Shown here piece after piece: positions 1 through 64,000 of a stretch of 64,000 nt of DNA. The stretch's first letter is position 1. Every line of letters starts with the position of its first letter. The stretch lies in assembly GCA_028293545.1 (NCBI GenBank), contig JAQGOP010000010.1, positions 1-64,000 of the forward strand, written 5' to 3'. The position numbers and the translations under genes were made by a program. The notes under the pieces are model-generated. The model had not been told where the DNA came from. It made no database searches and saw only the letters and a list, made by a program, of their open reading frames with translations. The stretch is from Verrucomicrobiota bacterium (GTDB taxonomy: Bacteria; Verrucomicrobiota; Verrucomicrobiia; Opitutales; Opitutaceae).

Positions 1-566
1 GACATGCCTCGATATTCGGCGGGACGCGTGTATTGAGGAAAGTCGAGCAACTTGCTGGTGAAGGATTCGTGCGTCAATGACTTTTCCTCCCCGAGAACGC
101 CGGGAATAAAACGCGCGAGCGCATCGATCAATACCGCCGCTGCGAGCGTGCCGTTGGTGAGCACATAATCGCCGATGCTGATCTCCTGGTCGATCACGCC
201 ATCGCGGATTCGCTGGTCGATTCCTTCATAATGCCCGCTCAAAAGGACAAGATGCTTTTGCTGGGACAGTTCTTGGGCGAGCGCCGGCGAGAGCGGAGTG
301 CCGTCGGGCGTAAGATAAATGCGCCGGCAGCCGGGCGTCTGGAGTTGCTCGATCGCCGCAAACGCCGCCTCGGGTTTCATCACCATTCCGGCACCACCGC
401 CGAAGGGCCGGTCGTCGGCCGTGCGGTGCTTGTCGGTCGTCCACGCGCGCAGGTCGTGGATGTTCACCCCAAGGTGCCCCGCCGCGATCCCCTTCCCTAA
501 AATACTTTCCGCGAGGACGCTATCCAGCATCCGAGGAAAAAGTGTGAGGATATCGATGCGCAACAT
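1..566 (-). CDS. trmD: tRNA (guanine-N1)-methyltransferase TrmD, 3' part cut by window edge
   Basis: This enzyme methylates G37 of tRNAs with S-adenosylmethionine, which prevents frameshifting. The visible 188 residues start MLRIDILTLFPRML and include the family signatures GGGAGMVMKP and LSGHYEGIDQRI, followed by the EISIGDYVLTNG segment of the trefoil-knot SAM site. The start is the ATG at 566, chosen because the family begins directly with this beta strand. The C-terminal domain lies outside the window. It follows rpsP on the same strand, but a terminator-like hairpin sits between them and no rimM is present between the two, unlike the classical rpsP-rimM-trmD order. The identification is firm from motifs. 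Confidence 0.95.
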   Translation of the reverse strand, partial: MLRIDILTLFPRMLDSVLAESILGKGIAAGHLGVNIHDLRAWTTDKHRTADDRPFGGGAGMVMKPEAAFAAIEQLQTPGCRRIYLTPDGTPLSPALAQELSQQKHLVLLSGHYEGIDQRIRDGVIDQEISIGDYVLTNGTLAAAVLIDALARFIPGVLGEEKSLTHESFTSKLLDFPQYTRPAEYRGM

Positions 567-575
567 GGCCGTTGA

Positions 576-603
576 ATTGCGGATTTCGGATTGAGGATTG
601 CGA
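576..603. repeat. Tandem heptamer tract (ATTGCGG-like)
   Basis: Four consecutive 7-base units occur here: ATTGCGG, ATTTCGG, ATTGAGG and ATTGCGA. The tract lies immediately upstream of trmD. A related five-unit tract with the same orientation lies upstream of rpsP at 1149-1183. The role is unknown; such tracts may be slippage-prone relics of a dispersed repeat. Confidence 0.7.
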
Positions 604-717
604 AGTTCGGAGCGCCATCCCGGGCAGGGCGAAGGATTCAGTTCGATGGCGCGGAAGCGTTCTGCCGACTTCCACGGGATCCTTCGTTTCTACTCAGGCG
701 GACAAATTCAGGAAATG

Positions 718-743
718 AAAAAGCCCCGGACGAGTCCGAGGCT
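718..743 (-). terminator. Rho-independent terminator after rpsP
   Basis: On the minus strand a 9-bp stem (AGCCTCGGA pairing with TCCGGGGCT, one G-U pair) with loop CTCG is followed by TTTTTC. It lies about 45 bases past the rpsP stop and before trmD, so it would end or attenuate rpsP transcription ahead of trmD. Confidence 0.8.
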
Positions 744-787
744 TGGGAAACGAAGTGACGAGCGGCGTCCTTCGCGCGCTGGCGGAC

Positions 788-1045
788 TCAGGCCGTCGCG
801 GCGCCGGCCTTGCGGGCGCGCTTGATCATGGCGTGGACGGTGTCCGTGGGCTTCGCGCCCTTGCTGAGCCAGTAATCGACGCGGTCGAGCTTCAGCTTGA
901 CGGTTTCGCCCTTGAGCCGGGGATCATAGATACCAACGACTTCGACAGGATCACCATCACGGCGCGAACGGGCTTCAGCGATGACGAAGCGGTAGTGCGG
1001 CTGGTGAACGGCGCCGATGCGGGTAAGACGGATTTTGAGAGCCAT
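788..1045 (-). CDS. rpsP: 30S ribosomal protein S16
   Basis: This is an 85-residue small-subunit ribosomal protein. It begins MALKIRLTRIGAVHQPHYR and carries the typical S16 core (RFVIAEARSRRDG, then EVVGIYDPR and DRVDYWLSKGAKPTDTV). The start at 1045 was chosen over an upstream in-frame start because the family begins with MxxKIRLxRxG. A good sigma-70-type promoter lies 43 to 71 bases upstream and a terminator follows the stop, so it may be largely monocistronic. The next gene on the strand is trmD. Confidence 0.97.
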   Translation of the reverse strand: MALKIRLTRIGAVHQPHYRFVIAEARSRRDGDPVEVVGIYDPRLKGETVKLKLDRVDYWLSKGAKPTDTVHAMIKRARKAGAATA

Positions 1046-1087
1046 GACAGGTGTTTTGCGGAGCGTTTCTTGCTTAGAAAAATGAGG

Positions 1088-1116
1088 AGAACACCTTCCG
1101 GCAATTCCCTTGTCAA
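1088..1116 (-). promoter_or_regulatory. Probable promoter of rpsP
   Basis: Reading the minus strand, TTGACA (1116-1111) is followed after 17 bases by TGTTCT (1093-1088). The -35 box is perfect and the -10 box weak. It is placed to give a leader of roughly 40 bases before the rpsP ATG at 1045. Confidence 0.55.
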
Positions 1117-1148
1117 GCCCTGACTCCCCACGCCGCGCAGCGCGGCCC

Positions 1149-1183
1149 ATTGCAGATTTCGGATTGTGGATTGCGGATTGCGG
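1149..1183. repeat. Tandem heptamer tract, second copy
   Basis: Five units of seven bases run here: ATTGCAG, ATTTCGG, ATTGTGG, ATTGCGG and ATTGCGG. The second unit is identical to the second unit of the tract at 576-603, which argues that both derive from one dispersed repeat rather than arising independently. Confidence 0.7.
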
Positions 1184-1369
1184 AGGGGATTTCAACCCCG
1201 GGATCGGAATTGATCAAGTGCCGCACTTAAACGAAGCGGGAAACGGCAAGCGATGCATCGTGTCGGAGCCCACGGCTTATCGCCTGGCGCGCGGCCCGGA
1301 GACGCGTCGGAGATTGCGCCCGGCTTTTCCCGTTGACCCGTCCTGCCGCGAGCGAGAACGTCCGCCCTT

Positions 1370-2473
1370 ATGCTCAAAGCCGGTATCGTCGGATTGCCCA
1401 ACGTGGGCAAGTCCACCCTCTTCAACGCCCTCACCCGGTCCCGCAAGGCCGAAGCCGCAAACTATCCTTTCTGCACGATCGATCCCAATGTCGGCGTCGT
1501 GATCGTGCCCGACGACCGCGCCCTCGTCCTCCAGAAGATCGCCAAGACCAATGTCGTCGTGCCCGCGGCGATTGAGTTCGTCGACATCGCGGGCCTCGTC
1601 GCGGGCGCCAGCAAGGGCGAAGGCCTCGGCAACCAGTTCCTCGCCACCATCCGCGAGGTCGACGCCATCGTCCAGGTCGTGCGCTGCTTCGAGGACACCG
1701 ACATCATCCACACCATGGGCGGCGTCGATCCCGTGCGCGACATCGAGGTCATCACCACCGAACTGGTGCTCGCCGACCTCGAAGCAGTAGCGAAGCGCAT
1801 CGACAAGACCCAGAAGAAGGCGAAATCCGGCGACAAGGAGGCGATCGCGGAACTCGCGCTGCTCGAAAAACTTTCCCCGCACCTCAACTCTGGCAAGACC
1901 GCCAACACGCTCCCCGCCACGGTGGAGGAGGTTGCGCAGATGAAGCTCCTGCAGCTCCTGACCGCCAAGCCCGTCCTCTTCGCGTGCAACGTCGCCGAGA
2001 GCGACCTCGCGACCGCGGAGCAAAATCCGTTCGTGCAGAAAGTCGCGGAGTACGTGCGCACGCACCACGACGCCGCCTATGTTCCGATCAGCGCGAAGAT
2101 CGAGTCCGAGCTCATCGACCTTCCAGCCGAGGAAGCGAAGGCATTCCTGAAGGATCTCGGCGTGGACGACTCCGGGGTTTCCTCGCTGATCAAGGGCACC
2201 TACCAGCTGCTCGGCCTGCAGACCTACTTCACCGCCGGGGAAAAGGAAGTCCGTGCATGGACGATCAAGAAAGGCTGGAAAGCGCCTCAAGCCGCCGGCG
2301 TCATCCACACCGATTTCGAGAAAGGCTTCATCAAGGCCGAGATCGTCTCGTACCAGGACCTCACGACTTTGGGCAGCGTGGCCGCCGCGCGCGAAGCCGG
2401 CAAATATCGTCTCGAAGGCAAGGAATACGTCTTCGCCGACGGCGACGTGGCGCTGTTTCGGTTTAATAACTGA
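1370..2473 (+). CDS. ychF: Redox-regulated ATPase YchF (Obg-family GTPase fold)
   Basis: YchF is a ribosome-associated ATPase of the Obg family. The 367-residue length is normal. The Walker A motif GLPNVGKST is at residues 8-16, the G3 segment DIAGLVAGASKGEGLGN near residues 72-88, and the C-terminal TGS domain is seen in the WTIKKGWKAPQAAGVIHTDFEKGFIKAEI and FADGDVALFRFNN segments. The altered G4 motif NVAESD, in place of NKxD, is the hallmark of the subfamily that prefers ATP. It stands alone between rpsP, which points away, and the convergent 5-oxoproline operon. Confidence 0.97.
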   Translation: MLKAGIVGLPNVGKSTLFNALTRSRKAEAANYPFCTIDPNVGVVIVPDDRALVLQKIAKTNVVVPAAIEFVDIAGLVAGASKGEGLGNQFLATIREVDAIVQVVRCFEDTDIIHTMGGVDPVRDIEVITTELVLADLEAVAKRIDKTQKKAKSGDKEAIAELALLEKLSPHLNSGKTANTLPATVEEVAQMKLLQLLTAKPVLFACNVAESDLATAEQNPFVQKVAEYVRTHHDAAYVPISAKIESELIDLPAEEAKAFLKDLGVDDSGVSSLIKGTYQLLGLQTYFTAGEKEVRAWTIKKGWKAPQAAGVIHTDFEKGFIKAEIVSYQDLTTLGSVAAAREAGKYRLEGKEYVFADGDVALFRFNN

Positions 2474-2509
2474 GCGCGTCCCACCCGCGGGTTGCTCGGC
2501 GAAGCCGAG

Positions 2510-2541
2510 GGTGGAGCGACTTCTCCGCAAGGCGCTGTTTG
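2510..2541. repeat. Dispersed intergenic repeat, short copy
   Basis: The 32 bases here are the reverse complement of 28559-28590 without a mismatch, and a close match to 15220-15251. The core is CTTCTCCGCAAGGCGCTG. All three copies lie between genes, just past a stop codon. No open reading frame is shared, so this is a non-coding dispersed element. Confidence 0.75.
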
Positions 2542-2622
2542 TCCGCTCGCGACTAAATAGGAACAGAGTCGCTCAACGTCGTAAATTCATTCGACTGTTT
2601 CAGGATAAACAACGGGTTCCAC

Positions 2623-3261
2623 CTAGGAAACCTGGCCTTCGCCCACGCGCAGATCCCGCCGCGTGCGCAGCGACACCGCGACCGCCGTCGCGATCGCCTC
2701 GACCATGGTTTCCAGCGGCAGGCTCGGCTGCCCTTTTTTTGCCTGCGCCGGTGAAAACGGCACGTGGATGAATCCGCCGCGGATGCGCGGCTTTTTTCGC
2801 AATGCGTGCATCAATCCATAGAACGCGTGGTTGCACACAAAGGTCCCGGCCGTCTGCGAAACCGCCGCGGGAATCTCCTTCGCCCGCAACGCCGCAGCGA
2901 TCGCCTTGACCGGCAGTGTGCTCCAATACGCGGCCGGCCCGCGTTTCACGATGGCGCGATCAATGGGCTGGAGCCCTGCGTTGTCGGCGATCCGGGCATC
3001 GTCGACGTTGATCGCAATTCGTTCCGGTGTGATCTCCGCGCGACCCCCGGCCTGCCCGACGCCAATGATCAACTCGGGTGAAAATTCCACCAGGTAACCC
3101 TCGAGTTCCTCGATCGCCGCGCCAAACACGCACGGCAAAATCCGTCCGATCACACGCCGCCCGCCGATCACGCGGCCATTGAGCTGCCGCGCAATTTCCT
3201 GCGACGGATTGGTGGTTTCCCCGCCGAAGGGTTCGAAGCCGGTGACCAGGACATTTTTCAT
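2623..3261 (-). CDS. pcp: Pyroglutamyl-peptidase I
   Basis: This cytoplasmic cysteine peptidase (family C15) removes N-terminal pyroglutamate from peptides and so produces 5-oxoproline. The protein has 212 residues; it starts MKNVLVTGFEPFGG and has the catalytic triad Glu80 (ITPERIAIN), Cys143 (GTFVCNHAFYG) and His166 (GGFIHVPFSP). The start at 3261 is used because the family begins at this strand. It is the last gene of the pxp operon, one base after the DUF979 gene. The placement makes sense: Pcp releases the substrate that PxpABC consumes. Confidence 0.95.
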   Translation of the reverse strand: MKNVLVTGFEPFGGETTNPSQEIARQLNGRVIGGRRVIGRILPCVFGAAIEELEGYLVEFSPELIIGVGQAGGRAEITPERIAINVDDARIADNAGLQPIDRAIVKRGPAAYWSTLPVKAIAAALRAKEIPAAVSQTAGTFVCNHAFYGLMHALRKKPRIRGGFIHVPFSPAQAKKGQPSLPLETMVEAIATAVAVSLRTRRDLRVGEGQVS

Positions 3262-3262
3262 G

Positions 3263-4228
3263 CTAGAAGCGATACACGCACGCATACATCAGCACGATGT
3301 TCGCGGCGAGCACCACGAGTGCGATCGGGACCTGGGCCTTGATGACCGCGTGCTTGTCGGGCAGCTCAAGCAGCAACGCCGGCACCAGGTTGAAATTCGC
3401 CGCCATCGGCGTGAGCAGGGTCCCGCAGTAACCGGAGAGCATGCCCAGCGCCGCCATGATTGCGGGATTCCCGTGGTGCAGCTGCACCACGAGCGGGAGG
3501 CCGAGGCCCAGCGTGATTACCGGGAACGCCGCGAAAGCATTGCCCATGATCGCCGTGAACAGCGCCATGCCGAGGCAGTAGGAAATGACCGCCACGAGCG
3601 GGAAACGCGTCGGCAACGCCGTTGCGACGAGATCGGCCACGACTGTCCCCACCCCAGCCTGCGCGAAAATTCCGCCGAGCGCCGCCAGCAGCTGCGGCAG
3701 GATCAGGGCCCAGCCGATCGCCTGGAGCAGGCGGCTTCCTTCGACGCCGACAACTTTCGGCGCGGCCCGCGTGACGCGCAATCCCGCCGCCAGAGCGAGC
3801 AGCGCGCCCAGCCCCACGGAGATCAATGTCACCTGCTTCGGCTCCACCAGGCGCACGTCACCCCACTGGATTTTCCCCAGGAAAAAAGTTCCGATCACCG
3901 CAGTCAGCGGAATTAAAATCACCGGGAAAAAAATCATGTTCCCCAAGCGCAACGCGTGCTCGCGCCGCACTTCCGGCGGCGCCGTCGTTTCCTTCGAGCG
4001 CACCACTTGGCCGGTCGCAGCGAGGATCACCAGGGCAAGGACCAGGTAGCCCGAAACCAAGGGCGGCAGGACCTTGCCAAAGATAAAAAGGCCCGCCAGC
4101 AGGCCCCAAAACAAGGCCGAGCCCCAGCGCTTCGGATGATGCCGGTCAACGGTGATGCGCCCCGCCACCACGGCCAGGATGACGCCGATCAGGACGTAGA
4201 AGGTTTCAAGGCCGACGATCGTCTTCAT
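3263..4228 (-). CDS. DUF979 family membrane protein, candidate 5-oxoproline transport subunit
   Basis: A 321-residue hydrophobic protein with about nine predicted membrane segments, starting MKTIVGLETFYVLIGVILAVVAG. The sequence GGNxx-type loops of carriers are seen as MGNAFAAFPVI and LLTPMAANFNLVPALLLEL. It overlaps the DUF969 gene by four bases. DUF969 and DUF979 proteins are regularly paired and are found next to pxp and pcp genes; a shared role as a 5-oxoproline or pyroglutamyl-peptide carrier has been inferred from that context. Substrate is therefore inference; membrane location is clear. Confidence 0.8.
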   Translation of the reverse strand: MKTIVGLETFYVLIGVILAVVAGRITVDRHHPKRWGSALFWGLLAGLFIFGKVLPPLVSGYLVLALVILAATGQVVRSKETTAPPEVRREHALRLGNMIFFPVILIPLTAVIGTFFLGKIQWGDVRLVEPKQVTLISVGLGALLALAAGLRVTRAAPKVVGVEGSRLLQAIGWALILPQLLAALGGIFAQAGVGTVVADLVATALPTRFPLVAVISYCLGMALFTAIMGNAFAAFPVITLGLGLPLVVQLHHGNPAIMAALGMLSGYCGTLLTPMAANFNLVPALLLELPDKHAVIKAQVPIALVVLAANIVLMYACVYRF

Positions 4229-4920
4229 GCGCCGTCACCCTTCCCCGCCTTCATGGTTCGCGCATCGCGCGCGATGCGGCGGTCGAGCGCGTGGGCGCGC
4301 CAGGCCATCGCGGCAAATGCGACCAGCGCCGTCGGGATTCCCCACAGCGCCATGGCCCACGCGCTCACGTCGAGCTTCAGGGTTTCAAAAAATCCCTTCA
4401 TCAAAAGGATCGCTCCGACCGCGATGAAAATATCCTCGCCGAAAAAATTCCCGACGTTTTCCCCGGCCGCCGCGTGGGCGCGGATGGCCTGGAGGGTGGT
4501 GTCGGGCAGTTTCCCGTAGCGCGCGTTGGCCGCGCCTTCGGCCATCGGCGCAATCAGCGGACGCACTGCGGCCGCGTGACCCCCGATGTTGACGCCGATG
4601 CTGATCGAGAGCTGCCGGATCGCGGTGTAAATCAGGATCAGCCGTCCCGCGGTCGCAGCCTGCACGCTCCGAATCATCGTCTCCGCGCGTTCCTGGAGCC
4701 CGTAACGCTCGAGCAGGCCGATCACCGGCACCATCAGCACGACGGGTAGCGTCATGTACCGGTTCTCGACAAAATATTTTCCAAAGAGCGCAATCACTTC
4801 GTTGCCCGACATCCCGGCGGCCAGCCCGGTCGCGATGCCCGCCGCGAACACCACGAGCAGCGTGTTGAATCGCAGCGCGAACCCCGCGGCCACAACCAGG
4901 ATCCCGATGAGTTTGATCAT
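4225..4920 (-). CDS. DUF969 family membrane protein, partner of DUF979
   Basis: A 231-residue membrane protein, MIKLIGILVVAAGFALRFN at the start, with about six membrane segments and the conserved loops NRYMTLPVVLMVPVIGLLE and SISIGVNIGGHAA. The ATG at 4920 is chosen over a longer frame because the residues upstream are arginine-rich and the alternative would run deep into pxpA. It overlaps pxpA by four bases and DUF979 by four bases, so translation is probably coupled. The two proteins likely form one carrier; the transported compound is inferred from the operon to be 5-oxoproline. Confidence 0.8.
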   Translation of the reverse strand: MIKLIGILVVAAGFALRFNTLLVVFAAGIATGLAAGMSGNEVIALFGKYFVENRYMTLPVVLMVPVIGLLERYGLQERAETMIRSVQAATAGRLILIYTAIRQLSISIGVNIGGHAAAVRPLIAPMAEGAANARYGKLPDTTLQAIRAHAAAGENVGNFFGEDIFIAVGAILLMKGFFETLKLDVSAWAMALWGIPTALVAFAAMAWRAHALDRRIARDARTMKAGKGDGA

Positions 4921-5657
4921 GGGCCGAAAGCCTTCACGTCCACCTCCGCGTTGGCGAGCGCCGCGCGCAGCGCACGGGCAAACTCGACCGCGTGCACGCC
5001 GTCGCCGTGCAGGCAAAGCGTATCCGCGGAGATCGAAACCTTGTCGCCCTCGGTCGAAAACACACAGCCCGCTTTGATCATGGAAAGCACCTGCCCAGTG
5101 ACGAGGGCCTGGTCCTTGATCAACGCATCCGGTCGCGTCCTCGGCGTCAGCGTGCCATCGCGCTGATAGGTTCGGTCCGCGAAAACCTCATGCGCCACGC
5201 GCAGGCCGCATGCCTCCCCCGCGCTCGCGAGCCTGCTGCCCGCCAAGGCAAAAAGGACCAGGCCTGGGTCCACCGCTCGCACCGCATCCGCGACCGCTTT
5301 CGCCACCGCCGCATCTCGCGCCGCCAGGTTATAGAGCGCGCCATGCGGCTTCACGTGTCGGAGCGCGACGATGTTTTGCAGGCGCGCAACCTGGTCCATC
5401 ACGAGGGTCCGGATCCCGGCCGGCGGCAGGTCCAATTCAACCCGCCCAAAATTTTCCCGATCGGCGAACCCCGGGTGCGCGCCGATCGCCACGCCGTGTT
5501 TTTGTGCCAGTGCGACCGTGGCCCGCATCGTCGCCTCGTCACCCGCATGCGCGCCGCACGCGATGTTCGCCGACGTGATCCACGGCATCAGCTCGGCGTC
5601 GTGGCCCGCGCCTTCCCCCAGGTCGCAATTCAGGTCGATCGATTTCCTCGGATTCAT
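4917..5657 (-). CDS. pxpA: 5-oxoprolinase subunit A (LamB/YcsF family)
   Basis: PxpA works with PxpB and PxpC to open 5-oxoproline to glutamate at the cost of ATP. The 246-residue protein starts MNPRKSIDLNCDLGEG, the signature of the LamB/YcsF family, and contains SANIACGAHAGD, IGAHPGFADRENFGR and HVKPHGALYN, which line the active site of this deacetylase-like fold. The start at 5657 matches the usual distance to the DLNCDLGEG motif. The gene is 16 bases after pxpC and overlaps the DUF969 gene. Confidence 0.95.
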   Translation of the reverse strand: MNPRKSIDLNCDLGEGAGHDAELMPWITSANIACGAHAGDEATMRATVALAQKHGVAIGAHPGFADRENFGRVELDLPPAGIRTLVMDQVARLQNIVALRHVKPHGALYNLAARDAAVAKAVADAVRAVDPGLVLFALAGSRLASAGEACGLRVAHEVFADRTYQRDGTLTPRTRPDALIKDQALVTGQVLSMIKAGCVFSTEGDKVSISADTLCLHGDGVHAVEFARALRAALANAEVDVKAFGP

Positions 5658-5673
5658 CGGGGCGGAGCGAGCG

Positions 5674-6600
5674 TCAGTGAAGCTTTTGCGCGAGTCCCTC
5701 GTGCAGCATCGCAAGCACATGTTCGCGCGCGAGGGTCAGCCGGTGGGCTTCGCCCAGGGAAATTTCCGCGAAGCGGACGCGATCGCCGGGCCGCAGCTGC
5801 GCGACCAGCGGAAGGTCGACCGCGATGACGTGCCCGGCCTGCGGGTAACCGCCGATCGTCTGGGCGTCCGCCATGAGAATAATCGGGTGACCGTCCGCCG
5901 GGATCTGCACCGTGCCGGGGGCCACAGCCGACGAAATCATTTCCCCGGTCCCGCCAATGCGCACCAGTCGCGGGCCGCCCAGGCGCACACCCATCCGATC
6001 GGATTGGGGCATGACCTTGAATTCCGATTCCCACAACACGCGGCCAAATTCATCCGCGTTCGCACCGCGAACCAGCCGAACCGTGGGAGCCGTCGAATAG
6101 GCGGGAAGGATCCTGGGATCGATCCGCCAGTGCGCCTCGACCTGGCGCGCCGAGCCGAACGCGGGCAGCACATCGCCGTCGCGCAACGCCCGGCCTTCAA
6201 AGCCGCCGAGCTTGGCGCGCAGGAAGGTGCTGCGGCTGCCCAGCACGGCCGCGATATCCATCCCGCCCGCCACCGCGAGGTAGCCGCGGCATCCCGCCGC
6301 GGCCGCGCCAAATTTCAGTTTTTCGCCCGCCTTGGCGACGAAGGGACGCCACATCGGAATCGCGGCGAAACTCGCACCGGTAACCGCGACCACGGTGTCC
6401 GAAGAAAACGACAGTTCGGGTCCGACGAGCGTGCATTCCAAGCTGGCGGCATCCTCGGGATTGCCCACGAGCAAATTCGCGACCCGCAGCGCAAACGGGT
6501 CCATTGCGCCGCTCAACGGAACCCCCGCGGAGCGATGCCCGCGCCGCCCAAGGTCCTGCACCGTCGTGAGCATGCCACTGCGGGCGACGGTTATTTCCAT
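5674..6600 (-). CDS. pxpC: 5-oxoprolinase subunit C (biotin-dependent carboxylase-like, KipA type)
   Basis: This 308-residue protein corresponds to the larger AHS2 subunit of the bacterial 5-oxoprolinase. It starts MEITVARSGMLTTVQDLGRRG and contains the family blocks GVPLSGAMDPFALRVAN, GGMDIAAVLGSRST, SDRMGVRLGGP and DGHPIILMADAQTIGGYPQ. It overlaps pxpB by ten bases. The order pxpB-pxpC-pxpA with carrier genes and pcp makes a complete uptake and salvage unit for pyroglutamyl compounds. Confidence 0.95.
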   Translation of the reverse strand: MEITVARSGMLTTVQDLGRRGHRSAGVPLSGAMDPFALRVANLLVGNPEDAASLECTLVGPELSFSSDTVVAVTGASFAAIPMWRPFVAKAGEKLKFGAAAAGCRGYLAVAGGMDIAAVLGSRSTFLRAKLGGFEGRALRDGDVLPAFGSARQVEAHWRIDPRILPAYSTAPTVRLVRGANADEFGRVLWESEFKVMPQSDRMGVRLGGPRLVRIGGTGEMISSAVAPGTVQIPADGHPIILMADAQTIGGYPQAGHVIAVDLPLVAQLRPGDRVRFAEISLGEAHRLTLAREHVLAMLHEGLAQKLH

Positions 6601-7295
6601 GCGAGGAATTCCTCCGGCGTGATGGCGCGAAATTTTACCCGGTCGCCGACCTGCAAAGCCGATGGCTCCGTTTCATCCGGCCGGAACAGAACGAGCGGCG
6701 TTCGCCCGATGAGCTGCCAGCCACCGGGAGTCGCGAGCGGATAGATTCCGGCCTGCTCGCCGCCGATTCCGACGGAACCGGCGGGCACCGCGAGGCGCGG
6801 AGTCGAGCGGCGGGGTGTCTGGAGCAGGCTCGGCAGGCCTCCAAGGTAGGGGAAACCCGGCGTAAACCCGATCGCGTGGACCAGGTAATCCGCGCCTTCG
6901 TGGAGCTTGGTCACTTCGGCGGCGGGGAGTTTGGCGTGCCGCGCGACCGCCTCCAAGTCGGGGCCAAATTCGCCACCGTAACAGACGGGGACTTCCACCG
7001 TGCGCGTCGGCGCGGTGAATTTTTTCTGCTTCGCGTCCGCGCTCAACCGCTTGCTGCGGTCATGCACAAAGCGGCACACGCGATCGAACGGCCGCTCGCT
7101 GCCTTCGCGGTCGAGCCGGGTCACGTCGTAGAAAACGGTCACCGTCGCATAGGCCGCGACGATATCGACGATCCCACGAGGACGCTCCGCCTCGAGCGCA
7201 GCCGCCAAGGCCCGCACGCGCGGCAGCGCAGCCTCGTCGATGCCCTCCCCGAGTGCGACCACGACCGCGGTATCGCCGAGCGCGGTAAACGTCAT
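6591..7295 (-). CDS. pxpB: 5-oxoprolinase subunit B (AHS1/KipI type)
   Basis: PxpB is the small allophanate-hydrolase-like subunit of the 5-oxoprolinase. The 234 residues contain ALGDTAVVVALG at the N-terminus, the segment VPVCYGGEFGPDLEAVA, and the highly conserved HAIGFTPGFPYLGGLP followed by GSVGIGGEQAGIYPLATPGGWQLIGRTP. It is the first gene of a six-gene minus-strand operon reaching to pcp. Upstream of the start is only a short leader before a palindromic repeat region. Confidence 0.95.
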   Translation of the reverse strand: MTFTALGDTAVVVALGEGIDEAALPRVRALAAALEAERPRGIVDIVAAYATVTVFYDVTRLDREGSERPFDRVCRFVHDRSKRLSADAKQKKFTAPTRTVEVPVCYGGEFGPDLEAVARHAKLPAAEVTKLHEGADYLVHAIGFTPGFPYLGGLPSLLQTPRRSTPRLAVPAGSVGIGGEQAGIYPLATPGGWQLIGRTPLVLFRPDETEPSALQVGDRVKFRAITPEEFLAWK

Positions 7296-7332
7296 GGGTG
7301 AAATTTATTTCCGACGAAGCCCCGCTTGGCAA

Positions 7333-7522
7333 GGTGCGCGGGCGGCCCGCCTGCTTTTCGGAAGTGGCGAGGAGTGAGTAGCGGGTAGCGAGTAGAAATT
7401 CTAGCGAGGGGTAAGCTACGAGCGTGAGCGAGTGGGGTTTGTGGGTCTGGTCCGACTACTCGCTACTCGCTACACGCTCCTCGCTACTTCTCCGAAGCAG
7501 GCGGACCGCCTGCGCCACTTCC
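7333..7522. repeat. Facing pair of GCAGGCGG-CCGCCTGC palindromes with inner inverted arms
   Basis: This 308-base gap between pxpB and the lipoprotein gene holds two 17-base palindrome units, at 7338-7354 (one mismatch to the consensus GCAGGCGGCCCGCCTGC) and 7497-7513. Between them are arms rich in GTAGCGAGTAG (from about 7370) and its complement CTACTCGCTA (from about 7456), so the whole stretch can fold as one long hairpin. Related pairs occur at 11311-11611 and 35018-35095. It separates two divergently oriented operons. Confidence 0.75.
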
Positions 7523-7603
7523 TAATCCGGCTGAAACGCGCCCCTCATAGCTGCAAGGTTTAGGTTGATGTTTCGGACTAAAAACCCTGAGTTTCGCTCC
7601 TTC

Positions 7604-8221
7604 ATGCGCCATCGTTTCGTTCTCCTGACGCTCGCGTCGCTCGTTGTCCTTGCCGGCTGCCGGGAGCCCAAAGTCGCAAGTTACCGCATTCCCAAGGAGA
7701 AACCGCCCGAACCGCCGATGAGCGGGTCCAACGCCGGCGCGCCCGCCGCCGGAGCCGACATGGCCAACACCGCCGTGCCCACCGCCAATGGCACCGATCT
7801 GACGTGGACCGCGCCCGCCCAATGGACGGCGAAGCCCGCCGCCGCGATGCGCAAGGGCAGCTACGCCGTCACCGGCGAAAATGGCGCGACCGCCGACCTC
7901 TCCATCACTGCGTTTCCTGGGGATGTCGGGGGCGAGCTCGCCAACTTGAATCGCTGGCGCGGCCAGATCCAGCTTCCCCCGCTGCAGGAAGCCGACCTGC
8001 CCGGCGTCACCACCCGCGCGGAGCGAAACGGGCTGACGTTCATCACGGTGGATTTCGCCGGCACCTCGCCGAACAACCCGCAGCGCATCCTCGGGGCGAT
8101 CGTGCCGTTCAACGGCGCGACGTGGTTTTTCAAGCTCACCGGTCCCGACGCCCTCGTCGCCAAGGAGAAAAACGCTTTCCTCGCGTTCCTCGAAACCGTC
8201 CGCGCCCCCGCCTCACCTTGA
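7604..8221 (+). CDS. Secreted lipoprotein of unknown function in the cytochrome c synthesis operon
   Basis: The 205-residue protein starts MRHRFVLLTLASLVVLAGC, a lipoprotein signal with lipobox LAGC at residues 16-19. A low-complexity Pro/Ala-rich linker follows, and then a compact domain with LTWTAPAQWTAKP and later WFFKLTGPDALVAKEK. That C-terminal pattern resembles domains in which a membrane-anchored protein assesses how well a fixed periplasmic partner folds, but I cannot name the family. The ATG at 7604 is preferred because it places the signal peptide at the start; an in-frame TTG lies at 7565. Its stop overlaps the start of the ResB-type gene (TTGA), so it is likely linked to cytochrome c maturation. 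Confidence 0.8.
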   Translation: MRHRFVLLTLASLVVLAGCREPKVASYRIPKEKPPEPPMSGSNAGAPAAGADMANTAVPTANGTDLTWTAPAQWTAKPAAAMRKGSYAVTGENGATADLSITAFPGDVGGELANLNRWRGQIQLPPLQEADLPGVTTRAERNGLTFITVDFAGTSPNNPQRILGAIVPFNGATWFFKLTGPDALVAKEKNAFLAFLETVRAPASP

Positions 8222-9387
8222 ACGACACGCTTCGACAGTTTCGCGATTTCTTCGTTTCGCTCCGCCTGACCGTGGTGCTGCTCGTCCTGTCGATGCTGCT
8301 GGTCTTCGCCGCGACCTGGGACCAGGTCCATCTCGGCATCTGGGCCGTGCAGGAAAAATGGTTTCGCAGCGTGTTCGTCCTCGCGCGCCTCCCGGGCACG
8401 TCCATCCCGGTTCCTGTTTTTCCCGGCGGCTACCTGATCGGCGGGTTCCTGCTGGTGAACCTGGTCTCGGCGCACGTTTACCGCTTCAAGCTGTCATGGC
8501 GGAAATCAGGCATCCTCCTGGTGCACACCGGCCTGATTCTCCTGCTGATTGGCGAACTGCTCACTGGGCTGTGGCAGGAGGAATTCCAGTTGCAGCTGAA
8601 GGAGGGCGAAAGCACGAATTATTCGGAGAGTTACCGTTTCAATGAACTCGCGATCGTCGACGCCACGGACCCGAAGTTCGACGACGTCGTGGCCATCCCG
8701 GAAAAACTCCTGGCCGACGGCACCACGATCCAGCACCCGAAGTTGCCGTTCCGGGTGGTAACGAAGGAATATTATCCGAACGCCGCGCTCAGCATGCGCG
8801 GTTCCACGGCCGCGGACGCTCCCGCGCCGGGCGCGCTGGCGGCCACCATGGGCATGGGCCCGCGAGTCGCGGTGATGCCGCTGCCGCTGACGTATAAACA
8901 GGACGAACGGAACTGGCCCGCGGCGTTTGTCGAACTGATCGGGCCGGATGGCTCGCTCGGGATCTGGCTGGTGTCGTCGCAACTCGGCGCGCCCCAGAGC
9001 TTCGATTACGGCGGCCACACCTATCATATTTTCCTCCGCTTCGCGCGGGCCTATAAGCCGTTTTCCCTGACGCTGCTGAAGGCGACGCACGACATTTTTA
9101 TCGGCACCGAGATCCCGCGGAATTTCTCGAGTCGGATCCGCCTCGTCACCCCGGACGGCCGCGATGACCGCGAGGTCCTGATCTACATGAACAATCCGCT
9201 GCGCTACGCCGGCCTGACGTTCTACCAATATCAAATGGATGCGGCGCACGGCACATCAGTCCTCCAGGTCGTGCACAACCCGAGCTGGCTGCTGCCTTAC
9301 ATCTCGTGCGCGATGATGGCCCTCGGCCTCCTGGTCCAGTTCGGCATGCACCTCGTCGGTTTCATCAAGCGCCGCGCTGCGGTTTAA
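8218..9387 (+). CDS. ccsB: ResB/CcsB-type cytochrome c biogenesis protein
   Basis: This is the ResB-like half of the system II cytochrome c synthase, which keeps heme and apocytochrome cysteines reduced and delivers them for thioether formation. The 389 residues hold early membrane segments (RLTVVLLVLSMLLVFAATW; YLIGGFLLVNLVSAHVY; ILLVHTGLILLLIGELLTG), a large periplasmic part, and a final segment WLLPYISCAMMALGLLVQFG. A conserved ResB feature, MNNPLRYAGLTFYQYQMD, is present. The TTG at 8218 is taken as the start since it overlaps the lipoprotein stop. The gene precedes ccsA by 15 bases. Multiheme cytochrome genes at 15-28 kb would depend on this system. Confidence 0.9.
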   Translation: MNDTLRQFRDFFVSLRLTVVLLVLSMLLVFAATWDQVHLGIWAVQEKWFRSVFVLARLPGTSIPVPVFPGGYLIGGFLLVNLVSAHVYRFKLSWRKSGILLVHTGLILLLIGELLTGLWQEEFQLQLKEGESTNYSESYRFNELAIVDATDPKFDDVVAIPEKLLADGTTIQHPKLPFRVVTKEYYPNAALSMRGSTAADAPAPGALAATMGMGPRVAVMPLPLTYKQDERNWPAAFVELIGPDGSLGIWLVSSQLGAPQSFDYGGHTYHIFLRFARAYKPFSLTLLKATHDIFIGTEIPRNFSSRIRLVTPDGRDDREVLIYMNNPLRYAGLTFYQYQMDAAHGTSVLQVVHNPSWLLPYISCAMMALGLLVQFGMHLVGFIKRRAAV

Positions 9388-9402
9388 TTTCCACCCGACG
9401 CC

Positions 9403-11310
9403 ATGAAACGAATCATTTCCCTCTTAATCCTGCTGGCCGGGCTCCTGATCGTCGGTCGCTCGTTCATGCCGCCGCGGAATCCCGGCGAGTTTGACATCGT
9501 CGGCTTCGGCAAACTGCCCGTGCTGGTGAACGGCCGCGTGAAGCCGATCGATACCGTCGCGCGCACCTCGCTGCTCGTGCTGTGCAACGCCACCTACAAC
9601 GACGCGGACCAAAGCCACTTCATCCTCACGCCCGACAAGCGCGAGCTCACGCCCAACGAATGGCTGCTCGACGTCCTGTTCAACGCGGCGAAAGCCGACA
9701 CCTACCAGGTCATCGTCGTCGACAATCCCGACCTGCTCACGCTGCTCAACCTCCAGCGCGAGGACGGCATGGCCAAGCGGCGATTCTCGTTTGCCCAGAT
9801 CGAAAAAGGCCTGCCGGAGCTCGAGCGCCAAGCGCGCCTGGCCGAGCCCGTCGAGCCGCAGGCGCGCACGGTTTTTCAGCGCAGCGTCGTGCAGCTCCAA
9901 TCGAACGTCGTGCTCTACCTTCGCTTGAAGGAGAGCCTCGTCAGCTCCGACAGCCAGGATTTCCTCGGCGACCTGATGGAGTTTCAGAAGTCGCTTCCCG
10001 CCGGCGTCGAAGCCATGCGCGCGCGCGAAGCGGGCAAGACCTACGACGCGGCGCTGACGCGCAAGCTGATCGAAAACGGCCGCCGTTTCGACCACATGGC
10101 CCAACTCGGCTACTTGCTGGCCGTGCCGCCGGCGCGCGGCGAGAGCGACGACAACGGCTGGAGAAATTCCGGCAACGCATTGATGGAAACCTTCCAAACC
10201 GGGCAGGTTTCGGCGCCGGTCATGGCCTTTGCCGGCCTCGCCCACACGTGGCGCACGGGGAAGGCGACGGAGTTCAACGAAATCGTGCGCCTTTACCGCC
10301 TCGAGTTGGAGAAGGGGTTTCCCACCTCGCTTTCGAAGAGCGACGCCGAGATGCGCTTCAACGCGATCCGTCCGTTCTACTCTGCGTCGACGTTGTATGT
10401 GATGGCCTTTTTCGTCGCGGTGATTTCCTGGCTGGTGTGGCCGATCGAACTGGGCCGCGCGGCAGCATGGTTGGTGGGCATCGCGTGGCTCCTCACCACG
10501 GCCGGAATCCTGACGCGCATGTGGCTGGAAGGCCGTCCCCCGGTGACGAATCTCTATTCCTCGGCCCTGTTCGTGGGCTGGATCGCGGTGGGATTCTGCA
10601 TCGCGCTCGAATATTTTTACCGCAACGCCATCGCCTCGGCGACCGCGGGATTGGTCGGCTTCGGCACGCTCTTGATCGCCTACTATCTTTCCCTCGGAGG
10701 GGACACGCTGGAAATGATGCGAGCGGTGCTCGATTCGAATTTCTGGCTCGGCACGCACGTCGTCACGGTCGTGGCCGGGTACGGCGCCACGTTCCTGGCC
10801 GGTTTTCTCGCCTTGGTTTACATTGTGATGGGCGTGTTCACGCCGTGGCTGAAGCGAGTGCCGACGACCGCGGGCGCGGCGGCGGGGCGCAGCCAGACCA
10901 ACGGGAAGATGCTTGAGAGCATGGTCTACGGCATCGTGTGCTTCGCGACTTTGTTCAGCCTGGTGGGCACGATCCTGGGCGGCATCTGGGCCGACCAATC
11001 CTGGGGACGTTTCTGGGGCTGGGATCCCAAGGAAAACGGCGCGCTGATCATCGTGATCTGGAACGCCATCATCCTTCACGCCCGCTGGGGCGGCATGATC
11101 AAGTCACGCGGACTGATGTGCCTCGCGGTGTTCGGAAATATCGTGACGAGCTGGAGCTGGTTCGGCGTCAACATGCTCGGCGTCGGGCTGCACACCTACG
11201 GATTCATGGACGCCGCCTTCTGGTGGCTCCTGATCTTTGTCGGTTCCCAGCTGGCCTTCATCGCCCTGGCCAACCTCCCGCTGCCGAAGTGGCGAAGCTT
11301 CCGGGCCTAA
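9403..11310 (+). CDS. ccsA: CcsA/ResC-type cytochrome c synthase with large N-terminal extension
   Basis: CcsA carries heme across the membrane and attaches it to apocytochromes. The C-terminal half holds the CcsA domain: RPPVTNLYSSALFVGW, then the heme-binding WWD region GGIWADQSWGRFWGWDPKE, and the closing WSWFGVNMLGVGLHTYG. The first about 320 residues form a periplasmic extension after a single N-terminal membrane segment (MKRIISLLILLAGLLIVGR); this arrangement is seen in Bacteroidetes- and PVC-type CcsA fusions in which the N-terminal part replaces some ResB functions. Total length is 635 residues. It closes the operon; a palindromic repeat follows one base after the stop. Confidence 0.93.
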   Translation: MKRIISLLILLAGLLIVGRSFMPPRNPGEFDIVGFGKLPVLVNGRVKPIDTVARTSLLVLCNATYNDADQSHFILTPDKRELTPNEWLLDVLFNAAKADTYQVIVVDNPDLLTLLNLQREDGMAKRRFSFAQIEKGLPELERQARLAEPVEPQARTVFQRSVVQLQSNVVLYLRLKESLVSSDSQDFLGDLMEFQKSLPAGVEAMRAREAGKTYDAALTRKLIENGRRFDHMAQLGYLLAVPPARGESDDNGWRNSGNALMETFQTGQVSAPVMAFAGLAHTWRTGKATEFNEIVRLYRLELEKGFPTSLSKSDAEMRFNAIRPFYSASTLYVMAFFVAVISWLVWPIELGRAAAWLVGIAWLLTTAGILTRMWLEGRPPVTNLYSSALFVGWIAVGFCIALEYFYRNAIASATAGLVGFGTLLIAYYLSLGGDTLEMMRAVLDSNFWLGTHVVTVVAGYGATFLAGFLALVYIVMGVFTPWLKRVPTTAGAAAGRSQTNGKMLESMVYGIVCFATLFSLVGTILGGIWADQSWGRFWGWDPKENGALIIVIWNAIILHARWGGMIKSRGLMCLAVFGNIVTSWSWFGVNMLGVGLHTYGFMDAAFWWLLIFVGSQLAFIALANLPLPKWRSFRA

Positions 11311-11611
11311 AGTAGCGCAGGCGGCCCGCCTGCTCCGAAGATTGGGGACTTGGGAATTTGAACAGAAGGCAACGAAGGTAACAAAGCGGTTCAGATGCGC
11401 GTAACCGCTCGTGCCCTTGACGGTGAAGGATCGGAAGCCTGGGAACCCTGATGCGAAAAGGGCCACGAAGGACTCCGCGAACCTAAACCGCTTCGTTCCT
11501 TCGTTGCCTTCTGTTCAAATCGAATCCGGTCGGATCGTTTGCTCGGGCATGCGCGCTACTCGCTACAGGCTACTCGCTACTTCGAAAAGCAGGCGGCCCG
11601 CCTGCGCTCCT
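11311..11611. repeat. Composite inverted repeat filling the ccsA-tetR gap
   Basis: The 374-base gap contains no gene. Outer units are perfect 17-base palindromes GCAGGCGGCCCGCCTGC at 11317-11333 and 11589-11605. Inside these lie inverted arms at about 11357-11391 and 11484-11521, built on AACAGAAGGCAACGAAGG and its complement CCTTCGTTGCCTTCTGTT. The inner spacer (11392-11483) is about 90 bases. A GCTACTCGCTAC stretch at 11561-11579 recalls the arms of the repeat at 7333-7522. The element could form one long interrupted cruciform. Confidence 0.8.
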
Positions 11612-11662
11612 TCGCGCGAAAAAACTCAATTCGCGGTTGCCTCGGGGCGGAATCATCCTTTC

Positions 11663-11682
11663 GTGCAAGCAACCACTTGCAC
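11663..11682. promoter_or_regulatory. Probable operator of the TetR regulator
   Basis: A perfect 7-6-7 inverted repeat, GTGCAAG-N6-CTTGCAC, ends two bases before the ATG of the TetR gene. Size, symmetry and place are typical of a TetR-family self-operator. Binding there would block transcription of the regulator and the efflux genes behind it. Confidence 0.65.
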
Positions 11683-11684
11683 AC

Positions 11685-12302
11685 ATGAAGACCAAAGTCC
11701 GCCCGCGCACGCCCCGTCCCCCGCCCGCCCGCCAGCGCCTGCTCGAGGCGGCGGCGCATGTTTTTGCGCGCGACGGCCTGTCCGGCGCCACCACCCGCGC
11801 GATCGCGCGCGAGGCCGGGGTGAACGAGGTGACTCTTTTCCGCCTGTTCCAAAGCAAAGACCTCCTGCTCGCCGCGGTCGTCGGGAAAAACTTCGGGCCC
11901 GAGTCCCAGGCCAATTCCCCGATTCCCGCGCCGACCGCCGACCTGCGGGCGGACCTCGTCGGGCTGGCGGAAATTTATAACGCCCTGCTGGTCGCGAATC
12001 TTCCGCTCGTGCGCACGATGATCGGCGAGATCCATCACCACCATCGCGACCAGGAGCGCCAGGTGTTCCAGGCGATTTTCCTGCCCGTAAAAAACGCGCT
12101 GCTCGCGCGGCTCAAGCTGGCGGAAAAAGCGGGCGAGCTGCGGAAGGGAATGCGCCCCGACCTGCTCACCGACTTGTTCGGCGGGATGATCTTCACCGGC
12201 GCCCTCCGCCGTGGCAGCCCCCATTTCAAACTGGCTTACTCACCGGCTGACTACGTTTCCTCCGCCATCGATCTTGTGATCGACGGCGCGACCGTTTCCT
12301 GA
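11685..12302 (+). CDS. TetR/AcrR family transcriptional regulator
   Basis: A 205-residue regulator. The N-terminal helix-turn-helix spans about residues 15-60, with LLEAAAHVFARDGLSGATTRAIAREAGVNEVTLFRLFQSKDLLL as a classical TetR DNA-binding pattern. The remaining helices form the ligand pocket and dimer interface. The ATG at 11685 was chosen over one at 11637 because the operator-like palindrome would otherwise lie inside the coding region. Seven bases downstream begins an EmrB-type transporter, so the protein most likely controls that drug or solvent efflux pair and itself. The inducing compound cannot be read from the sequence. Confidence 0.92.
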   Translation: MKTKVRPRTPRPPPARQRLLEAAAHVFARDGLSGATTRAIAREAGVNEVTLFRLFQSKDLLLAAVVGKNFGPESQANSPIPAPTADLRADLVGLAEIYNALLVANLPLVRTMIGEIHHHHRDQERQVFQAIFLPVKNALLARLKLAEKAGELRKGMRPDLLTDLFGGMIFTGALRRGSPHFKLAYSPADYVSSAIDLVIDGATVS

Positions 12303-12309
12303 CCCGCCC

Positions 12310-13923
12310 GTGAGCGCCGAGTCCAAAGGCCTGTACGGGTCCGATCCCACCCTGCTCTCGCCCATCGCGGCGCGGCTCGCCGAGCGGGGCATCCTCAAAT
12401 GGGTCATCGCCATCACTGCAGCCTTGGGCGCCATCCTGGAGGTGATCGACACCAGCATCGTCAACGTCGCGATGCCCGACATCCAGAGCAACCTGGGCGC
12501 CACGCTGACCGAGGCCGGCTGGATTTCCACCGGCTATGCCTGCGCCAACGTCGTGATGATTCCGCTCACGGCGTGGCTCAGCGACCGGTTTGGCCGGAAA
12601 CAATACCTGCTTTTTTCGCTGGTCGGTTTCACCGCGTCGTCGGTGCTCTGCGGGCTCTCGACCAGCCTGAACATGTTGATCGTGGCGCGCGTGCTCCAGG
12701 GTCTCTGCGGCGGCGGACTGCTGGCCAAGGCCCAGTCGATGCTCTTCGAAACTTTTCCCCGCAAGGAGCAGCCCGCGGCGCAGGCCATGTTCGGCATCGG
12801 CGTCATTGCCGGGCCGGCCCTCGGGCCGGTGATGGGCGGTTACCTCACGGACACACTCGGTTGGCGCTGGATTTTCTTCATCAACCTGCCGGTCGGGATC
12901 TTTGCCGTGATCATGACGATCATCTTCCTGCCCCGCGACGTGAAGGAGTCGCTCAAAGACAGCCTGGTCGACTGGTGGGGGATTGGGCTGCTGGCGGTGG
13001 GGCTCGGCTGCTTCCAGACCTTCCTTGAGGAAGGTCACCAGGAAGACTGGTTCAGCTCGAATTTCATCATCCTGGTTTTCGCCGGCGCGCTCATCGGCCT
13101 GGGCCTCTTTGTCTGGCGGGAGCTGTCGATCGACTATCCCGCGGTCGATCTTCGCGTGCTGCGCCACCGGTCGCTCGCGGCGGGGAGCGCGTACTCACTT
13201 GTCCTCGGCATGGGACTCTACGGGGTGATGTTCGCCGTGCCCGTGTTCGTGCAGGACTACCTGCATTTCACCGCGACGCAGAGCGGGCTGCTGCTGATGC
13301 CCGGCGCGATCGCTTCCGCGTTCATGATGATCGCGATGAGCAAGATCACCGACCGCTTCGATCCGCGGCTCCTCATTTCGATCGGGGCGCTGATCATGGT
13401 CGCGGCGGCGACGTTCCTGTCGCGGATCAATCCCGACACGAGCACCCAGTCCCTTTTCTGGCCGCTGGTCCTGCGGGGCGCCGGCACGGTGATGATGTTT
13501 CTTCCGCTCAGCCTGGCGACGCTCGGCAACCTGCCGCGCCAGGATCGCGCGGCCGCCTCGGGTTTCTACAGCCTCGCGCGCCAGATGGGCAGCAGCATCG
13601 GGATCGCCGTGATCACCACCGCGCTCGCCCAGCGCGAATCGGTGCATCGCGCCGTCCTCGTCGAGAAGATTTCCAACTTCCAGCCCGCCACGGTCGACCG
13701 GCTGAACCTCCTGGGCGGCGCCTTTGCGCATGGTTCCGCCGACCCGGTCGCGGCGAAGCAGCAGGCGCTGTCGCTGGTCGATCGCCTGGTGAACGGCCAG
13801 GCGCTCCTGCTCTCTTTTTCCGACGTGTTTCTCTACGTCGCGTTCGCGTTCGTCCTGACGCTCCCGCTCCTGCTGCTGCTCGGAAAGGGTGGCGATCGCG
13901 AGGCGGCCGCCTCGGCGCACTGA
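12310..13923 (+). CDS. DHA2-family (EmrB/QacA type) MFS efflux transporter
   Basis: A 537-residue transporter with about 14 membrane segments, starting with GTG at 12310. The motif LEVIDTSIVNVAMPDIQSNL near residues 45-64 (motif D1 of the 14-TM drug exporters), the loop LSDRFGRKQYLL (motif A), and GPALGPVMGGYLTDTLGWRWIFFINLPVG (motif C and after) are clear. It sits between the TetR regulator and the membrane-fusion protein, so together they likely form a tripartite pump; an outer-membrane channel is not present in the window. The substrate is unknown. Confidence 0.93.
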   Translation: MSAESKGLYGSDPTLLSPIAARLAERGILKWVIAITAALGAILEVIDTSIVNVAMPDIQSNLGATLTEAGWISTGYACANVVMIPLTAWLSDRFGRKQYLLFSLVGFTASSVLCGLSTSLNMLIVARVLQGLCGGGLLAKAQSMLFETFPRKEQPAAQAMFGIGVIAGPALGPVMGGYLTDTLGWRWIFFINLPVGIFAVIMTIIFLPRDVKESLKDSLVDWWGIGLLAVGLGCFQTFLEEGHQEDWFSSNFIILVFAGALIGLGLFVWRELSIDYPAVDLRVLRHRSLAAGSAYSLVLGMGLYGVMFAVPVFVQDYLHFTATQSGLLLMPGAIASAFMMIAMSKITDRFDPRLLISIGALIMVAAATFLSRINPDTSTQSLFWPLVLRGAGTVMMFLPLSLATLGNLPRQDRAAASGFYSLARQMGSSIGIAVITTALAQRESVHRAVLVEKISNFQPATVDRLNLLGGAFAHGSADPVAAKQQALSLVDRLVNGQALLLSFSDVFLYVAFAFVLTLPLLLLLGKGGDREAAASAH

Positions 13924-13956
13924 TTTCCCGACCTCCCTTTCAAAAAAAATCCTACC

Positions 13957-15120
13957 ATGAAAACCGCCGCCGACGCTCCTGCTCCTTCCCTTGCCGCGCC
14001 CTTGTCCGTGGAAAAACCCGCCGCCCCCGCCAAGGCGAAGAGCATCCCAAGCTCGCGGAATCGTTACCTCGGGCGCGCCACCCTCGCGGTGATTGCCGTC
14101 GCTGTTCTCCTCTGGGGCGGACGCGCGGGGCTGCATACTTATCGCTACGTCGAAACCGACAATGCGTACGTCGTCGGGCATTTTCACCAGGTCAGCCCGC
14201 AGCTCGACGGGCAGGTAAAGGAGGTCCTCGTGCAGGACAACCAAGTCGTGAAGGCCGGCGACCCGCTGGTGCGCCTCGATACGCAGGAGTTTGAGATCGG
14301 GGTGGAAAAAGCCCGCGCCGCCGTCGCCCAGGCCGAGGCGCAGGACAAGGAAACCATCGCCGCCCTCGCCCAGTCCCGCGCGGGGCAGGCGGAAGCACGC
14401 GCGAAGGTGGCGCAGGCCGCGGCCCAGGTCGCGCAGACGCAGGCCCAGCTCGACCTCGCCCAGCTCACCCTCGGGCGCAACGAACAGCTTTTCCGCAACA
14501 GCGGTTCGACGACGCAGGCGGAACTGGACAACGCCAAGGCCGCCGCCGATGCCGCGCTCGCGAATTTCCATGCGGCCAACGCCAATCGCGACGCCGCGCA
14601 GGCCGCGGTGGATTCGGCCGCCGCCTCGTTCGCCGCCACGGAAGCCCAGGTCACGGCCGCCAAGGCCAACGTCGCGGCGGCGCAAGCCGCGTTGAGCGAT
14701 GCCCAGCGCAAGCTGGCTTATACGACCATCACAGCTCCCAACGATGGACGCATCGGCAACAAAAGCGTCGAGCCCGGCAATCGCGTGCTCGCGGGCCAGA
14801 CGCTGCTCGCATTGGTGGAGCCGAACGTGTGGATCGTCGCCAACTTCAAGGAAACGCAGCTCCCGCGCATGCACGTCGGGCAGGAAGTGGAACTCGCCGT
14901 CGATGCACTGCCCGGGCTCAAGCTCCTCGGGAAAATCGACAGCCTTGCTCCCGCGAGCGGCGCGCTCTTTGCGCTGCTGCCGCCCGACAACGCCACCGGC
15001 AATTTCAACAAGGTGGTCCAACGCATCCCGGTAAAGATCCTGCTCGCATCCGACAGCCAGGAGGCGGCCTCGCTGCTGCGGGTTGGTTACTCGGTCGTGG
15101 TGAACGTGCGCGTGCGGTAA
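13957..15120 (+). CDS. HlyD/EmrA-type membrane fusion protein
   Basis: A 387-residue periplasmic adaptor. One membrane anchor (YLGRATLAVIAVAVLLWGG, about residues 37-55) is followed by YVETDNAYVVGHFHQVSPQLDGQVKEVLV, the typical start of the biotinyl-lipoyl domain, then a long alanine- and glutamine-rich coiled coil (about residues 110-245) and a closing barrel with NVWIVANFKETQL. The coiled coil is longer than average and almost purely Ala/Gln/Glu, which suits a tall hairpin reaching the outer membrane. It lies 33 bases after the EmrB-type gene. Confidence 0.93.
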   Translation: MKTAADAPAPSLAAPLSVEKPAAPAKAKSIPSSRNRYLGRATLAVIAVAVLLWGGRAGLHTYRYVETDNAYVVGHFHQVSPQLDGQVKEVLVQDNQVVKAGDPLVRLDTQEFEIGVEKARAAVAQAEAQDKETIAALAQSRAGQAEARAKVAQAAAQVAQTQAQLDLAQLTLGRNEQLFRNSGSTTQAELDNAKAAADAALANFHAANANRDAAQAAVDSAAASFAATEAQVTAAKANVAAAQAALSDAQRKLAYTTITAPNDGRIGNKSVEPGNRVLAGQTLLALVEPNVWIVANFKETQLPRMHVGQEVELAVDALPGLKLLGKIDSLAPASGALFALLPPDNATGNFNKVVQRIPVKILLASDSQEAASLLRVGYSVVVNVRVR

Positions 15121-15260
15121 AAAACAAGCGGGCGGACCGCGTTGTCCCGGACGCGTGGTCGAAGAGCCTCAGCTTGTCGAACGGATGCGGCTCCGTCGGC
15201 ATCCGCACCTAGACGGGGCCAAACAGCGCCTTGCGGAGAAAGCACTCCACCCTCGGTCAG
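15121..15260. repeat. Dispersed intergenic repeat, long copy
   Basis: This gap between the fusion-protein gene and the convergent decaheme gene matches 28471-28600 along most of its length. Shared blocks include the GTTGTCC start, TCGAAGANCCTNAGCNTGTCGAA, GCGGCTCCGTC, and AAACAGCGCCTTGCGGAGAA. A shorter inverted copy is at 2510-2541. Two of the three copies flank the multiheme cytochrome locus, one on each side. Confidence 0.75.
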
Positions 15261-15280
15261 AAAACGCGGCTGCGCCGAAA

Positions 15281-18200
15281 CTACTTCGTGCCTTCAGTCG
15301 TTTCCGACGGACGGCGCTCGAGGCGCTGGCGCGGAACGGGCTGGACCGCCTTGGCGGGTTCGGTGACGAACGCGTCGGTCGGCTTGATTTCCCCGTCATC
15401 CGTCCCGCGCAATTTTCCGTCGCGGACCTTTACGTCGTCGACGCGGAAGAATTCTCCGCGACCCGAATCGTGGCGCAGGAACTGGTTGAACTCGTCCAAA
15501 TGGAACGGTCGCGAGCCCCGGCGCCCAAACACCACGGTTTGGTTCCCGCTCTCGTCGACCACGCGGTCGCGATCCAAGCCGCGCGAGATGGCGACCGCCG
15601 GACCGTGCGTGGGATAACTTGAAATCAACTTCGGGTTCGGCGGCGGGCTGAAGCCTTGGTAACCGGGGACATTTTCCGGCGAGATCAGCTGGAGCACGCG
15701 CAACCCGTTGCGGCCGTCGGCGACGAGCGCGAACATCGAGGCGTTGACCGCGCCGACCTGGACTGCGCGCGTGTCGCTGAGCGCGCCGTCGGCGTTGTAC
15801 ATCGAGAAGAGCTTCGGCGTCCGGGGATGCTTGATATCGATGATCGCGAGGCCTTCCGCACCGTTCGCCACGTAAACAAACGTGCGCGCGGCGTAGAGGC
15901 CCTGCGCATCCTTCAAGGGCACGGTGGCTTCGGGCAACGGCTTGGGCGCGATCGGATCGGTGAGGTCAAACACCTTCAGGCCGTCCTCGTCAGTGATGAA
16001 GGCATACTGGAATTGCACCGCGAGTTTCCGCGGGTGTTTCAAAGACCCGGCCGGGGATTCGCCCGCGATCCTCGGCTTCGTCGGATCCGAAATATCCACC
16101 ACGAAAAGGCCCGCGGTCGAAATCACATACAGGTGGTTGCCCGCCATGTAGGCGTGGTTCGCACCGGTGAGAAGGCCCTCGGGATTGAAACGCACGGTGT
16201 CCTTTTCCGAGAGGAAATTATTCGCCGGGTTCCCGTCCACCAAGGTACCGACCGGGACGACGACAAGGCCTTCGTCGCGATCGGTCACATATACGAACGC
16301 GTAAACTGGGCTGATCGGCTGCTCCTCGTTTTCCGGGAGGTGGGTGCGGAGCGGATCGATGCCCAGCGTGCTCGGCAGCACGACGCTCGTGGCGTAGCTG
16401 GTCTTGATGTGCGTGCGCTGGCCGAGCGGCGATACCGGCGCGCTGACGATGCGCTCGGAAAAACCCTTGTTGTCGATGTTCGCGACATCGAAGACTTCGA
16501 AGCCGCCCGGGCCGTTCGCGGTGTAGAGGTATTCCCCGCGGAGGGCCAGATCGAGGATCTCCTTGCCGTCGTGGTGATATGCCTCCTGCAGCACACCCTT
16601 GTTCTGTCCCACGTGCTGCTGGTAATTCGACGGGTAGGCCAGGCGCTGGAGATGGCTGCCGAGCGCGGCCTGGGGCTCTTCCTGTTCGGTCCAAGCCACC
16701 GCGTTGAATCCATCCTCGCCCGTTCCGACCCAAGCGAAGCGTCCAAAGAAATTCACGGTGCCCGTGCCGAAACCGAGCAGCTGCGTCATCCAGGCGTTGT
16801 TGTCGCCGGCGGTGGAAAGATGGCAGTCCGTGCAGCCCTTCGTCGTGCCGACGCTGCTGGTTGTATGTGGGAAATGCGGATTGAAGGCCTGCCCGCTGTA
16901 ACCTTCCGCCGAGACGGTCTGCTGCTGGGAATAAACCCATTCGCGATTCGAATTCTGGGAGCCGACAATCACCGCGCTCGATGAACGCAGGATCGCGAGC
17001 CGGTGGTCCTTGTAGGTCGCGTCCTTGCCGAGCATGAAGACGTCGTCGCGCACCACCTGGGGATTATAGCTGGTGTAATTCCTCGTGTCGCCGCCCTCGA
17101 ATTTATTGAGGGGCATTTTTTTGTTCGCACGCATCGGCATATGGCAGCCGAAGCAGCTGGTGGCCCAGGCGGTGTGGCAAATCTGGCAGCCGATGTTCGA
17201 ATTGCTGTGCGCGAGCCCGGCGTGCGGATCGAGATTCGGCGCAGCCCCGGCGGAATGATCGTCGACGAGGGCGTCGGCCTTCCCGGCCGCCGGCGTGGCC
17301 GCGACCGGCAGGCTGCCCCACGTCTTGCCATCGCGGCGGAGCGTTTTGGCGTAGGCGGAAAGTGGATTATAATGCGCCGAGGTCGGGTCGACGGTGTCGC
17401 GCGTCTGCGGGACTTCCCACTCCCGGTCGGCCTGCATCATCGAGCGCTGGAAAAGACGGTTGCCCTGCCAATAAAAACGCGGGCCCCATGGGGTCGTGCC
17501 CTGCGAGAGATCGTTGGGCAGCACCTGCCCATTTTCGAGCTTACCGCTGTTGCCGCTGGTCTTGAGCGTCGGGCGCTGGTCGATCGTGCCGTGGCAGTCG
17601 ATGCACTCGATTGCGGTCGCCGCGCGGGGTTCGCCATAGAGCAGGCCGTTGCCGTGGACATCCGTGGTGAAATGGCAGTCGACGCACTGCATGCCGCGCG
17701 CGAGGTGGACGTCCTTGAGGTGGATCGCCTTCGCGAATTTTTCCGGGTCCGTGTGGTCAATGACTTTGTCGTCGAGCGTGAGCAGGTTGCCCTCGCGATC
17801 CTTTTTAAAGACCGCGCGGAAGACCCAGCCGTGCCCGTGGTAATCGGCAAACTGCGTGTCCTTGAGCTTCGGATTCAGCTCGGCGACCTTTTCAAGGAAT
17901 TCCGGATTGCCCCAGAGCCCGCGCGAGGCGGCCGCCTCGGGATTGCGGCGCAGGGATTCCGCCGTTTCCTGTTCCGTCGGGTTCTTCTGCTCCTTCGGGT
18001 ACATGAATTCGCCGTCGCTCTCCTGATCCCACCACGTGTAGCCGAGGTACGGGTTCACGAAGAGGTTTCCCTGGTGCATGTGGCAGTTCATGCACTGGCT
18101 CGAAGGAATGCTGCGGGTGAACTGGTGACGGATGGGATGCCCGCGCTCCTTCTTCGAAATCATCGGGTCGGAGGTGAAGCTCAGGCCTTGGTGGCCGTAT

Positions 18201-19255
18201 TTGGACCACCATCCGGAATTCGTCGGCGAGCGATCGTTCGCGTAAACGACGTGGCAGGCGGTGCAGCCCGACGAGCGATAATCGCCCGGGTGATTGTTTG
18301 AGCCCATGAACCCGAGCAGCGGATCGTGCAGGCGGGTTTTTTGCAGGTTGAGATAAACAGGATCGATGCGGTTGAGCGTGCCGAGGCCGCGCTCGCTGAG
18401 ACGGCGGGCGGGCCGGCCCGGCGGTTCGAACGCATTGGGATTCCCGATTTCGGTCTGCTTCTCGCCACCCTGTTCGAAAATCCGGAGGACATTGCTCGGC
18501 TGGGACATGGCGAAACGTGGCAGCGGATCGAGGTAAGGCAGGACCCCGCGCTTCAGGGTCATTTCCGGCGTGACCGGGATCGGGCTTTCCAGGCGCAACG
18601 GCGCGCCGTCGAGTCCGTAGGCCTGGCCATAGCGGTAGTCCTTCGAAGGACTGGCGCCGTTGTTATAAAGTGCCGCGCCCCAGAGCATCGCACCGTGGTT
18701 CATCATGCTGTGGCCGACAGCTTCGTTGATGCTGCCGTGGCAAAGCCCGCACGCCTGCTGCGCGACGCGGAGGTCGCCGGGATTCACAAACTGGATAAAT
18801 TCGGCGGACTCGTGGTTGAGCAGGACGGTCGATTCGCTCGGGTTCGCCGAGCTTTCCCAGAATACCGGGTTGCGCGGCGCGACGTGGGCCTTGCGCATCG
18901 TCAGGCCCGGCGTCGGGTTGCCGCCGTGGCAGTCGGTGCAGCCAAGCACGACATTCGGCGACGCGTGCATGTCCTCGATGTTCTGGTGGCACTCGATGCA
19001 GCCGGCGCTCTTCTGGTGCGCATCCTCGCGCGTCTGGTCGATCAGGTTGCGCGGCTTCGCGGCGGCGCGATCGACCGGTGGTTCGGCGGAACGCGGCACG
19101 GAAATCCTCGGCCCGAGGGCGGAGTCCGCCGACGCCACGGGCGATTCGGCCGGTTGCCCCAAAACCACCAATGCGACCAAGCCAGCGCCCCAGGCCGCCA
19201 CCGCGGGAAGCGCCCACCGGAATATCCGACCTGAATCTTTGGTGGAAGGCATCAT
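15281..19255 (-). CDS. Decaheme cytochrome c fused to a LVIVD-repeat beta-propeller
   Basis: A 1324-residue exported protein. The N-terminus has an uncleaved-looking signal anchor (RWALPAVAAWGAGLVALVVLG). Ten CxxCH heme c sites follow within about residues 85-830: CIECH, CTDCH, CGLCH, CTACH, CMNCH, CVDCH, CIDCH, CQICH, CFGCH and CTDCH. From about residue 900 there are LVIVD-type propeller blades, such as YLYTANGPGGFEVFDVANI, LYVISTAGLFVVDISDPTKP and FVYVANGAEGLAIIDIKHPR. Its start overlaps the stop of the outer-membrane barrel gene by one base, making it the last gene of the six-gene electron-transfer operon. It probably faces the cell exterior or docks on the barrel; partner and acceptor are inference. 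Confidence 0.9.
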   Translation of the reverse strand: MMPSTKDSGRIFRWALPAVAAWGAGLVALVVLGQPAESPVASADSALGPRISVPRSAEPPVDRAAAKPRNLIDQTREDAHQKSAGCIECHQNIEDMHASPNVVLGCTDCHGGNPTPGLTMRKAHVAPRNPVFWESSANPSESTVLLNHESAEFIQFVNPGDLRVAQQACGLCHGSINEAVGHSMMNHGAMLWGAALYNNGASPSKDYRYGQAYGLDGAPLRLESPIPVTPEMTLKRGVLPYLDPLPRFAMSQPSNVLRIFEQGGEKQTEIGNPNAFEPPGRPARRLSERGLGTLNRIDPVYLNLQKTRLHDPLLGFMGSNNHPGDYRSSGCTACHVVYANDRSPTNSGWWSKYGHQGLSFTSDPMISKKERGHPIRHQFTRSIPSSQCMNCHMHQGNLFVNPYLGYTWWDQESDGEFMYPKEQKNPTEQETAESLRRNPEAAASRGLWGNPEFLEKVAELNPKLKDTQFADYHGHGWVFRAVFKKDREGNLLTLDDKVIDHTDPEKFAKAIHLKDVHLARGMQCVDCHFTTDVHGNGLLYGEPRAATAIECIDCHGTIDQRPTLKTSGNSGKLENGQVLPNDLSQGTTPWGPRFYWQGNRLFQRSMMQADREWEVPQTRDTVDPTSAHYNPLSAYAKTLRRDGKTWGSLPVAATPAAGKADALVDDHSAGAAPNLDPHAGLAHSNSNIGCQICHTAWATSCFGCHMPMRANKKMPLNKFEGGDTRNYTSYNPQVVRDDVFMLGKDATYKDHRLAILRSSSAVIVGSQNSNREWVYSQQQTVSAEGYSGQAFNPHFPHTTSSVGTTKGCTDCHLSTAGDNNAWMTQLLGFGTGTVNFFGRFAWVGTGEDGFNAVAWTEQEEPQAALGSHLQRLAYPSNYQQHVGQNKGVLQEAYHHDGKEILDLALRGEYLYTANGPGGFEVFDVANIDNKGFSERIVSAPVSPLGQRTHIKTSYATSVVLPSTLGIDPLRTHLPENEEQPISPVYAFVYVTDRDEGLVVVPVGTLVDGNPANNFLSEKDTVRFNPEGLLTGANHAYMAGNHLYVISTAGLFVVDISDPTKPRIAGESPAGSLKHPRKLAVQFQYAFITDEDGLKVFDLTDPIAPKPLPEATVPLKDAQGLYAARTFVYVANGAEGLAIIDIKHPRTPKLFSMYNADGALSDTRAVQVGAVNASMFALVADGRNGLRVLQLISPENVPGYQGFSPPPNPKLISSYPTHGPAVAISRGLDRDRVVDESGNQTVVFGRRGSRPFHLDEFNQFLRHDSGRGEFFRVDDVKVRDGKLRGTDDGEIKPTDAFVTEPAKAVQPVPRQRLERRPSETTEGTK

Positions 19256-21636
19256 TAGTAAGTCAACGTCACCGCGGCGACTGCGCTATAAAGCCAGTTG
19301 TCGACCTTGGAACTCAAGCCTGCGGGTGTGAACCCCGGCACCGTGGGTTGCACCGTCCGGTAGATATCGCGGAAGCCCCGCGCCGGCAGCAGCACGCCGA
19401 ACCCGGTCGAGAAAACGATGTTGTCCGTCAGCAGCGGCCGCCATTGTACGCCCAGGCTAAGGTCCGTGCCAAAACCGCGGCCGACCTGGTTCGTCAGCAG
19501 GACCGTCTGGATCGAATCAACGTCATCGAACGTGAGATAATTCGCGTTGAGGAAAGCGCGCACCTTGGGCGTGACCTCGATGTCGGCGCCCACCCCGGCC
19601 ATGCGCAGGCCCGGGTTCACGAAGTTGGCCTGGCCCTCGGTTTTGCTCGTGCGGATGTTGGGCAGCAGGCTGAAGCGCTGCTTCAGATTCAACGCCGTGC
19701 CGGCGAGGTTGAATCCCTGCCGCACGTAATAACTGAAGGGCCCGCCCACGAAATTGGTGTTGTCCACGATCGAATCGAAGCCGGTCGCGCGGTCATCCTT
19801 CGCATTGCCGTCGCCCGAGGCCCAGAACACCGAGGCCTTGTACCGGATCCAGTCGCGATCGTAGCTGATCTCCGCCGCAGCCATCTCCCCGCGAATGCGC
19901 ACCGGCCGGCCAGCGATGCCGTTGAAATCGTCGCGGCCAAAGGCGGCATACATCGCGTGCGAAATATTCCAGCGCCCGACGTGGCCGTCGCCAGCCCAGC
20001 CGAGGTAGCCGACATTCACGTGGTGGGATTTGACGTCACCGATCGGGGCCGGGCGGACGATCGAACCGTTGGTGTCGTAATAGGTCGCGCCGGAATCGAA
20101 ATTGAAATGGACGCTCGCCTGCGCGGTGTAGCCGTGGACGAGGAAATCCTGGCGGTAGACGTTGGCGATCACGACGCGCTGATCGCGCTGGTTAAACGTG
20201 TTCAGCTCCGAATTCGTGTCCTTCTCGCGCAGGTCGAAATACGCGAGGTTGTACTGCCAGCGGTTGTTCCCGGCATTCCCGAACAGGCGAATGCCGAGGT
20301 TCGTGTCGTTGAAAATGAAGCCGCGAAAATCGCTGTTGAAAGCCTGGTTGCCGGCCTTGAGCGCCATGAAGTCGTAGTTCTCGGAGAGATCCTTGAGGTG
20401 CACCTCGACGAAGGCCTCCTGGAGCGAGATGTAATTCTTGTCCCGATGCGTCGCGCTGGTGTCGATCACCGCCGGCGTCTTCAGGCCGGGATTGAGAATC
20501 ACATCGACGTCGCCCGGATTGACCACGCCGCTGTTGTTGGGCGGGGCGGCGCCGCCGCCGCTGACATTGCCGCGCGGATCCGGTGAGACGAGGGTTTCGC
20601 GAAGATCGACGCGCGTGAAATTGATCACGGGCTTCACGCGCACGAGCCATTCCACCGGCTTGAAAACGGTCTCGCCGCGAAACAGGTCGGCCTGCATCCC
20701 GAAATTCATCGAGAAAACCTTCGAGCGGCTGTCGCCGAAGAAATCAAAACTGCCGGGCCGGGACGCGCTCACTCCACTGGGCAGGGTGATTTTCCGGTCT
20801 TCGTAAACCAAGTCGGCCGTGGCCGTGAGGTTCAGGAAAAGATCCTGCCCATGGATCGGCACGTCGCCCTTCAGGATACTCTGCCGGTAATAGTGCCAGA
20901 GATCCGGCTTCGCGTGGTAATATGGAAGCTCGTTCACATCGCCGCTGGTGTAACGCCGCCACGGGTAAAACGGCGCCTGGCGCCAGCGATCGGGCATCGG
21001 CACCATGCCGGCCGGCACCTGGCCTTCGCCCTTGCGCGACAATAAATATTCCTCGGGCGCGTGCCACGGCTTGGAAATGAACTGGTTCTCCCGCGTCCCG
21101 GCGCGCGGGAGCTTCAGGTCGTCGGGCACCGGGTCGAGCCCGTCGCGCGGAGCCTGGCCCGTCGCCCTGGGTGTCGCCTCGATGCGCGTGCTCTCGAGCG
21201 GACCGCGCGGAAGCGCGCGATCGGCAGGCACGTCGTCAAGCTCAGGCACAGTCGGCACCGCGACCCTGTCCGATTCAAAATACGGTTGTTCCTTTTCCTT
21301 CGGCGCGCCACTGGCCGCGCCGGGGTCGGGATTGAAGTCCTTGGGCGGTTTGGCGGCCGGTTCCACGTCCCGCGTACGACTGGCCTTCAGCTCGGGTGCT
21401 TCTGCCGAGGTCGTCGCCGGCGGCAGCGCTGCGCCCGAGTCGGGATTCGCTTCCGCGGGGGATTTGGGCGGGGGGGTCTTGTCCACGCGCTGGTGCTTCC
21501 GCGCCTCGTCCGCGGGAATGTCGCGTTCGCCCGGGGCGGGCGCGGCCTGCGCGCGGGCCGCGGGCGCAAGCCAACCAAGGCACATGGCCGCGAGAACGAT
21601 AACCCGCCAGACGGGCGATTTCCTGGTCCTGCTCAT
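19255..21636 (-). CDS. Outer-membrane beta-barrel protein of the multiheme cytochrome operon
   Basis: A 793-residue protein with a cleavable signal peptide (MSRTRKSPVWRVIVLAAM to APAARAQA). Residues about 30-190 are rich in Pro, Lys and acidic residues. The rest alternates short polar and aromatic stretches typical of barrel strands, and the last residues TLTY end in an aromatic residue, as outer-membrane assembly signals do. The ATG at 21636 is used because it gives the signal peptide and overlaps the upstream decaheme gene by four bases. By position, between an inner-membrane-tethered and an exported decaheme cytochrome, it is a candidate porin sheath as in MtrB-like conduits, but I see no obvious sequence match to MtrB. 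Confidence 0.8.
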   Translation of the reverse strand: MSRTRKSPVWRVIVLAAMCLGWLAPAARAQAAPAPGERDIPADEARKHQRVDKTPPPKSPAEANPDSGAALPPATTSAEAPELKASRTRDVEPAAKPPKDFNPDPGAASGAPKEKEQPYFESDRVAVPTVPELDDVPADRALPRGPLESTRIEATPRATGQAPRDGLDPVPDDLKLPRAGTRENQFISKPWHAPEEYLLSRKGEGQVPAGMVPMPDRWRQAPFYPWRRYTSGDVNELPYYHAKPDLWHYYRQSILKGDVPIHGQDLFLNLTATADLVYEDRKITLPSGVSASRPGSFDFFGDSRSKVFSMNFGMQADLFRGETVFKPVEWLVRVKPVINFTRVDLRETLVSPDPRGNVSGGGAAPPNNSGVVNPGDVDVILNPGLKTPAVIDTSATHRDKNYISLQEAFVEVHLKDLSENYDFMALKAGNQAFNSDFRGFIFNDTNLGIRLFGNAGNNRWQYNLAYFDLREKDTNSELNTFNQRDQRVVIANVYRQDFLVHGYTAQASVHFNFDSGATYYDTNGSIVRPAPIGDVKSHHVNVGYLGWAGDGHVGRWNISHAMYAAFGRDDFNGIAGRPVRIRGEMAAAEISYDRDWIRYKASVFWASGDGNAKDDRATGFDSIVDNTNFVGGPFSYYVRQGFNLAGTALNLKQRFSLLPNIRTSKTEGQANFVNPGLRMAGVGADIEVTPKVRAFLNANYLTFDDVDSIQTVLLTNQVGRGFGTDLSLGVQWRPLLTDNIVFSTGFGVLLPARGFRDIYRTVQPTVPGFTPAGLSSKVDNWLYSAVAAVTLTY

Positions 21637-23339
21637 TTCGAGGGGCTGTCGCGCCACGCTGCGGGCGGCGTGTTGTGGTAGTTGTGGCACTCGGTGCAGC
21701 TGAAGTTCACGCCGCCTTTCGGGCTGTGGCATTCCACGCAACTCTGCTGGGTCGGCATGATAATGTCCGAGGTCAGCTGGCTGCGTTCCGCCGAATGGCA
21801 TTTCGTGCAATCGACCTGGACGTGCTTCGAATGGTTGAACCGCGCGTGCGGCATCCAGCGATCCGGCATCGCGGGCGGCGTGATTTCGGGGACGCTGCTG
21901 CCCGGCTTCGGCGTGACCTCGTGGCAGTACGCGCAACCGGCAAAGCTCGCGCGGCCGGAGCCGTCGAGGCCGCTGATCCCGGTGGCGGGCGTCTTCTTGC
22001 CACCGCTGAAAAAGACCTGCTGCTCCAGCATTTCGCCGGTGCGGACGCGGGTGCGGAGGTTCGCCATCTGCTCCTTCACGAAATTATCCACCTCGGTGCT
22101 GCTCGTGATGCCGAGGTCGCGCGTCGCATGCTGGGCGTATTGCACGGGCAGGCTGCGAAGGTAGGCGCGCACGTAGGTGGCGTCGCCATGCGGGAGCTGC
22201 ATCGTCGGGTTGCGCTCGTCGAACTGGAGCGAATGGCACGCGCGGCAATTCTGTTCGAATGAAACCGGGCGCATGAATGCGCCGGAGGTGTCGACCTGGT
22301 GGCAGGACGCGCAGTCGAGCCGCTTGCCGTTCAACAACGGGATGTCACCGGTCAGATGCCGCGCGTGGTTGAACGCCAGGGTGTCCGTGTCGCTGACTTG
22401 GGCCCGGTTGACGAGGAAGTCGGGGTGATCCTTGGCGAACGACTGGATGACCTTGGTGAAACCGGCTGCGGGGCGCTCGATCGCAAACTGGACCGTACCC
22501 GGCATCGTCACCTTCGCGAAAAACTCGTGGGGCATTCCGCGGCCTTTGCGATCCGCCTCGGCCATCTGCCCGATGTCGCCGTGGCAGTCCGTGCAATTCT
22601 GCATGGCAACCGCCGGCAGCGGACCGCCGCCCTTGTGTTCCATGTGGCAGACCGAGCACGCGGTTTCGCGCGGCACGTTCGCCTCGTGGAACGATTCGTT
22701 CTTGTGGCACGCGATGCAGGTCGCATCCATGCGCGTGAAATCCTTCGGGTGGTCTGAAACCAGGTTCGCGAACTGGAGGGAGCCTTTGCCCGCCCGGAAC
22801 GCCGCGCGGGTCCAGCGGGCGAGTCCGTTCGACGCCTCGTGGTGGCAGGCGACGCAACCCTGGCCGGGGTTGCGCGTGACGGACGCGGCCATCTTTTCAA
22901 ACTCCGGGCCCGTGTGATGCGAGGAAAGCGTGCCGGGATTGATGAACGAATCGCGCGCCGGCCCCGTCAACGCGATGAGCAGGCCGGCGATGCTCGCCGC
23001 GATCACGCCGCGGACGACGAGCCCGCGCTTGTTCCTCAGGCTGCGCACGGGCTGGCACTTCGGGATCGTCTTGCAGCAGGTGCCATCGGGATTGGGGCCA
23101 ATCTCGCAGGTGCCGCCCCACTCCTTCGGCCGCGTGCATCGCCACGTGCCCTTCGTTTCACCGGGCAATACTTGGAGCTGTGGCTTGCACTCGGTCGTGG
23201 CCCGGCACTCGCCCTTGTGGCTCGGCCCAATGCGGCACGGGCAGCCTTCGCACGCGTGCCCGCAAATCCAGTCCTTGTTCGGCCGCTCGTAGCGGGAGCG
23301 ATTGAAATCCGGCGAGGGGGTGCGGCCGTCGTCGTTCAT
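21633..23339 (-). CDS. Membrane-tethered decaheme cytochrome c with Cys-rich cytoplasmic N-terminus
   Basis: A 568-residue protein in three parts. Residues about 24-95 are cytoplasmic and hold about a dozen cysteines in a repeated pattern (CGHACEGCPCRIGP; ECRATTECKP; WRCTRP; CEIGPNPDGTCC), not in heme motifs. One membrane segment follows (GLVVRGVIAASIAGLLIALTG, about 105-125). The periplasmic part has ten CxxCH sites: CVACH, CIACH, CSVCH, CTDCH, CASCH, CRACH, CAYCH, CTKCH, CVECH and CTECH. The gene overlaps the b-type membrane protein gene and the barrel gene by four bases each. It most likely passes electrons between the membrane cytochrome b and the outer-membrane module. The Cys-rich head may bind metal or an iron-sulfur cluster; this is inference. 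Confidence 0.9.
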   Translation of the reverse strand: MNDDGRTPSPDFNRSRYERPNKDWICGHACEGCPCRIGPSHKGECRATTECKPQLQVLPGETKGTWRCTRPKEWGGTCEIGPNPDGTCCKTIPKCQPVRSLRNKRGLVVRGVIAASIAGLLIALTGPARDSFINPGTLSSHHTGPEFEKMAASVTRNPGQGCVACHHEASNGLARWTRAAFRAGKGSLQFANLVSDHPKDFTRMDATCIACHKNESFHEANVPRETACSVCHMEHKGGGPLPAVAMQNCTDCHGDIGQMAEADRKGRGMPHEFFAKVTMPGTVQFAIERPAAGFTKVIQSFAKDHPDFLVNRAQVSDTDTLAFNHARHLTGDIPLLNGKRLDCASCHQVDTSGAFMRPVSFEQNCRACHSLQFDERNPTMQLPHGDATYVRAYLRSLPVQYAQHATRDLGITSSTEVDNFVKEQMANLRTRVRTGEMLEQQVFFSGGKKTPATGISGLDGSGRASFAGCAYCHEVTPKPGSSVPEITPPAMPDRWMPHARFNHSKHVQVDCTKCHSAERSQLTSDIIMPTQQSCVECHSPKGGVNFSCTECHNYHNTPPAAWRDSPSK

Positions 23340-24163
23340 CGGGAACCTCCGGAAAACGCATAGACCAGGATCACGTGCACCGCGCTGAAAATCAGGAGGC
23401 CATACGTCAGTGGGATGTGCACGAAGAGCCAGCCCTTCAGCACCAGTTGCGAGGCCCGCTGGTAATCCATTGCATCCTTCTGCCGGATCAGGTCGGCCAT
23501 CTGGTCGGCGTTCACCTGCTCCACCGAGGTAAGGTAACGCTTGGTCGAAACCAAGTCACCCAGCAGCGCGCTGAGGCGCCGGCGGGAATTGACAAAGCTC
23601 GGCCAGAACGCCTGCGGCGCGGAAAAGAAACCGCTGAGCTCGCGCGTGTAGAAATCCGCCAGGGTGGTCGCCTGCGACTCCGCGATGCCCTTCAACGCCA
23701 GCGCCTCGGCCTTGGCCTGGAGATCCCGCCGGATGATCGGGATGCGCTCGTACAGGACTTCGCCGCCGGTCGTGGTCATGCGCTTCGGGATGACCCGGGA
23801 AATCCACCAGCCAAAAATGCCGCTCAGCGTTACGCCGACAAACAGCCAGGCCAGCGTCGACTCGAACCAGCCGGTCGGGACGCGCCATTTCAAATGCAGC
23901 ATGAACATCAAGCCGGTGAACAGCCCCGTGTAGACGTGGATCTGGAACCACGCGCGCGAGCTGAACAGCGGGAGGAATGCCAGTTTCTTCCGGGCGTTAT
24001 ACCCCGTCAGCGCGATCATCAGGCCGAAGAGGACCCACCCCGTCACATACACCAGGAGCGGGAGCGTGGAGCGAAAACGCTCATACTCCCAGATCGCGAG
24101 GAACGATGCGCCCAACAGGACACACGTCAAAGCCACGCGCCGAAGGGCAAGTCGGGGAATCAT
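23336..24163 (-). CDS. Di-heme cytochrome b-like integral membrane protein
   Basis: A 275-residue protein with about five membrane segments (near residues 10-27, 34-55, 72-92, 104-122 and 244-270). Two helices carry paired histidines 14 residues apart: His76 and His90, and His249 and His263. This is the usual arrangement for two b hemes stacked across a membrane, as in ferric reductases and formate dehydrogenase gamma subunits. A soluble stretch of about 115 residues separates helices four and five. The gene overlaps both neighbours by four bases. It is the natural link between the cytoplasmic iron-sulfur protein and the tethered decaheme cytochrome. Confidence 0.85.
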   Translation of the reverse strand: MIPRLALRRVALTCVLLGASFLAIWEYERFRSTLPLLVYVTGWVLFGLMIALTGYNARKKLAFLPLFSSRAWFQIHVYTGLFTGLMFMLHLKWRVPTGWFESTLAWLFVGVTLSGIFGWWISRVIPKRMTTTGGEVLYERIPIIRRDLQAKAEALALKGIAESQATTLADFYTRELSGFFSAPQAFWPSFVNSRRRLSALLGDLVSTKRYLTSVEQVNADQMADLIRQKDAMDYQRASQLVLKGWLFVHIPLTYGLLIFSAVHVILVYAFSGGSR

Positions 24164-25884
24164 CGTTTCAACCAGCCCACGAGGTCATCGAGGGTGTTTA
24201 GGTTCATCCGCTTCAGGGCATCATGCGGGCAGGCGCGCACGCAGGCCGGCCCGCCGTATTGGTCGATGCACAGGTCGCACTTCGTTGCCTTCATGATCGG
24301 TTTCGCGTCGCTCGCGATCAGGATTTCGCCGTCGGTCGAACGCTGTTCGACCATGCGGATGGCTTCGTAGGGGCAATTGTTCGCGCAGGTCGTGCAGCCG
24401 ATGCAGGTCGCCGGGTTGATCACGACCTCGCCTTCAAAGGCGTCGCGGTGGATCGCACCCGTGGGACAGCCCACCATGCACACCGGGTCCGCACAGTGCA
24501 TGCAGGCCTGCGCGATCATGATGTTGTCGTGGATCGGGCCGTGGCGCAGGAAACGCGGGTTGTTGTCGTGCGTGCTCGCACACGCGCGCACGCAGTCGTC
24601 GCAACGTGTGCAGCGGTCCATGTCGATGACCATGGTTTCGGTGCCGTTGAAAAAACGATTCTGCGTCAGGAACTCCATCAGGTCCGGCCCCACGCGCGGC
24701 GCCGAGTCCTCGGCCGCGGTTTCATCCTTCAAGGCGAAGGGCGACGCGGTGTCCTGGCTTTCGGTCTCGATCAGCGGCGGCAGTTCATTCTCCGGGATCG
24801 CCGGCAGGACAAACTCCTCAATCACGTTGCCCGGGATCACCAGCACGTGCGTGTAGCCCAGCACGCGCAGCGAATACTGCAGCGAAACTTGGTGTTTCGG
24901 CATGCGCCAGTTGTGCGCGATCTCCTCGAAGCCGTAGGTGCGGCCGGAGCCGAGGTAATTCAAGGTGCGATGGCCGTCGCCCACGCGCTGCGTCATGCGC
25001 GCGAAACCCGCGCGGATCATCACGACGCTGTTCGGGTAATCGCCTTCGCTCGCGACGATCTGCTCCTTCGCCGCCGCGGCGCCCGATTGCGCCAGCTTCT
25101 TGTACTCGCCCGACCAGTCGTAATCGCCGTAGGTTTCGAACTGCGTCGCCTTCATCACCTGCTGCTTGGCCTCTTCGGAGAGGTACTTCATGAACGGGAT
25201 TTCCGCGAGGTAGGTCGAGAGAGCGCGCTCGCGGTAGATGCCGTCGATGTATTCGCGGACGCGGGCATCGTTCCGCATCAGGTCGCGCAGTCCCTGCCAG
25301 CGGATCTCGAACAACTCGGTGGCCGGGCCGCGCGCAAAAATCGTCGACGTGCGCGGCATGCGGGACAGCGCCGCGATTTCACCGAAGAAACTTCCCGCGT
25401 GGATCGTGGCGGTCTTGTGCTTGTTCAGGATGACCGGGATGTCCTGGAGAAAAATGTGGTGCTCGTCGTTGCCGCGCCGCTTGAGCCTGACCTTCTGGCG
25501 CTCGACCTCGTCCTCCTTCGAATTGCCCCAGAGCTGGGCGACGGCCTTGAAAAATCCCCGCTTGGCCGGTTCGCGGCGGCCGACGACCGACGGCGGCAGG
25601 TCGGGGTGCAGGACGACTTCCGCGGATCCCGACAGGACCATGAACGCGGAGGTGCCGTAATCGCCTTCGCGGACGATGATCTCGCCGTCCTGGAAAACGC
25701 GCAGGCGCCCGTCGTTGCGAAGGATTTCCTGCAGCGAGGCGCCGCGCGGGAACGTGTCCGGGTTCATGCTCGCGAACGGCTCGATCCGCAGCAGGCGGCG
25801 CACGTCCTCCTCGGTGATTTCCTCGCTGAACGGCGAATCCCAACGCTTGGGCCGCTGTAGTCCCGGTGCGGTCGAAAAGCTCAT
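24160..25884 (-). CDS. Cyclic-nucleotide-binding domain and multi-cluster ferredoxin fusion
   Basis: A 574-residue cytoplasmic protein. The first part contains two CNB-type domains: one with REGDYGTSAFMVLSGSAEVVL and GSFFGEIAALSRMPRTSTIFA (about residues 65-220), and a second, more divergent one (about 225-360) with ASEGDYPNSVVMIRAGFARM. The C-terminal part (about 430-560) has four cysteine groups, CTRCDDCVRAC, CMHCADPVCMVGC, CIGCTTCANNC and CDLCIDQYGGPACVRAC, the pattern of DmsB/HydN-like proteins with up to four [4Fe-4S] clusters. The ATG at 25884 overlaps the reductase stop (TGATG). The fusion suggests electron flow gated by a cyclic nucleotide or another small ligand. Confidence 0.9.
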   Translation of the reverse strand: MSFSTAPGLQRPKRWDSPFSEEITEEDVRRLLRIEPFASMNPDTFPRGASLQEILRNDGRLRVFQDGEIIVREGDYGTSAFMVLSGSAEVVLHPDLPPSVVGRREPAKRGFFKAVAQLWGNSKEDEVERQKVRLKRRGNDEHHIFLQDIPVILNKHKTATIHAGSFFGEIAALSRMPRTSTIFARGPATELFEIRWQGLRDLMRNDARVREYIDGIYRERALSTYLAEIPFMKYLSEEAKQQVMKATQFETYGDYDWSGEYKKLAQSGAAAAKEQIVASEGDYPNSVVMIRAGFARMTQRVGDGHRTLNYLGSGRTYGFEEIAHNWRMPKHQVSLQYSLRVLGYTHVLVIPGNVIEEFVLPAIPENELPPLIETESQDTASPFALKDETAAEDSAPRVGPDLMEFLTQNRFFNGTETMVIDMDRCTRCDDCVRACASTHDNNPRFLRHGPIHDNIMIAQACMHCADPVCMVGCPTGAIHRDAFEGEVVINPATCIGCTTCANNCPYEAIRMVEQRSTDGEILIASDAKPIMKATKCDLCIDQYGGPACVRACPHDALKRMNLNTLDDLVGWLKR

Positions 25885-27179
25885 CAGGCGTCGATCACAA
25901 GGTTCCCCTTGGGCTTGCAGATACACGTGAGGCAGGAGCCGGTTTCCGCCTCGGCGCCGTGGCCGCCGAGGTACTCGACGGCGCCGGATTTGACCGCCAC
26001 GAGGCACGAGCCGCAATTGCCCGCCCGGCAACCGGCGTCGATCTTCACGCCCTTGGCCTCAGCCAGCTCGAGCAGCGACGAGTACGCCTGATCCCACCAA
26101 ACCTTTTGTCCCGACTTCGCGAACGTCACTTCCATCCCCACGAACGGCGCAGCGGTGAGCGAGGCTTTTACCGCCGGGGTCGCCACGCGTTTCACGCTCG
26201 CCGGGCCGAAGGCTTCGAAATGCACCCATTCGTCGGGCACGCCCCAAGCGCGCAGGCCGTCCGTGATCGACTCCATGAACGCGCCGGGGCCGCACAGGAA
26301 ATAATCGTAGTTGTTCGACGGAAGCAGCTTCCTGAAAAGCTCCACGCTGACGCGGCCCTCGTGGTGAAAATCGCGGCCCATCACTTCGTCGGCGCTCGGG
26401 CGGCTGTAGCAGATATACAGGCGGAGGTTCTTGTATTTGGCCGCGAGCTCGTCGACCTCCTGCTTCAGCATGTGCTCCGTGCGGTTGCGCGCGCCGAAGA
26501 AAAACCAGATCTCGCGGTCCGCCTTCGCTTCAAAAAGCGCGTTCGCCATCGCCACCATCGGCGTGATCCCCACGCCGCCGGAAATCAGCACGATCGGGCG
26601 CTCCTTCTCGATATCGAGGAAGAAATGCCCGTTCGGCGCCTTCACGTCGAGGATGTCGCCTTCCTTCACCGCATCGCAGAAAAACGACGAGCCCACGCCC
26701 GGCGGATGCGCCGAGTCCGGCGGCGGCGGGCACCGCTTGATCGTGACGCGGTAATAATCCGGGCGCGCGCTGTCGGAGAGCGAGTAGCAGCGGACGATCG
26801 GCTTGGTCGAACCGGGCAGGCTGAGTTGGAAGGTCAGGTACTGGCCGGGCTTGAACGCCGGCAGCTGCTTCCCGTCGTGCGGCCGCAGATAGAAGGAAAA
26901 CGTGTCCGCGCATTCGGGCACTTTGCGCGCCACCTTGAACTTGCGGATGCCGTTCCACGCCGACTTCGCGAGCTCGACGGATTGCACGCGTTTCCGCGCC
27001 GCGCGGATTTCCAGGGCGAGCCGCTGCTGCTCCAGCGTGCCACGCTTGACCTCGTAGTGGGCGCGACGCGCGCCGGCGACGACCATCAGCCCGACCTGCA
27101 AGACGAGGCCACCTAAAATGACCCAGCCCGCGACCTGCACGGGATTCTCCATTATGAAGCTCGGAAATTCGGCAAGCAT
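25884..27179 (-). CDS. Membrane-anchored flavin reductase with [2Fe-2S] ferredoxin domain
   Basis: A 431-residue oxidoreductase. One N-terminal membrane helix (about residues 14-36) anchors it. The FAD-binding barrel holds the RCYSLSDS motif, the nucleotide domain the ISGGVGITPMVAMANAL loop and CGPGAFMESI near the end of the reductase part. A C-terminal plant-type ferredoxin has CRAGNCGSC and a further Cys in SCLTC, enough for one [2Fe-2S] cluster. The layout resembles NqrF and oxygenase reductases with the domains reordered. As first gene of the six-gene operon it is the likely entry point for electrons from NAD(P)H, or exit point if flow runs inward. Confidence 0.9.
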   Translation of the reverse strand: MLAEFPSFIMENPVQVAGWVILGGLVLQVGLMVVAGARRAHYEVKRGTLEQQRLALEIRAARKRVQSVELAKSAWNGIRKFKVARKVPECADTFSFYLRPHDGKQLPAFKPGQYLTFQLSLPGSTKPIVRCYSLSDSARPDYYRVTIKRCPPPPDSAHPPGVGSSFFCDAVKEGDILDVKAPNGHFFLDIEKERPIVLISGGVGITPMVAMANALFEAKADREIWFFFGARNRTEHMLKQEVDELAAKYKNLRLYICYSRPSADEVMGRDFHHEGRVSVELFRKLLPSNNYDYFLCGPGAFMESITDGLRAWGVPDEWVHFEAFGPASVKRVATPAVKASLTAAPFVGMEVTFAKSGQKVWWDQAYSSLLELAEAKGVKIDAGCRAGNCGSCLVAVKSGAVEYLGGHGAEAETGSCLTCICKPKGNLVIDA

Positions 27180-27285
27180 GGTGGAAGAGAAAGACAGAAG
27201 GATAAGGAAAGGAAGACGATACCGGCGGTTTCTGCTTGTAGATAAAATTGCGCCGGCCTTGTTATGAGTACAATAGATTCTTCCG
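27180..27285. promoter_or_regulatory. Divergent promoter region of the cytochrome locus
   Basis: This 106-base gap must hold the promoters of the six-gene operon (leftward) and the tetraheme gene (rightward). Rightward, a TACAAT box (27269-27274) lies 15 bases after TTGCGC (27248-27253), which would give an almost leaderless tetraheme transcript. A purine-rich stretch occupies 27180-27215. No clear binding-site palindrome was found. Confidence 0.4.
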
Positions 27286-28470
27286 GTGAACTATCATTTT
27301 TTACGCCTTGTGCCTGCCGTCCTGAGCGCCGGTGCCCTGGCTTTCCCCGCAGGCGCTGCACCCACCGCCGGGAATGAAATTGCCGGGTTGATCCACGGGC
27401 CGTCGACCTGCTCGACCAGCGGTTGCCATGGCGGGGCCAGCGAACGCAGCCGCCAATATGTGATCTGGTCGCAGCGCGACGTTCACTCGCGTTCTTATAA
27501 TACCCTCACCAGCGCCCGCTCCGCGCGAATGGCAGAGGCGCTGAAGATCGACAACCCCACGAAAAGCGCCACCTGCGCGGCGTGCCACGCCCCGCTGCAG
27601 ACGGTCGAGCCAACCTTTCTCGCGGCCAACGCCCACCCCGAGGATGGCGTCAGTTGCGTGACGTGCCACGGCGTATCCACCGACGACTGGCTGCGGAGCC
27701 ACACGCGTCCGGACTGGACGCATCAGGACCGCGTCGCGGCGGGCATGCGCGACCTGCGCAATCTTTATATCCGCGCGAACAGCTGCGTCGCCTGCCACCA
27801 GAACATCGACCCGCAACTCGTGAAGGTCGGACGGCATCCCCAGCTTATTTTCGAACTCGACGGCCAGGCGGTGAGCGAGCCCAAGCATTGGACCGAGGCG
27901 GCCAACTGGCAGGGTGGCCAGGCGTGGTTCGTCGGGCAGGCGGTCGCGCTCCGCGAAATGAGCTGGGCGCTGGCGCATGAACGCACCGACGCCGATCTCG
28001 ACGCCCCGCGCTGGGCCGGCTTGCTCTGGCTTCTCCAGCGCTGCGATGCGGGCGATGCCCTGCCGCCTATCGCCGCGGTTTCCAACGAGGCCAGCCAGGC
28101 TTCATATGCGGGCGCGATGGATCAGGCCGATGTCATCGCGCGCCGCGGAGCGGAAATCACCTGGTCATCCGATCTCACCAAGACCCTGGTGAAAAAACTC
28201 GCCGCAACGCATCCCGATTTTCTCGATGCGGCGACGGCGCAGCCGGTCCAAGCCCGCCGCGCCGAACGCCTCGTGCTCGCATTGGATCGTTTGCTGGCCT
28301 CGCTGCCGGTCGCGCAGCGTCCGCCGGCAGCGGGCGCGCCGCTCGACAAACTTTTCCAGCTCGCGCAGTCGGTCCCCGACTTTTCGCCGAAGGATTTTGC
28401 CCGCGAATTGGCCGCGTTCGAGATGGCGCTGAATCCGGTGGCGGACGCCAAAGTCGCTTCGCGCGACTAG
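27286..28470 (+). CDS. Tetraheme cytochrome c554-like protein
   Basis: A 394-residue exported protein with GTG start at 27286 and signal peptide (LVPAVLSAGALAFPAGAAP). Four heme sites lie in the first about 170 residues: one atypical CSTSGCH with four spacer residues, then CAACH, CVTCH and CVACH. The CX4CH plus CxxCH order is that of the cytochrome c554 / multiheme domain group. The C-terminal about 200 residues are helical and heme-free. It is transcribed away from the six-gene operon and probably serves as a soluble periplasmic carrier for the same electron path. Confidence 0.88.
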   Translation: MNYHFLRLVPAVLSAGALAFPAGAAPTAGNEIAGLIHGPSTCSTSGCHGGASERSRQYVIWSQRDVHSRSYNTLTSARSARMAEALKIDNPTKSATCAACHAPLQTVEPTFLAANAHPEDGVSCVTCHGVSTDDWLRSHTRPDWTHQDRVAAGMRDLRNLYIRANSCVACHQNIDPQLVKVGRHPQLIFELDGQAVSEPKHWTEAANWQGGQAWFVGQAVALREMSWALAHERTDADLDAPRWAGLLWLLQRCDAGDALPPIAAVSNEASQASYAGAMDQADVIARRGAEITWSSDLTKTLVKKLAATHPDFLDAATAQPVQARRAERLVLALDRLLASLPVAQRPPAAGAPLDKLFQLAQSVPDFSPKDFARELAAFEMALNPVADAKVASRD

Positions 28471-28610
28471 GTGGAACGCGTTGTCCCTAACGCGTTGTCG
28501 AAGACCCTGAGCCTGTCGAATGGGAGCGGCTCCGTCCGCGTTTAAACATCGACGGAGCCAAACAGCGCCTTGCGGAGAAGTCGCTCCACCTTGCGACTTC
28601 GTCGCCGATT
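28471..28610. repeat. Dispersed intergenic repeat, second long copy
   Basis: The region after the tetraheme stop matches 15121-15260 over most of its length and contains 28559-28590, the 32 bases found inverted and unchanged at 2510-2541. It separates the convergent tetraheme gene and the large secreted protein gene. Confidence 0.75.
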
Positions 28611-28624
28611 CGGAGGAGCGAGGC

Positions 28625-31579
<2,955 letters not shown>

Positions 31580-31753
31580 TTCCAGATTCAGCGGAGGCAA
31601 AGCGCGCCCGGGTGGCGAGCATTTTTATCCACGAAGCGGACCGAAGAAACCCTTACCTTGGCGCGGAGTTCGCGAATTTTTAAGCGATCGAGAGTTTGAC
31701 CGACCGAACCCAATCCATTTTCCACGAAACCAAAATCGAACCCGCGGAGTGAG

Positions 31754-31864
31754 TGGCCGCAAAAAAGCGCAAGTTTCCCAGGCTTCGTATCCACACTTCC
31801 GCGCGCTTATAAGCGCTCTCGAATCTCCTTCGCAGCCGCTGAAACTTGCGCTTTTTTGCGGCCA
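31754..31864. repeat. Perfect 24-bp inverted repeat with nested palindrome
   Basis: The 305 bases between the secreted-protein and recN genes hold no gene. Arms at 31754-31777 and 31841-31864 are exact reverse complements (core GCCGCAAAAAAGCGCAAG). In the 63-base loop lies a further perfect 14-base palindrome GCGCTTATAAGCGC at 31803-31816. Each arm ends in a run of six A or T, so the hairpin could also terminate transcripts from either side. Confidence 0.85.
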
Positions 31865-31884
31865 ACCCTCCTCTGCTCCGCTGC

Positions 31885-33546
31885 TTACTTTCCCAGCAAT
31901 TCCTCGGCGTGCGCGAGGGCGCTCTTCGCCTTGCTGTCGCCGAGCATGCGCGCGATTTCAGTGACGCGGGCCTTTCGGCTGGCTTGGATCGGCTCGATCG
32001 TCACCACGGCGCGGTCCTTCGACTGGTCCTTGGTGACCACGAGATGACACGTGGCCTGCGCCGCAACCTGCGGGAGATGGGTCACGCACAGCACTTGGTG
32101 CGACTTCGCGATCCCGGCCATTTTTTCCCCGACCACGCGGCCGATTTCGCCGCCGACGTTGGCATCGACTTCGTCGAACACCAACAGCGGCACTTCGTCG
32201 AGGTCGGCGAGCACGGTTTTCAGCGCGAGCATCACGCGCGCAAGTTCGCCGCTCGAAGCGACTCGGTTCAAGGGCAGCGGCGCTTCGCCAACATTGGGTG
32301 AGAACAAAAACTCCGCCCCGCAATCGCCGGTCGGCCCGAGCTCGGCCAGGGGAACCAGGCGGATCGAGAAATCCGCTTTCTTGAAACCGAGCTGGGCGAT
32401 CGATTTCGCCGCGACCTTCGCCAGTTCCCTGGCGGCTTTTTCGCGCGCGCTGCGAAGAGTCGCCGCTTCTTTTTTGGCCGCCCGGAGCGCGTCGGTCATC
32501 TGCCGCTCAAGCCGGGCGAGCGTGCCTTCCAAGTCGCCCTGCACCTCGAGGCGGCGCCGCATTTCATCGCGCGCGGCGAGCACCACCGGCAGCTCGCCGC
32601 CATGTTTGCGCTTCAGCTCGAGCCAGGTGTTCATCTGCGCCGCCAGCTGTTCGGCCTGCTCGGGATCAAATTGCAGCTCCTGGCTCAATGCGGAAAATTC
32701 CGCGCCGAGATCGTTCAGCTCCACCGCGGCGGACGACAGGCGATCGGCGAGGGGTTTGCTGGTGGCGTCGATGTTCTCGATTTGCCGCGCCTCCCGGAGC
32801 AAGGCCGCGATCCGCGTCTGCACGCCGTCTTCGCCGGTGAGTCCGCCGGCAAGCGCCTGGGAGAGTTCGATCAATTCCTGTGAGCGACTCATGCGCGCAA
32901 AATCGCGCTCGAGGGTATCGATCGCCGCGTCCGTCAGGTCCAACGCATCGATGCGCGCGAGCTGGTTCTGGAGAAACTCGATTTGGTCCGGGGCGAGCTT
33001 GGTTTCATGCGCGATCCGATCCTTTTCCGCGACCAGGCCCCGCCACTCGGAATATTTCGCCTGGTAAACTTCCAGCGCACCGTCGGCGCGCCCAAAAAGG
33101 TCGAGCAGCTTGAGCTGGAAACTTTCCTTGAGGAGGCGCCGCGGTTCGCTCGGGCCGTGGAAATCGACCCAATGCTCCCCGAGCTGCTGGAGCGCGGAGA
33201 GCGTGGCGAGGCTGCCATTGACGGAAATCCTCGGCGCTTTTTCGCGCGGCACGCTTCGCTTCAGGATCAGCAATCCATCCTCGCAAGGCGGCAGGTCGAG
33301 CGAAGCGAGGACGGCATCGATCCGTTTCGAGTCGGTAAAAAACAGCGCGGCTTCCGCTTCGGCCGCCGGCGCGCCCTGGCGTATGATGGTCTTGTCGGCG
33401 CGCTCGCCCGCAAGCAGCGCCAGGGCGCCGAGAAGAATGCTCTTGCCCGCGCCGGTTTCGCCGGTGACAGCGGTGAAGCCCTCCTCGAAATCGAGCGCCA
33501 CTTCCTCGAGGAGCGCGAGATTCCGGATGCGGAGGGATTGGAGCAT
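31885..33546 (-). CDS. recN: DNA repair protein RecN
   Basis: RecN is an SMC-like ATPase that acts early at double-strand breaks. The 553-residue length is usual. The N-terminal ATPase half begins MLQSLRIRNLALLEEVALDFEEG and holds Walker A GETGAGKS (about residues 30-37). A long coiled coil spans about residues 150-370. The second ATPase half has the signature region NRVASSGELARVMLALK and Walker B LLVFDEVDANVGGEIG near residues 430-475, with the HQVLCVTHLPQVAA switch region. No LexA-like box is obvious upstream. It is flanked by inverted repeats on both sides. Confidence 0.96.
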   Translation of the reverse strand: MLQSLRIRNLALLEEVALDFEEGFTAVTGETGAGKSILLGALALLAGERADKTIIRQGAPAAEAEAALFFTDSKRIDAVLASLDLPPCEDGLLILKRSVPREKAPRISVNGSLATLSALQQLGEHWVDFHGPSEPRRLLKESFQLKLLDLFGRADGALEVYQAKYSEWRGLVAEKDRIAHETKLAPDQIEFLQNQLARIDALDLTDAAIDTLERDFARMSRSQELIELSQALAGGLTGEDGVQTRIAALLREARQIENIDATSKPLADRLSSAAVELNDLGAEFSALSQELQFDPEQAEQLAAQMNTWLELKRKHGGELPVVLAARDEMRRRLEVQGDLEGTLARLERQMTDALRAAKKEAATLRSAREKAARELAKVAAKSIAQLGFKKADFSIRLVPLAELGPTGDCGAEFLFSPNVGEAPLPLNRVASSGELARVMLALKTVLADLDEVPLLVFDEVDANVGGEIGRVVGEKMAGIAKSHQVLCVTHLPQVAAQATCHLVVTKDQSKDRAVVTIEPIQASRKARVTEIARMLGDSKAKSALAHAEELLGK

Positions 33547-33622
33547 GGCGGTTACCGATGGACCGCCCTTTCGCGTTCGTCAAAGCCACTTCTTCCCCAC
33601 GCGGAAAAACCCTCGGAAGTTT

Positions 33623-33760
33623 AACCACGAATGAACCCGAATGAATACGAATTCGAACCTCGATGCCGGAGATCTTTTGCGGGAGCTCCGAGTTAAGTCC
33701 TAGGTTCCGAACTGAACATTTCGCCTTTTCTGATTCGTGTTCATTCGGGTCCATTCGTGG
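33623..33760. repeat. Inverted repeat of the ACCACGAATG type
   Basis: Arms at 33623-33652 (AACCACGAATGAACCCGAAT and ten more bases) and 33732-33760 (ATTCGTGTTCATTCGGGTCC and nine more bases) are inverted copies with a few mismatches. Each arm is itself built of imperfect direct units CGAATGAA. The spacer is about 80 bases. The rest of the 275-base gap between recN and the dehydrogenase gene shows nothing else. Confidence 0.8.
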
Positions 33761-33821
33761 TGAAGCCGGTTTTGAATCTACTCGCCAGAGTTAGGCCTGC
33801 TCGCAGATTTCGCCTTCATTC

Positions 33822-34577
33822 ATGATCAACCTCACCGGGCAACGCGTTTTCGTCGTGGGTGGCAGCCGGGGGATCGGGCGTGCCGCCGCCCTCATGGCCG
33901 CGAAGGCGGGCGCCGATGTCGGGATCAGTTATGCGCGCGATCGCGCGTCGGCGAACGACGTCGTGAAAAAAATCGAGGCCCTCGGCCGGCGTTCATTGGC
34001 GGTGCAGGCCGACGTCACCGATGAACCGGCTATGATCACCGCGACCGACTCCGTCGCCATGGCCCTGGGCGGGCTCGACGGCCTTGTCGTTTCCGCCGGG
34101 ATTTTCGAGGGCCAACCGCTCGAGGAAATGACCCTCGAGCTGTGGAACCGCGTGCTCGCCACGAATCTCACCGGGACCTTCCTCGCGATGAAAGCGGCTG
34201 TGCCGCACCTGAAAAAAGCCCAAGGTGGCTCGGTGATCGTCTACACTTCCACCGCGGGACAGCGGGGCAGCGACACCTACTCCGCCTACGCCACGAGCAA
34301 GGCCGGCCAGATCATGTTCATGCGCAGCATGGCGCGGGAGCTGGCCCCGGCGAAAATCCGCGTGAACTGCGTGGCCCCGGCGTGGACGGAAACCGATATG
34401 GCTCGCGACTCCATTTCCGCGATCGGCCGCGACAAGCTCATCGCCGGATTTCCCCTCGGACGCATTGGCCAGCCCGACGATATCGCCGGCGCGACCGTTT
34501 ATCTCCTTTCGAAACTCGCCGAATTCGTCACCGGGATGACTCTCACCGTCGACGGTGGCCAGGACATGCGCGGGTAG
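33822..34577 (+). CDS. Short-chain dehydrogenase/reductase (FabG-like)
   Basis: A 251-residue NAD(P)-dependent oxidoreductase of the classical SDR family. The cofactor loop GGSRGIGR is at residues 12-19, the structural NAG-like position is replaced by VSAGIF, the catalytic Ser lies in YTSTAG, and Tyr-x3-Lys in YATSK (about residues 156-160). The ending FVTGMTLTVDGGQDMRG is standard. An Arg in YARDRAS after the second strand suggests NADP(H). It is not part of an operon with a known pathway, so the substrate is unknown; a role in fatty acid synthesis is possible but not shown. Confidence 0.9.
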   Translation: MINLTGQRVFVVGGSRGIGRAAALMAAKAGADVGISYARDRASANDVVKKIEALGRRSLAVQADVTDEPAMITATDSVAMALGGLDGLVVSAGIFEGQPLEEMTLELWNRVLATNLTGTFLAMKAAVPHLKKAQGGSVIVYTSTAGQRGSDTYSAYATSKAGQIMFMRSMARELAPAKIRVNCVAPAWTETDMARDSISAIGRDKLIAGFPLGRIGQPDDIAGATVYLLSKLAEFVTGMTLTVDGGQDMRG

Positions 34578-34679
34578 GAAATTGCCAGGACGGGACCGCC
34601 GTACGTGACGAATGGATTTGCTGCGCGTAAGCGATTCCCGCAATGGATATGAACAGGAATTTCCGAAGTCTTAACACCA

Positions 34680-35012
34680 ATGACGATTGAAGATCTTAAA
34701 GTCGGGCACTGGTACCGAATCCAACATTTTGGAGCGAGGGCGCTCGATAAATACAGTGGGCTTGCGCAGTTCGTGGGCATGGATCCTCCCGGCTATCCGA
34801 AGGGGTCCCTCGATTTTCTTTGCCAGGACGGCGTGGCCGGGGTGTTCCCGATCCAGTCCGTCGCCGGAGAGGAAAAATTGCCGACGAAAAAAACCGACGT
34901 TCGCACGGTCCTGACCGAGGCGATGGCGCAGATGTACGCGCTGAACCACGACAAGCACGTCGACTACATCCTCACGCGCCTGAAGCCGTTCCTGAAAGAG
35001 CCCGCTGAGTAA
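34680..35012 (+). CDS. Small protein of unknown function
   Basis: A 110-residue protein I do not recognise, starting MTIEDLKVGHWYRIQHFGARALDKYSGLAQFVG. It has no signal peptide or membrane segment. The first half looks like a small beta-barrel (KVGHWYRI, GLAQFVGMD, LDFLCQDGVAGVFPI), and the second half is helical and charged, with MAQMYALNHDKHVDYILTRLK. Good codon usage and normal composition support it as a real gene. It lies 102 bases after the dehydrogenase and is followed directly by a repeat hairpin. Confidence 0.65.
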   Translation: MTIEDLKVGHWYRIQHFGARALDKYSGLAQFVGMDPPGYPKGSLDFLCQDGVAGVFPIQSVAGEEKLPTKKTDVRTVLTEAMAQMYALNHDKHVDYILTRLKPFLKEPAE

Positions 35013-35017
35013 TTGAA

Positions 35018-35095
35018 GTAGCGCAGGCGGCTCGCCTGCTCCGGGATTGGGAACTTGAAATTCGATCTTCGGAGCAGGCGGGCCGCCTGCGCTAC
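35018..35095. repeat. Facing pair of GCAGGCGG palindromes forming a near-perfect hairpin
   Basis: Units at 35023-35039 (GCAGGCGGCTCGCCTGC) and 35074-35090 (GCAGGCGGGCCGCCTGC) lie in inverted arms GTAGCGCAGGCGGCTCGCCT and CAGGCGGGCCGCCTGCGCTA with only one mismatch. The spacer is about 26 bases. The stop codon of the convergent transporter gene lies within the right arm (35092-35094), so the element sits between two gene ends and may serve as a bidirectional terminator. Confidence 0.85.
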
Positions 35096-36324
35096 CTCGG
35101 CGCCGGGACCACTGCCGCCCGCGGCTTCAACACGAGCAGCAAGACTGCCGTGATCAACAATCCGCCCGCCGCGCACTGGAACACGATCGCGAGATCAACC
35201 TTCGAGTCCCGCAACGCCCCACTCGCGTACGTCATGGCGCCGCCGGCCAGGCACCCGATCATGTTCAGAAAACCGTAGCCCGTCGCGCTGTACCGCTCAT
35301 CGACCAGCGAACGCAGGATCGGCATGAGGTTCGCATCGTAGAAGCCGCGCCCGATTCCAAACAGCACCAACCCGCCCAACGCGATCGCGAGGGTTTCGCT
35401 CCAACCCAGCACGAACAGCGCCGGCGCGGCGGCCAGGTAGCCCAGCGCCGGTACCAGCATTCGGCCGCGGGGCCGGGTTCGGGCCCAACGATCCGCCCAT
35501 GCGCCCCCCACCAGGATTCCCGCGAGCGACGCCACTTGCAGATAGGCCGTCGCGGACAGGCCGGCGGTGCCCAATCCGAGTTTGAAATGCTCCCGCAGAT
35601 ACGTCGGGAGCCAGCCATAGATCGCCCAATTCGCCACTCCGACCAGTGCGTTCAGGAGGAGCAGAATCGTAAAAGCCTTCCGGGAAAATAATTCACGCAG
35701 CGCGGGGCCGACCCGCACGCCATTCGACACCACCGCGGCTGCTTCGCTTCGCGGGGCATCGCGGAGAAAAAACATCAGGCAGAGCGCGTAGCCGACGCCG
35801 ATGGCGCCGAGGATGGTGAAGCCCATCCGCCAGCCGTACGCTTCCGCGATAAAACCGCCCAAGCCGCCGAGCGCGCCGCCCGCATACATCCCGCTGCCGT
35901 GCAGAGCCGTCGCCAGGGATCGCGTGGACCCGCGGTGATGGTCGGAAATCAGCGCCAGTGCCGCCGGCAGATAACACGCCTCGCTCACCCCCATCAAGGC
36001 CCGCGCCCAGAAGAGGCCTTGGTACGACTGCATATGACCCGTCAACCAGGTGACCAGCGACCAGATGAGCAGGCTGACGAGGATCACCCCGCGACGACTG
36101 TACCGATCGGCCAGGAATCCACAGCACGGACTCGCAAGCCCGTAGACCCAGAGGAACACCGAAGTCAGCAAGCCGAACTGCGCCTCGGTCATCGGGATGT
36201 CCGCGAGGATGGGCTCGCGCATCGTCGTGATAACGAGCCGATCCAGGTAATTGAGCAGCGCCACCACCCAAAGCAGCGCCACCGTCGCCCAAGCCACCCG
36301 GCTTCCGATTGTTGATTTAGTCAT
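35092..36324 (-). CDS. MFS transporter, possible sialic acid or sugar-acid importer
   Basis: A 410-residue transporter with 12 membrane segments, starting MTKSTIGSRVAWATVALLWVVALLNYLDR. The MFS motif A is seen as GFLADRYSRRGVILVSLL and its half-repeat as GAWADRWARTRPRGRMLV. The start at 36324 overlaps the mutarotase stop by four bases, so both are cotranslated. With N-acetylneuraminate lyase and a NanM-like mutarotase in the same locus, uptake of N-acetylneuraminate is a reasonable guess, but the family as such (spinster/glucarate-type) carries many organic acids. Confidence 0.85.
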   Translation of the reverse strand: MTKSTIGSRVAWATVALLWVVALLNYLDRLVITTMREPILADIPMTEAQFGLLTSVFLWVYGLASPCCGFLADRYSRRGVILVSLLIWSLVTWLTGHMQSYQGLFWARALMGVSEACYLPAALALISDHHRGSTRSLATALHGSGMYAGGALGGLGGFIAEAYGWRMGFTILGAIGVGYALCLMFFLRDAPRSEAAAVVSNGVRVGPALRELFSRKAFTILLLLNALVGVANWAIYGWLPTYLREHFKLGLGTAGLSATAYLQVASLAGILVGGAWADRWARTRPRGRMLVPALGYLAAAPALFVLGWSETLAIALGGLVLFGIGRGFYDANLMPILRSLVDERYSATGYGFLNMIGCLAGGAMTYASGALRDSKVDLAIVFQCAAGGLLITAVLLLVLKPRAAVVPAPR

Positions 36325-37331
36325 GCGAAAACTTTCCTGCGCTCGCGCTCCAGCGCCCACACCTCCGGGGACCGGTATCCCGGAATGCGCTCTCCATTCG
36401 GTACGATCCATTGTCGGTCCCATTCTGTCGCCGGCACCGTCGCCCGCGAAAATGGCGCCTGGCCGCGCACGCTCCAGCGATCCCGGCTGGGATCATAGGC
36501 CAGGATGTCCCGCGGAAATCCCGGATGACCCGGCCCGTCGAGATGCCGCCGCCCGCCGTCGTCGCCTCCGATCACCAGCAGCTGCCCGTCGCGAGCCAAC
36601 GGCGCCGGTGACGGTGCCGCCACCGCCGGGCGCGGGAGATCGGCGAGGCGCGTCCACCCCTTGCCCGCACGATACGCGTACGCGTCATTGAGGTAGGTCC
36701 GCACCGGTTTGCCGGCTGCATCGGACTTCAGGCTTACTCCGCTCATCAGGTAGAATGTTTCGTCGATGGAACCGGCCACTGCCAGCATTCGCGGCGCACC
36801 GGGACAAGGCGGCAGTTCGCGCCATCCGCATTCGGGCGCATTCAAATCGAGCGCCCAGAATGTCGACAGCGCGGCGGTATCGGTCGGCGTCGCCGTGCCT
36901 CCTGCCAGGTAAAAAGTTTTCCCCACCTTCGCGCCGCTCATGAACGCGCAGGGCCGCGGCAAGGCGGGCCATTGGTCCCGGCTCAGCATCCGACCATCCC
37001 ACTTGAGCAAAAAAACGTCGGCGAAATTTTCGCGCGCATCCCCACCGCCGGCGCAGATCACGCCCTCCGGGATGGTGACTGAGACTCCATAAGCATTCGC
37101 GCGCGGCAGTTTTCCCACCTTGATCCAATCCGCATCGCGGGCAGCGAGGAGATACACTTCGTCGGACCAGATTTTAGTGCCGCCTTCCCAAGGGCGTTTC
37201 CCGGGGAAATTGGCGCCGCCAGCCACGAGCAAAGCCCCGCCGGCGACACCCGTGAACGGCGCAGCAAAGCCCTCGGGATCCGGCAGTGATTTCAACTGCG
37301 TCCAATGAAGCTCACCTTGCGCAGTAGCCAT
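36321..37331 (-). CDS. Kelch-type cyclically permuted mutarotase (NanM-like)
   Basis: A 336-residue protein that folds as a six-bladed Kelch propeller. Blade signatures include GVAGGALLVAGGANFPGKRPW, SVTIPEGVICAGGGDARENF, VGKTFYLAGGTATP and LLVIGGDDGGRR. The GGANFPGKxPWEGG motif is typical of N-acetylneuraminate epimerase NanM and its relatives, which speed the alpha/beta conversion of sialic acid. There is no clear signal peptide, so unlike E. coli NanM it may be cytoplasmic. It is cotranscribed with an MFS transporter and lies near the lyase gene. Confidence 0.85.
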   Translation of the reverse strand: MATAQGELHWTQLKSLPDPEGFAAPFTGVAGGALLVAGGANFPGKRPWEGGTKIWSDEVYLLAARDADWIKVGKLPRANAYGVSVTIPEGVICAGGGDARENFADVFLLKWDGRMLSRDQWPALPRPCAFMSGAKVGKTFYLAGGTATPTDTAALSTFWALDLNAPECGWRELPPCPGAPRMLAVAGSIDETFYLMSGVSLKSDAAGKPVRTYLNDAYAYRAGKGWTRLADLPRPAVAAPSPAPLARDGQLLVIGGDDGGRRHLDGPGHPGFPRDILAYDPSRDRWSVRGQAPFSRATVPATEWDRQWIVPNGERIPGYRSPEVWALERERRKVFA

Positions 37332-37537
37332 TCACTCGTGGGGTCAGGGAAAAGGGGCGCAGGCTTCGTCACCGAGGAAGCGCACGCATTCCAGAATTTC
37401 ATTTCCAGACCCATCCGTCACAAAGGAATTTTTCTGGTCTGCTCACCTGATCAGATCATCGCGAAGCGAAACGTCCCATTGAACACCCGATTCAATTTAA
37501 GAAGGAAACCTTCGACAAATCCCGATCCGCCATCGGC

Positions 37538-38632
37538 TCACGCCGTGGTCGGCGCGGTCAGCCGGCGCAGCGAACCACCCGGCACAAATACCGGGTTCAG
37601 GTAAGTCGCTTCCGTGTTGGCGGCCGCGGACCGCATCAGGGCCCGCGCAATCTGCCGGGCGAACTGCGCCGGCGAGATTTCGTAATGCGCGATTCGCGGC
37701 ACCACCATGTCGAGGAATGCTTCCCATTCGATCGACAGCAGCGAAATGTCCTGCGGCACCCGCAATCCCAGCCGCATCAAATGGCTGAACGCCGTCAGCG
37801 TCGGCGCCGCCCGCGCGCCGATCAGCACGCTCGGACGGACCGGATCGGCGAGCAACCGATCGACCGTGCGGCAGATGTCGGTGGGTTCCTCCTCGCAGGC
37901 AACCACCATGATGCTGGCCGCGGCATACTTCGCCTTTCCGATTGCCTGCCGGAGTCCCGTTTCGGTGGCGAGGACACCGGCGCTTGAAATCCGTGGCGTG
38001 ATCAGCGCCAGCTGGCGATGACCCAGCCCGAGCAGCGTGTGCGCCGCGTGCACCCCGGCGGCATGCGAGGCGATATCGATCGCCGGGAGATGAATCCCCT
38101 CGAAGCGAGTGCCGGCGAGAAGGACAAATTCGCTGCGCGCCTGAAACCATTCCTGCATGGCGCGGGTGCTGAGCACCGGCACCCAGTCGTTGTGCGGGTG
38201 TTTTTCGATCAGGCTCTCAAGCGCGTGCGTGGGATTCGCGCGATATGCCTTCGGCAGGTCGTGGACGCTCAGCTGAATGCCCTGGCCGTTGAGAATGATG
38301 CGGAGTTCGTCGACCCACAGTGAGACGAAGAGCCGAAGTTTCGTCAGCGGCGCCGGCACCAGCAGCGACACTTTTCGCGAGGCAGGGGCGCGCTGCCGCA
38401 CCTGCACCGCCCGTGCCGTGATGGCGCAGGGCCGGCCTTGCGCGATCTTGAGAAAGCCGCCGCGCCCCAGATCCGCCAGGGCGGCGCGGAGCGTCCAGCG
38501 GCTGACGCGGAGTTCGCGGCTCAGCACGCGCTCGCCGGGAAGTTCATGCTGCCAGCGCCGCTGCCGCATGCCTTCCAGCAGCACCGCCTCGGTCTGCGCG
38601 ATCAGGGAAATCTTCTGCGGCGTGTCGTGCAT
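37538..38632 (-). CDS. GntR-type winged helix fused to a LacI-type ligand domain
   Basis: A 364-residue transcriptional regulator. Residues about 8-75 are a GntR-like winged helix (LPGERVLSRELRVSRWTLRAALADLGRGGFL). The rest is a periplasmic-binding-protein fold as in LacI regulators, with GHRQLALITPRIS and ISLLSIEWEAFLDMVVPRI. The ATG at 38632 is used because residues upstream are not GntR-like and run into the divergent gene's region. It faces away from the lyase operon across a 142-base gap with a small palindrome. It probably senses a sugar acid and controls this locus, and perhaps the glycan locus. Confidence 0.88.
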   Translation of the reverse strand: MHDTPQKISLIAQTEAVLLEGMRQRRWQHELPGERVLSRELRVSRWTLRAALADLGRGGFLKIAQGRPCAITARAVQVRQRAPASRKVSLLVPAPLTKLRLFVSLWVDELRIILNGQGIQLSVHDLPKAYRANPTHALESLIEKHPHNDWVPVLSTRAMQEWFQARSEFVLLAGTRFEGIHLPAIDIASHAAGVHAAHTLLGLGHRQLALITPRISSAGVLATETGLRQAIGKAKYAAASIMVVACEEEPTDICRTVDRLLADPVRPSVLIGARAAPTLTAFSHLMRLGLRVPQDISLLSIEWEAFLDMVVPRIAHYEISPAQFARQIARALMRSAAANTEATYLNPVFVPGGSLRRLTAPTTA

Positions 38633-38664
38633 ATTCGGCGGTTTCTCCTGCGAGCTGGTCTGGT

Positions 38665-38678
38665 TCACATAACTGTGA
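38665..38678. promoter_or_regulatory. Candidate operator between regulator and lyase genes
   Basis: A 5-4-5 inverted repeat TCACA-TAAC-TGTGA lies 33 bases upstream of the regulator start and 97 bases before the lyase start. It is the only evident symmetric site in the divergent promoter region. It could bind the regulator; it also resembles a CRP-type half-site pair with a short spacer. Confidence 0.4.
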
Positions 38679-38774
38679 CTTGGGTTTGCCGGGCAAGCTG
38701 AATCCCAGCAGCCTCGTGGGAAATAACCGGAGGCGTTCGCCCCTTGGTTTTTTATCCCCTCCGCTCCGAATCCT

Positions 38775-39710
38775 TTGAAAACGTATAGCCTCATCAACGG
38801 CCTGATTGCCGCTCCGTTCACTCCCTTGCAGGCCGACGGCGAACTGAATCTCGGAGCCATCCCCGCCTACGCAAAGCGGCTGGTGGGCGACGGCGTCAAC
38901 GGCGCCTTCGTCTGCGGCACGACCGGGGAAGGCGCCTCGCTCACGACCGCCGAGCGGATGAAGGTCGCGCAGGCGTGGGGTGAAACCAAGGCGGCCCTGA
39001 AGCTCATCGTCCACGTCGGCCACAATGCGAACGCCGACAGTCGGGCGCTCGCCGCCCATGCCCAACAGGTCGGGGCCTATGCCATTGCCACGCTCGCGCC
39101 GGGATTTTTTCGGCCCGCGAACATCGCCGACCTCATCGACTGGTGCGCGCCCGTCGCCGCGGCGGCGCCCAAACTGCCGTTCTACTATTATCACATGCCG
39201 TCGATGGTGGGCGCCGATTTTCCGATGGCGGAGTTCCTCCCGCAGGTGGCAAAGCAGATCCCGACCTTCGCCGGCATCAAGTACACCCACGACAATCTCA
39301 TGGATTTCGGCAACACCCTGTCCGCCGCCGACCGGCGCTACTCGGTGCTCGCGGGCCGCGACGAGATTCTCCTTTCGTATCTCGCCCTGGGCGCGGAAGG
39401 CGCCGTCGGCAGCACTTACAATTATGCGGCGCCGATTTTCCTGCGCCTCATCGCGGCGCACACCCGCGGCGATCTCGTCGAGGCGCGGAAATGGCAGGCG
39501 CTGGTCCGCGCGTTCATCGGCGTGATGGGTAAATTCGGCGGCCTCGGCGCCAACAAGGCCATGATGAAGCTTGCGACCGGCATCGACTGCGGCCCCACCC
39601 GTCCTCCCGTGCGCGATCTCCCCGCCGCGCAGCTGGCCCCCTTGCGCGCCCAGCTTGAGTCGATCGGGTTCTTCTCCGGCCTCGCGGAAGCGGCGGCCCC
39701 GGCTCGATAA
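38775..39710 (+). CDS. nanA: N-acetylneuraminate lyase (DHDPS/NAL family)
   Basis: A 311-residue class I aldolase. The loop GTTGEG (residues 48-53), catalytic Tyr139 in FYYYHMPSM and Schiff-base Lys169 in FAGIKYTHDN are in place. The segments FYYYHMP, IPTFAGIKYT and GAVGSTYNY match the vertebrate-type N-acetylneuraminate lyase more closely than the E. coli form, and no other DHDPS-like activity has this combination. It would cleave N-acetylneuraminate to N-acetylmannosamine and pyruvate. Downstream, 22 bases away, is a 2-hydroxyacid dehydrogenase; other nan genes (nanE, nanK) are not in the window. A related keto-acid aldolase activity cannot be excluded. Confidence 0.85.
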   Translation: MKTYSLINGLIAAPFTPLQADGELNLGAIPAYAKRLVGDGVNGAFVCGTTGEGASLTTAERMKVAQAWGETKAALKLIVHVGHNANADSRALAAHAQQVGAYAIATLAPGFFRPANIADLIDWCAPVAAAAPKLPFYYYHMPSMVGADFPMAEFLPQVAKQIPTFAGIKYTHDNLMDFGNTLSAADRRYSVLAGRDEILLSYLALGAEGAVGSTYNYAAPIFLRLIAAHTRGDLVEARKWQALVRAFIGVMGKFGGLGANKAMMKLATGIDCGPTRPPVRDLPAAQLAPLRAQLESIGFFSGLAEAAAPAR

Positions 39711-39732
39711 ATTTTCCGCGACCGCGCATTCG

Positions 39733-40683
39733 ATGGCTGCATCAATCCTGGTCTGGGCTCACCTCGATTCACGGGCCCGGGATCTGATCAAGCAAACCGC
39801 GACGGACGACCGTGTGCATTTCGCAGACCGCAATCACCCGAGCGCGCTGGACCTGGAGAAGCTGGCGGAAGCTGAAGTCGTCTTCGGCAACATCCCGGCC
39901 CAGCTCCTGCCGACCTGCCAAAAACTCCGTTGGATGCAGTTGGAGTCCGTCGGCTTCGAATATTACAACAACCTCCTCGGCGACTTTCCGAATCTCACCA
40001 TCTCCAACCTGAAGGGGATGTTTGAATGGCCGGCGGTGGAAACGGCCCTCGCCGGTTTGCTTTCGCTCGGCCGCGGCCTGCAGCGGCTGATCCCCGCCCA
40101 AGGAGAACAAAGCTGGATTGAACTCGCGGTGCGCCCCGAGACGCGTGTGCTTCGCGGCCGGCGTGTGCTCGTGCTCGGCGCGGGGTCGATCGGCCAGCGC
40201 ATGGTCCGCTTGCTGCAAGCCTTCGAATGTGAGACGCATGTATTCGCGCGGACCAGCCCGGACGCCGATGTCCGCACCCCCGCGGAGCTGGCGGCACATT
40301 TCGCCGGCAGCGACGTGATCGTCTGCTGCCTGCCAAAAACCCCCGCCACCCTTCGCCTGGTCAGCCGCCCACTGCTTCAATCGATGAAGTCCACCGCGGT
40401 GTTCGTGAATATCGGCCGCGGGTCGGTCGTGGACGAAGCCGCGCTCATCGAGGTGCTGCAGCAGCGAAAAATCGGCGGCGCGGTCATCGACGTCACGCTC
40501 ACCGAGCCACTGCCCCCGGGGCACGCGCTCTGGAAGTGCCCCAACACCGTTCTCACCCAGCACACCGGCGGGGGTTACGACGATGAGTTGTTGGACAAGG
40601 CCCGGCTCTTTTTAAAAAACCTCGCGCGCTATCGCAACGGCATACCGGTGCTCAATCGCGTCGATCTCCAGAAAGGTTATTAG
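39733..40683 (+). CDS. D-isomer-specific 2-hydroxyacid dehydrogenase
   Basis: A 316-residue NAD(P)-dependent dehydrogenase. The dinucleotide loop VLVLGAGSIGQRMVRLL is central, with FARTSPDADV after the second strand; the conserved VNIGRGSVVDEAALIEVL and catalytic region LTEPLPPGHALWKCPNTVLTQHTGG follow, with the His in TQHTGG. The ATG at 39733 is used because residues upstream overlap the lyase end and are not dehydrogenase-like. Its three-base spacing to the next gene places it in a three-gene operon with the lyase and the enolase-superfamily gene. It may reduce a keto acid formed in the pathway. Confidence 0.87.
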   Translation: MAASILVWAHLDSRARDLIKQTATDDRVHFADRNHPSALDLEKLAEAEVVFGNIPAQLLPTCQKLRWMQLESVGFEYYNNLLGDFPNLTISNLKGMFEWPAVETALAGLLSLGRGLQRLIPAQGEQSWIELAVRPETRVLRGRRVLVLGAGSIGQRMVRLLQAFECETHVFARTSPDADVRTPAELAAHFAGSDVIVCCLPKTPATLRLVSRPLLQSMKSTAVFVNIGRGSVVDEAALIEVLQQRKIGGAVIDVTLTEPLPPGHALWKCPNTVLTQHTGGGYDDELLDKARLFLKNLARYRNGIPVLNRVDLQKGY

Positions 40684-40685
40684 TC

Positions 40686-41882
40686 ATGTCGAAAATTGTC
40701 CGCGTGCGCCCGGTGCTGCTCAGCGCCCCCTACTCCGAACCCGCGACCAGCGCGGAAGTGCAACTTCACCTGCCCCAGGGCTGGCGCACAATCGGCATGG
40801 TGGAGATCACGCTTGAGAACGGCGTGGTCGGGCTTGGCGAGGGTTACCTAGCTGTCTTTGCGCCGCATGTTTTTCGCAGCATCGTCGAACTGGTCGCGCC
40901 CGTCCTGATCGGACGCGATCCGCGCGAGCTCGATCAGCTTCTGCGCGACCTCACGCTGACCACCGGCTACTGGAGCTGGCAGGGCGCAGCGCAGCATGTC
41001 ATCAGCGCGTGCGAGATCGCGCTGCAGGATGTGCGGGCCCAGCTCCTCGGCATTTCGGTCGCCCGCATGCTCGGCGCCGAAGGCCGACGCTCGCTGAAAC
41101 TTTACGCCAGCGGTGGCGACTCGCTCACGACGGCAGCCATGGCGCGCGAAATCGCTGCGGTGAAATTACTCGGCATCGAGATCTTCAAGATCCGCGCCCG
41201 CAATCACGACGCGGCGAAGACCGCGTGGTGCCAGCGGAACGCGGCCGCGCAGCGGATTGAGATCGCCGTCGACATGACGCAAAACCTCGCGGTGCCGTCG
41301 CAGTCGCTGGAGGACATCCAGCGTTATCTCGACGCCGTGCTGCAGGCCGGCGGACGCGCACCGTATTTCCTCGAGGAGGCGCTCGGCCCGGAGGAAATCG
41401 GCAACTATCGCATTTTGCGCGAACGCGTGCCGCAGTGCCGGATTGCCGGCGGTGAAATCGTGACGACCGCCGCCGAACTCAATCACCGGATCGAACAGGG
41501 TTGCTACGACATCGCGCAACCCGACGCGACGGTCATCGGCGGCATCACCCCCACGCTTGCGGTCTTCAAGACTGCGCGCACGCACGGCGCCGAGGTTTTC
41601 GTCCATTGCTGGGGCGGTCCCGTCGGCATGATGGCAAACTACCACGCGGCACTGGCCGGCGGCGGGCAGATGACCGAGTGGCCGATGCCGCGCTTTCCGC
41701 TGCGCGATGCACTCGTCGTCGAACCGTGGTTGATTCGCGCGGGAACGCTCGAGCTGCCCGAGACGCCCGGCCTCGGCGTTCGACTCACACCGGAGATCGA
41801 GCAGCAATATGCCTTCCGCGAGGATGCGGTTTATCGCTGCCTCACGGATCCCTCGCGTTTGCCCAAAGTCGATTGGAGCTGA
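40686..41882 (+). CDS. Enolase-superfamily sugar acid dehydratase or racemase
   Basis: A 398-residue protein of the mandelate racemase/muconate lactonizing group. Expected active-site blocks are visible: FKIRARN (second-strand Lys/Arg), AVDMTQN (metal Asp), YFLEEAL (metal Glu), IAGGEIVTT (metal Glu) and VHCWGG at the seventh strand, where a His often acts as base. The N-terminal capping domain contains GLGEGYLAV. The KxR and HCWG features fit acid-sugar dehydratases. The exact substrate cannot be read; context suggests a hexonic or pentonic acid. Confidence 0.82.
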   Translation: MSKIVRVRPVLLSAPYSEPATSAEVQLHLPQGWRTIGMVEITLENGVVGLGEGYLAVFAPHVFRSIVELVAPVLIGRDPRELDQLLRDLTLTTGYWSWQGAAQHVISACEIALQDVRAQLLGISVARMLGAEGRRSLKLYASGGDSLTTAAMAREIAAVKLLGIEIFKIRARNHDAAKTAWCQRNAAAQRIEIAVDMTQNLAVPSQSLEDIQRYLDAVLQAGGRAPYFLEEALGPEEIGNYRILRERVPQCRIAGGEIVTTAAELNHRIEQGCYDIAQPDATVIGGITPTLAVFKTARTHGAEVFVHCWGGPVGMMANYHAALAGGGQMTEWPMPRFPLRDALVVEPWLIRAGTLELPETPGLGVRLTPEIEQQYAFREDAVYRCLTDPSRLPKVDWS

Positions 41883-41895
41883 GTGGATAGCACGG

Positions 41896-43215
41896 TCAAT
41901 CCGCTCCAGAAGCGTGCGGCGCAGGGGAAGATTTCCCGTCTGGAGTGAAGCGTCCAAATCGCGTCACCGCTGCAGCCACGAGGAGCGCACCTGCCATCAG
42001 CAGATAGGAAGTTCCCGGCCCGCCCGTGACGCCATTGAGATAGCCCACGAGATAGGAGCCCACAAACGCACCAAGCGCACCCATGCTGTTGATCAAGGCG
42101 ATGGCACCGCCTGCGACATTCTTTGGCAGGATTTCCGGAATCAGTGCAAAGAACGGTCCGTACGGCGCGTACATCGCGGCTCCCGCCAATGCCAGCAGCG
42201 CAAACGAAACCCAAAAACTCGCGGTCCCCAGGAAGAACAACCCGCAGAAAGCCAACCCCGCGAGCAACAGCCAGGGCCAGATAAAGGCCTTTCGATCGCC
42301 GCTCCGGTCGCAAAAATGCGAAACCGAAATCATCGCGCATATCGCGAGCAAATACGGGACCGACGAAAGCCAACCCGCTTTCACAATCCCAATGGTCGAG
42401 GCGTCCTTGAGGATCGACGGAAGCCAAAGCACAAAACCGTAGATGCCGAGGCTCCAGCAAAAGTACTGCAAACAAAGCAACAGCACCTCGGGCGAGCGGA
42501 AGGCCTCGCGATAGTTCTTCATCGTCTTCAATCCCGCCTGGTCGCCCGCCAGCTGCGCGGCCAGCGTCTCCTTTTCATTTTTGTCCAGCCACTTCGCGTC
42601 GGCGGGCCGCTCACTCGCCGCCATCCACCAGACCACGGCCCAAAGAATCGCCGGGGCGCCTTCGATGATAAACATCCAGCGCCACCCCAGGCTCCGTACG
42701 AGGTAGCCCGAAGCCACCGACATCCACAACACCGTGACCGGGTTGCCCAGCATCAAAAAAGTGTTCGCCCGCGAGCGCTCCCGCTTGGTGAACCAGTTCC
42801 CCAGGTAGATCAGCATCGCCGGCAAAACCGCCGCTTCCACCGCGCCGAGCATAAAACGAGTCACCAACAACCAGCCGACACTGCTGATCATGCCCGTCAG
42901 CGTCGCCGCCGTGCCCCAGAGAACCAGGCTCACGAAGATCAATTTTTTGACGCTGCGATGCTGTGCATACATCGCCCCCGGAATCTGGAAAAAGAAATAA
43001 CCCAGGAAAAACAGCGAGCCGATCAGCGAAGACATCCCCTTCGTGATATTGAGGTCCCGGGCCATCCCGGCGGCTGCGGCGAAGGAGTAGTTGGCGCGAT
43101 CGAGATAGGCCAAGCTGTAGGTGATAAAAACAATCGGCATCACGTACCACCAGCGCCGGCGAGCCAGCGGGGCGGAGACGGCGTCCTGCCCTGGGGTGCA
43201 AACGGCCGATTTCAT
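41896..43215 (-). CDS. MFS transporter, anion:cation symporter (ACS) type
   Basis: A 439-residue, 12-segment transporter starting with a short soluble stretch then [29 protein letters not shown], the usual opening of ACS-family hexuronate, galactonate and related carriers. Motifs [19 protein letters not shown] and [30 protein letters not shown] are typical. It overlaps the dehydratase gene by four bases. The likely cargo is an aldonate or uronate fed to the dehydratase. Confidence 0.9.
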
Positions 43216-45149
43216 GGCGCGGGGGATTTGGTCAACCGGGCGCAGATCAAGTCGGTATCGTACACGCAGCCGCCCCAGCTGCCGCCGCTAACGTTCTGCA
43301 GCGCCGCCCAAAGCCGCGTGTCGTCGGGCAGGTCGGGATGCGCCTGAAGTTTTTCGCTCATCGGCCGCTGCGCGAGCGTTTCGGCATCGATCGAAATCAC
43401 GTCGACGGTCCCGGTGAGGTTGCGGGTGTCGATTTCGATGCGAACGATATCGCCGTCGCGAAGCTTGCCCAGCGGCCCACCCGCCCACCCTTCCGGACTG
43501 ATGTGCCCGATACATGCGCCGGTGGAAACGCCCGAGAACCGTCCATCGGTCAGCAAGGCGACGCGTTTTCCGTTGGAGAGATATTTGAGCGCGGACGTGA
43601 CCTGGTAAGTCTCGGGCATGCCCATCGCCGGCCCGATCCCCACGAGCACGAGGGTGTCGCCCGGCTTGATCGCATCCGCTTGGGTCGACTTCACCGCGGC
43701 AATGGCCGCCGCCTCCGAACCAAAAACGCGCGCCGGCCCTTCGTGCCGGTAAATGCCGTCCGCCCCAATCACATCACGGTTGATCGCGGTGCTCTTCACC
43801 AGCGCGCCTTCCGGCGCGAGATTCCCCTGCAGAAAAGTAATCGTGCTCGTCATCCCTGCCTCGCGCGCGCGCCGGGGCGAGAGGATCACGCGGTCGGCAT
43901 CGATGCCGTCGAGCTCGCGCAGCTTGTCGCGCAGTCGCGCCCGGCGCTCGGATTTTTCCCACCATAGGAGATTTTCGCCCAGCGTTTGGCCGGTGACAGT
44001 CAGGGCCTCAAGCTTGAGCAAGCCAAGGTCCCGCAAGTGGAGCATCACTTCGGGGACCCCGCCGGCCAGGAAAACCTGGACGGTCGCATAGTGCGTCGGG
44101 CCGTTCGGCAGCACATCGACGAGCCGCGGCACTTCGCGATTGAGGCGGGCCCAATCGGAGGCGACCGGACGGCGCAGCCCGGCCGCATGCGCGATCGCGG
44201 GGACATGCAGGATCAAATTCGTGGAGCCGCCGAACGCCGCGTGAACGACCATCGCATTGTGCAGCGAAGCCTCGGTGAGGATCGAGGCCGTGGTGAGCCC
44301 TTTTTTTTCGAGGGCCATCAGCGCCAGCGCCGAACGCCGCGCCATATCGAGCCAGATCGGAGCACCCGAAGGACTGAGCGCCGCATGCGGCAGCGAAAGC
44401 CCGAGCGCTTCGCCGACGACTTGGGCCGACGCCGCTGTGCCCATGAACTGGCACCCGCCGCCGGGCGAACCGCAGGCCTTGCAGCCCATCTCCGCGGCAT
44501 AGCTCAATTCGATTTCGCCGTGCGCGTAACGCGCCCCGATTGTCTGGACTTTCGCCGTGTCCTCGGCGGCTTCCGCGAGCAGCGTGACCCCGCCCGGCAC
44601 GAGCACGCTGGGCAAATTTTTCGTGCCCGCCAGAGCCATCATCATGGCCGGAAGGCCCTTGTCGCAGGTCGCGATTCCCACGACGCCCCGGCAGGTCGGC
44701 AGCGAGCGAATGAGCCGCCGAAAAACCACGGCGGCATCGTTGCGGTACGGCAGGCTGTCGAGCATCCCCTTCGTGCCGTTGGTGCGTCCGTCGCATGGAT
44801 CGCTGACATAGCCCGCAAAGGGAATCGCGCCGTGCGAGGTCAGCGTCTTCGCGGCGGCTTCCATCAGCAGCCCGACCTCCCAGTGTCCCGTGTGATAGCC
44901 GAGTGCGACGGGTGAACCGTCCGGCGCGCGAATCCCACCTTGGGTGCTGAGGATGAGAAATTCCCGGCCGAGCAGTTTGCGCGGATTCCAACCCATCCCG
45001 GCGTTTTGAGTCAGGCCGAAGATCTGGCCGCTGGGCGCGGTCCGCAGCAGTTCCGGAGTAACCGGCAGCTCGCCGGAGGGACCGCGTGCCGTGGTGCGCA
45101 GGGCATAAATTTCCGGATCGGACGAATCGAGGAAGTCGGGAGGGGACAC
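43212..45149 (-). CDS. YjhG/YagF-type D-xylonate dehydratase (IlvD/Edd family)
   Basis: A 645-residue dehydratase that binds an iron-sulfur cluster and converts an aldonate to its 2-keto-3-deoxy form. It matches the YjhG/YagF branch: [74 protein letters not shown] and [20 protein letters not shown], with cluster cysteines in SDPCDG, ATCDKG and [12 protein letters not shown]. The GTG at 45149 gives the normal N-terminus. Length fits the family (about 650). It is cotranslated with the ACS transporter downstream. Xylonate is the most likely substrate; other pentonates are possible. Confidence 0.88.
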
Positions 45150-45337
45150 GGCTACGTCACATCGTCACGCGCCGGCGCGCCGTTCACGAGCCGGATCGAC
45201 TTTGCCACGGCTCGATTTCTCGACAGCTCCGGCGACAACGCCCTCGAAAAATTCCGGCGGCACAACGGGCACCCAAACCGCGGCAACGCCGCCATCGCCA
45301 CCGACGTGAAGCGTAGAGCGGTGGAGGTCCATGGCGC

Positions 45338-46162
45338 CTAGGCGACACTGTTCACGAGCGTGCCGACCGCCGCGATCGTGATGCGGATCTCGTCGCCCGA
45401 CCGAAGGGTGAAATCATTCGGTGGCACCACTCCAGTCCCCGTCATGAGGAAACAGCCGTGGGGAAAACGATCCTCGCGAAACAACCATTCGGCCAGCGAT
45501 GCCAAGGGGCGCTTGATCTGCCCCACGGTGGTTTGGCCCGCAAATCCCGGTTTTCCGCCGCGCATGACCTCGATCGAAATCACGGTGTCGCTGCCGGGAA
45601 GTTCATCGCTGATCACCAGGCATGGCCCGAGCGCCGCGCTGCGATCGTAGACTTTGGCCTGCGGCAGGTAGAGCGGGTTTTCACCCTCGATGTCACGCGA
45701 CGACATGTCGTTGCCGATCGTATAACCGAAAATCCGGCCCCGCGCATTGATGGCCAGCGTCAGCTCGGGCTCCGGCACGTTCCATTTTGAATCGGAACGA
45801 ATGCGGACCGGCGTCCCGGGGTCCGCGACGCGGTGAGGCGTGGCCTTGAAAAACAACTCGGGACGATCCGCTTCATAAACCCGGTCGTAGAAAGTACCGC
45901 CGCCGCCGGCCTTGGACTCCTCGATGCGCGCCGTGCGGCTCCGAAAATAAGTCACCCCCGCGGCCCACACCTCCTGGGACTGCAAGGGCGCGAGCACCCT
46001 GCCCAGCTTTGCGAAGGGCCGCGCCGAGGACAGCTGCTCCTGCAGGAGTTTGCCGGGAGCATCGGCCTCAAAGAGCCGGTCCAGGGAGAACGTCGCCGGG
46101 AGGAGCGACAGCTTCTGATTTTCCTCGAGCGCGAGACCTTCAGGCGTGGAGTACAGTTTCAT
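45338..46162 (-). CDS. FAH-family 2-keto-3-deoxypentonate dehydratase
   Basis: A 274-residue protein of the fumarylacetoacetate hydrolase family, starting [15 protein letters not shown]. The segments [58 protein letters not shown] and [23 protein letters not shown] match the subgroup that dehydrates 2-keto-3-deoxy-pentonate to 2,5-dioxopentanoate, the step after xylonate or arabinonate dehydratase in the Weimberg route. Metal ligands Glu (PEPE) and Asp are present. It lies upstream of the xylonate dehydratase on the same strand across a 188-base gap with no recognisable gene. The final semialdehyde dehydrogenase is not in the window. Confidence 0.85.
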
Positions 46163-46181
46163 GGGGCGAGGGATTCGAGCG

Positions 46182-46217
46182 CGATAAAACGGATGGCGAC
46201 GCGCGGGCGCCATCCGT
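46182..46217 (-). terminator. Rho-independent terminator between glycan and aldonate genes
   Basis: On the minus strand a perfect 10-bp stem (ACGGATGGCG pairing with CGCCATCCGT; loop of nine bases) runs into TTTT. It lies 12 bases after the stop of the propeller gene and ends its transcript before the FAH-family gene. Confidence 0.8.
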
Positions 46218-46228
46218 AATCGCAGAAA

Positions 46229-47782
46229 CTACTGAGCCGACTGACTCAGGTACAACGCGTAGAGACGGGCATCTTCCGGACGCACGCCCACGAATTCCAG
46301 GCTCACATGAATCGGCCGGTGTGACACCGGCAGCGTGCCGCCACTTTTCCACGTGACCGCCGAGCGGAATCCGTTCGTGGTCACGATTGCCGAATCGCCG
46401 CCGCTGTAACCGGGCAGCGGATGGAAACCTTCATCGAGCAAGCTCACGCGAACCTGCGTGTTTGCGCCGAGGCCGCTCACATTCAGGAAAGCGCGCACTT
46501 CCGCGGACGTCGCCTGCACCGGGCACGTGACGGCCTGCGCTTGGTTGGGTTTGAACGGCTGGATTGCGCCAATCCGATCGCGCGGCCACGTGACGAGGCG
46601 CACGCCGCTGCCGGTGTTGCCGCGCCACAGCGAGTACCAGTAAAGTGTTTCGTCCCCGACATTCTCCATCCCCTGTCCCTGCATGAGCGCCGGCACGACT
46701 CCGACCGGGCTCTCGGGTTGTTCGCGGGCGGGAATCAATCGGAAATTGGCGATCGGCTCGCGGTAATGAATGCCGTCGTGCGTCAGCGCCAGCCCGAGGT
46801 CGATTCCCGTCAACCGGCGATCACCGGTCACGTCGCCATGCCACATGCCGTAGATTCCGACGAGCACGTTCCCACGATTCCACAGTGCCGCACCGAGGTG
46901 AATCTCCTCGTACTGGTGAAGCTTGTCGTCGGAAGAAGGCCCGGTGACATCGATGCCGCGATCGAGCCCGACCGCGCCCGCGGGCGACCAGGTTTCAAAA
47001 TCGGACGAAACGAAAGTGACGAGCCGCCGGATGGGAACCGCGTGATGCGCGGTGAGCGTGGCCTGGCCGTTGACGTAATAGAGTCCCTGGTGTTTCGCGA
47101 CGCCGGCCATCTCGAGAAATTGCCCGATGGGATTTTTCGGCGAAGGCGTCCAGTGCAGTCCGTCGGGGCTGAACGCCACGCAGAACTTCAGGCCGCTGTC
47201 GTACTTGGCCTCATAGGCCATCTTGAAACGGCGGCTCGCATCCGGATCTTCGAGATCGTGCACAATCGCGCAGGTCGACCAGAGGAGCGGCACCGGGAAA
47301 TCGACAATATTATTGCGCTTCGAACCGTTGAACTCGACGAGGTTCAGCTCGGGCTTCACCCAGTGGACGCCGTCCTTGCTCGTCGCATACGCGAGCACGC
47401 ACTTCTCGCGCTCGAAGCCCGGCAACGACCGCATCGGGCCGTAATTTCCGTTATACCACATGTGAAACGTATCCCCGATACGGACGACCGTTCCATAGTA
47501 AAGCAGCGCCTCATCGTGCGAGCCCACGGGTCCGGGCAGCAGCACCAGCCGCGGATTCTGGCCGGTGAAGAGACGGGTTTCGACGTTGCTGCGGAAGGGA
47601 AAGGCCTGGTCATCGAAGCCGAAGAGCACCGCTTCCTTGAAGGGCCCGGCGGCCGGCGATCCGGGCAGCAGGATCGAGCCTTGGGCATTCGGGTCGGTGG
47701 ATTCAGCCGCAAGGAGACGGTTCGAGACAGAGGCGCTGAGCCCACAGAGGGTGAAGGCCAGGAGGAGTGAAGCTTTATGCAT
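46229..47782 (-). CDS. Secreted glycosidase-like beta-propeller protein (shorter type)
   Basis: A 517-residue exported protein with signal peptide MHKASLLLAFTLCGLSAS. The ATG at 47782 is used because it starts that signal peptide. Features recalling GH32/GH43-type five-bladed propellers are repeated blocks such as YATSKDGVHWVKPELNLVEFNGS and VAFSPDGLHWTPSP, where a short DGxHW loop recurs in each blade. No family of known activity can be named. It follows the TonB receptor gene by 147 bases and ends at a strong terminator. It probably acts on or binds an external glycan. Confidence 0.75.
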   Translation of the reverse strand: MHKASLLLAFTLCGLSASVSNRLLAAESTDPNAQGSILLPGSPAAGPFKEAVLFGFDDQAFPFRSNVETRLFTGQNPRLVLLPGPVGSHDEALLYYGTVVRIGDTFHMWYNGNYGPMRSLPGFEREKCVLAYATSKDGVHWVKPELNLVEFNGSKRNNIVDFPVPLLWSTCAIVHDLEDPDASRRFKMAYEAKYDSGLKFCVAFSPDGLHWTPSPKNPIGQFLEMAGVAKHQGLYYVNGQATLTAHHAVPIRRLVTFVSSDFETWSPAGAVGLDRGIDVTGPSSDDKLHQYEEIHLGAALWNRGNVLVGIYGMWHGDVTGDRRLTGIDLGLALTHDGIHYREPIANFRLIPAREQPESPVGVVPALMQGQGMENVGDETLYWYSLWRGNTGSGVRLVTWPRDRIGAIQPFKPNQAQAVTCPVQATSAEVRAFLNVSGLGANTQVRVSLLDEGFHPLPGYSGGDSAIVTTNGFRSAVTWKSGGTLPVSHRPIHVSLEFVGVRPEDARLYALYLSQSAQ

Positions 47783-47845
47783 AGTGAGGATTAAGTGGGT
47801 TTGAATTCCGCAACGAGGCAGGGTTTGAGGCTGAAAGGAGAAGGT

Positions 47846-47890
47846 AAAAAAACCGGCTGCCACGACGGCGAGTGGATTAGGTCCGCCGTC
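47846..47890 (-). terminator. Weak terminator candidate after the TonB receptor gene
   Basis: Minus-strand hairpin GACGGCG/CGCCGTC (47890-47884 and 47870-47864) is followed, after 11 bases, by seven T residues. The distance between stem and T-run is too large for a standard terminator, so this may instead be a processing hairpin. Confidence 0.3.
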
Positions 47891-47929
47891 TTGATGTGAC
47901 ACACCGGTCTGCAGCCGACCCTGTCCGTG

Positions 47930-50122
47930 TTACCACCTAAACCGAGCCGTGACACGGGGTTGAAATGGATCGGAGCTGATCGCAAGGCCGTTCGCTGCCA
48001 GGCCGACAATGTAGCGCTTGTTGGTCAGATTATCCAAGTTTACCTGGACGTTCCAACGCTTGTTGATGTCGTAGCCGCCAAAGGCATTGATCACGAGAGG
48101 GTAGTCGACGTCGTACGTGAGGTTACGCTTGCCCGACTGATCCATGATGCCGGCGCCGAGCATCAATCCCTTCAGCGGTCCATCGGTCCAGCTGTACTTC
48201 GCCAGGACGCTGTACTTGCGCGGGGCGAAATCAACCGCTTGGAGCGACGGATTCGCCGCGGTGGTGGATTCACCATCGAAGTAGGTGATGATGACGTCGG
48301 CATGGCCGCCCCCAAAGTGCGCGGTCGTGCCGTAGTCGAGTTCCCAGCCCTTGGACGTGTCCTGGGCGGAAATGATCTGGCCGGCGACGCCGTTCGGGAG
48401 GATGCCGACAGTCTTGATGTTCGTAAGCGACATGTCGAAGTGCGCCAGCGAACCGTAGACGGTGAAGGTGTCATTGAACTTCTGGTTAACCTTCAGACCG
48501 AACTCCTTCAGCTTGCCTTCCTGGTTCCCGGCGGGGGCGCCGAGCGCATCACCCGAGGCGAACTTGTCGGCAAAGCCCGTTTGGACGAAGATGTTTTGGG
48601 CGTCGGTATAATAAACCGAGAGCGACGGCAGGAGTTTCACGACCGCACCGTACTTGTGCACCTTGAAGTGGCGCGCATCACGATTCGTGACGACCTTGGT
48701 CACGTAATTTTCGTTCGTCCCCGCCGGATTGAACCAGCGCACGCCACCGACGAGGATGAGGTGCTCGTTGAGGAAGCTGAGATTCTCCTGGAAGTAATAC
48801 GACAGGTTGAGCGGCTTGCTCGCCGTGTCAGTCTGGTACGGCAGGCCCGCGCCGGATTGCGGAGCGGAAAAGAAGGCGGCATCCGCCGTGAAATCCGGAT
48901 TGCGCGTATCGAGCGAGGGCGGCGTGTTCACCGACTGGCTCTGGCGACTGTAGGTGATCGACCCGTCCGAACCGACCGTGGTGTCGACCTTCATGAACGA
49001 GAGCTCCAGGTGATGCAGGTAATCGAGCTGGAGGTTATGGTTAACCTTCTCGATGAAGAACGGAATGTCCTGGCGGGCCAGGGTGTAGTTGTCCGCGCCA
49101 ACGGCGATGCCGCGAACGTGGCGGCGATGCTCGCGGATGCTCGTGCCGGAATAGTAGAAGCGGATGTTTCCGTTCTCGGAGAGTCGGCTGAGATACTGGA
49201 CATCGAGGAAGCTGTCCTCCGATTTCCAGTAGCTGTCCTGCGGACGCGAAGGCGTGAAACTCTTCGTCGAATAGCGGTTGAACTTGGCCTCGACCGTGGA
49301 AGTCAGGTCCAGGAAATCGTTGTAGTAGAGGTAGCTGTTATCACGGAAGTAGTACGCGTTCACCAACAGGCTCGAGTTGGCGCCGAAGTAGACGTTGAAG
49401 GCCGCGCCCACGAAGAACTGGTCGAGATTTTCCACTGATTTTTCGCGGTCGCCGGTCAAGCCGCCGACGGTGGCGCGATAATTGATCTTAACGTCGCGGC
49501 CATCGTACATCGGGCCGGAGGAATTGGCCGCGACCCGCACGTAGGAGTCGGTCGAAACGGTGGTCTCGATCTGCGCCGTCGGCACGGCCGACGGCTGGTA
49601 CGACACGAGGTTGATCGCGCCACCGAGGAAGCTGTTGTTGCCGAGAAGCATGGCCGCCGGGCCCTTGATGACCTCCACGCGGGAAACGTCATACATCGGG
49701 TTGGTGCGATTGGCGTTCTTGGTCACGCCGTTGCGCATCGCCTGCTCCGTGCGGAAACCGCGGATGTTGAAGTCATCGGAGAGATTTGTGTTCTGCGTCA
49801 CGCCGCTCACGCCAAAGCGCACCGCCTGGGAAACCGTGCTGACGTTGAGGTTATCGAGCAGCTCCTTGTTGATGATCGTGATGTTCGCCGGGATATCGAT
49901 GAGGTTACGCGCCGAGCGGCTGCCGATCAGCGTCTGCTGGCCGGAATAGCCTTCGTCCGTGTCGCCCTTCACCACGAAGGGCGAGAGATGCGTGACGTCT
50001 TTTTGGTCATCGTTGTTGGCGGGAGCAGCGTTGGTGGGCTGCGCAAAGGTGGAAACCGAAGCGGCGCACAGCGCCGCGAGAGAGGCCAATAGTCGCTGAA
50101 GAGCGAGCAGGTGTCTTTTCAT
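47930..50122 (-). CDS. TonB-dependent outer-membrane receptor
   Basis: A 730-residue receptor with signal peptide (RLLASLAALCAASVSTFAQ). A TonB box-like HLSPFVV stretch is followed by the plug domain (about residues 70-185: NIRGFRTEQAMRNGV, RVEVIKGPAAMLLGNNSFLGGAINLVS) and a 22-strand barrel ending in RFRW, an aromatic C-terminus. The 'DEGYSGQQTLIGSRSARNLIDIPANITIIN' type of plug start, read here in pieces, is frequent in Opitutaceae. No SusD-like partner is present, as is normal outside Bacteroidota. With the neighbouring propeller proteins it likely imports a glycan fragment; a siderophore cannot be excluded. Confidence 0.92.
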   Translation of the reverse strand: MKRHLLALQRLLASLAALCAASVSTFAQPTNAAPANNDDQKDVTHLSPFVVKGDTDEGYSGQQTLIGSRSARNLIDIPANITIINKELLDNLNVSTVSQAVRFGVSGVTQNTNLSDDFNIRGFRTEQAMRNGVTKNANRTNPMYDVSRVEVIKGPAAMLLGNNSFLGGAINLVSYQPSAVPTAQIETTVSTDSYVRVAANSSGPMYDGRDVKINYRATVGGLTGDREKSVENLDQFFVGAAFNVYFGANSSLLVNAYYFRDNSYLYYNDFLDLTSTVEAKFNRYSTKSFTPSRPQDSYWKSEDSFLDVQYLSRLSENGNIRFYYSGTSIREHRRHVRGIAVGADNYTLARQDIPFFIEKVNHNLQLDYLHHLELSFMKVDTTVGSDGSITYSRQSQSVNTPPSLDTRNPDFTADAAFFSAPQSGAGLPYQTDTASKPLNLSYYFQENLSFLNEHLILVGGVRWFNPAGTNENYVTKVVTNRDARHFKVHKYGAVVKLLPSLSVYYTDAQNIFVQTGFADKFASGDALGAPAGNQEGKLKEFGLKVNQKFNDTFTVYGSLAHFDMSLTNIKTVGILPNGVAGQIISAQDTSKGWELDYGTTAHFGGGHADVIITYFDGESTTAANPSLQAVDFAPRKYSVLAKYSWTDGPLKGLMLGAGIMDQSGKRNLTYDVDYPLVINAFGGYDINKRWNVQVNLDNLTNKRYIVGLAANGLAISSDPFQPRVTARFRW

Positions 50123-50216
50123 GGGGTGTTGGGTCAGGAATCGAGAAGTCGATTAACCGGGGCACGGCGAGCGAACGCGGGTGCGCTGGGGCGCTCAATA
50201 GCGCGATGCTGCTCTG

Positions 50217-50238
50217 TTTAACGCACCAGCGTTCAAAA
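50217..50238. promoter_or_regulatory. Palindromic operator candidate upstream of the TonB receptor
   Basis: AACGC-ACCA-GCGTT (50220-50233) is a perfect 5-4-5 inverted repeat, about 98 bases upstream of the receptor start. The same 12 bases AACGCACCAGCG recur at 57118-57129, about 89 bases upstream of a propeller gene, on the same strand relative to the gene. Confidence 0.55.
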
Positions 50239-50309
50239 TCCATCGGAGACTCGTGGACAGCGAGGATTGATCGAGGGGACCAAACAAATTGATCCTCAAG
50301 AAAATGCCG

Positions 50310-51755
50310 TCAGCGAAATTGGAAGGAATACAATTTTGCATTGCGCAGCTTGAACTTGAATCGGACCGCGCGACCCTTGAGGTCGCTGAGGTCCGCACGG
50401 TTCTTCCAGCGCATCGCGAGGTGAATTTCGTCCACCCCTGATCGGCCCACAATCTCCCGGCCGGAGAATGCCTCGAGCGGAGCGCCCCACTCGTCCATCA
50501 CTTCCACGCCGATCTCACCCGCGGGTGCCTCGACGTTCACCAACAATTCGGTCCCGGTGACGATCACCGGCTGGGTCACGATCGAGCCGGGCTCCTTGGA
50601 GGCTGCGTAACCCGCAAAGCGATCAGGTCGCACCGTGGCCAACGCCAGAAAACCGTCGCGCCAGTTTGTATGCGGTCCGTTGGACGCACCATAGTAGAGA
50701 CGAATTTCGTCGTTCGTTATCACCGGCCCCGTCCCGGCGTAAATGCAGCCCCAATCGTAATCACCCGCCTTCGTCGAGTTGGCGATGAGCGCGTGCCCAG
50801 GATCGATGCGTTGCCACAAGACCGTGTCCGGACTCCACGCGAGCTCGCACTGCACGCGATCCGACTTGAGGTTGATCATCATCACGAGCCCCAGGTAAAC
50901 ATCGCCGTAGCGGAAAATCGGCATGGCATAAGTCTGGCTCTCGGCGTCGCCGCGCATCACTTCCACCGCCGGAGTCCACCGGGTGAAATCCGGGCTTTCG
51001 CTGCGCATCACCAGGCGTTGCCCGGCAAGCCAGCGCCGCGTGATGCCGACGTACTTTCCCAGGTCCGGCGCCCAGATCGCGTTGTTGTGCGTGTCGCCTT
51101 CCACGCCGATCTCGGGGCAGAGCAGTGGATCGGACCAGTGGATCCCGTCCGCGGAGAACGCCACTTGGAACCGGCGCTTCTGCCCCGCGATCTGCTGGCC
51201 GCCGAAAACCTTGTAACGCCTCGCCGGGTCCTTGTCTTGCGGATCGAAGTAAACGCCGGCGCCGTGGCTGTGTCGGATGACCAGGTTGTTCTTCGCGCTC
51301 CCGTTGAAATCGATCACGCCGAGGTCTGGTTTTTCCCAATGAATGCCGTCCGCCGACGTCGCATAGCACAGGCCCATCTCGCGCGTCGGGGTCGAATGGT
51401 ACGGCACCGTCGGACGTTTATCCCTGGGCGTGTGGGTTGTCAGTTCATCCGTGATGAAAGGGCTGTACCAGCAGGCGTAGCGCTTCGTCTGCTCGTTGTA
51501 GACGACGTTGGGGTACACGTTGTCGAAGCGAACTTCCCATGGCCGATCCTCCTTGAACAATGGATTCGCCGGATGCTTGGCCGCCGAGCCCACCTTGAGT
51601 TGGACCTGCTCCGCGCGGTCGATGACGCGATCATCGAGCACGAGGTAGGTGGCCCGCGTCGGCAGGGCGGCGCGAAGGGTTGCCACCGGGCCGCCGGTGA
51701 GCACGGCCAGCAGGCCAATTTTAACGACGGAAGCCTGGAAGAAAGAAGCGGCCAT
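50310..51755 (-). CDS. Secreted glycosidase-like beta-propeller protein (shorter type)
   Basis: A 481-residue exported protein, start MAASFFQASVVKIGLLAVLTGG. It shares with the protein at 46229-47782 the block YATSADGIHWEKPDLGVIDFNGSAKNN and VAFSADGIHWSDP, and a closing beta-sandwich-like part (LLVNVEAPAGEIGVEVMDEWG). The TonB receptor gene lies downstream across a 187-base gap that contains the receptor's candidate operator, so the receptor has its own promoter. Family activity unknown; GH32/43-like fold is inferred from the repeated DGIHW loops. Confidence 0.75.
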   Translation of the reverse strand: MAASFFQASVVKIGLLAVLTGGPVATLRAALPTRATYLVLDDRVIDRAEQVQLKVGSAAKHPANPLFKEDRPWEVRFDNVYPNVVYNEQTKRYACWYSPFITDELTTHTPRDKRPTVPYHSTPTREMGLCYATSADGIHWEKPDLGVIDFNGSAKNNLVIRHSHGAGVYFDPQDKDPARRYKVFGGQQIAGQKRRFQVAFSADGIHWSDPLLCPEIGVEGDTHNNAIWAPDLGKYVGITRRWLAGQRLVMRSESPDFTRWTPAVEVMRGDAESQTYAMPIFRYGDVYLGLVMMINLKSDRVQCELAWSPDTVLWQRIDPGHALIANSTKAGDYDWGCIYAGTGPVITNDEIRLYYGASNGPHTNWRDGFLALATVRPDRFAGYAASKEPGSIVTQPVIVTGTELLVNVEAPAGEIGVEVMDEWGAPLEAFSGREIVGRSGVDEIHLAMRWKNRADLSDLKGRAVRFKFKLRNAKLYSFQFR

Positions 51756-51767
51756 GACGGACGATCA

Positions 51768-53462
51768 TTATTGAATTCGAAAGCTGTAAAGATCGGCGTC
51801 GACCATTTCAACGAACAGCACCACCCGGCGACCCTGTAATGCCCTGAGGCTCGCGCCTTGTTTAAACTGCACCACCTGTTCGATGTTGTTCGCCTCGATC
51901 GGCACGCAATCGTCGCGCGTGAACCCGGCGAGAACGTTCTGCTCCATCAGGTGCGGGTCCACGCTATCGGTGGTATTCTTGAGCGTGAGCACTGGTTTGT
52001 ATTCGGCGATTGCAACCCGCACGCGGCCGCGGCTCGCATCCACGTTCAACTGCAGGTTCTCGCCGCTCACGACAAACGGCTTCGTGATGAGCGTCTCCAG
52101 CTGGGTGTTAGCGCGCAGGCTGACGTAGCGATTGTGTTTCTGGGTAAAGAGCGCGATCTGGCCGCGGCGCACGCGGTCGGAATAATAGTTTCGCTGCGTC
52201 GCATTGGCCCGGGTGCTGAGGTGATCCCCGTCGCAGACGGCCGTATAAAACCAGTCTTCGTCCCCCACCCGCACCGGCGGCGCCGAACCGATCACCAGCC
52301 GATTATAACTGTCTTCCTCCGTGCCGTGCGGAATCCACGGCTCGCGACTCGCCTTTCGGTCCCAGGTCTTGCCTCCATCACGGCTGATCGTGATGCGAAG
52401 TTCATTGGCTCCTTTCCGCGCCCATGGCCAGTTGTTCGGATGCGCCTCCGTCTTCGGCCACGGCCAGCCTTGCACCGGCGAGCCGGGAGTCCTTTCCATC
52501 ACCGGGCCGCCGTCGGGCGTGGTCCGATCGGTGTGAATCCAGCTCAAGATGCCGAGCACAACACCGTCGGCATGGAATGGAATGATTCCCATCGGCTCGT
52601 CATAATAATCCGGCCGGTGCGGATCCGCTGAATCGGGCGCCAGCACGATTTCGGAGGTCCAGGTTTTCAGGTCCTTCGACGCAAACCGCGCAATCTCGCG
52701 GCTGGGCAGCCAATGCGGAATCGCATTCTGCACCAGCGCCACCCACTCCGCGTTGGCGGCATCCCAGAAATGCAGCGCGCCGCCCCGCGGGCTGAAGGCG
52801 CCGCCGGCATCGACCAGCTTCGCCTTCCAGGCGCGATCATGGATGAAATCGGGAATTTCCGCCGCGAAGTACGCCCGGCCTTCAACGCTCAAGGCGAAGC
52901 GGCGGGAGGGATCGGTGACATTGCCATACGACCCGAGATCGGTGACTCCAAACGGCACGCCGAGATTGTTTTCACGGCTGCTCCCGACCGGCGAAGGGAA
53001 TGGCGGAAACGCCTTCCAATCGATCCCCGTCGGCGCCTCCACCAGTCCCAGCGCGGGCTTGTCCCAATGGATGCCATCGGCGCTCGTGGCGTAGGCGTCC
53101 GCGACGACGTATTGCTGCGCGCGGTCTTTCTGGATCTTGCCGTTGCGCGAAATCTTCCCTTCCGGGTCCGGCACCCAGGTGATGGCGCTGTAATAACCCA
53201 CGAACGAGCCGTCCGCTTTCCGCGCGAAATATCCCGGCGCCACGCCATTGCTCTCCCACGGCCGGTCATTCGCAACCACCACGCCGCGGGCCCGCGGTTG
53301 ATGCACGACCCGGTCCAAGCCCGTCCCACGGGCAATGACGTAATCGTCGATGAAAAACTGCCAGTGGCGCGCGTCGACGTCCACGGCGGCTTCCGCTCCG
53401 TGGACCGCGCCGGACCAGAAGGCGGCGGTCGCCACCCACAGGAACATTTTTAGATTTCGCAT
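51768..53462 (-). CDS. Secreted glycosidase-like propeller, tandem paralogue 3
   Basis: A 564-residue exported protein, start MRNLKMFLWVATAAFWSGAV. It opens with DVDARHWQFFIDDYVIARGTGLDRVVH, a strongly conserved start in this family, and holds an Asp-box-type motif SRDGGKTWDR and the block ATSADGIHWDKPALGLV. It is about as long as, and clearly homologous to, the two upstream paralogues. The C-terminal beta-domain has LITKPFVVSGENLQLNVDASRGRVRVAI. It lies 12 bases before the next propeller gene. Function presumably glycan cleavage or binding. Confidence 0.78.
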   Translation of the reverse strand: MRNLKMFLWVATAAFWSGAVHGAEAAVDVDARHWQFFIDDYVIARGTGLDRVVHQPRARGVVVANDRPWESNGVAPGYFARKADGSFVGYYSAITWVPDPEGKISRNGKIQKDRAQQYVVADAYATSADGIHWDKPALGLVEAPTGIDWKAFPPFPSPVGSSRENNLGVPFGVTDLGSYGNVTDPSRRFALSVEGRAYFAAEIPDFIHDRAWKAKLVDAGGAFSPRGGALHFWDAANAEWVALVQNAIPHWLPSREIARFASKDLKTWTSEIVLAPDSADPHRPDYYDEPMGIIPFHADGVVLGILSWIHTDRTTPDGGPVMERTPGSPVQGWPWPKTEAHPNNWPWARKGANELRITISRDGGKTWDRKASREPWIPHGTEEDSYNRLVIGSAPPVRVGDEDWFYTAVCDGDHLSTRANATQRNYYSDRVRRGQIALFTQKHNRYVSLRANTQLETLITKPFVVSGENLQLNVDASRGRVRVAIAEYKPVLTLKNTTDSVDPHLMEQNVLAGFTRDDCVPIEANNIEQVVQFKQGASLRALQGRRVVLFVEMVDADLYSFRIQ

Positions 53463-53522
53463 AAAATGAATCAGCCGCGCCAAGCTTCCTTGGCGGCACG
53501 AGCATCGCTGGACACCGGAGCG

Positions 53523-55328
53523 CTACTTCACGCGAAAGCCGTAGAGATCGGAGTCGAGGAGCTCGATGAAGAGGACGACATTTTTTCCCTGGAGCGCCTT
53601 GAGGCTCGAGCCGTCCTTGAACTGAACGACCTGCTCGATGCCGTTGGCTTCGATCGGATGGCAGTCGTCGCGAGTGAATCCCGTGAGGACATTCTGCTCC
53701 ATCAAATGCGGGTCAGTGCTGTAGGTCGTGTTCTTGAGTGTCAGCACCGGCTTGTACTCGGCGATTCCCACCCGCACGCGGCCGCGGCTTGCGTCCACAT
53801 TTAACTGCAGTGTCTCACCGTCCAATACGAAGGGCTTCGTGATCAGCGTCTCCATCTGGCTGCCGGTGCTCAAGCTGACATACCGGTCGTGTTTCTGCGT
53901 GTAGAGCGCGATCCGGCCCACGCGGACCCGATTGCGATAGTAGGGTGAGCGCTGCGCGTTGACCCGCGACACGAGGTGGTCCCCGTCGAACACTCCGAGA
54001 TAAAACCAATCCTCGTCGTCGACGCGCAACGGCGGCGCTCCGGTGATCACGAGCCGATCATAAGCATCTTCCTCGGTGCCATGTGGAATCCATTCTTCGC
54101 GGCTCGAAGTACGGTCCCAGGTGTGGCCACCGTCGCGACTGATCGTGATACGCATTTCGTTCACGCCCTTCCTCGCCCATGGCCAGACAAAGGGATTTTC
54201 AGTCGTCGTCGGCCAGGGCCAGCCCTGGTGCCGCGACTTCATGACGGCCGAGTCTTTCTCCAGCACGGGTCCACCGTCCGGCGAGGTTCGGTCGCCGTGG
54301 AACCAGCTCAGCAGGCCCAGCACCACGCCTTCGGTGTGAAACGGCGTCAGCATCATCGGCTCGTCGTAATTTCCCGGCGCGTGCGGATCCTCGGGGTCGG
54401 GCGTGAGCACGATCTCCGAGGTCCAGGTCTTGAGATCCGGCGAGGAAAACCGGGCGATCTCGCGCGTGGGCAGCCAGTGCGGAATCGCATTCTGGACGAT
54501 CGCCACCCACTCCTTGTGCGCTTCATCCCAATAATTCAAAAGGGCCCAGCGCGTGCTGAACGTGCCGTCGGCCGGGACCAGCTTCGAGCGCCAGTCCGGG
54601 TCGTGGACAAAATCAGGAATCTGCGAGGAGAAGTAACCTTTGCCATCGACGTGAATCGCGTACCGTTTCGCCGGATCGCTGACGTTCCCATATTCACCGA
54701 GATCGGTGAAATGAAACGGGCTGTAGGCGTTGTTATTCTTGCTGCTGCCGGTCGCATGGGGAAACGGGGGGAATTTCGCGAGGTCCACCCCGGTCGGGGC
54801 ATCCAGCAACCCCAGGTTGGGTTTTTCCCAATGAATGCCGTCCTTGCTCGTGGCATAACAACCGACCTCCACATACTGTTGATCGCGATCCTGCGGCCGC
54901 TTGTCCGGGACCCGCGTGCGCCATGCTCCGTCGGCGTAAACCATGTCGTTGATCGTCGCCGACCGCGCATCGGTGTTCGGCACCCAGAAATGCGCGCTGT
55001 AATATCCCACGAAAGTCCCATCGGCCTTGCGCAGGAAGTGGACGGGGGCGACGCCATGGGTTTCCCAAGGCCGGTCGGCGTCGATCACCACGCCGACCGC
55101 TTTCGGATGATGGACGATACGATTGAGCCCCGTGCCTCTCGCTATGGCGTAATTGTCGATGAACAGCTGCCAGTGCCGCGCGTCGATCTCAGCGGCAGAA
55201 ACCTGCAGGCACCCGGCGGCGGCCACACCGACCGCGAGCAAAATCGCTCCGCGCCTGAGCAGAGCGCGACCCACCGGCTGAACCGCCTTTGACGACGACA
55301 CCCACCGAATCGAGGCGAATACATTCAT
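53523..55328 (-). CDS. Secreted glycosidase-like propeller, tandem paralogue 2
   Basis: A 601-residue protein with a long N-terminal region before the hydrophobic signal (GAILLAVGVAAAGCLQVSAAE), which contains a Cys that might serve as lipobox (AAGC). The core begins EIDARHWQLFIDNYAIARGTGLNRIVHHP. The Asp-box-like SRDGGHTWDR, the block ATSKDGIHWEKPNLGLL and the last about 170 residues are nearly identical to paralogue 1 (55347-57029), which points to recent duplication. The intergenic spacing to its neighbours is 18 and 60 bases. Confidence 0.78.
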   Translation of the reverse strand: MNVFASIRWVSSSKAVQPVGRALLRRGAILLAVGVAAAGCLQVSAAEIDARHWQLFIDNYAIARGTGLNRIVHHPKAVGVVIDADRPWETHGVAPVHFLRKADGTFVGYYSAHFWVPNTDARSATINDMVYADGAWRTRVPDKRPQDRDQQYVEVGCYATSKDGIHWEKPNLGLLDAPTGVDLAKFPPFPHATGSSKNNNAYSPFHFTDLGEYGNVSDPAKRYAIHVDGKGYFSSQIPDFVHDPDWRSKLVPADGTFSTRWALLNYWDEAHKEWVAIVQNAIPHWLPTREIARFSSPDLKTWTSEIVLTPDPEDPHAPGNYDEPMMLTPFHTEGVVLGLLSWFHGDRTSPDGGPVLEKDSAVMKSRHQGWPWPTTTENPFVWPWARKGVNEMRITISRDGGHTWDRTSSREEWIPHGTEEDAYDRLVITGAPPLRVDDEDWFYLGVFDGDHLVSRVNAQRSPYYRNRVRVGRIALYTQKHDRYVSLSTGSQMETLITKPFVLDGETLQLNVDASRGRVRVGIAEYKPVLTLKNTTYSTDPHLMEQNVLTGFTRDDCHPIEANGIEQVVQFKDGSSLKALQGKNVVLFIELLDSDLYGFRVK

Positions 55329-55346
55329 GGGAAAATGTCCGGGGAT

Positions 55347-57029
55347 TTATTTGACGCGGAACGCGTAGAGATCGGCGTCGAGGACCTCGATGAAAAGCAC
55401 GACCTTTTTTCCCTGCAATGCCTTGAGGCTCGAGCCGCCCTTGAACTGAACGACCTGCTCGATGCCGTTGCCTTCGATCGGCTGGCAGTCGTCGCGGGTG
55501 AATCCCGTGAGGACATTCTGCTCCATCAGATGCGGGTCGATGCTGTAGGTCGTGTTCTTGAGCGTCAGCACCGGCTTGTACTCGGCGATTCCGACTCTCA
55601 CGCGGCCACGGCTTGCGTCGACGTTCAGCTGGAGAGTCTCCCCGTTCACCACGAACGGTTTCGTGATCAAGGTTTCCATCTGGCTGCCGGTGCTCAAGCT
55701 GACATACCGGTTTCGCTTCTGCGTATAGAGCGCGATCTGCCCTTTGCGCGCGCGATTGTGATAATAGGTGCCCTGGTTCGCCGTCGTGCGGGTCACGAGG
55801 TGGTCACCGTCGTAATTGCCCGTATAAAACCAGTCCTCGTCACCGACTTGGACGGGCGGGGCCGCCCAGATCACCAGGCGATCATAGCTGTCTTGTTCGG
55901 TGCCATGCGGAATCCATGCGACCCGGCTGGCCTTGCGATCCCAAGTATGACCGCCGTCGCGACTGATGGTGATGCGCATTTCATTCACTCCCTTGCGCGC
56001 CCACGGCCAGATGAATGGATTCTCCGCGGTTTTTGCCCAAGGCCAGCCTTGGACCTGATCGCCGGGTTTCTTTTCCATCACCGGGCCGCCGTCGGGCGTG
56101 GTCCGGTCGGTGTGAATCCAGCTGAGCAACCCGAGCACCACGCCTTCGGTGGCGTAGGGAAAAAGGATCATGGGTTCATCATAATAATCGGGCCGATGCG
56201 GATCGGCGGAATCCGGCGAAAGGGCAATTTCCGAACGCCACTGTTTCAAGTCCTTCGAGGCGAAACGGGCGATCTGGCGCGAGGGCATCCAATGCGGAAT
56301 GGCGTTCTGCACCATGGCCACCCACTCCTTGTTTTCGTCGTCCCAGAAATTGAGCGTGTTTTCGCGGGTGCTGAAACTGCCGCCGGCCGGGACCAGTTTG
56401 CTCCGCCACTCGCGGTCGTGGATGAAATCCGGCAGCTCCGCGGCAAAAAAGCCTTTGCCCTCGATGGAGAGGGCATAGCGGCGCGCGGGATCGCTGACAT
56501 TGCCGTACTGGCCCAGGTCGATGAAACCGAAATTGGTCCCGATCAGGTTATTATCCTTCGTGCTGCCAACCGGCGAGGGGAAGGGCGGAAACTTTTCCCA
56601 ATCGAGCGATGCCGGGGTCTCGACGACTCCGAGGTTGGGTTTGTCCCAATGGATGCCGTCCTTGCTCGTCGCGATCGCAAGCGCGTTGATGTACTGTTGC
56701 GCGCGATCGTTCTGGATCCTGCCCCGCACCATGGCGCCCTCGGGGTTCGCGACCCAGCGCACGGTGTCGTAGTAACAGACAAAGGTACCGTCCGCCTTGC
56801 GCGCGAAATACAGCGGATTCATGCCGGCGGTTTCCCAGGGCTTGTCGTTGGGGATGACCACGCCCTTCGGCGTCGGGTGATGCACGATGCGATCGAAACC
56901 CGTGCCGCGCGCGACGACGAAATCGTCGATGAAGAATTGCCAGGACCGGGAATCAATTTCGGCGGCGCGGGCGGGAGCCGCTCCGAGCCCAGCCGAAAGC
57001 AACAAGAGGGAAACGGACGAAAGCTTCAT
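55347..57029 (-). CDS. Secreted glycosidase-like propeller, tandem paralogue 1
   Basis: A 560-residue exported protein with signal MKLSSVSLLLLSAGLGAAPA. The ATG at 57029 was chosen because it gives this signal. Core features are EIDSRSWQFFIDDFVVARGTGFDRIVHHP, ATSKDGIHWDKPNLGVV, ISRDGGHTWDRKASR (Asp-box type S-x-D-x-G-x-T-W) and a C-terminal beta-domain. It is the first gene of a probable four-gene operon of propeller proteins down to 50310, and carries an operator-like palindrome about 89 bases upstream. Sialidase-like Asp boxes fit, but do not prove, a link with the N-acetylneuraminate lyase locus. Confidence 0.78.
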   Translation of the reverse strand: MKLSSVSLLLLSAGLGAAPARAAEIDSRSWQFFIDDFVVARGTGFDRIVHHPTPKGVVIPNDKPWETAGMNPLYFARKADGTFVCYYDTVRWVANPEGAMVRGRIQNDRAQQYINALAIATSKDGIHWDKPNLGVVETPASLDWEKFPPFPSPVGSTKDNNLIGTNFGFIDLGQYGNVSDPARRYALSIEGKGFFAAELPDFIHDREWRSKLVPAGGSFSTRENTLNFWDDENKEWVAMVQNAIPHWMPSRQIARFASKDLKQWRSEIALSPDSADPHRPDYYDEPMILFPYATEGVVLGLLSWIHTDRTTPDGGPVMEKKPGDQVQGWPWAKTAENPFIWPWARKGVNEMRITISRDGGHTWDRKASRVAWIPHGTEQDSYDRLVIWAAPPVQVGDEDWFYTGNYDGDHLVTRTTANQGTYYHNRARKGQIALYTQKRNRYVSLSTGSQMETLITKPFVVNGETLQLNVDASRGRVRVGIAEYKPVLTLKNTTYSIDPHLMEQNVLTGFTRDDCQPIEGNGIEQVVQFKGGSSLKALQGKKVVLFIEVLDADLYAFRVK

Positions 57030-57117
57030 AATTCGAGAGGGGTAAAAAAGCCAAGGAATCCGGCGCCAACGCAACGGCTGCATCCCTTTCCATCAAGCTC
57101 CGGACACTACTCAGTTC

Positions 57118-57129
57118 AACGCACCAGCG
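57118..57129. promoter_or_regulatory. Operator candidate upstream of the propeller operon
   Basis: AACGCACCAGCG is identical to 12 bases of the palindrome at 50220-50231; here the right half is degenerate (GCGCA instead of GCGTT). Its position relative to the downstream gene is nearly the same as in the TonB receptor promoter. Confidence 0.5.
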
Positions 57130-57163
57130 CACTCGTGAACCGGTCACGAGGAAGACATTCTAT

Positions 57164-58012
57164 TCAGGCGCAGACCTGCCGCCAGATTCCTTTGAACGCC
57201 TTGGCGCCGTCGGCGGCGGTCTGCGCGGGATTCTTCCAGAGCGAATCCCCGAGTTTCAGGTCGGAGAATATTTCCAACGTGTAGATTCCCTTGTAGCCGG
57301 ATCTCCGGATCGTCCGAAGCAATTCGACGACGGGGATTTCTCCCGCCCCCGGCAGCAGGCGGTCGCCGAATGCCCGCGGCAGCCGCCAGTCGCTGATGTG
57401 GACACCGAAGATTTTGTCCGCTTGGGCGCGGATCGTTTTGTGCGCATCGGGTTCTTCCCAGAAATGCCAAAGGTCCAGGAACAATCCAAACGCGCGGTGA
57501 TTCACGGCCGCGATCATCTCCGCTGCGCGCGGCAATGAACAAACGAACGTGTCGGTGTTCATATAAACCGGGTTGAGCGGCTCGAGCGCGACACGCACGC
57601 CGTGGTCGTCCGCATATTCCGCCACGCGCCTGAACTCACGAATGGCGATCCGCTGTGCCGCCGCGAGATTGCCCGCGGGGGCCAGGCCGGTGTTGACGAC
57701 GAGCGTGGTCCCCGGGAAGTAGTGGCCAAAAAGGCGGGCGGTTTCGCGCAGCCGCCGCGCGCGCTCGGTCGGCGAAGTCGGGAATTTCCGCAAGGAATTC
57801 GGAAACGGCGAATGATAACGGGGCTGAACACTGGAGACGTGCAATCCTGAGTCGCGGAGCAGCCGCATCTGGGGATCGGGATCGGCGGCCGAAATCTTGG
57901 CTTCGCACACCTCAATGTGATCGATACCCAGGCGTTGGTAAAGGCGCACGTCTTCCGCGAAGTCCTGCGGCCACGTCGTATATTGGCTGACGCCGAAGGG
58001 GATTTTTTTCAC
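57164..58012 (-). CDS. Sugar phosphate isomerase/epimerase-like TIM barrel protein
   Basis: A 282-residue protein of the xylose isomerase-like TIM barrel superfamily. It starts MKKIPFGVSQYTTWPQDFAEDV, with a predicted metal site formed by IEVCEAK, ALEPLNP (Glu), FLDLWHFWEE (Asp and His), VHISDWRLP (His) and TLEIFSD (Glu). This metal pattern fits the family of sugar isomerases and epimerases. It lies upstream of the propeller operon on the same strand, with the operator candidate in the 134-base gap, so it may have its own transcript. The substrate is unknown. Confidence 0.85.
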   Translation of the reverse strand: MKKIPFGVSQYTTWPQDFAEDVRLYQRLGIDHIEVCEAKISAADPDPQMRLLRDSGLHVSSVQPRYHSPFPNSLRKFPTSPTERARRLRETARLFGHYFPGTTLVVNTGLAPAGNLAAAQRIAIREFRRVAEYADDHGVRVALEPLNPVYMNTDTFVCSLPRAAEMIAAVNHRAFGLFLDLWHFWEEPDAHKTIRAQADKIFGVHISDWRLPRAFGDRLLPGAGEIPVVELLRTIRRSGYKGIYTLEIFSDLKLGDSLWKNPAQTAADGAKAFKGIWRQVCA

Positions 58013-58363
58013 GGCCGCGGGACTTCCCTCGCGCTCGCGGTTTCAGCGGAATAATTGACCAGGGCCAGCATAGCTTCGGGAGCTCAAAGGTTCGGCGGAG
58101 GGTTGGCGTAGAACGCCCCCGCGCAATTTTCGAATGGTGGTCCTGCCAGCAGACCAGCCGAACCTTCCAGCGGAAGAATTGGGCCGGTTCGGGTGCGGTC
58201 GCGGTGGATCTCACAATCAAAGACAATGAAGACGATCACCATTCGGTCGCCGGGCGCATCGAAACACCCGTCCCAGTCGACCTCGAATTACCAGGCACTT
58301 CAGCCCGCCAAGGTGGGCCTGATGTCGGCCTGCATTTTCCGAGGGGGAGCAGCACGGGTAAAT
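58013..58363. other. 351-base gap without recognised gene
   Basis: I find no convincing gene here. A plus-strand frame of about 70 codons at 58204-58422 lacks family features, and the reverse frames are arginine-rich shadows. No strong hairpin or repeat shared with other gaps is evident. It must contain the promoter of the TIM barrel gene at its left side. Confidence 0.5.
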
Positions 58364-58870
58364 TCAGTGGCCAGCGGTACTCGACTTGGGAACGGAATCC
58401 CTCGCCACCAGGGTCAAAATAAATTCTTCGCTCTCGGCTCCATCGGCGTCCGGGAATTTGTCCTCGCCCGAAATCGTAAAACCGCATTTCTGCAGGACCC
58501 GGATCGACGCAATATTGTGTTTCACGACTCGGGCATGGAGCGGGCGCACTTTCACCTCCCGCAGGAGCAGAGACAGCGCCGCACTGGCAATGCCCCTGCC
58601 CCAAAATTCCCGGCCAAGCCAGTAGCCCACCTTGCGTTCACCGTCCTGCTCCCAGCAGCCGATGTTCCCAGCCGCCTGTCCCTGAAAGAGGATGGTCCGG
58701 ATGATGGCTCCGTTCGTCTCGGCCATGAGCTTCGTCCAATGGGCCATGAAGGCGCCGTGGGAACGCGAGGGAAACGCCGCCATGCGCGTGGCCTCCGGAT
58801 CCAGCTGTTGCGTAAAGAAGATTGGCAGGTCGCCGGTCTGGACGGCGCGCAATCGAACATCATTCGTCAT
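58364..58870 (-). CDS. GNAT-family acetyltransferase (RimJ type)
   Basis: A 168-residue enzyme that would transfer an acetyl group from acetyl-CoA to an amine. The start MTNDVRLRAVQTGDLPIFF and the later GYWLGREFWGRGIASAALSLLLREV (acetyl-CoA loop GRGIAS) and HNIASIRVLQKCGFTISGED are standard for RimJ/RimL-like members. The ATG at 58870 overlaps the stop of a tiny upstream frame (ATGA). The substrate, protein N-terminus or small molecule, is unknown. Confidence 0.9.
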   Translation of the reverse strand: MTNDVRLRAVQTGDLPIFFTQQLDPEATRMAAFPSRSHGAFMAHWTKLMAETNGAIIRTILFQGQAAGNIGCWEQDGERKVGYWLGREFWGRGIASAALSLLLREVKVRPLHARVVKHNIASIRVLQKCGFTISGEDKFPDADGAESEEFILTLVARDSVPKSSTAGH

Positions 58871-58971
58871 GAGAGCTGAAGAGTTCTTGAGGGTCGGCCT
58901 TGGGCGTGGAGAGGCGGGAGCGCCAATGAAACCGCCAGAACCAAAAGCAACAACACTGGGGTGCGCTTCAT
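58867..58971 (-). pseudogene. Signal-peptide-only frame, likely 5' remnant of a secreted protein gene
   Basis: The 34 residues MKRTPVLLLLVLAVSLALPP and on make a good signal peptide with an AQ-type cleavage site, but the frame ends nine to ten residues later in a stop that overlaps the acetyltransferase ATG. It is either a decayed secreted-protein gene that kept its start, or a tiny leader translated just ahead of the acetyltransferase gene. Confidence 0.35.
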
Positions 58972-59084
58972 ATCGTTTTTCTGCCGAACCATCCCGGCGC
59001 CCGCAAGAGGTTTGGCCCTGGGACAAGGTAGCAACGGCCCAGAGAAGCGATCGATCGGCGCGGGATAGAGAAACTGCGGGAAGC

Positions 59085-59344
59085 TGTGGTCCTCGGTTGG
59101 GCGACCTTCACGCGCGGGGTCGCGAGATCCAGGACGAGGGTCAATTGCGCCGGGTGAACGCCCATGGCCCCGAGCAGAGATTGAAAAAGCCACGCCGCGG
59201 CATCCGGCAACGCGACCACGATGGTCTGGCCGGGTGGCCGGCGCGGTGGTGGACGTCGTAACGGTAGAAATCGGCAACGAGGTCCGAGAGCGCGGTGGCG
59301 TCGAACTCGAGGCGCTTTCTGCTGCCAGGCGAGGGTCTGCTCAT
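59085..59344 (-). pseudogene. Frameshifted remnant of an unidentified gene
   Basis: On the minus strand two frames join to a protein-like sequence: KRLEFDATALSDLVADFYRY (about 59299-59240) and, after a frame change, GQTIVVALPDAAAWLFQSLL, then a short LTLVLDLATP tail. Both parts have natural composition, unlike their flanks. The rest of the 770-base interval from 58871 to 59640 holds no other recognisable gene. I cannot name the family. Confidence 0.4.
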
Positions 59345-59640
59345 CTCGGGCGGAGGGACGGCTCTGAGCGCGAGTGCTGTCGGTGGCGGCCGACGGTCCC
59401 CGTTGGTCTTTACTTCGCGATGTTTGGCCCGTTTTTTTTTGCGGTCCAGGAATCCATGCGGACCGCCGTTCATGGGACCGTTTGCGAACCCGGGGGGTGA
59501 ATCCATTCGCTGCCGATGCAGGCTTTGTTGTGGGCAAAAACAGCTCGTATGCTCTCGCGCTTTTCACTCTCCTTTCATAAGGAATTTCCGCAATCGCATC
59601 GACCCCGACGGAGGACAGACCAATCTCCGGCTTTTGGAAA

Positions 59641-60273
59641 ATGAACCCCGTGGATCCACCAGACATCGCCGCATCTGTCCGATGGCCGTGGGCCGGATTG
59701 CTGATCTGGGCGTCGGTGCTGCTCGCGGGTTTTGGCTATCTTCTCCGCTACGAAATGCGGGCCGGCGTGGGCGCCCCTCAAACGGGTTCCTGGCCGCAGG
59801 GCTCAGCTCTGCCATTCGATCCCTCGCATTCCAACCTGGTGATGTTCTCGCACCCCAGATGCCCCTGCACGCGGGCGAGCCTCGCCGAGCTCGAAGCGCT
59901 GCTGGCGCAGAGCGGCTGTGAAATCAGGGCGACGCTCTGTTTCCTCGCTCCCGACGACGATCCCGACTGGAAGGATACGCCGCTCGTCCGCAAAGCGCGC
60001 GACATCCCGGGACTGCGCGTAGTTTTCGACCGCAACGGCACGCTGGCGGCCCGGTTTGGAGCCCGAACCTCCGGCCAGGTGCTGGTATTCGACCGGGCAG
60101 GACGAAACGTTTTTTCCGGCGGAATCACTTCGGCCCGCGGCCATGCCGGCGACAACCGAGGCAGCGCCCACCTGCTCGCGTTCGTCCGGGGCGAGAAGAC
60201 CGCGGCGCTTTCGACTCCCGTTTACGGCTGCGCCCTCGACGACCCCGCGGTCGTCGCCTCCCCCTACCGATGA
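59641..60273 (+). CDS. RedB-like membrane-anchored thioredoxin-fold protein
   Basis: A 210-residue protein with one N-terminal membrane helix (WAGLLIWASVLLAGFGYLL, about residues 17-36) and a periplasmic thioredoxin-like domain beginning VMFSHPRCPCTRASLAELEALL. The CPCT motif takes the place of CxxC. The rest has VVFDRNGTLAARFGARTSGQVLVFD, as in redoxin folds, and GGITSARGHAGDNRG. It overlaps the hybrid kinase gene by four bases (ATGA). Such RedB-like proteins occur beside kinases of this type and may report redox or metal state to them. Confidence 0.78.
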   Translation: MNPVDPPDIAASVRWPWAGLLIWASVLLAGFGYLLRYEMRAGVGAPQTGSWPQGSALPFDPSHSNLVMFSHPRCPCTRASLAELEALLAQSGCEIRATLCFLAPDDDPDWKDTPLVRKARDIPGLRVVFDRNGTLAARFGARTSGQVLVFDRAGRNVFSGGITSARGHAGDNRGSAHLLAFVRGEKTAALSTPVYGCALDDPAVVASPYR

Positions 60274-62477
60274 AAATCTCCTCCTTCACTCCCTTTCCCG
60301 CCGATTACGTGGCGGATGTCGCGATGATCGACCGGCGTTTCGCCGCCGCCCTCCATCAGCTGCGGAGCAGGACCGATCGTTTCTTTGCGAAGCTGCTCGC
60401 GGTTCAGTGGCTCGCTACGATCGTCCTGGCCCTGGTGGTGTCGCCGCGCACTTGGGAGGGCCGCCTGCCCTCGACGCATATCCACGTTTGGGCCGCGATT
60501 TTTTTGGGGGGCGTCATTTCGCTCTATCCGGCGTGGCTCGGTTGGAAACGGCCCGGACGGACCTGGACCCGTCATGCCCAGGCGGGGGCGCAGATGCTGA
60601 TGTCGGCGCTGTTGATTCACCTCACGGGCGGGCGCATCGAGACCCATTTCCATGTGTTCGGCTCGCTGGCCCTGCTGGCCCTTTATCGCGACGTCCGCGT
60701 TTTCGCCACGGCGACGGCCATCGTCTACATCGATCACCTCGCGCGAGGCTGGTTCTGGCCGGAATCGGTTTACGGGGTGCTGACGGCGACGGTGTGGCGC
60801 TCGCTGGAGCATGCGGGGTGGGTCCTCTTCGAGGTCACCTTCCTGAGCATGACGGTCGTGGCCAGCCTCAAGGAAATGCGGGAGCTCGTGGCGCGTCAGA
60901 TCGGGCTGGAGAAGATCAACCGCGACAAGGACCAGGAGGTGCGCGACCGCACCCATGACCTCGCCCGCACGGAGGAGCAGTTCCGGGCGTTCTTCAACGA
61001 ATCGCCGATCGGGCTCTATCGCGCCACACCGACGGGTGAATTTCTCGCGGTCAATCCCGCGCTGCTCGGAATCCTCGGCTTCGAGTCGCTCGAGGCGCTG
61101 CAGCGAACCGCCGTTCACCAGCCCGGCTTCGAGGCGGGCCGCGCGCAATTCTTCGCGGAGCTCGTGGCCACCGACCGGGTGGTCCGCCGGGACGCATCCT
61201 GGCAGCGGCTCGACGGCGGCACCCGCCATGTCCGCGAGAGCTGCCGGGCGTTTCGCGACTCGACCGGACGCCTCGGGCACGTGGATGGCACGATCGACGA
61301 CGTGTCGGAGCACCGCCAGCTGGAAGAGCGCTATCTCCAGACGCAGAAAGTCCAGGCCATCGGCCAACTCGCCGGGGGTGTGGCGCACGACTTCAATAAC
61401 ATCCTTACCGTCATCGCCGGGTACACCCACATCCTGCTGCGCGATCCGGCGGTGAAGGACAGTACCCGCCATGGACTGGATCAGATCCGCGTCGCCGGGG
61501 TGCGTGCGACGGGACTCACCGCGCAGCTGCTCGCCTTCAGCCGCAAGCAACGCCTGCAGCCGCGCGTCATCCACCTGAACACGGTGGCTGCGGAAATGGA
61601 CTCGATGCTGCAGCGCTTGGTCGGCGAAAACATCCGCATCCGCACGATCGGGATGTCGGGATTGTCTGCCGTGCGCGCCGACCCGGGACAGATCCAGCAG
61701 GTGCTGATGAACCTCGCCGTGAACGCCCGCGATGCGATGATGCCCAAAGGGGGACTGCTCACGATCGAAACCGCAAACGTGGTGCTCAGTGCGGACTACG
61801 CGCGCGCCAATCCGGAAGTTTCCGCGGGAAATTACGTCATGCTCGCGGTGAGCGACACCGGCACCGGCATGAGTGCCGAGGTGCAGGCGCGCTTGTTCGA
61901 ACCGTTCTTCACCACCAAGGTGCCGGGACAAGGCACGGGATTGGGCTTGGCCACCTGCCACGGCATCATCAAGCAGAGCGGCGGTCACATCGCGGCCTAC
62001 AGCGAGATCGGCCACGGGACCACGTTCAAGGTTTACCTGCCGAGCGTCGACTCGCAGCCCGGACCCGTCGCCACGCCCACGCCGGTCGGTGACCAACGCG
62101 GCGCGGGGCAGACGATCCTGCTCGTCGAGGACGACCGGACGGTGCGGGAACTCGGCTGCGAGCTGCTGACTTCCCTCGGTTACACGGTGGTCCCGGCCTC
62201 GAACGGACTCGATGCGCTCGAACGCTTCAAGGAACATAGCAACATCGCCTTGGTGATCACGGACACGATCATGCCGCACATGGGCGGGCGCGAGCTAGTG
62301 AATCGCATCCGGCAATTCGCGCCGCAGCTTCCCGTCCTGTTCACCTCCGGCTACACCTTCGATGCGCTGGGTGAGACGGATGACTCGCTGGCGGAATTCG
62401 ACTTTGTCGCGAAGCCGTACGATCCGGCGGTGCTCTCGCAGAAGGTCGATGATTGCCTCAGGCCGGTGCGGAATTGA
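60270..62477 (+). CDS. Hybrid histidine kinase with membrane sensor, PAS and receiver domains
   Basis: A 735-residue sensor. The N-terminal about 215 residues hold about six membrane segments with conserved histidines (STHIHVW, IETHFHVFG, YIDHLARGW). A PAS domain follows (about 235-355: EEQFRAFFNESPIGLYRATP). The kinase core has the H-box GGVAHDFNNILTVIAGY, N-box NLAVNARDAM and G-boxes DTGTGM and GQGTGLGLATCHGI. A C-terminal receiver carries ILLVEDDRTV and phosphoacceptor Asp in VITDTIMPHMGG. No DNA-binding output is fused. The gene follows a RedB-like gene with overlap and ends where an IS630 remnant begins. Confidence 0.93.
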   Translation: MKISSFTPFPADYVADVAMIDRRFAAALHQLRSRTDRFFAKLLAVQWLATIVLALVVSPRTWEGRLPSTHIHVWAAIFLGGVISLYPAWLGWKRPGRTWTRHAQAGAQMLMSALLIHLTGGRIETHFHVFGSLALLALYRDVRVFATATAIVYIDHLARGWFWPESVYGVLTATVWRSLEHAGWVLFEVTFLSMTVVASLKEMRELVARQIGLEKINRDKDQEVRDRTHDLARTEEQFRAFFNESPIGLYRATPTGEFLAVNPALLGILGFESLEALQRTAVHQPGFEAGRAQFFAELVATDRVVRRDASWQRLDGGTRHVRESCRAFRDSTGRLGHVDGTIDDVSEHRQLEERYLQTQKVQAIGQLAGGVAHDFNNILTVIAGYTHILLRDPAVKDSTRHGLDQIRVAGVRATGLTAQLLAFSRKQRLQPRVIHLNTVAAEMDSMLQRLVGENIRIRTIGMSGLSAVRADPGQIQQVLMNLAVNARDAMMPKGGLLTIETANVVLSADYARANPEVSAGNYVMLAVSDTGTGMSAEVQARLFEPFFTTKVPGQGTGLGLATCHGIIKQSGGHIAAYSEIGHGTTFKVYLPSVDSQPGPVATPTPVGDQRGAGQTILLVEDDRTVRELGCELLTSLGYTVVPASNGLDALERFKEHSNIALVITDTIMPHMGGRELVNRIRQFAPQLPVLFTSGYTFDALGETDDSLAEFDFVAKPYDPAVLSQKVDDCLRPVRN

Positions 62478-63149
62478 GTGAACGCACTTTCCGGCCGGGC
62501 ACTGCGCGCACGTAGGCCTGGAAGACCTCGGTGTCGGTCGCTCCCTCGATGGTCAGACAGGCACTGGTTCCGTCCAACCGCACCGAGGAGATCATCGTGG
62601 TGGTTCGCCAGTGGCCATGGGGAGCGTGGCAGACCAGTCGCTCGCCCTTGGGCGCACGGCCGCGCAGCCGTGTCAGGTTGGTTTTGGCGGCCGACTCGTC
62701 GATGAAGACCAGCCTCGCCGGGTCGAGCGCGCCTTGCTGCCGCCGCCAGCGGCGTCTGGCGCGCGCCACGTCCGGCCGGTTTTGCTCGGCCGCATGGAGC
62801 GTCTTTTTTTATATGTCAGTCCCAGCCTGCTCACCATCCAGTGGATCGCCGCCACCGTGCAGTCCAGTTCCAGGCGGTCCTTCATCTCGGCCAGGGTGAG
62901 GTCCGGTTCTTGGGCGATCAGCTGCTTCAGCTTCGCCCCATGGTTCGGCATCAGTCTCGCCTTCCGCCCCGAAAACCGATGCCGCGGCCTCAAGTCCCCG
63001 GTTCTCGCCCTCTGTCCCAGCAGCTTCTTCACCATCCCCACCGACACCCTGAAGCGCTTTGCCACCTCTGCCCTCGTCCCTTCCTTCGCGTCGTAAGCCG
63101 CCACGATCCGCTCCCGCAGGTCCACTGACAGGGTCTTCTTCATCCCCAT
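62458..63149 (-). pseudogene. IS630-family transposase, frameshifted and 3'-truncated
   Basis: The first frame (63149 to about 62805) encodes a helix-turn-helix region MKKTLSVDLRERIVAAYDAK with EVAKRFRVSVGMVKKLL. The second frame, offset by -1 (to 62458), encodes VFIDESAAKTNLTRLRGRAPKGERL with the first DDE Asp. The frames meet at a run of seven A residues (62803-62809 as T on the plus strand), which could be a programmed -1 slip site or a mutation. The protein ends after FQAYVRAV, well before the second catalytic Asp and the Glu, so it cannot be active. Confidence 0.8.
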
Positions 63150-63195
63150 ACCTTAACACGCCCCACTTACTTGTGGCTACAGTTTTATTTGAAAT
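62478..63195 (-). mobile_element. IS630-type insertion sequence remnant
   Basis: The span holds both halves of an IS630-type transposase in two frames, but not the end of the DDE domain. The right limit (about 63195) is where homology to an attC half-site stops; the left limit lies at the kinase stop. No matching terminal inverted repeats or TA target duplication could be found, so at least the left end has been deleted. Confidence 0.75.
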
Positions 63196-63215
63196 GCTCT
63201 AGCGGCTGGTTAGGT
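63196..63215 (-). repeat. Truncated attC site (5' half) at the end of the YciI cassette
   Basis: On the minus strand ACCTAAC (R'' type) is followed by CAGCCGCTAGAGC, closely matching ACCCAACCAGCTGCCAGAGC of the intact attC at 63533-63592. Homology stops at the IS630 remnant, so the R' half has been lost. Confidence 0.65.
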
Positions 63216-63234
63216 TCTTTCTTCGTGCGCGTGT

Positions 63235-63501
63235 TCAAAGAAAGACCGCATTCCACTCAACGATTCGCCAAGCAGCCACAAGCCCGTTCACGACAAACGG
63301 GTCGCCATGGATGAAAGCCTCCGCCGATTCACGAGACGAAAAAATCGCCATCGCGCCTGTCGGCGGAGTCCCGAGCGGGCCAGCAGCGATGAGCTCACCG
63401 CGTGCATGGAACTCGTCCAGACGCGCGCGATGCGCGGGAAAATGCTCCATCACCTTGGACAAGGCTCCTGGAGCGACATCGTAGAACGAAACGTATTTCA
63501 T
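63235..63501 (-). CDS. YciI-family protein in a putative gene cassette
   Basis: An 88-residue protein of the YciI group, small ferredoxin-like folds with a His and Asp pair. It starts MKYVSFYDVAPGALSKVMEHFPAHRARLDEFHARGEL when read in steps, with His in the HFPAHR segment, AAGPLGTPPTGAMAIF and the FIHGDPFVVNGLV segment typical of the fold. It is a lone gene between an attC half-site and an intact attC, with no promoter of its own evident, as usual for integron cassettes. Biochemical role unknown. Confidence 0.85.
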   Translation of the reverse strand: MKYVSFYDVAPGALSKVMEHFPAHRARLDEFHARGELIAAGPLGTPPTGAMAIFSSRESAEAFIHGDPFVVNGLVAAWRIVEWNAVFL

Positions 63502-63532
63502 GGAAGTTCGGCTAAAAACGCGCTGCGACTCT

Positions 63533-63592
63533 GCCCAACGTTACAGGTGAGCAACCCGATAAGCCGGGGTTGGCTCTGGCAGCTGGTTGGGT
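63533..63592 (-). repeat. attC-like recombination site between two cassettes
   Basis: On the minus strand the 60-base element starts with ACCCAAC (R'', fits RYYYAAC) and ends with GTTGGGC (R', fits GTTRRRY). The interior pairs as an imperfect hairpin: CAG/CTG, TG/CA, GAG/CTC and CAACCC/GGGTTG with unpaired bases between, around the apical loop CGGCTTATC. The unequal, bulged pairing is a hallmark of attC sites folded as single strands for IntI. Confidence 0.75.
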
Positions 63593-63963
63593 TCTTTCTT
63601 CAGTAGCTCTCTAATCTTCGCCGTCCACGTAGCGGCGGCCAGCGGCTCAGGCTTCGAGTTGGTCTTCACCAGCCCACCGTCGATGCTAAAAACTTCGACT
63701 ACGACATCACTGGAATAGGCGGCCTTTTGACGCACGGTGATGCGGACCTCCTCGACCCAAGTCTTCTCGGCCTTCGTCCAGAATGCGTAGTGCCACTCAG
63801 CGCCATCGCGCCTCGCCTCAAACAGTCGATCTACCGCAAGCTCCAGAATCTTCTTTTGGAGAATCTCCGCAACACCGGAGCAGTGCCGATCGGCGAGAAA
63901 CGAATCGGCGCGCAAGCCAGCGGAGATACACAAGAATGCGAAAGATAGTGCGAGTGGCTTCAT
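63541..63963 (-). CDS. Secreted protein of unknown function in a putative gene cassette
   Basis: A 140-residue protein with signal peptide MKPLALSFAFLCISAGLRA. The mature part has alternating charged and aromatic residues (HYAFWTKAEKTWVEEVRITV) but no recognised family. The last about 15 residues, NQLPEPTPAYRVAHL, and the stop are encoded inside the attC at 63533-63592. The ATG at 63963 is used for the signal peptide; an in-frame ATG at 63984 lies next to the R' box of the upstream attC. Confidence 0.8.
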   Translation of the reverse strand: MKPLALSFAFLCISAGLRADSFLADRHCSGVAEILQKKILELAVDRLFEARRDGAEWHYAFWTKAEKTWVEEVRITVRQKAAYSSDVVVEVFSIDGGLVKTNSKPEPLAAATWTAKIRELLKKEPNQLPEPTPAYRVAHL

Positions 63964-63971
63964 CTTTCTTT

Positions 63972-64000
63972 GCCCAACGTTCAAAGTGAGGCACCCGACA
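63972..64000 (-). repeat. attC-like site, partial at window end
   Basis: GTTGGGC (R') at 63978-63972 on the minus strand is preceded by TGTCGGGTGCCTCACTTTGA, similar in layout to the L' arm of the attC at 63533-63592. The rest lies outside the window, so the cassette row continues to the right. Confidence 0.6.

Follow-up and report, generated by a model that had tools for sequence, protein, structure and literature searches.

How might electrons leave a cell in which a flavin reductase, a ferredoxin and multiheme cytochromes are encoded together with an outer-membrane-type barrel? This question is raised by an operon in a 64,000-nucleotide stretch of a Verrucomicrobiota contig (JAQGOP010000010.1, positions 1 to 64,000; hereafter the window). 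Six genes, G1 to G6, run on the minus strand from 27179 to 15281, and each overlaps the next by 1 or 4 bases: 1 base for G1/G2, 4 bases each for G2/G3, G3/G4 and G4/G5, and 1 base (19255) for G5/G6. A seventh gene, G7, is divergent from G1, with an intergenic gap of 106 bases between the two. A first-pass annotation of this DNA had described six overlapping genes on one strand, and coordinates, strand and overlaps agree with that description; its overall reading, a complete electron path from the cytoplasm to the cell surface, is partly supported by the present analysis. The features and the basis of each assignment are the following.

25884..27179, minus strand: G1, NAD(P)H:FAD:[2Fe-2S] reductase, 431 aa (Pfam FAD_binding_6, NAD_binding_1, Fer2; hydropathy)
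24160..25884, minus strand: G2, fusion of a cNMP-binding domain and a 4x[4Fe-4S]-type ferredoxin, 574 aa (Pfam cNMP_binding, Fer4 families, 4Fe-4S dicluster)
23336..24163, minus strand: G3, predicted di-heme b membrane protein, 275 aa (four invariant His; hydropathy)
21633..23339, minus strand: G4, inner-membrane-anchored decaheme c cytochrome, 568 aa (10 CxxCH; one TM segment; c7/c3-type hemes)
22983..23303, minus strand: part of G4 used in the alignment of its 8-Cys domain (8 invariant Cys)
19255..21636, minus strand: G5, outer-membrane-type beta barrel, 793 aa (AlphaFold2 model; Foldseek)
15281..19255, minus strand: G6, decaheme c cytochrome with C-terminal LVIVD beta-propeller, 1324 aa (10 CxxCH; LVIVD 1.9e-17)
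27286..28470, plus strand: G7, divergent tetraheme c554-type cytochrome (Pfam Cytochrome_C554 1e-10)

The redox domains along the operon stand in the order of an electron path. Its products probably form a chain that is driven by NAD(P)H, exports electrons across the envelope and does without the quinone pool.

Conservation and distribution of the gene set

Relatives of the inner half of the operon occur, according to record titles, in Verrucomicrobiota, Planctomycetota, SAR324, Nitrospinota, Latescibacterota and Pseudomonadota. They are accompanied by either of two unrelated outer halves, type A being a G5-type barrel with G6 and type B a barrel of ~480 aa with a 5-heme protein. In the 86 loci examined, many of them on short contigs, G2 was found in 85, G4 in 84, G1 in 73 and G7 near the inner core in 69 (the loci named below are from the best 80 of 148). 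The tetraheme gene had been rightly described as divergent in the first-pass annotation but was set apart from the other six; as judged from its neighbourhood in these loci, G7 is a member of the conserved gene set.

Among 288 genomes of the phylum, G3 had a match in 14 and G6 in 9, all 9 within those 14 (hypergeometric 6e-14, or 4e-10 when genera are counted, relatedness being ignored). The G3 match is weak in 3 of the 9 G6 genomes (E 7e-7 to 6e-8); in all three G1 is missing next to the inner-half relative, and in one of them a G2 match is missing there as well. In the type-A loci (n = 51), G6 was found within the locus in 22 and elsewhere in the same genome in 29 (51/51), the A and B labels having been assigned in part from likeness to the genes of the window and in part from searches that then count them. 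Thus, every type-A locus without G6 in view had it elsewhere in the genome (29/29, that is 27/27 and 2/2), a position that often reflects short contigs and that includes some matches in pieces, and 4 of the 22 in-view matches (L042, L048, L067 and L076) are incomplete and lie at contig ends.

More independent checks are given by a tree of G2 and by two cross-controls. In the tree, which was built in quick mode and had long branches flagged, the type-A loci form one supported clade and the type-B loci fall outside it. G6 was present in 3/29 type-B genomes (those of L077, L079 and L098) and the type-B 5-heme protein in 3/29 type-A genomes (L039, L064 and L069), with none in four further type-A genomes (0/4); the type-B partner was not found for 4 of the 11 type-B loci tested. 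Inner and outer halves are inherited together, even when unlinked. The first-pass annotation had held that the conduit model would fail if the six genes did not co-occur in other genomes, and this check did not refute the model. In three genomes of the same family (G075, G122 and G155), however, the core is present and searches for G6 and for the type-B 5-heme protein found neither. A porin of the type of He et al. (2017), discussed below, occurs in G122 and G155 and not in G075.

In three distant genomes G5 and G6 are neighbours, and the inner-half relatives are on different contigs. Two distant genomes have CysJ-like reductases close to G5-G6, which were set aside as probably unrelated assimilatory genes.

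The outer half: predicted barrel and decaheme-propeller cytochrome

G5, which starts at 21636, has a signal peptide (by eye) and a terminal Tyr. Its AlphaFold2 model is a beta barrel of about 18 strands with low overall confidence (mean pLDDT 54), and in a Foldseek comparison with solved outer-membrane barrels the best match was AlgE (E 5.5e-13). The proposal that G5 is an outer-membrane barrel, and not a soluble or unrelated fold, is thus upheld by the model and its matches, and the strand count is nearer to 18 than to that of an Mtr-like barrel. The latter is wide, has about 26 strands and houses a cytochrome. With a model of about 18 strands, low overall confidence and AlgE as the nearest structural match, it is doubtful that a cytochrome sits inside G5. 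Searches of solved structures with profiles of G5 and G6 yielded no usable result.

G6 combines 10 CxxCH motifs with C-terminal LVIVD repeats, and in its model the propeller is confident and the heme part is not (mean pLDDT 39). The N-terminus carries a hydrophobic stretch, with no uniform cleavage site and no clear lipobox in 14 N-termini inspected by eye, so that G6 may be periplasmic or anchored in the inner membrane. It is also the best conserved member of the set, with a mean identity of 72% to 12 homologs as compared to 52-66% for the others, a level that is unlike a promiscuous surface wire.

These features bear on a reading in which G6 is a free or anchored periplasmic reductase of a single compound, G5 is a plain solute channel that admits this compound, and the outer membrane is not crossed by electrons. 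The lack of a clear lipobox or surface signal, the likeness of the G5 model to AlgE and other solute channels and the unusually strong conservation of G6 all favor it, and in the available part of the report on the Geobacter Ext cluster the authors prefer to regard its porin as a selenite channel (PMC5877670). Against it, the adjacency of G5 and G6 in distant genomes and the use of two unrelated barrel-cytochrome pairs on one inner half are conduit-like, although both would fit a channel-reductase pair too. We regard this reading as unlikely, though by no means negligible.

Predicted periplasmic cytochromes

In G4, hydropathy gives a single TM segment at 106-124, with the 8-Cys domain N-terminal to it and 10 CxxCH motifs in the protein. 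All 8 Cys are invariant in 17/17 aligned homologs, a count that applies to the chosen rows because the homolog sets of G4 and G7 were picked by similarity. The domain had no supported match in Pfam or PDB and was found in 4/115 genomes of the phylum, with one match in each (at most 43 candidates were scored per genome); by these comparisons it is an undescribed domain. The heme motifs of G7 are three CxxCH and one CX4CH.

Proposed cytoplasmic entry and predicted membrane b protein

The Pfam domains of G1 bear out the soluble-nucleotide entry module proposed in the first-pass annotation, and hydropathy places an N-terminal membrane anchor at about residues 16-34. G2 matches Pfam cNMP_binding with E = 3e-22, and its ferredoxin part has 16 Cys, 15 of which are kept in 74/74 aligned homologs and one in 72/74. 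In cNMP-binding proteins the phosphate-binding cassette carries GE and an Arg. G2 has this motif, with G217/E218 in 74/74 and R227 in 73/74 aligned homologs (numbering from a longer TTG ORF), in agreement with the earlier suggestion of a ligand-binding ferredoxin, ligand binding itself being predicted. Both the ferredoxin Cys and the cNMP motif are conserved across phyla, and class III cyclase genes are present in 9 of the 10 host genomes examined.

G3 holds exactly four His, in two pairs spaced by 14 residues (76/90 and 249/263), and all four are invariant in an 11-row alignment (11/11). These are putative heme ligands, as expected for the di-heme b protein suggested at first, and G3 presumably binds heme b. 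It has no Pfam or NCBIfam match above cut-off, Pfam yielding a single sub-threshold hit to DUF4405, and its profile gave no match of note in solved structures.

Di-heme b proteins often have quinone sites. It could be assumed that G3 oxidises quinol and that G1 and G2 have another role, as a side entry or a sensor, which would make the operon another porin-cytochrome respiration. In the available text of PMC6295460, electrons enter the known conduits through quinol oxidases. However, G1, G2, G3 and G4 stay together across phyla and overlap in one operon here, and the searches with G3 gave no above-cut-off family or solved structure of note. A quinol-linked role is in our opinion improbable. 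No NapC/NirT domain was found above cut-off in G1 to G7 with Pfam and NCBIfam (for G1 and G2, among the NCBIfam matches listed), although G3 may still have a quinone site.

Proposed mechanism

In the NAD(P)H-driven export chain that we favor, NAD(P)H would be oxidised by G1, and its electrons would move one at a time over FAD and the [2Fe-2S] cluster into G2. The four [4Fe-4S] clusters of G2 would pass them on to G3, where a stacked pair of hemes b would take them across the inner membrane to the anchored decaheme G4; G4 and the tetraheme G7 would together span or serve the periplasm. G6, with its 10 hemes and propeller, would be the terminal reductase. It would act together with G5, its own barrel, either at the outer membrane or beyond it, and binding of a cyclic nucleotide to G2 probably gates the flow. 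The genes and their domains, the conserved ligand residues, the overlapping gene order and the joint inheritance of the two halves are observed, whereas we infer which cofactors are bound, the order and outward direction of electron transfer, the gating and where the final step takes place.

An inward flow, which the first-pass annotation had also raised, with G6 oxidising an external donor such as Fe(II) and electrons reaching NAD(P)+, is highly improbable: the parts are in principle reversible carriers and sequence does not fix direction, but the operon shows no coupling device and, from general bioenergetics, transfer from a donor above -320 mV to NAD+ would be uphill and opposed by the membrane potential.

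Because electron export without proton pumping spends membrane potential, the export chain is likely to serve redox disposal or to reduce one specific acceptor outside the cell, for which Fe(III), humics and an oxyanion are candidates. It would not be an energy-conserving respiration by itself. The entry enzymes of described conduits use quinol and are thereby tied to respiration. A direct feed from NAD(P)H together with a cNMP-binding ferredoxin, if true, would represent a separate way to dispose of reducing power or to reduce external compounds. The relatives come from lake, bog and groundwater samples and from SAR324, Nitrospinota and planctomycete lineages (record titles), suggesting that the system may be environmentally broad. 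More tentatively, and with somewhat more doubt than confidence, we propose a quinone-independent export shared across phyla, in which NAD(P)H, a cyclic-nucleotide-gated ferredoxin, a di-heme b protein and an 8-Cys decaheme would be combined with either of two unrelated barrel-cytochrome modules and a second messenger would switch the outward flow.

Comparison with known systems

By the tests made, the operon is different from the Mtr and Ext systems and from the octaheme porin system reported in Verrucomicrobia. We found no description of it in open-licence PubMed Central, where absence is weak evidence.

The available text of He et al. (2017) describes porin-multiheme clusters of freshwater Verrucomicrobia with an octaheme periplasmic cytochrome, and lists IMCC26134 among the genomes with homologs (PMC5615132). 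The phylum and a barrel gene beside multiheme genes are common to those clusters and the operon (PMC5615132), whereas G4, which adjoins the barrel gene here, has 10 CxxCH in place of the octaheme next to the porin. IMCC26134 has, about 165 kb from the operon, a separate cluster of a 6-heme NapC-type protein, an 8-heme protein and a 763-aa porin, and this seems, from the portions of the paper available, to be the He et al. cluster. Its porin is unlike the operon barrel (best blastp E 0.25), and its octaheme matches G4 in short heme-motif stretches alone (best E 8e-5 over 35 residues). He-type clusters occur in 14/288 genomes and the present type in 9/288, with 4 common to both. With a separate octaheme-porin cluster, unlike barrels and a different distribution, identity of the operon with the He et al. 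cluster, as far as that text describes it, was rejected.

Searches of Pfam and NCBIfam at E 0.1 found nothing for G5, and thus no match to the MtrB/PioB barrel family; these libraries presumably include MtrB models. G4 and G6 likewise had no match at E 0.1 to the MtrA/DmsE and MtrC/OmcA decaheme models TIGR03508/TIGR03507, which were matched by G7 alone, far below cut-off. The Mtr, Pio and Mto conduits, as presented in the available part of PMC6295460, also consist of a multiheme cytochrome, a barrel and a terminal multiheme cytochrome, and CbcL also combines a di-heme b part with multiheme c. However, the entry enzymes named there (CymA, ImcH and CbcL) are quinol oxidases, while the present entry is a flavin reductase with a ferredoxin.

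The Geobacter Ext cluster, in the part of the report available, brings together the Rieske protein ExtO, the cytochrome b ExtP, a decaheme, the ExtI porin and further cytochromes (PMC5877670). The operon likewise has an Fe-S protein, a cytochrome b, a decaheme, a porin and more cytochromes together, but with a flavin reductase and a cNMP ferredoxin in the place of the Rieske protein (PMC5877670). The Rieske family is absent from the full Pfam list of G2 and from the NCBIfam matches listed for G1 and G2, and G3 and G5 had no Ext match in Pfam or NCBIfam. Profile matches of G6 to ExtM (57.9 of 800 bits) and of the type-B 5-heme protein to ExtKL (34.7 of 250 bits) are far below cut-off, and homology to Ext proteins was set aside.

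NOX/ferric reductases and Fre-MsrPQ are NAD(P)H-to-heme-b transmembrane reductases. As is proposed for the operon, they take electrons from cytoplasmic NAD(P)H through a flavin and two hemes b across the membrane to an outside acceptor, but the operon differs from them in its separate subunits, its ferredoxin relay, its multiheme c cytochromes and its outer-membrane part.

Gene set and distribution

The overlapping six-gene operon described in the first-pass annotation was confirmed: the genes run on the minus strand from 27179 to 15281, with successive end overlaps of 1, 4, 4, 4 and 1 bases. The conserved set is of seven genes, the divergent G7 included:

G1, first gene, minus strand: 431 aa; membrane segment at the N-terminus, domains for FAD and NAD binding, and a [2Fe-2S] domain at the C-terminus
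G2, second gene, minus strand: 574 aa; fusion of a cNMP-binding protein and a ferredoxin, the latter with four 4-Cys groups (16 cysteines)
G3, third gene, minus strand: membrane protein of 275 aa
G4, fourth gene, minus strand: 568 aa; N-terminus rich in Cys, a single membrane segment, 10 CxxCH motifs
G5, fifth gene, minus strand: 793 aa; signal peptide (by eye)
G6, sixth gene, minus strand: 1324 aa; 10 CxxCH motifs and LVIVD repeats
G7, divergent, 106 bases from G1: tetraheme protein of c554 type; its heme motifs are three CxxCH and one CX4CH

Past the 3' end of the operon (11637-15120, plus strand) lie a TetR-like regulator, an MFS exporter and an HlyD-like protein, which by eye resemble an efflux set.

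The same six-gene order was found in five further genomes of the same family (loci L017-L021), four of them with G7; in the fifth the contig begins just ahead of G1. When named genome contigs were scanned with the G3 alignment, 148 relatives came up, and the best 80 of these were retained. By title, these best 80 of 148 are mostly Verrucomicrobiota MAGs, the others being Planctomycetota, SAR324, Nitrospinota, Latescibacterota, Hydrogenedentota and Alpha- and Gammaproteobacteria, and they include a single complete genome, IMCC26134. A further scan covered 86 loci (the best 80 of 148, five others and the window) with profiles for the seven genes and for the two families beside the second-group core, and the core genes G2, G4, G1 and G7 were found in 85, 84, 73 and 69 of them, respectively. 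Both the shared order and this core bear out the co-occurrence of the six genes in other genomes. Three loci titled Akkermansia muciniphila (L045, L048 and L055) have G2 proteins that group with that of IMCC26134 in the tree, and their titles look like those of mislabelled lake MAGs.

Among 288 genomes of the phylum, G3 has matches in 14 (at E 1e-5) and G6 in nine, all nine being among those 14. Three of the nine are distant, with a weak G3 match (E 7e-7 to 6e-8); in these G5 adjoins G6 on one contig and the inner-half relative is on a separate one, as G2-G3-G4 in two genomes and, in the third, as G7-G3-G4 with G2 unmatched; in none of the three does G1 stand beside it. A distant module at L027:7292-11723 and L029:8005-12543 consists of a cNMP-ferredoxin, a longer b protein (with a Pro-rich insert in L027) and a decaheme protein, with no flavin reductase beside it and with G5-G6 located elsewhere in both genomes. 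In genome G121 (L030, L025), one copy of the b protein and cNMP-ferredoxin has in-frame stops, and a second copy, on another contig, has the cNMP-ferredoxin frame whole and G1 and G4 in pieces.

The inner half

G3 has four histidines in total (76, 90, 249 and 263), forming two pairs with a spacing of 14 residues, and all four are invariant in an alignment of 11 homologs. This arrangement is the one by which cytochrome b and ferric reductases hold a stacked pair of hemes across the membrane. In G2, 15 of the 16 ferredoxin cysteines are kept in every one of 74 aligned sequences and the remaining one in 72. The cNMP-binding motif of its first cNMP domain is also conserved (G217 and E218 in 74/74 sequences and R227 in 73/74, counting from the longer TTG ORF), and cyclic-nucleotide binding by G2 is putative. 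Class III nucleotide cyclase genes (PF00211) are present in 9 of 10 examined host genomes, with 7 matches in that of the window.

The part of G4 ahead of the membrane segment (22983-23303, minus strand) contains eight cysteines that are invariant in 17 aligned rows (the window and 16 loci), and a CxxGPxxxGxC motif is present in all 74 sequences of a selected G4 set. No supported Pfam family (three single-member matches, best E 0.028) and no convincing PDB match (best E 0.38) were found for this domain, which is undescribed. Its profile matched 4 of 115 phylum genomes, with up to 43 candidates scored per genome; there was one match in each, and all four carry the core. The distant G4 relative in L027 lacks the domain. 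Because positive residues sit directly ahead of the membrane segment, a cytoplasmic location is suggested; the cysteines may bind Fe-S or zinc or form disulfides.

The outer half and its linkage to the inner half

The AlphaFold2 model of G5 (22 homologs) shows about 18 long strands past residue 260, with a mean pLDDT of 54 and 241 of 793 residues at or above 70. Of the 50 Foldseek matches listed, nearly all carry outer-membrane barrel names, and two have artificial-metalloprotein titles; AlgE ranks first (E 5.5e-13, TM-score about 0.5 by target). A terminal Tyr or Phe is expected of outer-membrane proteins, and Tyr is the last residue in 24 of 28 G5 frames. Because of the modelled strands, the Foldseek matches and the terminal Tyr, the predicted outer-membrane barrel is real, as had been proposed for G5. 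MtrB has 26 strands, and G5 would be narrower if the count of about 18 holds; further strands could lie hidden in two low-confidence gaps, 346-396 and 609-675.

Two types of outer half were distinguished. Type A is G5-G6, placed downstream of G4 or upstream past G7, and type B is a barrel of ~480 aa (16 of 18 frames ending in Phe) paired with a 5-heme protein (roughly 620-820 aa), near G1 and a regular-motif tetraheme protein (for example L082:2017-5673, L090:2320-5790 and L101:1587-5061). The one 5-heme protein scanned has a c554 domain; type-B barrels gave no match in Pfam (three tried) or NCBIfam (one tried). By record title, type B occurs in Planctomycetota, SAR324, Nitrospinota, Pseudomonadota and some Verrucomicrobia.

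When labelled by core resemblance, the best 80 of 148 relatives comprise 51 type-A and 29 type-B loci. G6 is at the locus in 22 of the 51 type-A loci and elsewhere in the genome in all the remaining 29 (27/27 and 2/2), with 3 of 29 type-B genomes having it as a control. Conversely, of 29 type-A genomes, namely that of the window and 28 named ones, three have the type-B 5-heme protein, and it was found in none of four further ones. It is present in the genome for 7 of 11 type-B core loci without it in view, and was not found in the genomes of L084, L107, L109 and L110; G121 and G126 have it and G075, G122 and G155 gave no match, a total of 9/20 over the genomes in that search. A tree of 83 G2-type proteins gathers all type-A rows into a single clade with SH-aLRT 97 (51 rows, of which one, L110, is an unlabelled long branch); every type-B row lies outside that clade. 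These comparisons indicate that the outer half follows the inner half by descent, as partners do. Exceptions are the mixed genomes, and also G075, G122 and G155, in which the core occurs without either of the known outer halves. The mixed genomes combine a type-B core with a G6 relative (L077, L079, L098) or a type-A core with the 5-heme protein (L039, L064, L069); the core-only loci are L023, L024 and L026 (G155, G075 and G122), with a He-type porin elsewhere in G155 and G122.

Proposed mechanism and direction

The most economical reading is a chain from NAD(P)H to G6. Electrons would pass from NAD(P)H through FAD to the [2Fe-2S] center within G1, then to four [4Fe-4S] clusters of G2, two hemes b of G3 and ten hemes c of G4; G7 would act as a periplasmic carrier on the way to G6, the end of the chain. 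Quinol feeding through G3 is possible.

A serious rival to a surface-exposed G6 is that it is a periplasmic reductase whose barrel, G5, admits the substrate. By eye, 14 G6 N-termini, with mechanically assigned starts, have neither a clear lipobox nor a uniform signal cleavage site. Conservation is also highest in G6 (mean BLAST identity 72% over 12 homologs, compared with 66, 65, 55, 52 and 54% for G1 to G5 and 52% for G7, the latter on 11), as would be expected of an enzyme acting on a defined substrate more than of a promiscuous wire. The conduit reading of the first-pass annotation is partly supported: support is strong where the inner half and its partnership with the barrel-cytochrome pair are concerned, and surface exposure and direction are not supported.

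Outward electron flow is the favoured direction for the NAD(P)H-to-G6 chain: its low-potential end is NAD(P)H, and electrons moving inward would have to go uphill in a system whose operon has no coupling device. Outward flow would spend membrane potential, and a role in redox disposal or in reducing a specific acceptor is therefore likelier than one in energy-conserving respiration. By eye, the host genome seems to have a cbb3-like oxidase and alternative-complex-III-like five-heme proteins (L113 and L114, on contigs C2 and C59, the latter adjoining a 954-aa protein and a membrane protein). As these seem present, the host in air is probably not dependent on the G1-G7 chain.

Comparison with known systems

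The passages of He et al. (2017; PMC5615132) on freshwater Verrucomicrobia describe a system with an octaheme periplasmic cytochrome and name IMCC26134. A cluster of this strain at about 2.588-2.593 Mb (L111:8423-13271), encoding a NapC-type 6-heme protein, a cytochrome with seven CxxCH and a CX4CH motif and a 763-aa porin, fits that description, and the homolog of the window operon lies apart, at about 2.41-2.42 Mb. The He-type porin of IMCC26134 does not resemble G5 (best E 0.25), and the octaheme protein of that cluster matches G4 over short heme-motif stretches only. This porin occurs in 14 of the 288 phylum genomes, four of which have G6, and was not found in the window's assembly (84% complete). 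Family profiles of Mtr and Ext, run on the operon proteins, placed them in neither system.

No description of the seven-gene system was found in the open-access literature searched. We rate G1-G7 as a form of trans-envelope electron transfer whose entry module is unusual and one of whose domains is undescribed. Its functional likeness is to NADPH oxidase and ferric reductase and, by function, the chain would be such an enzyme stretched across a second membrane.
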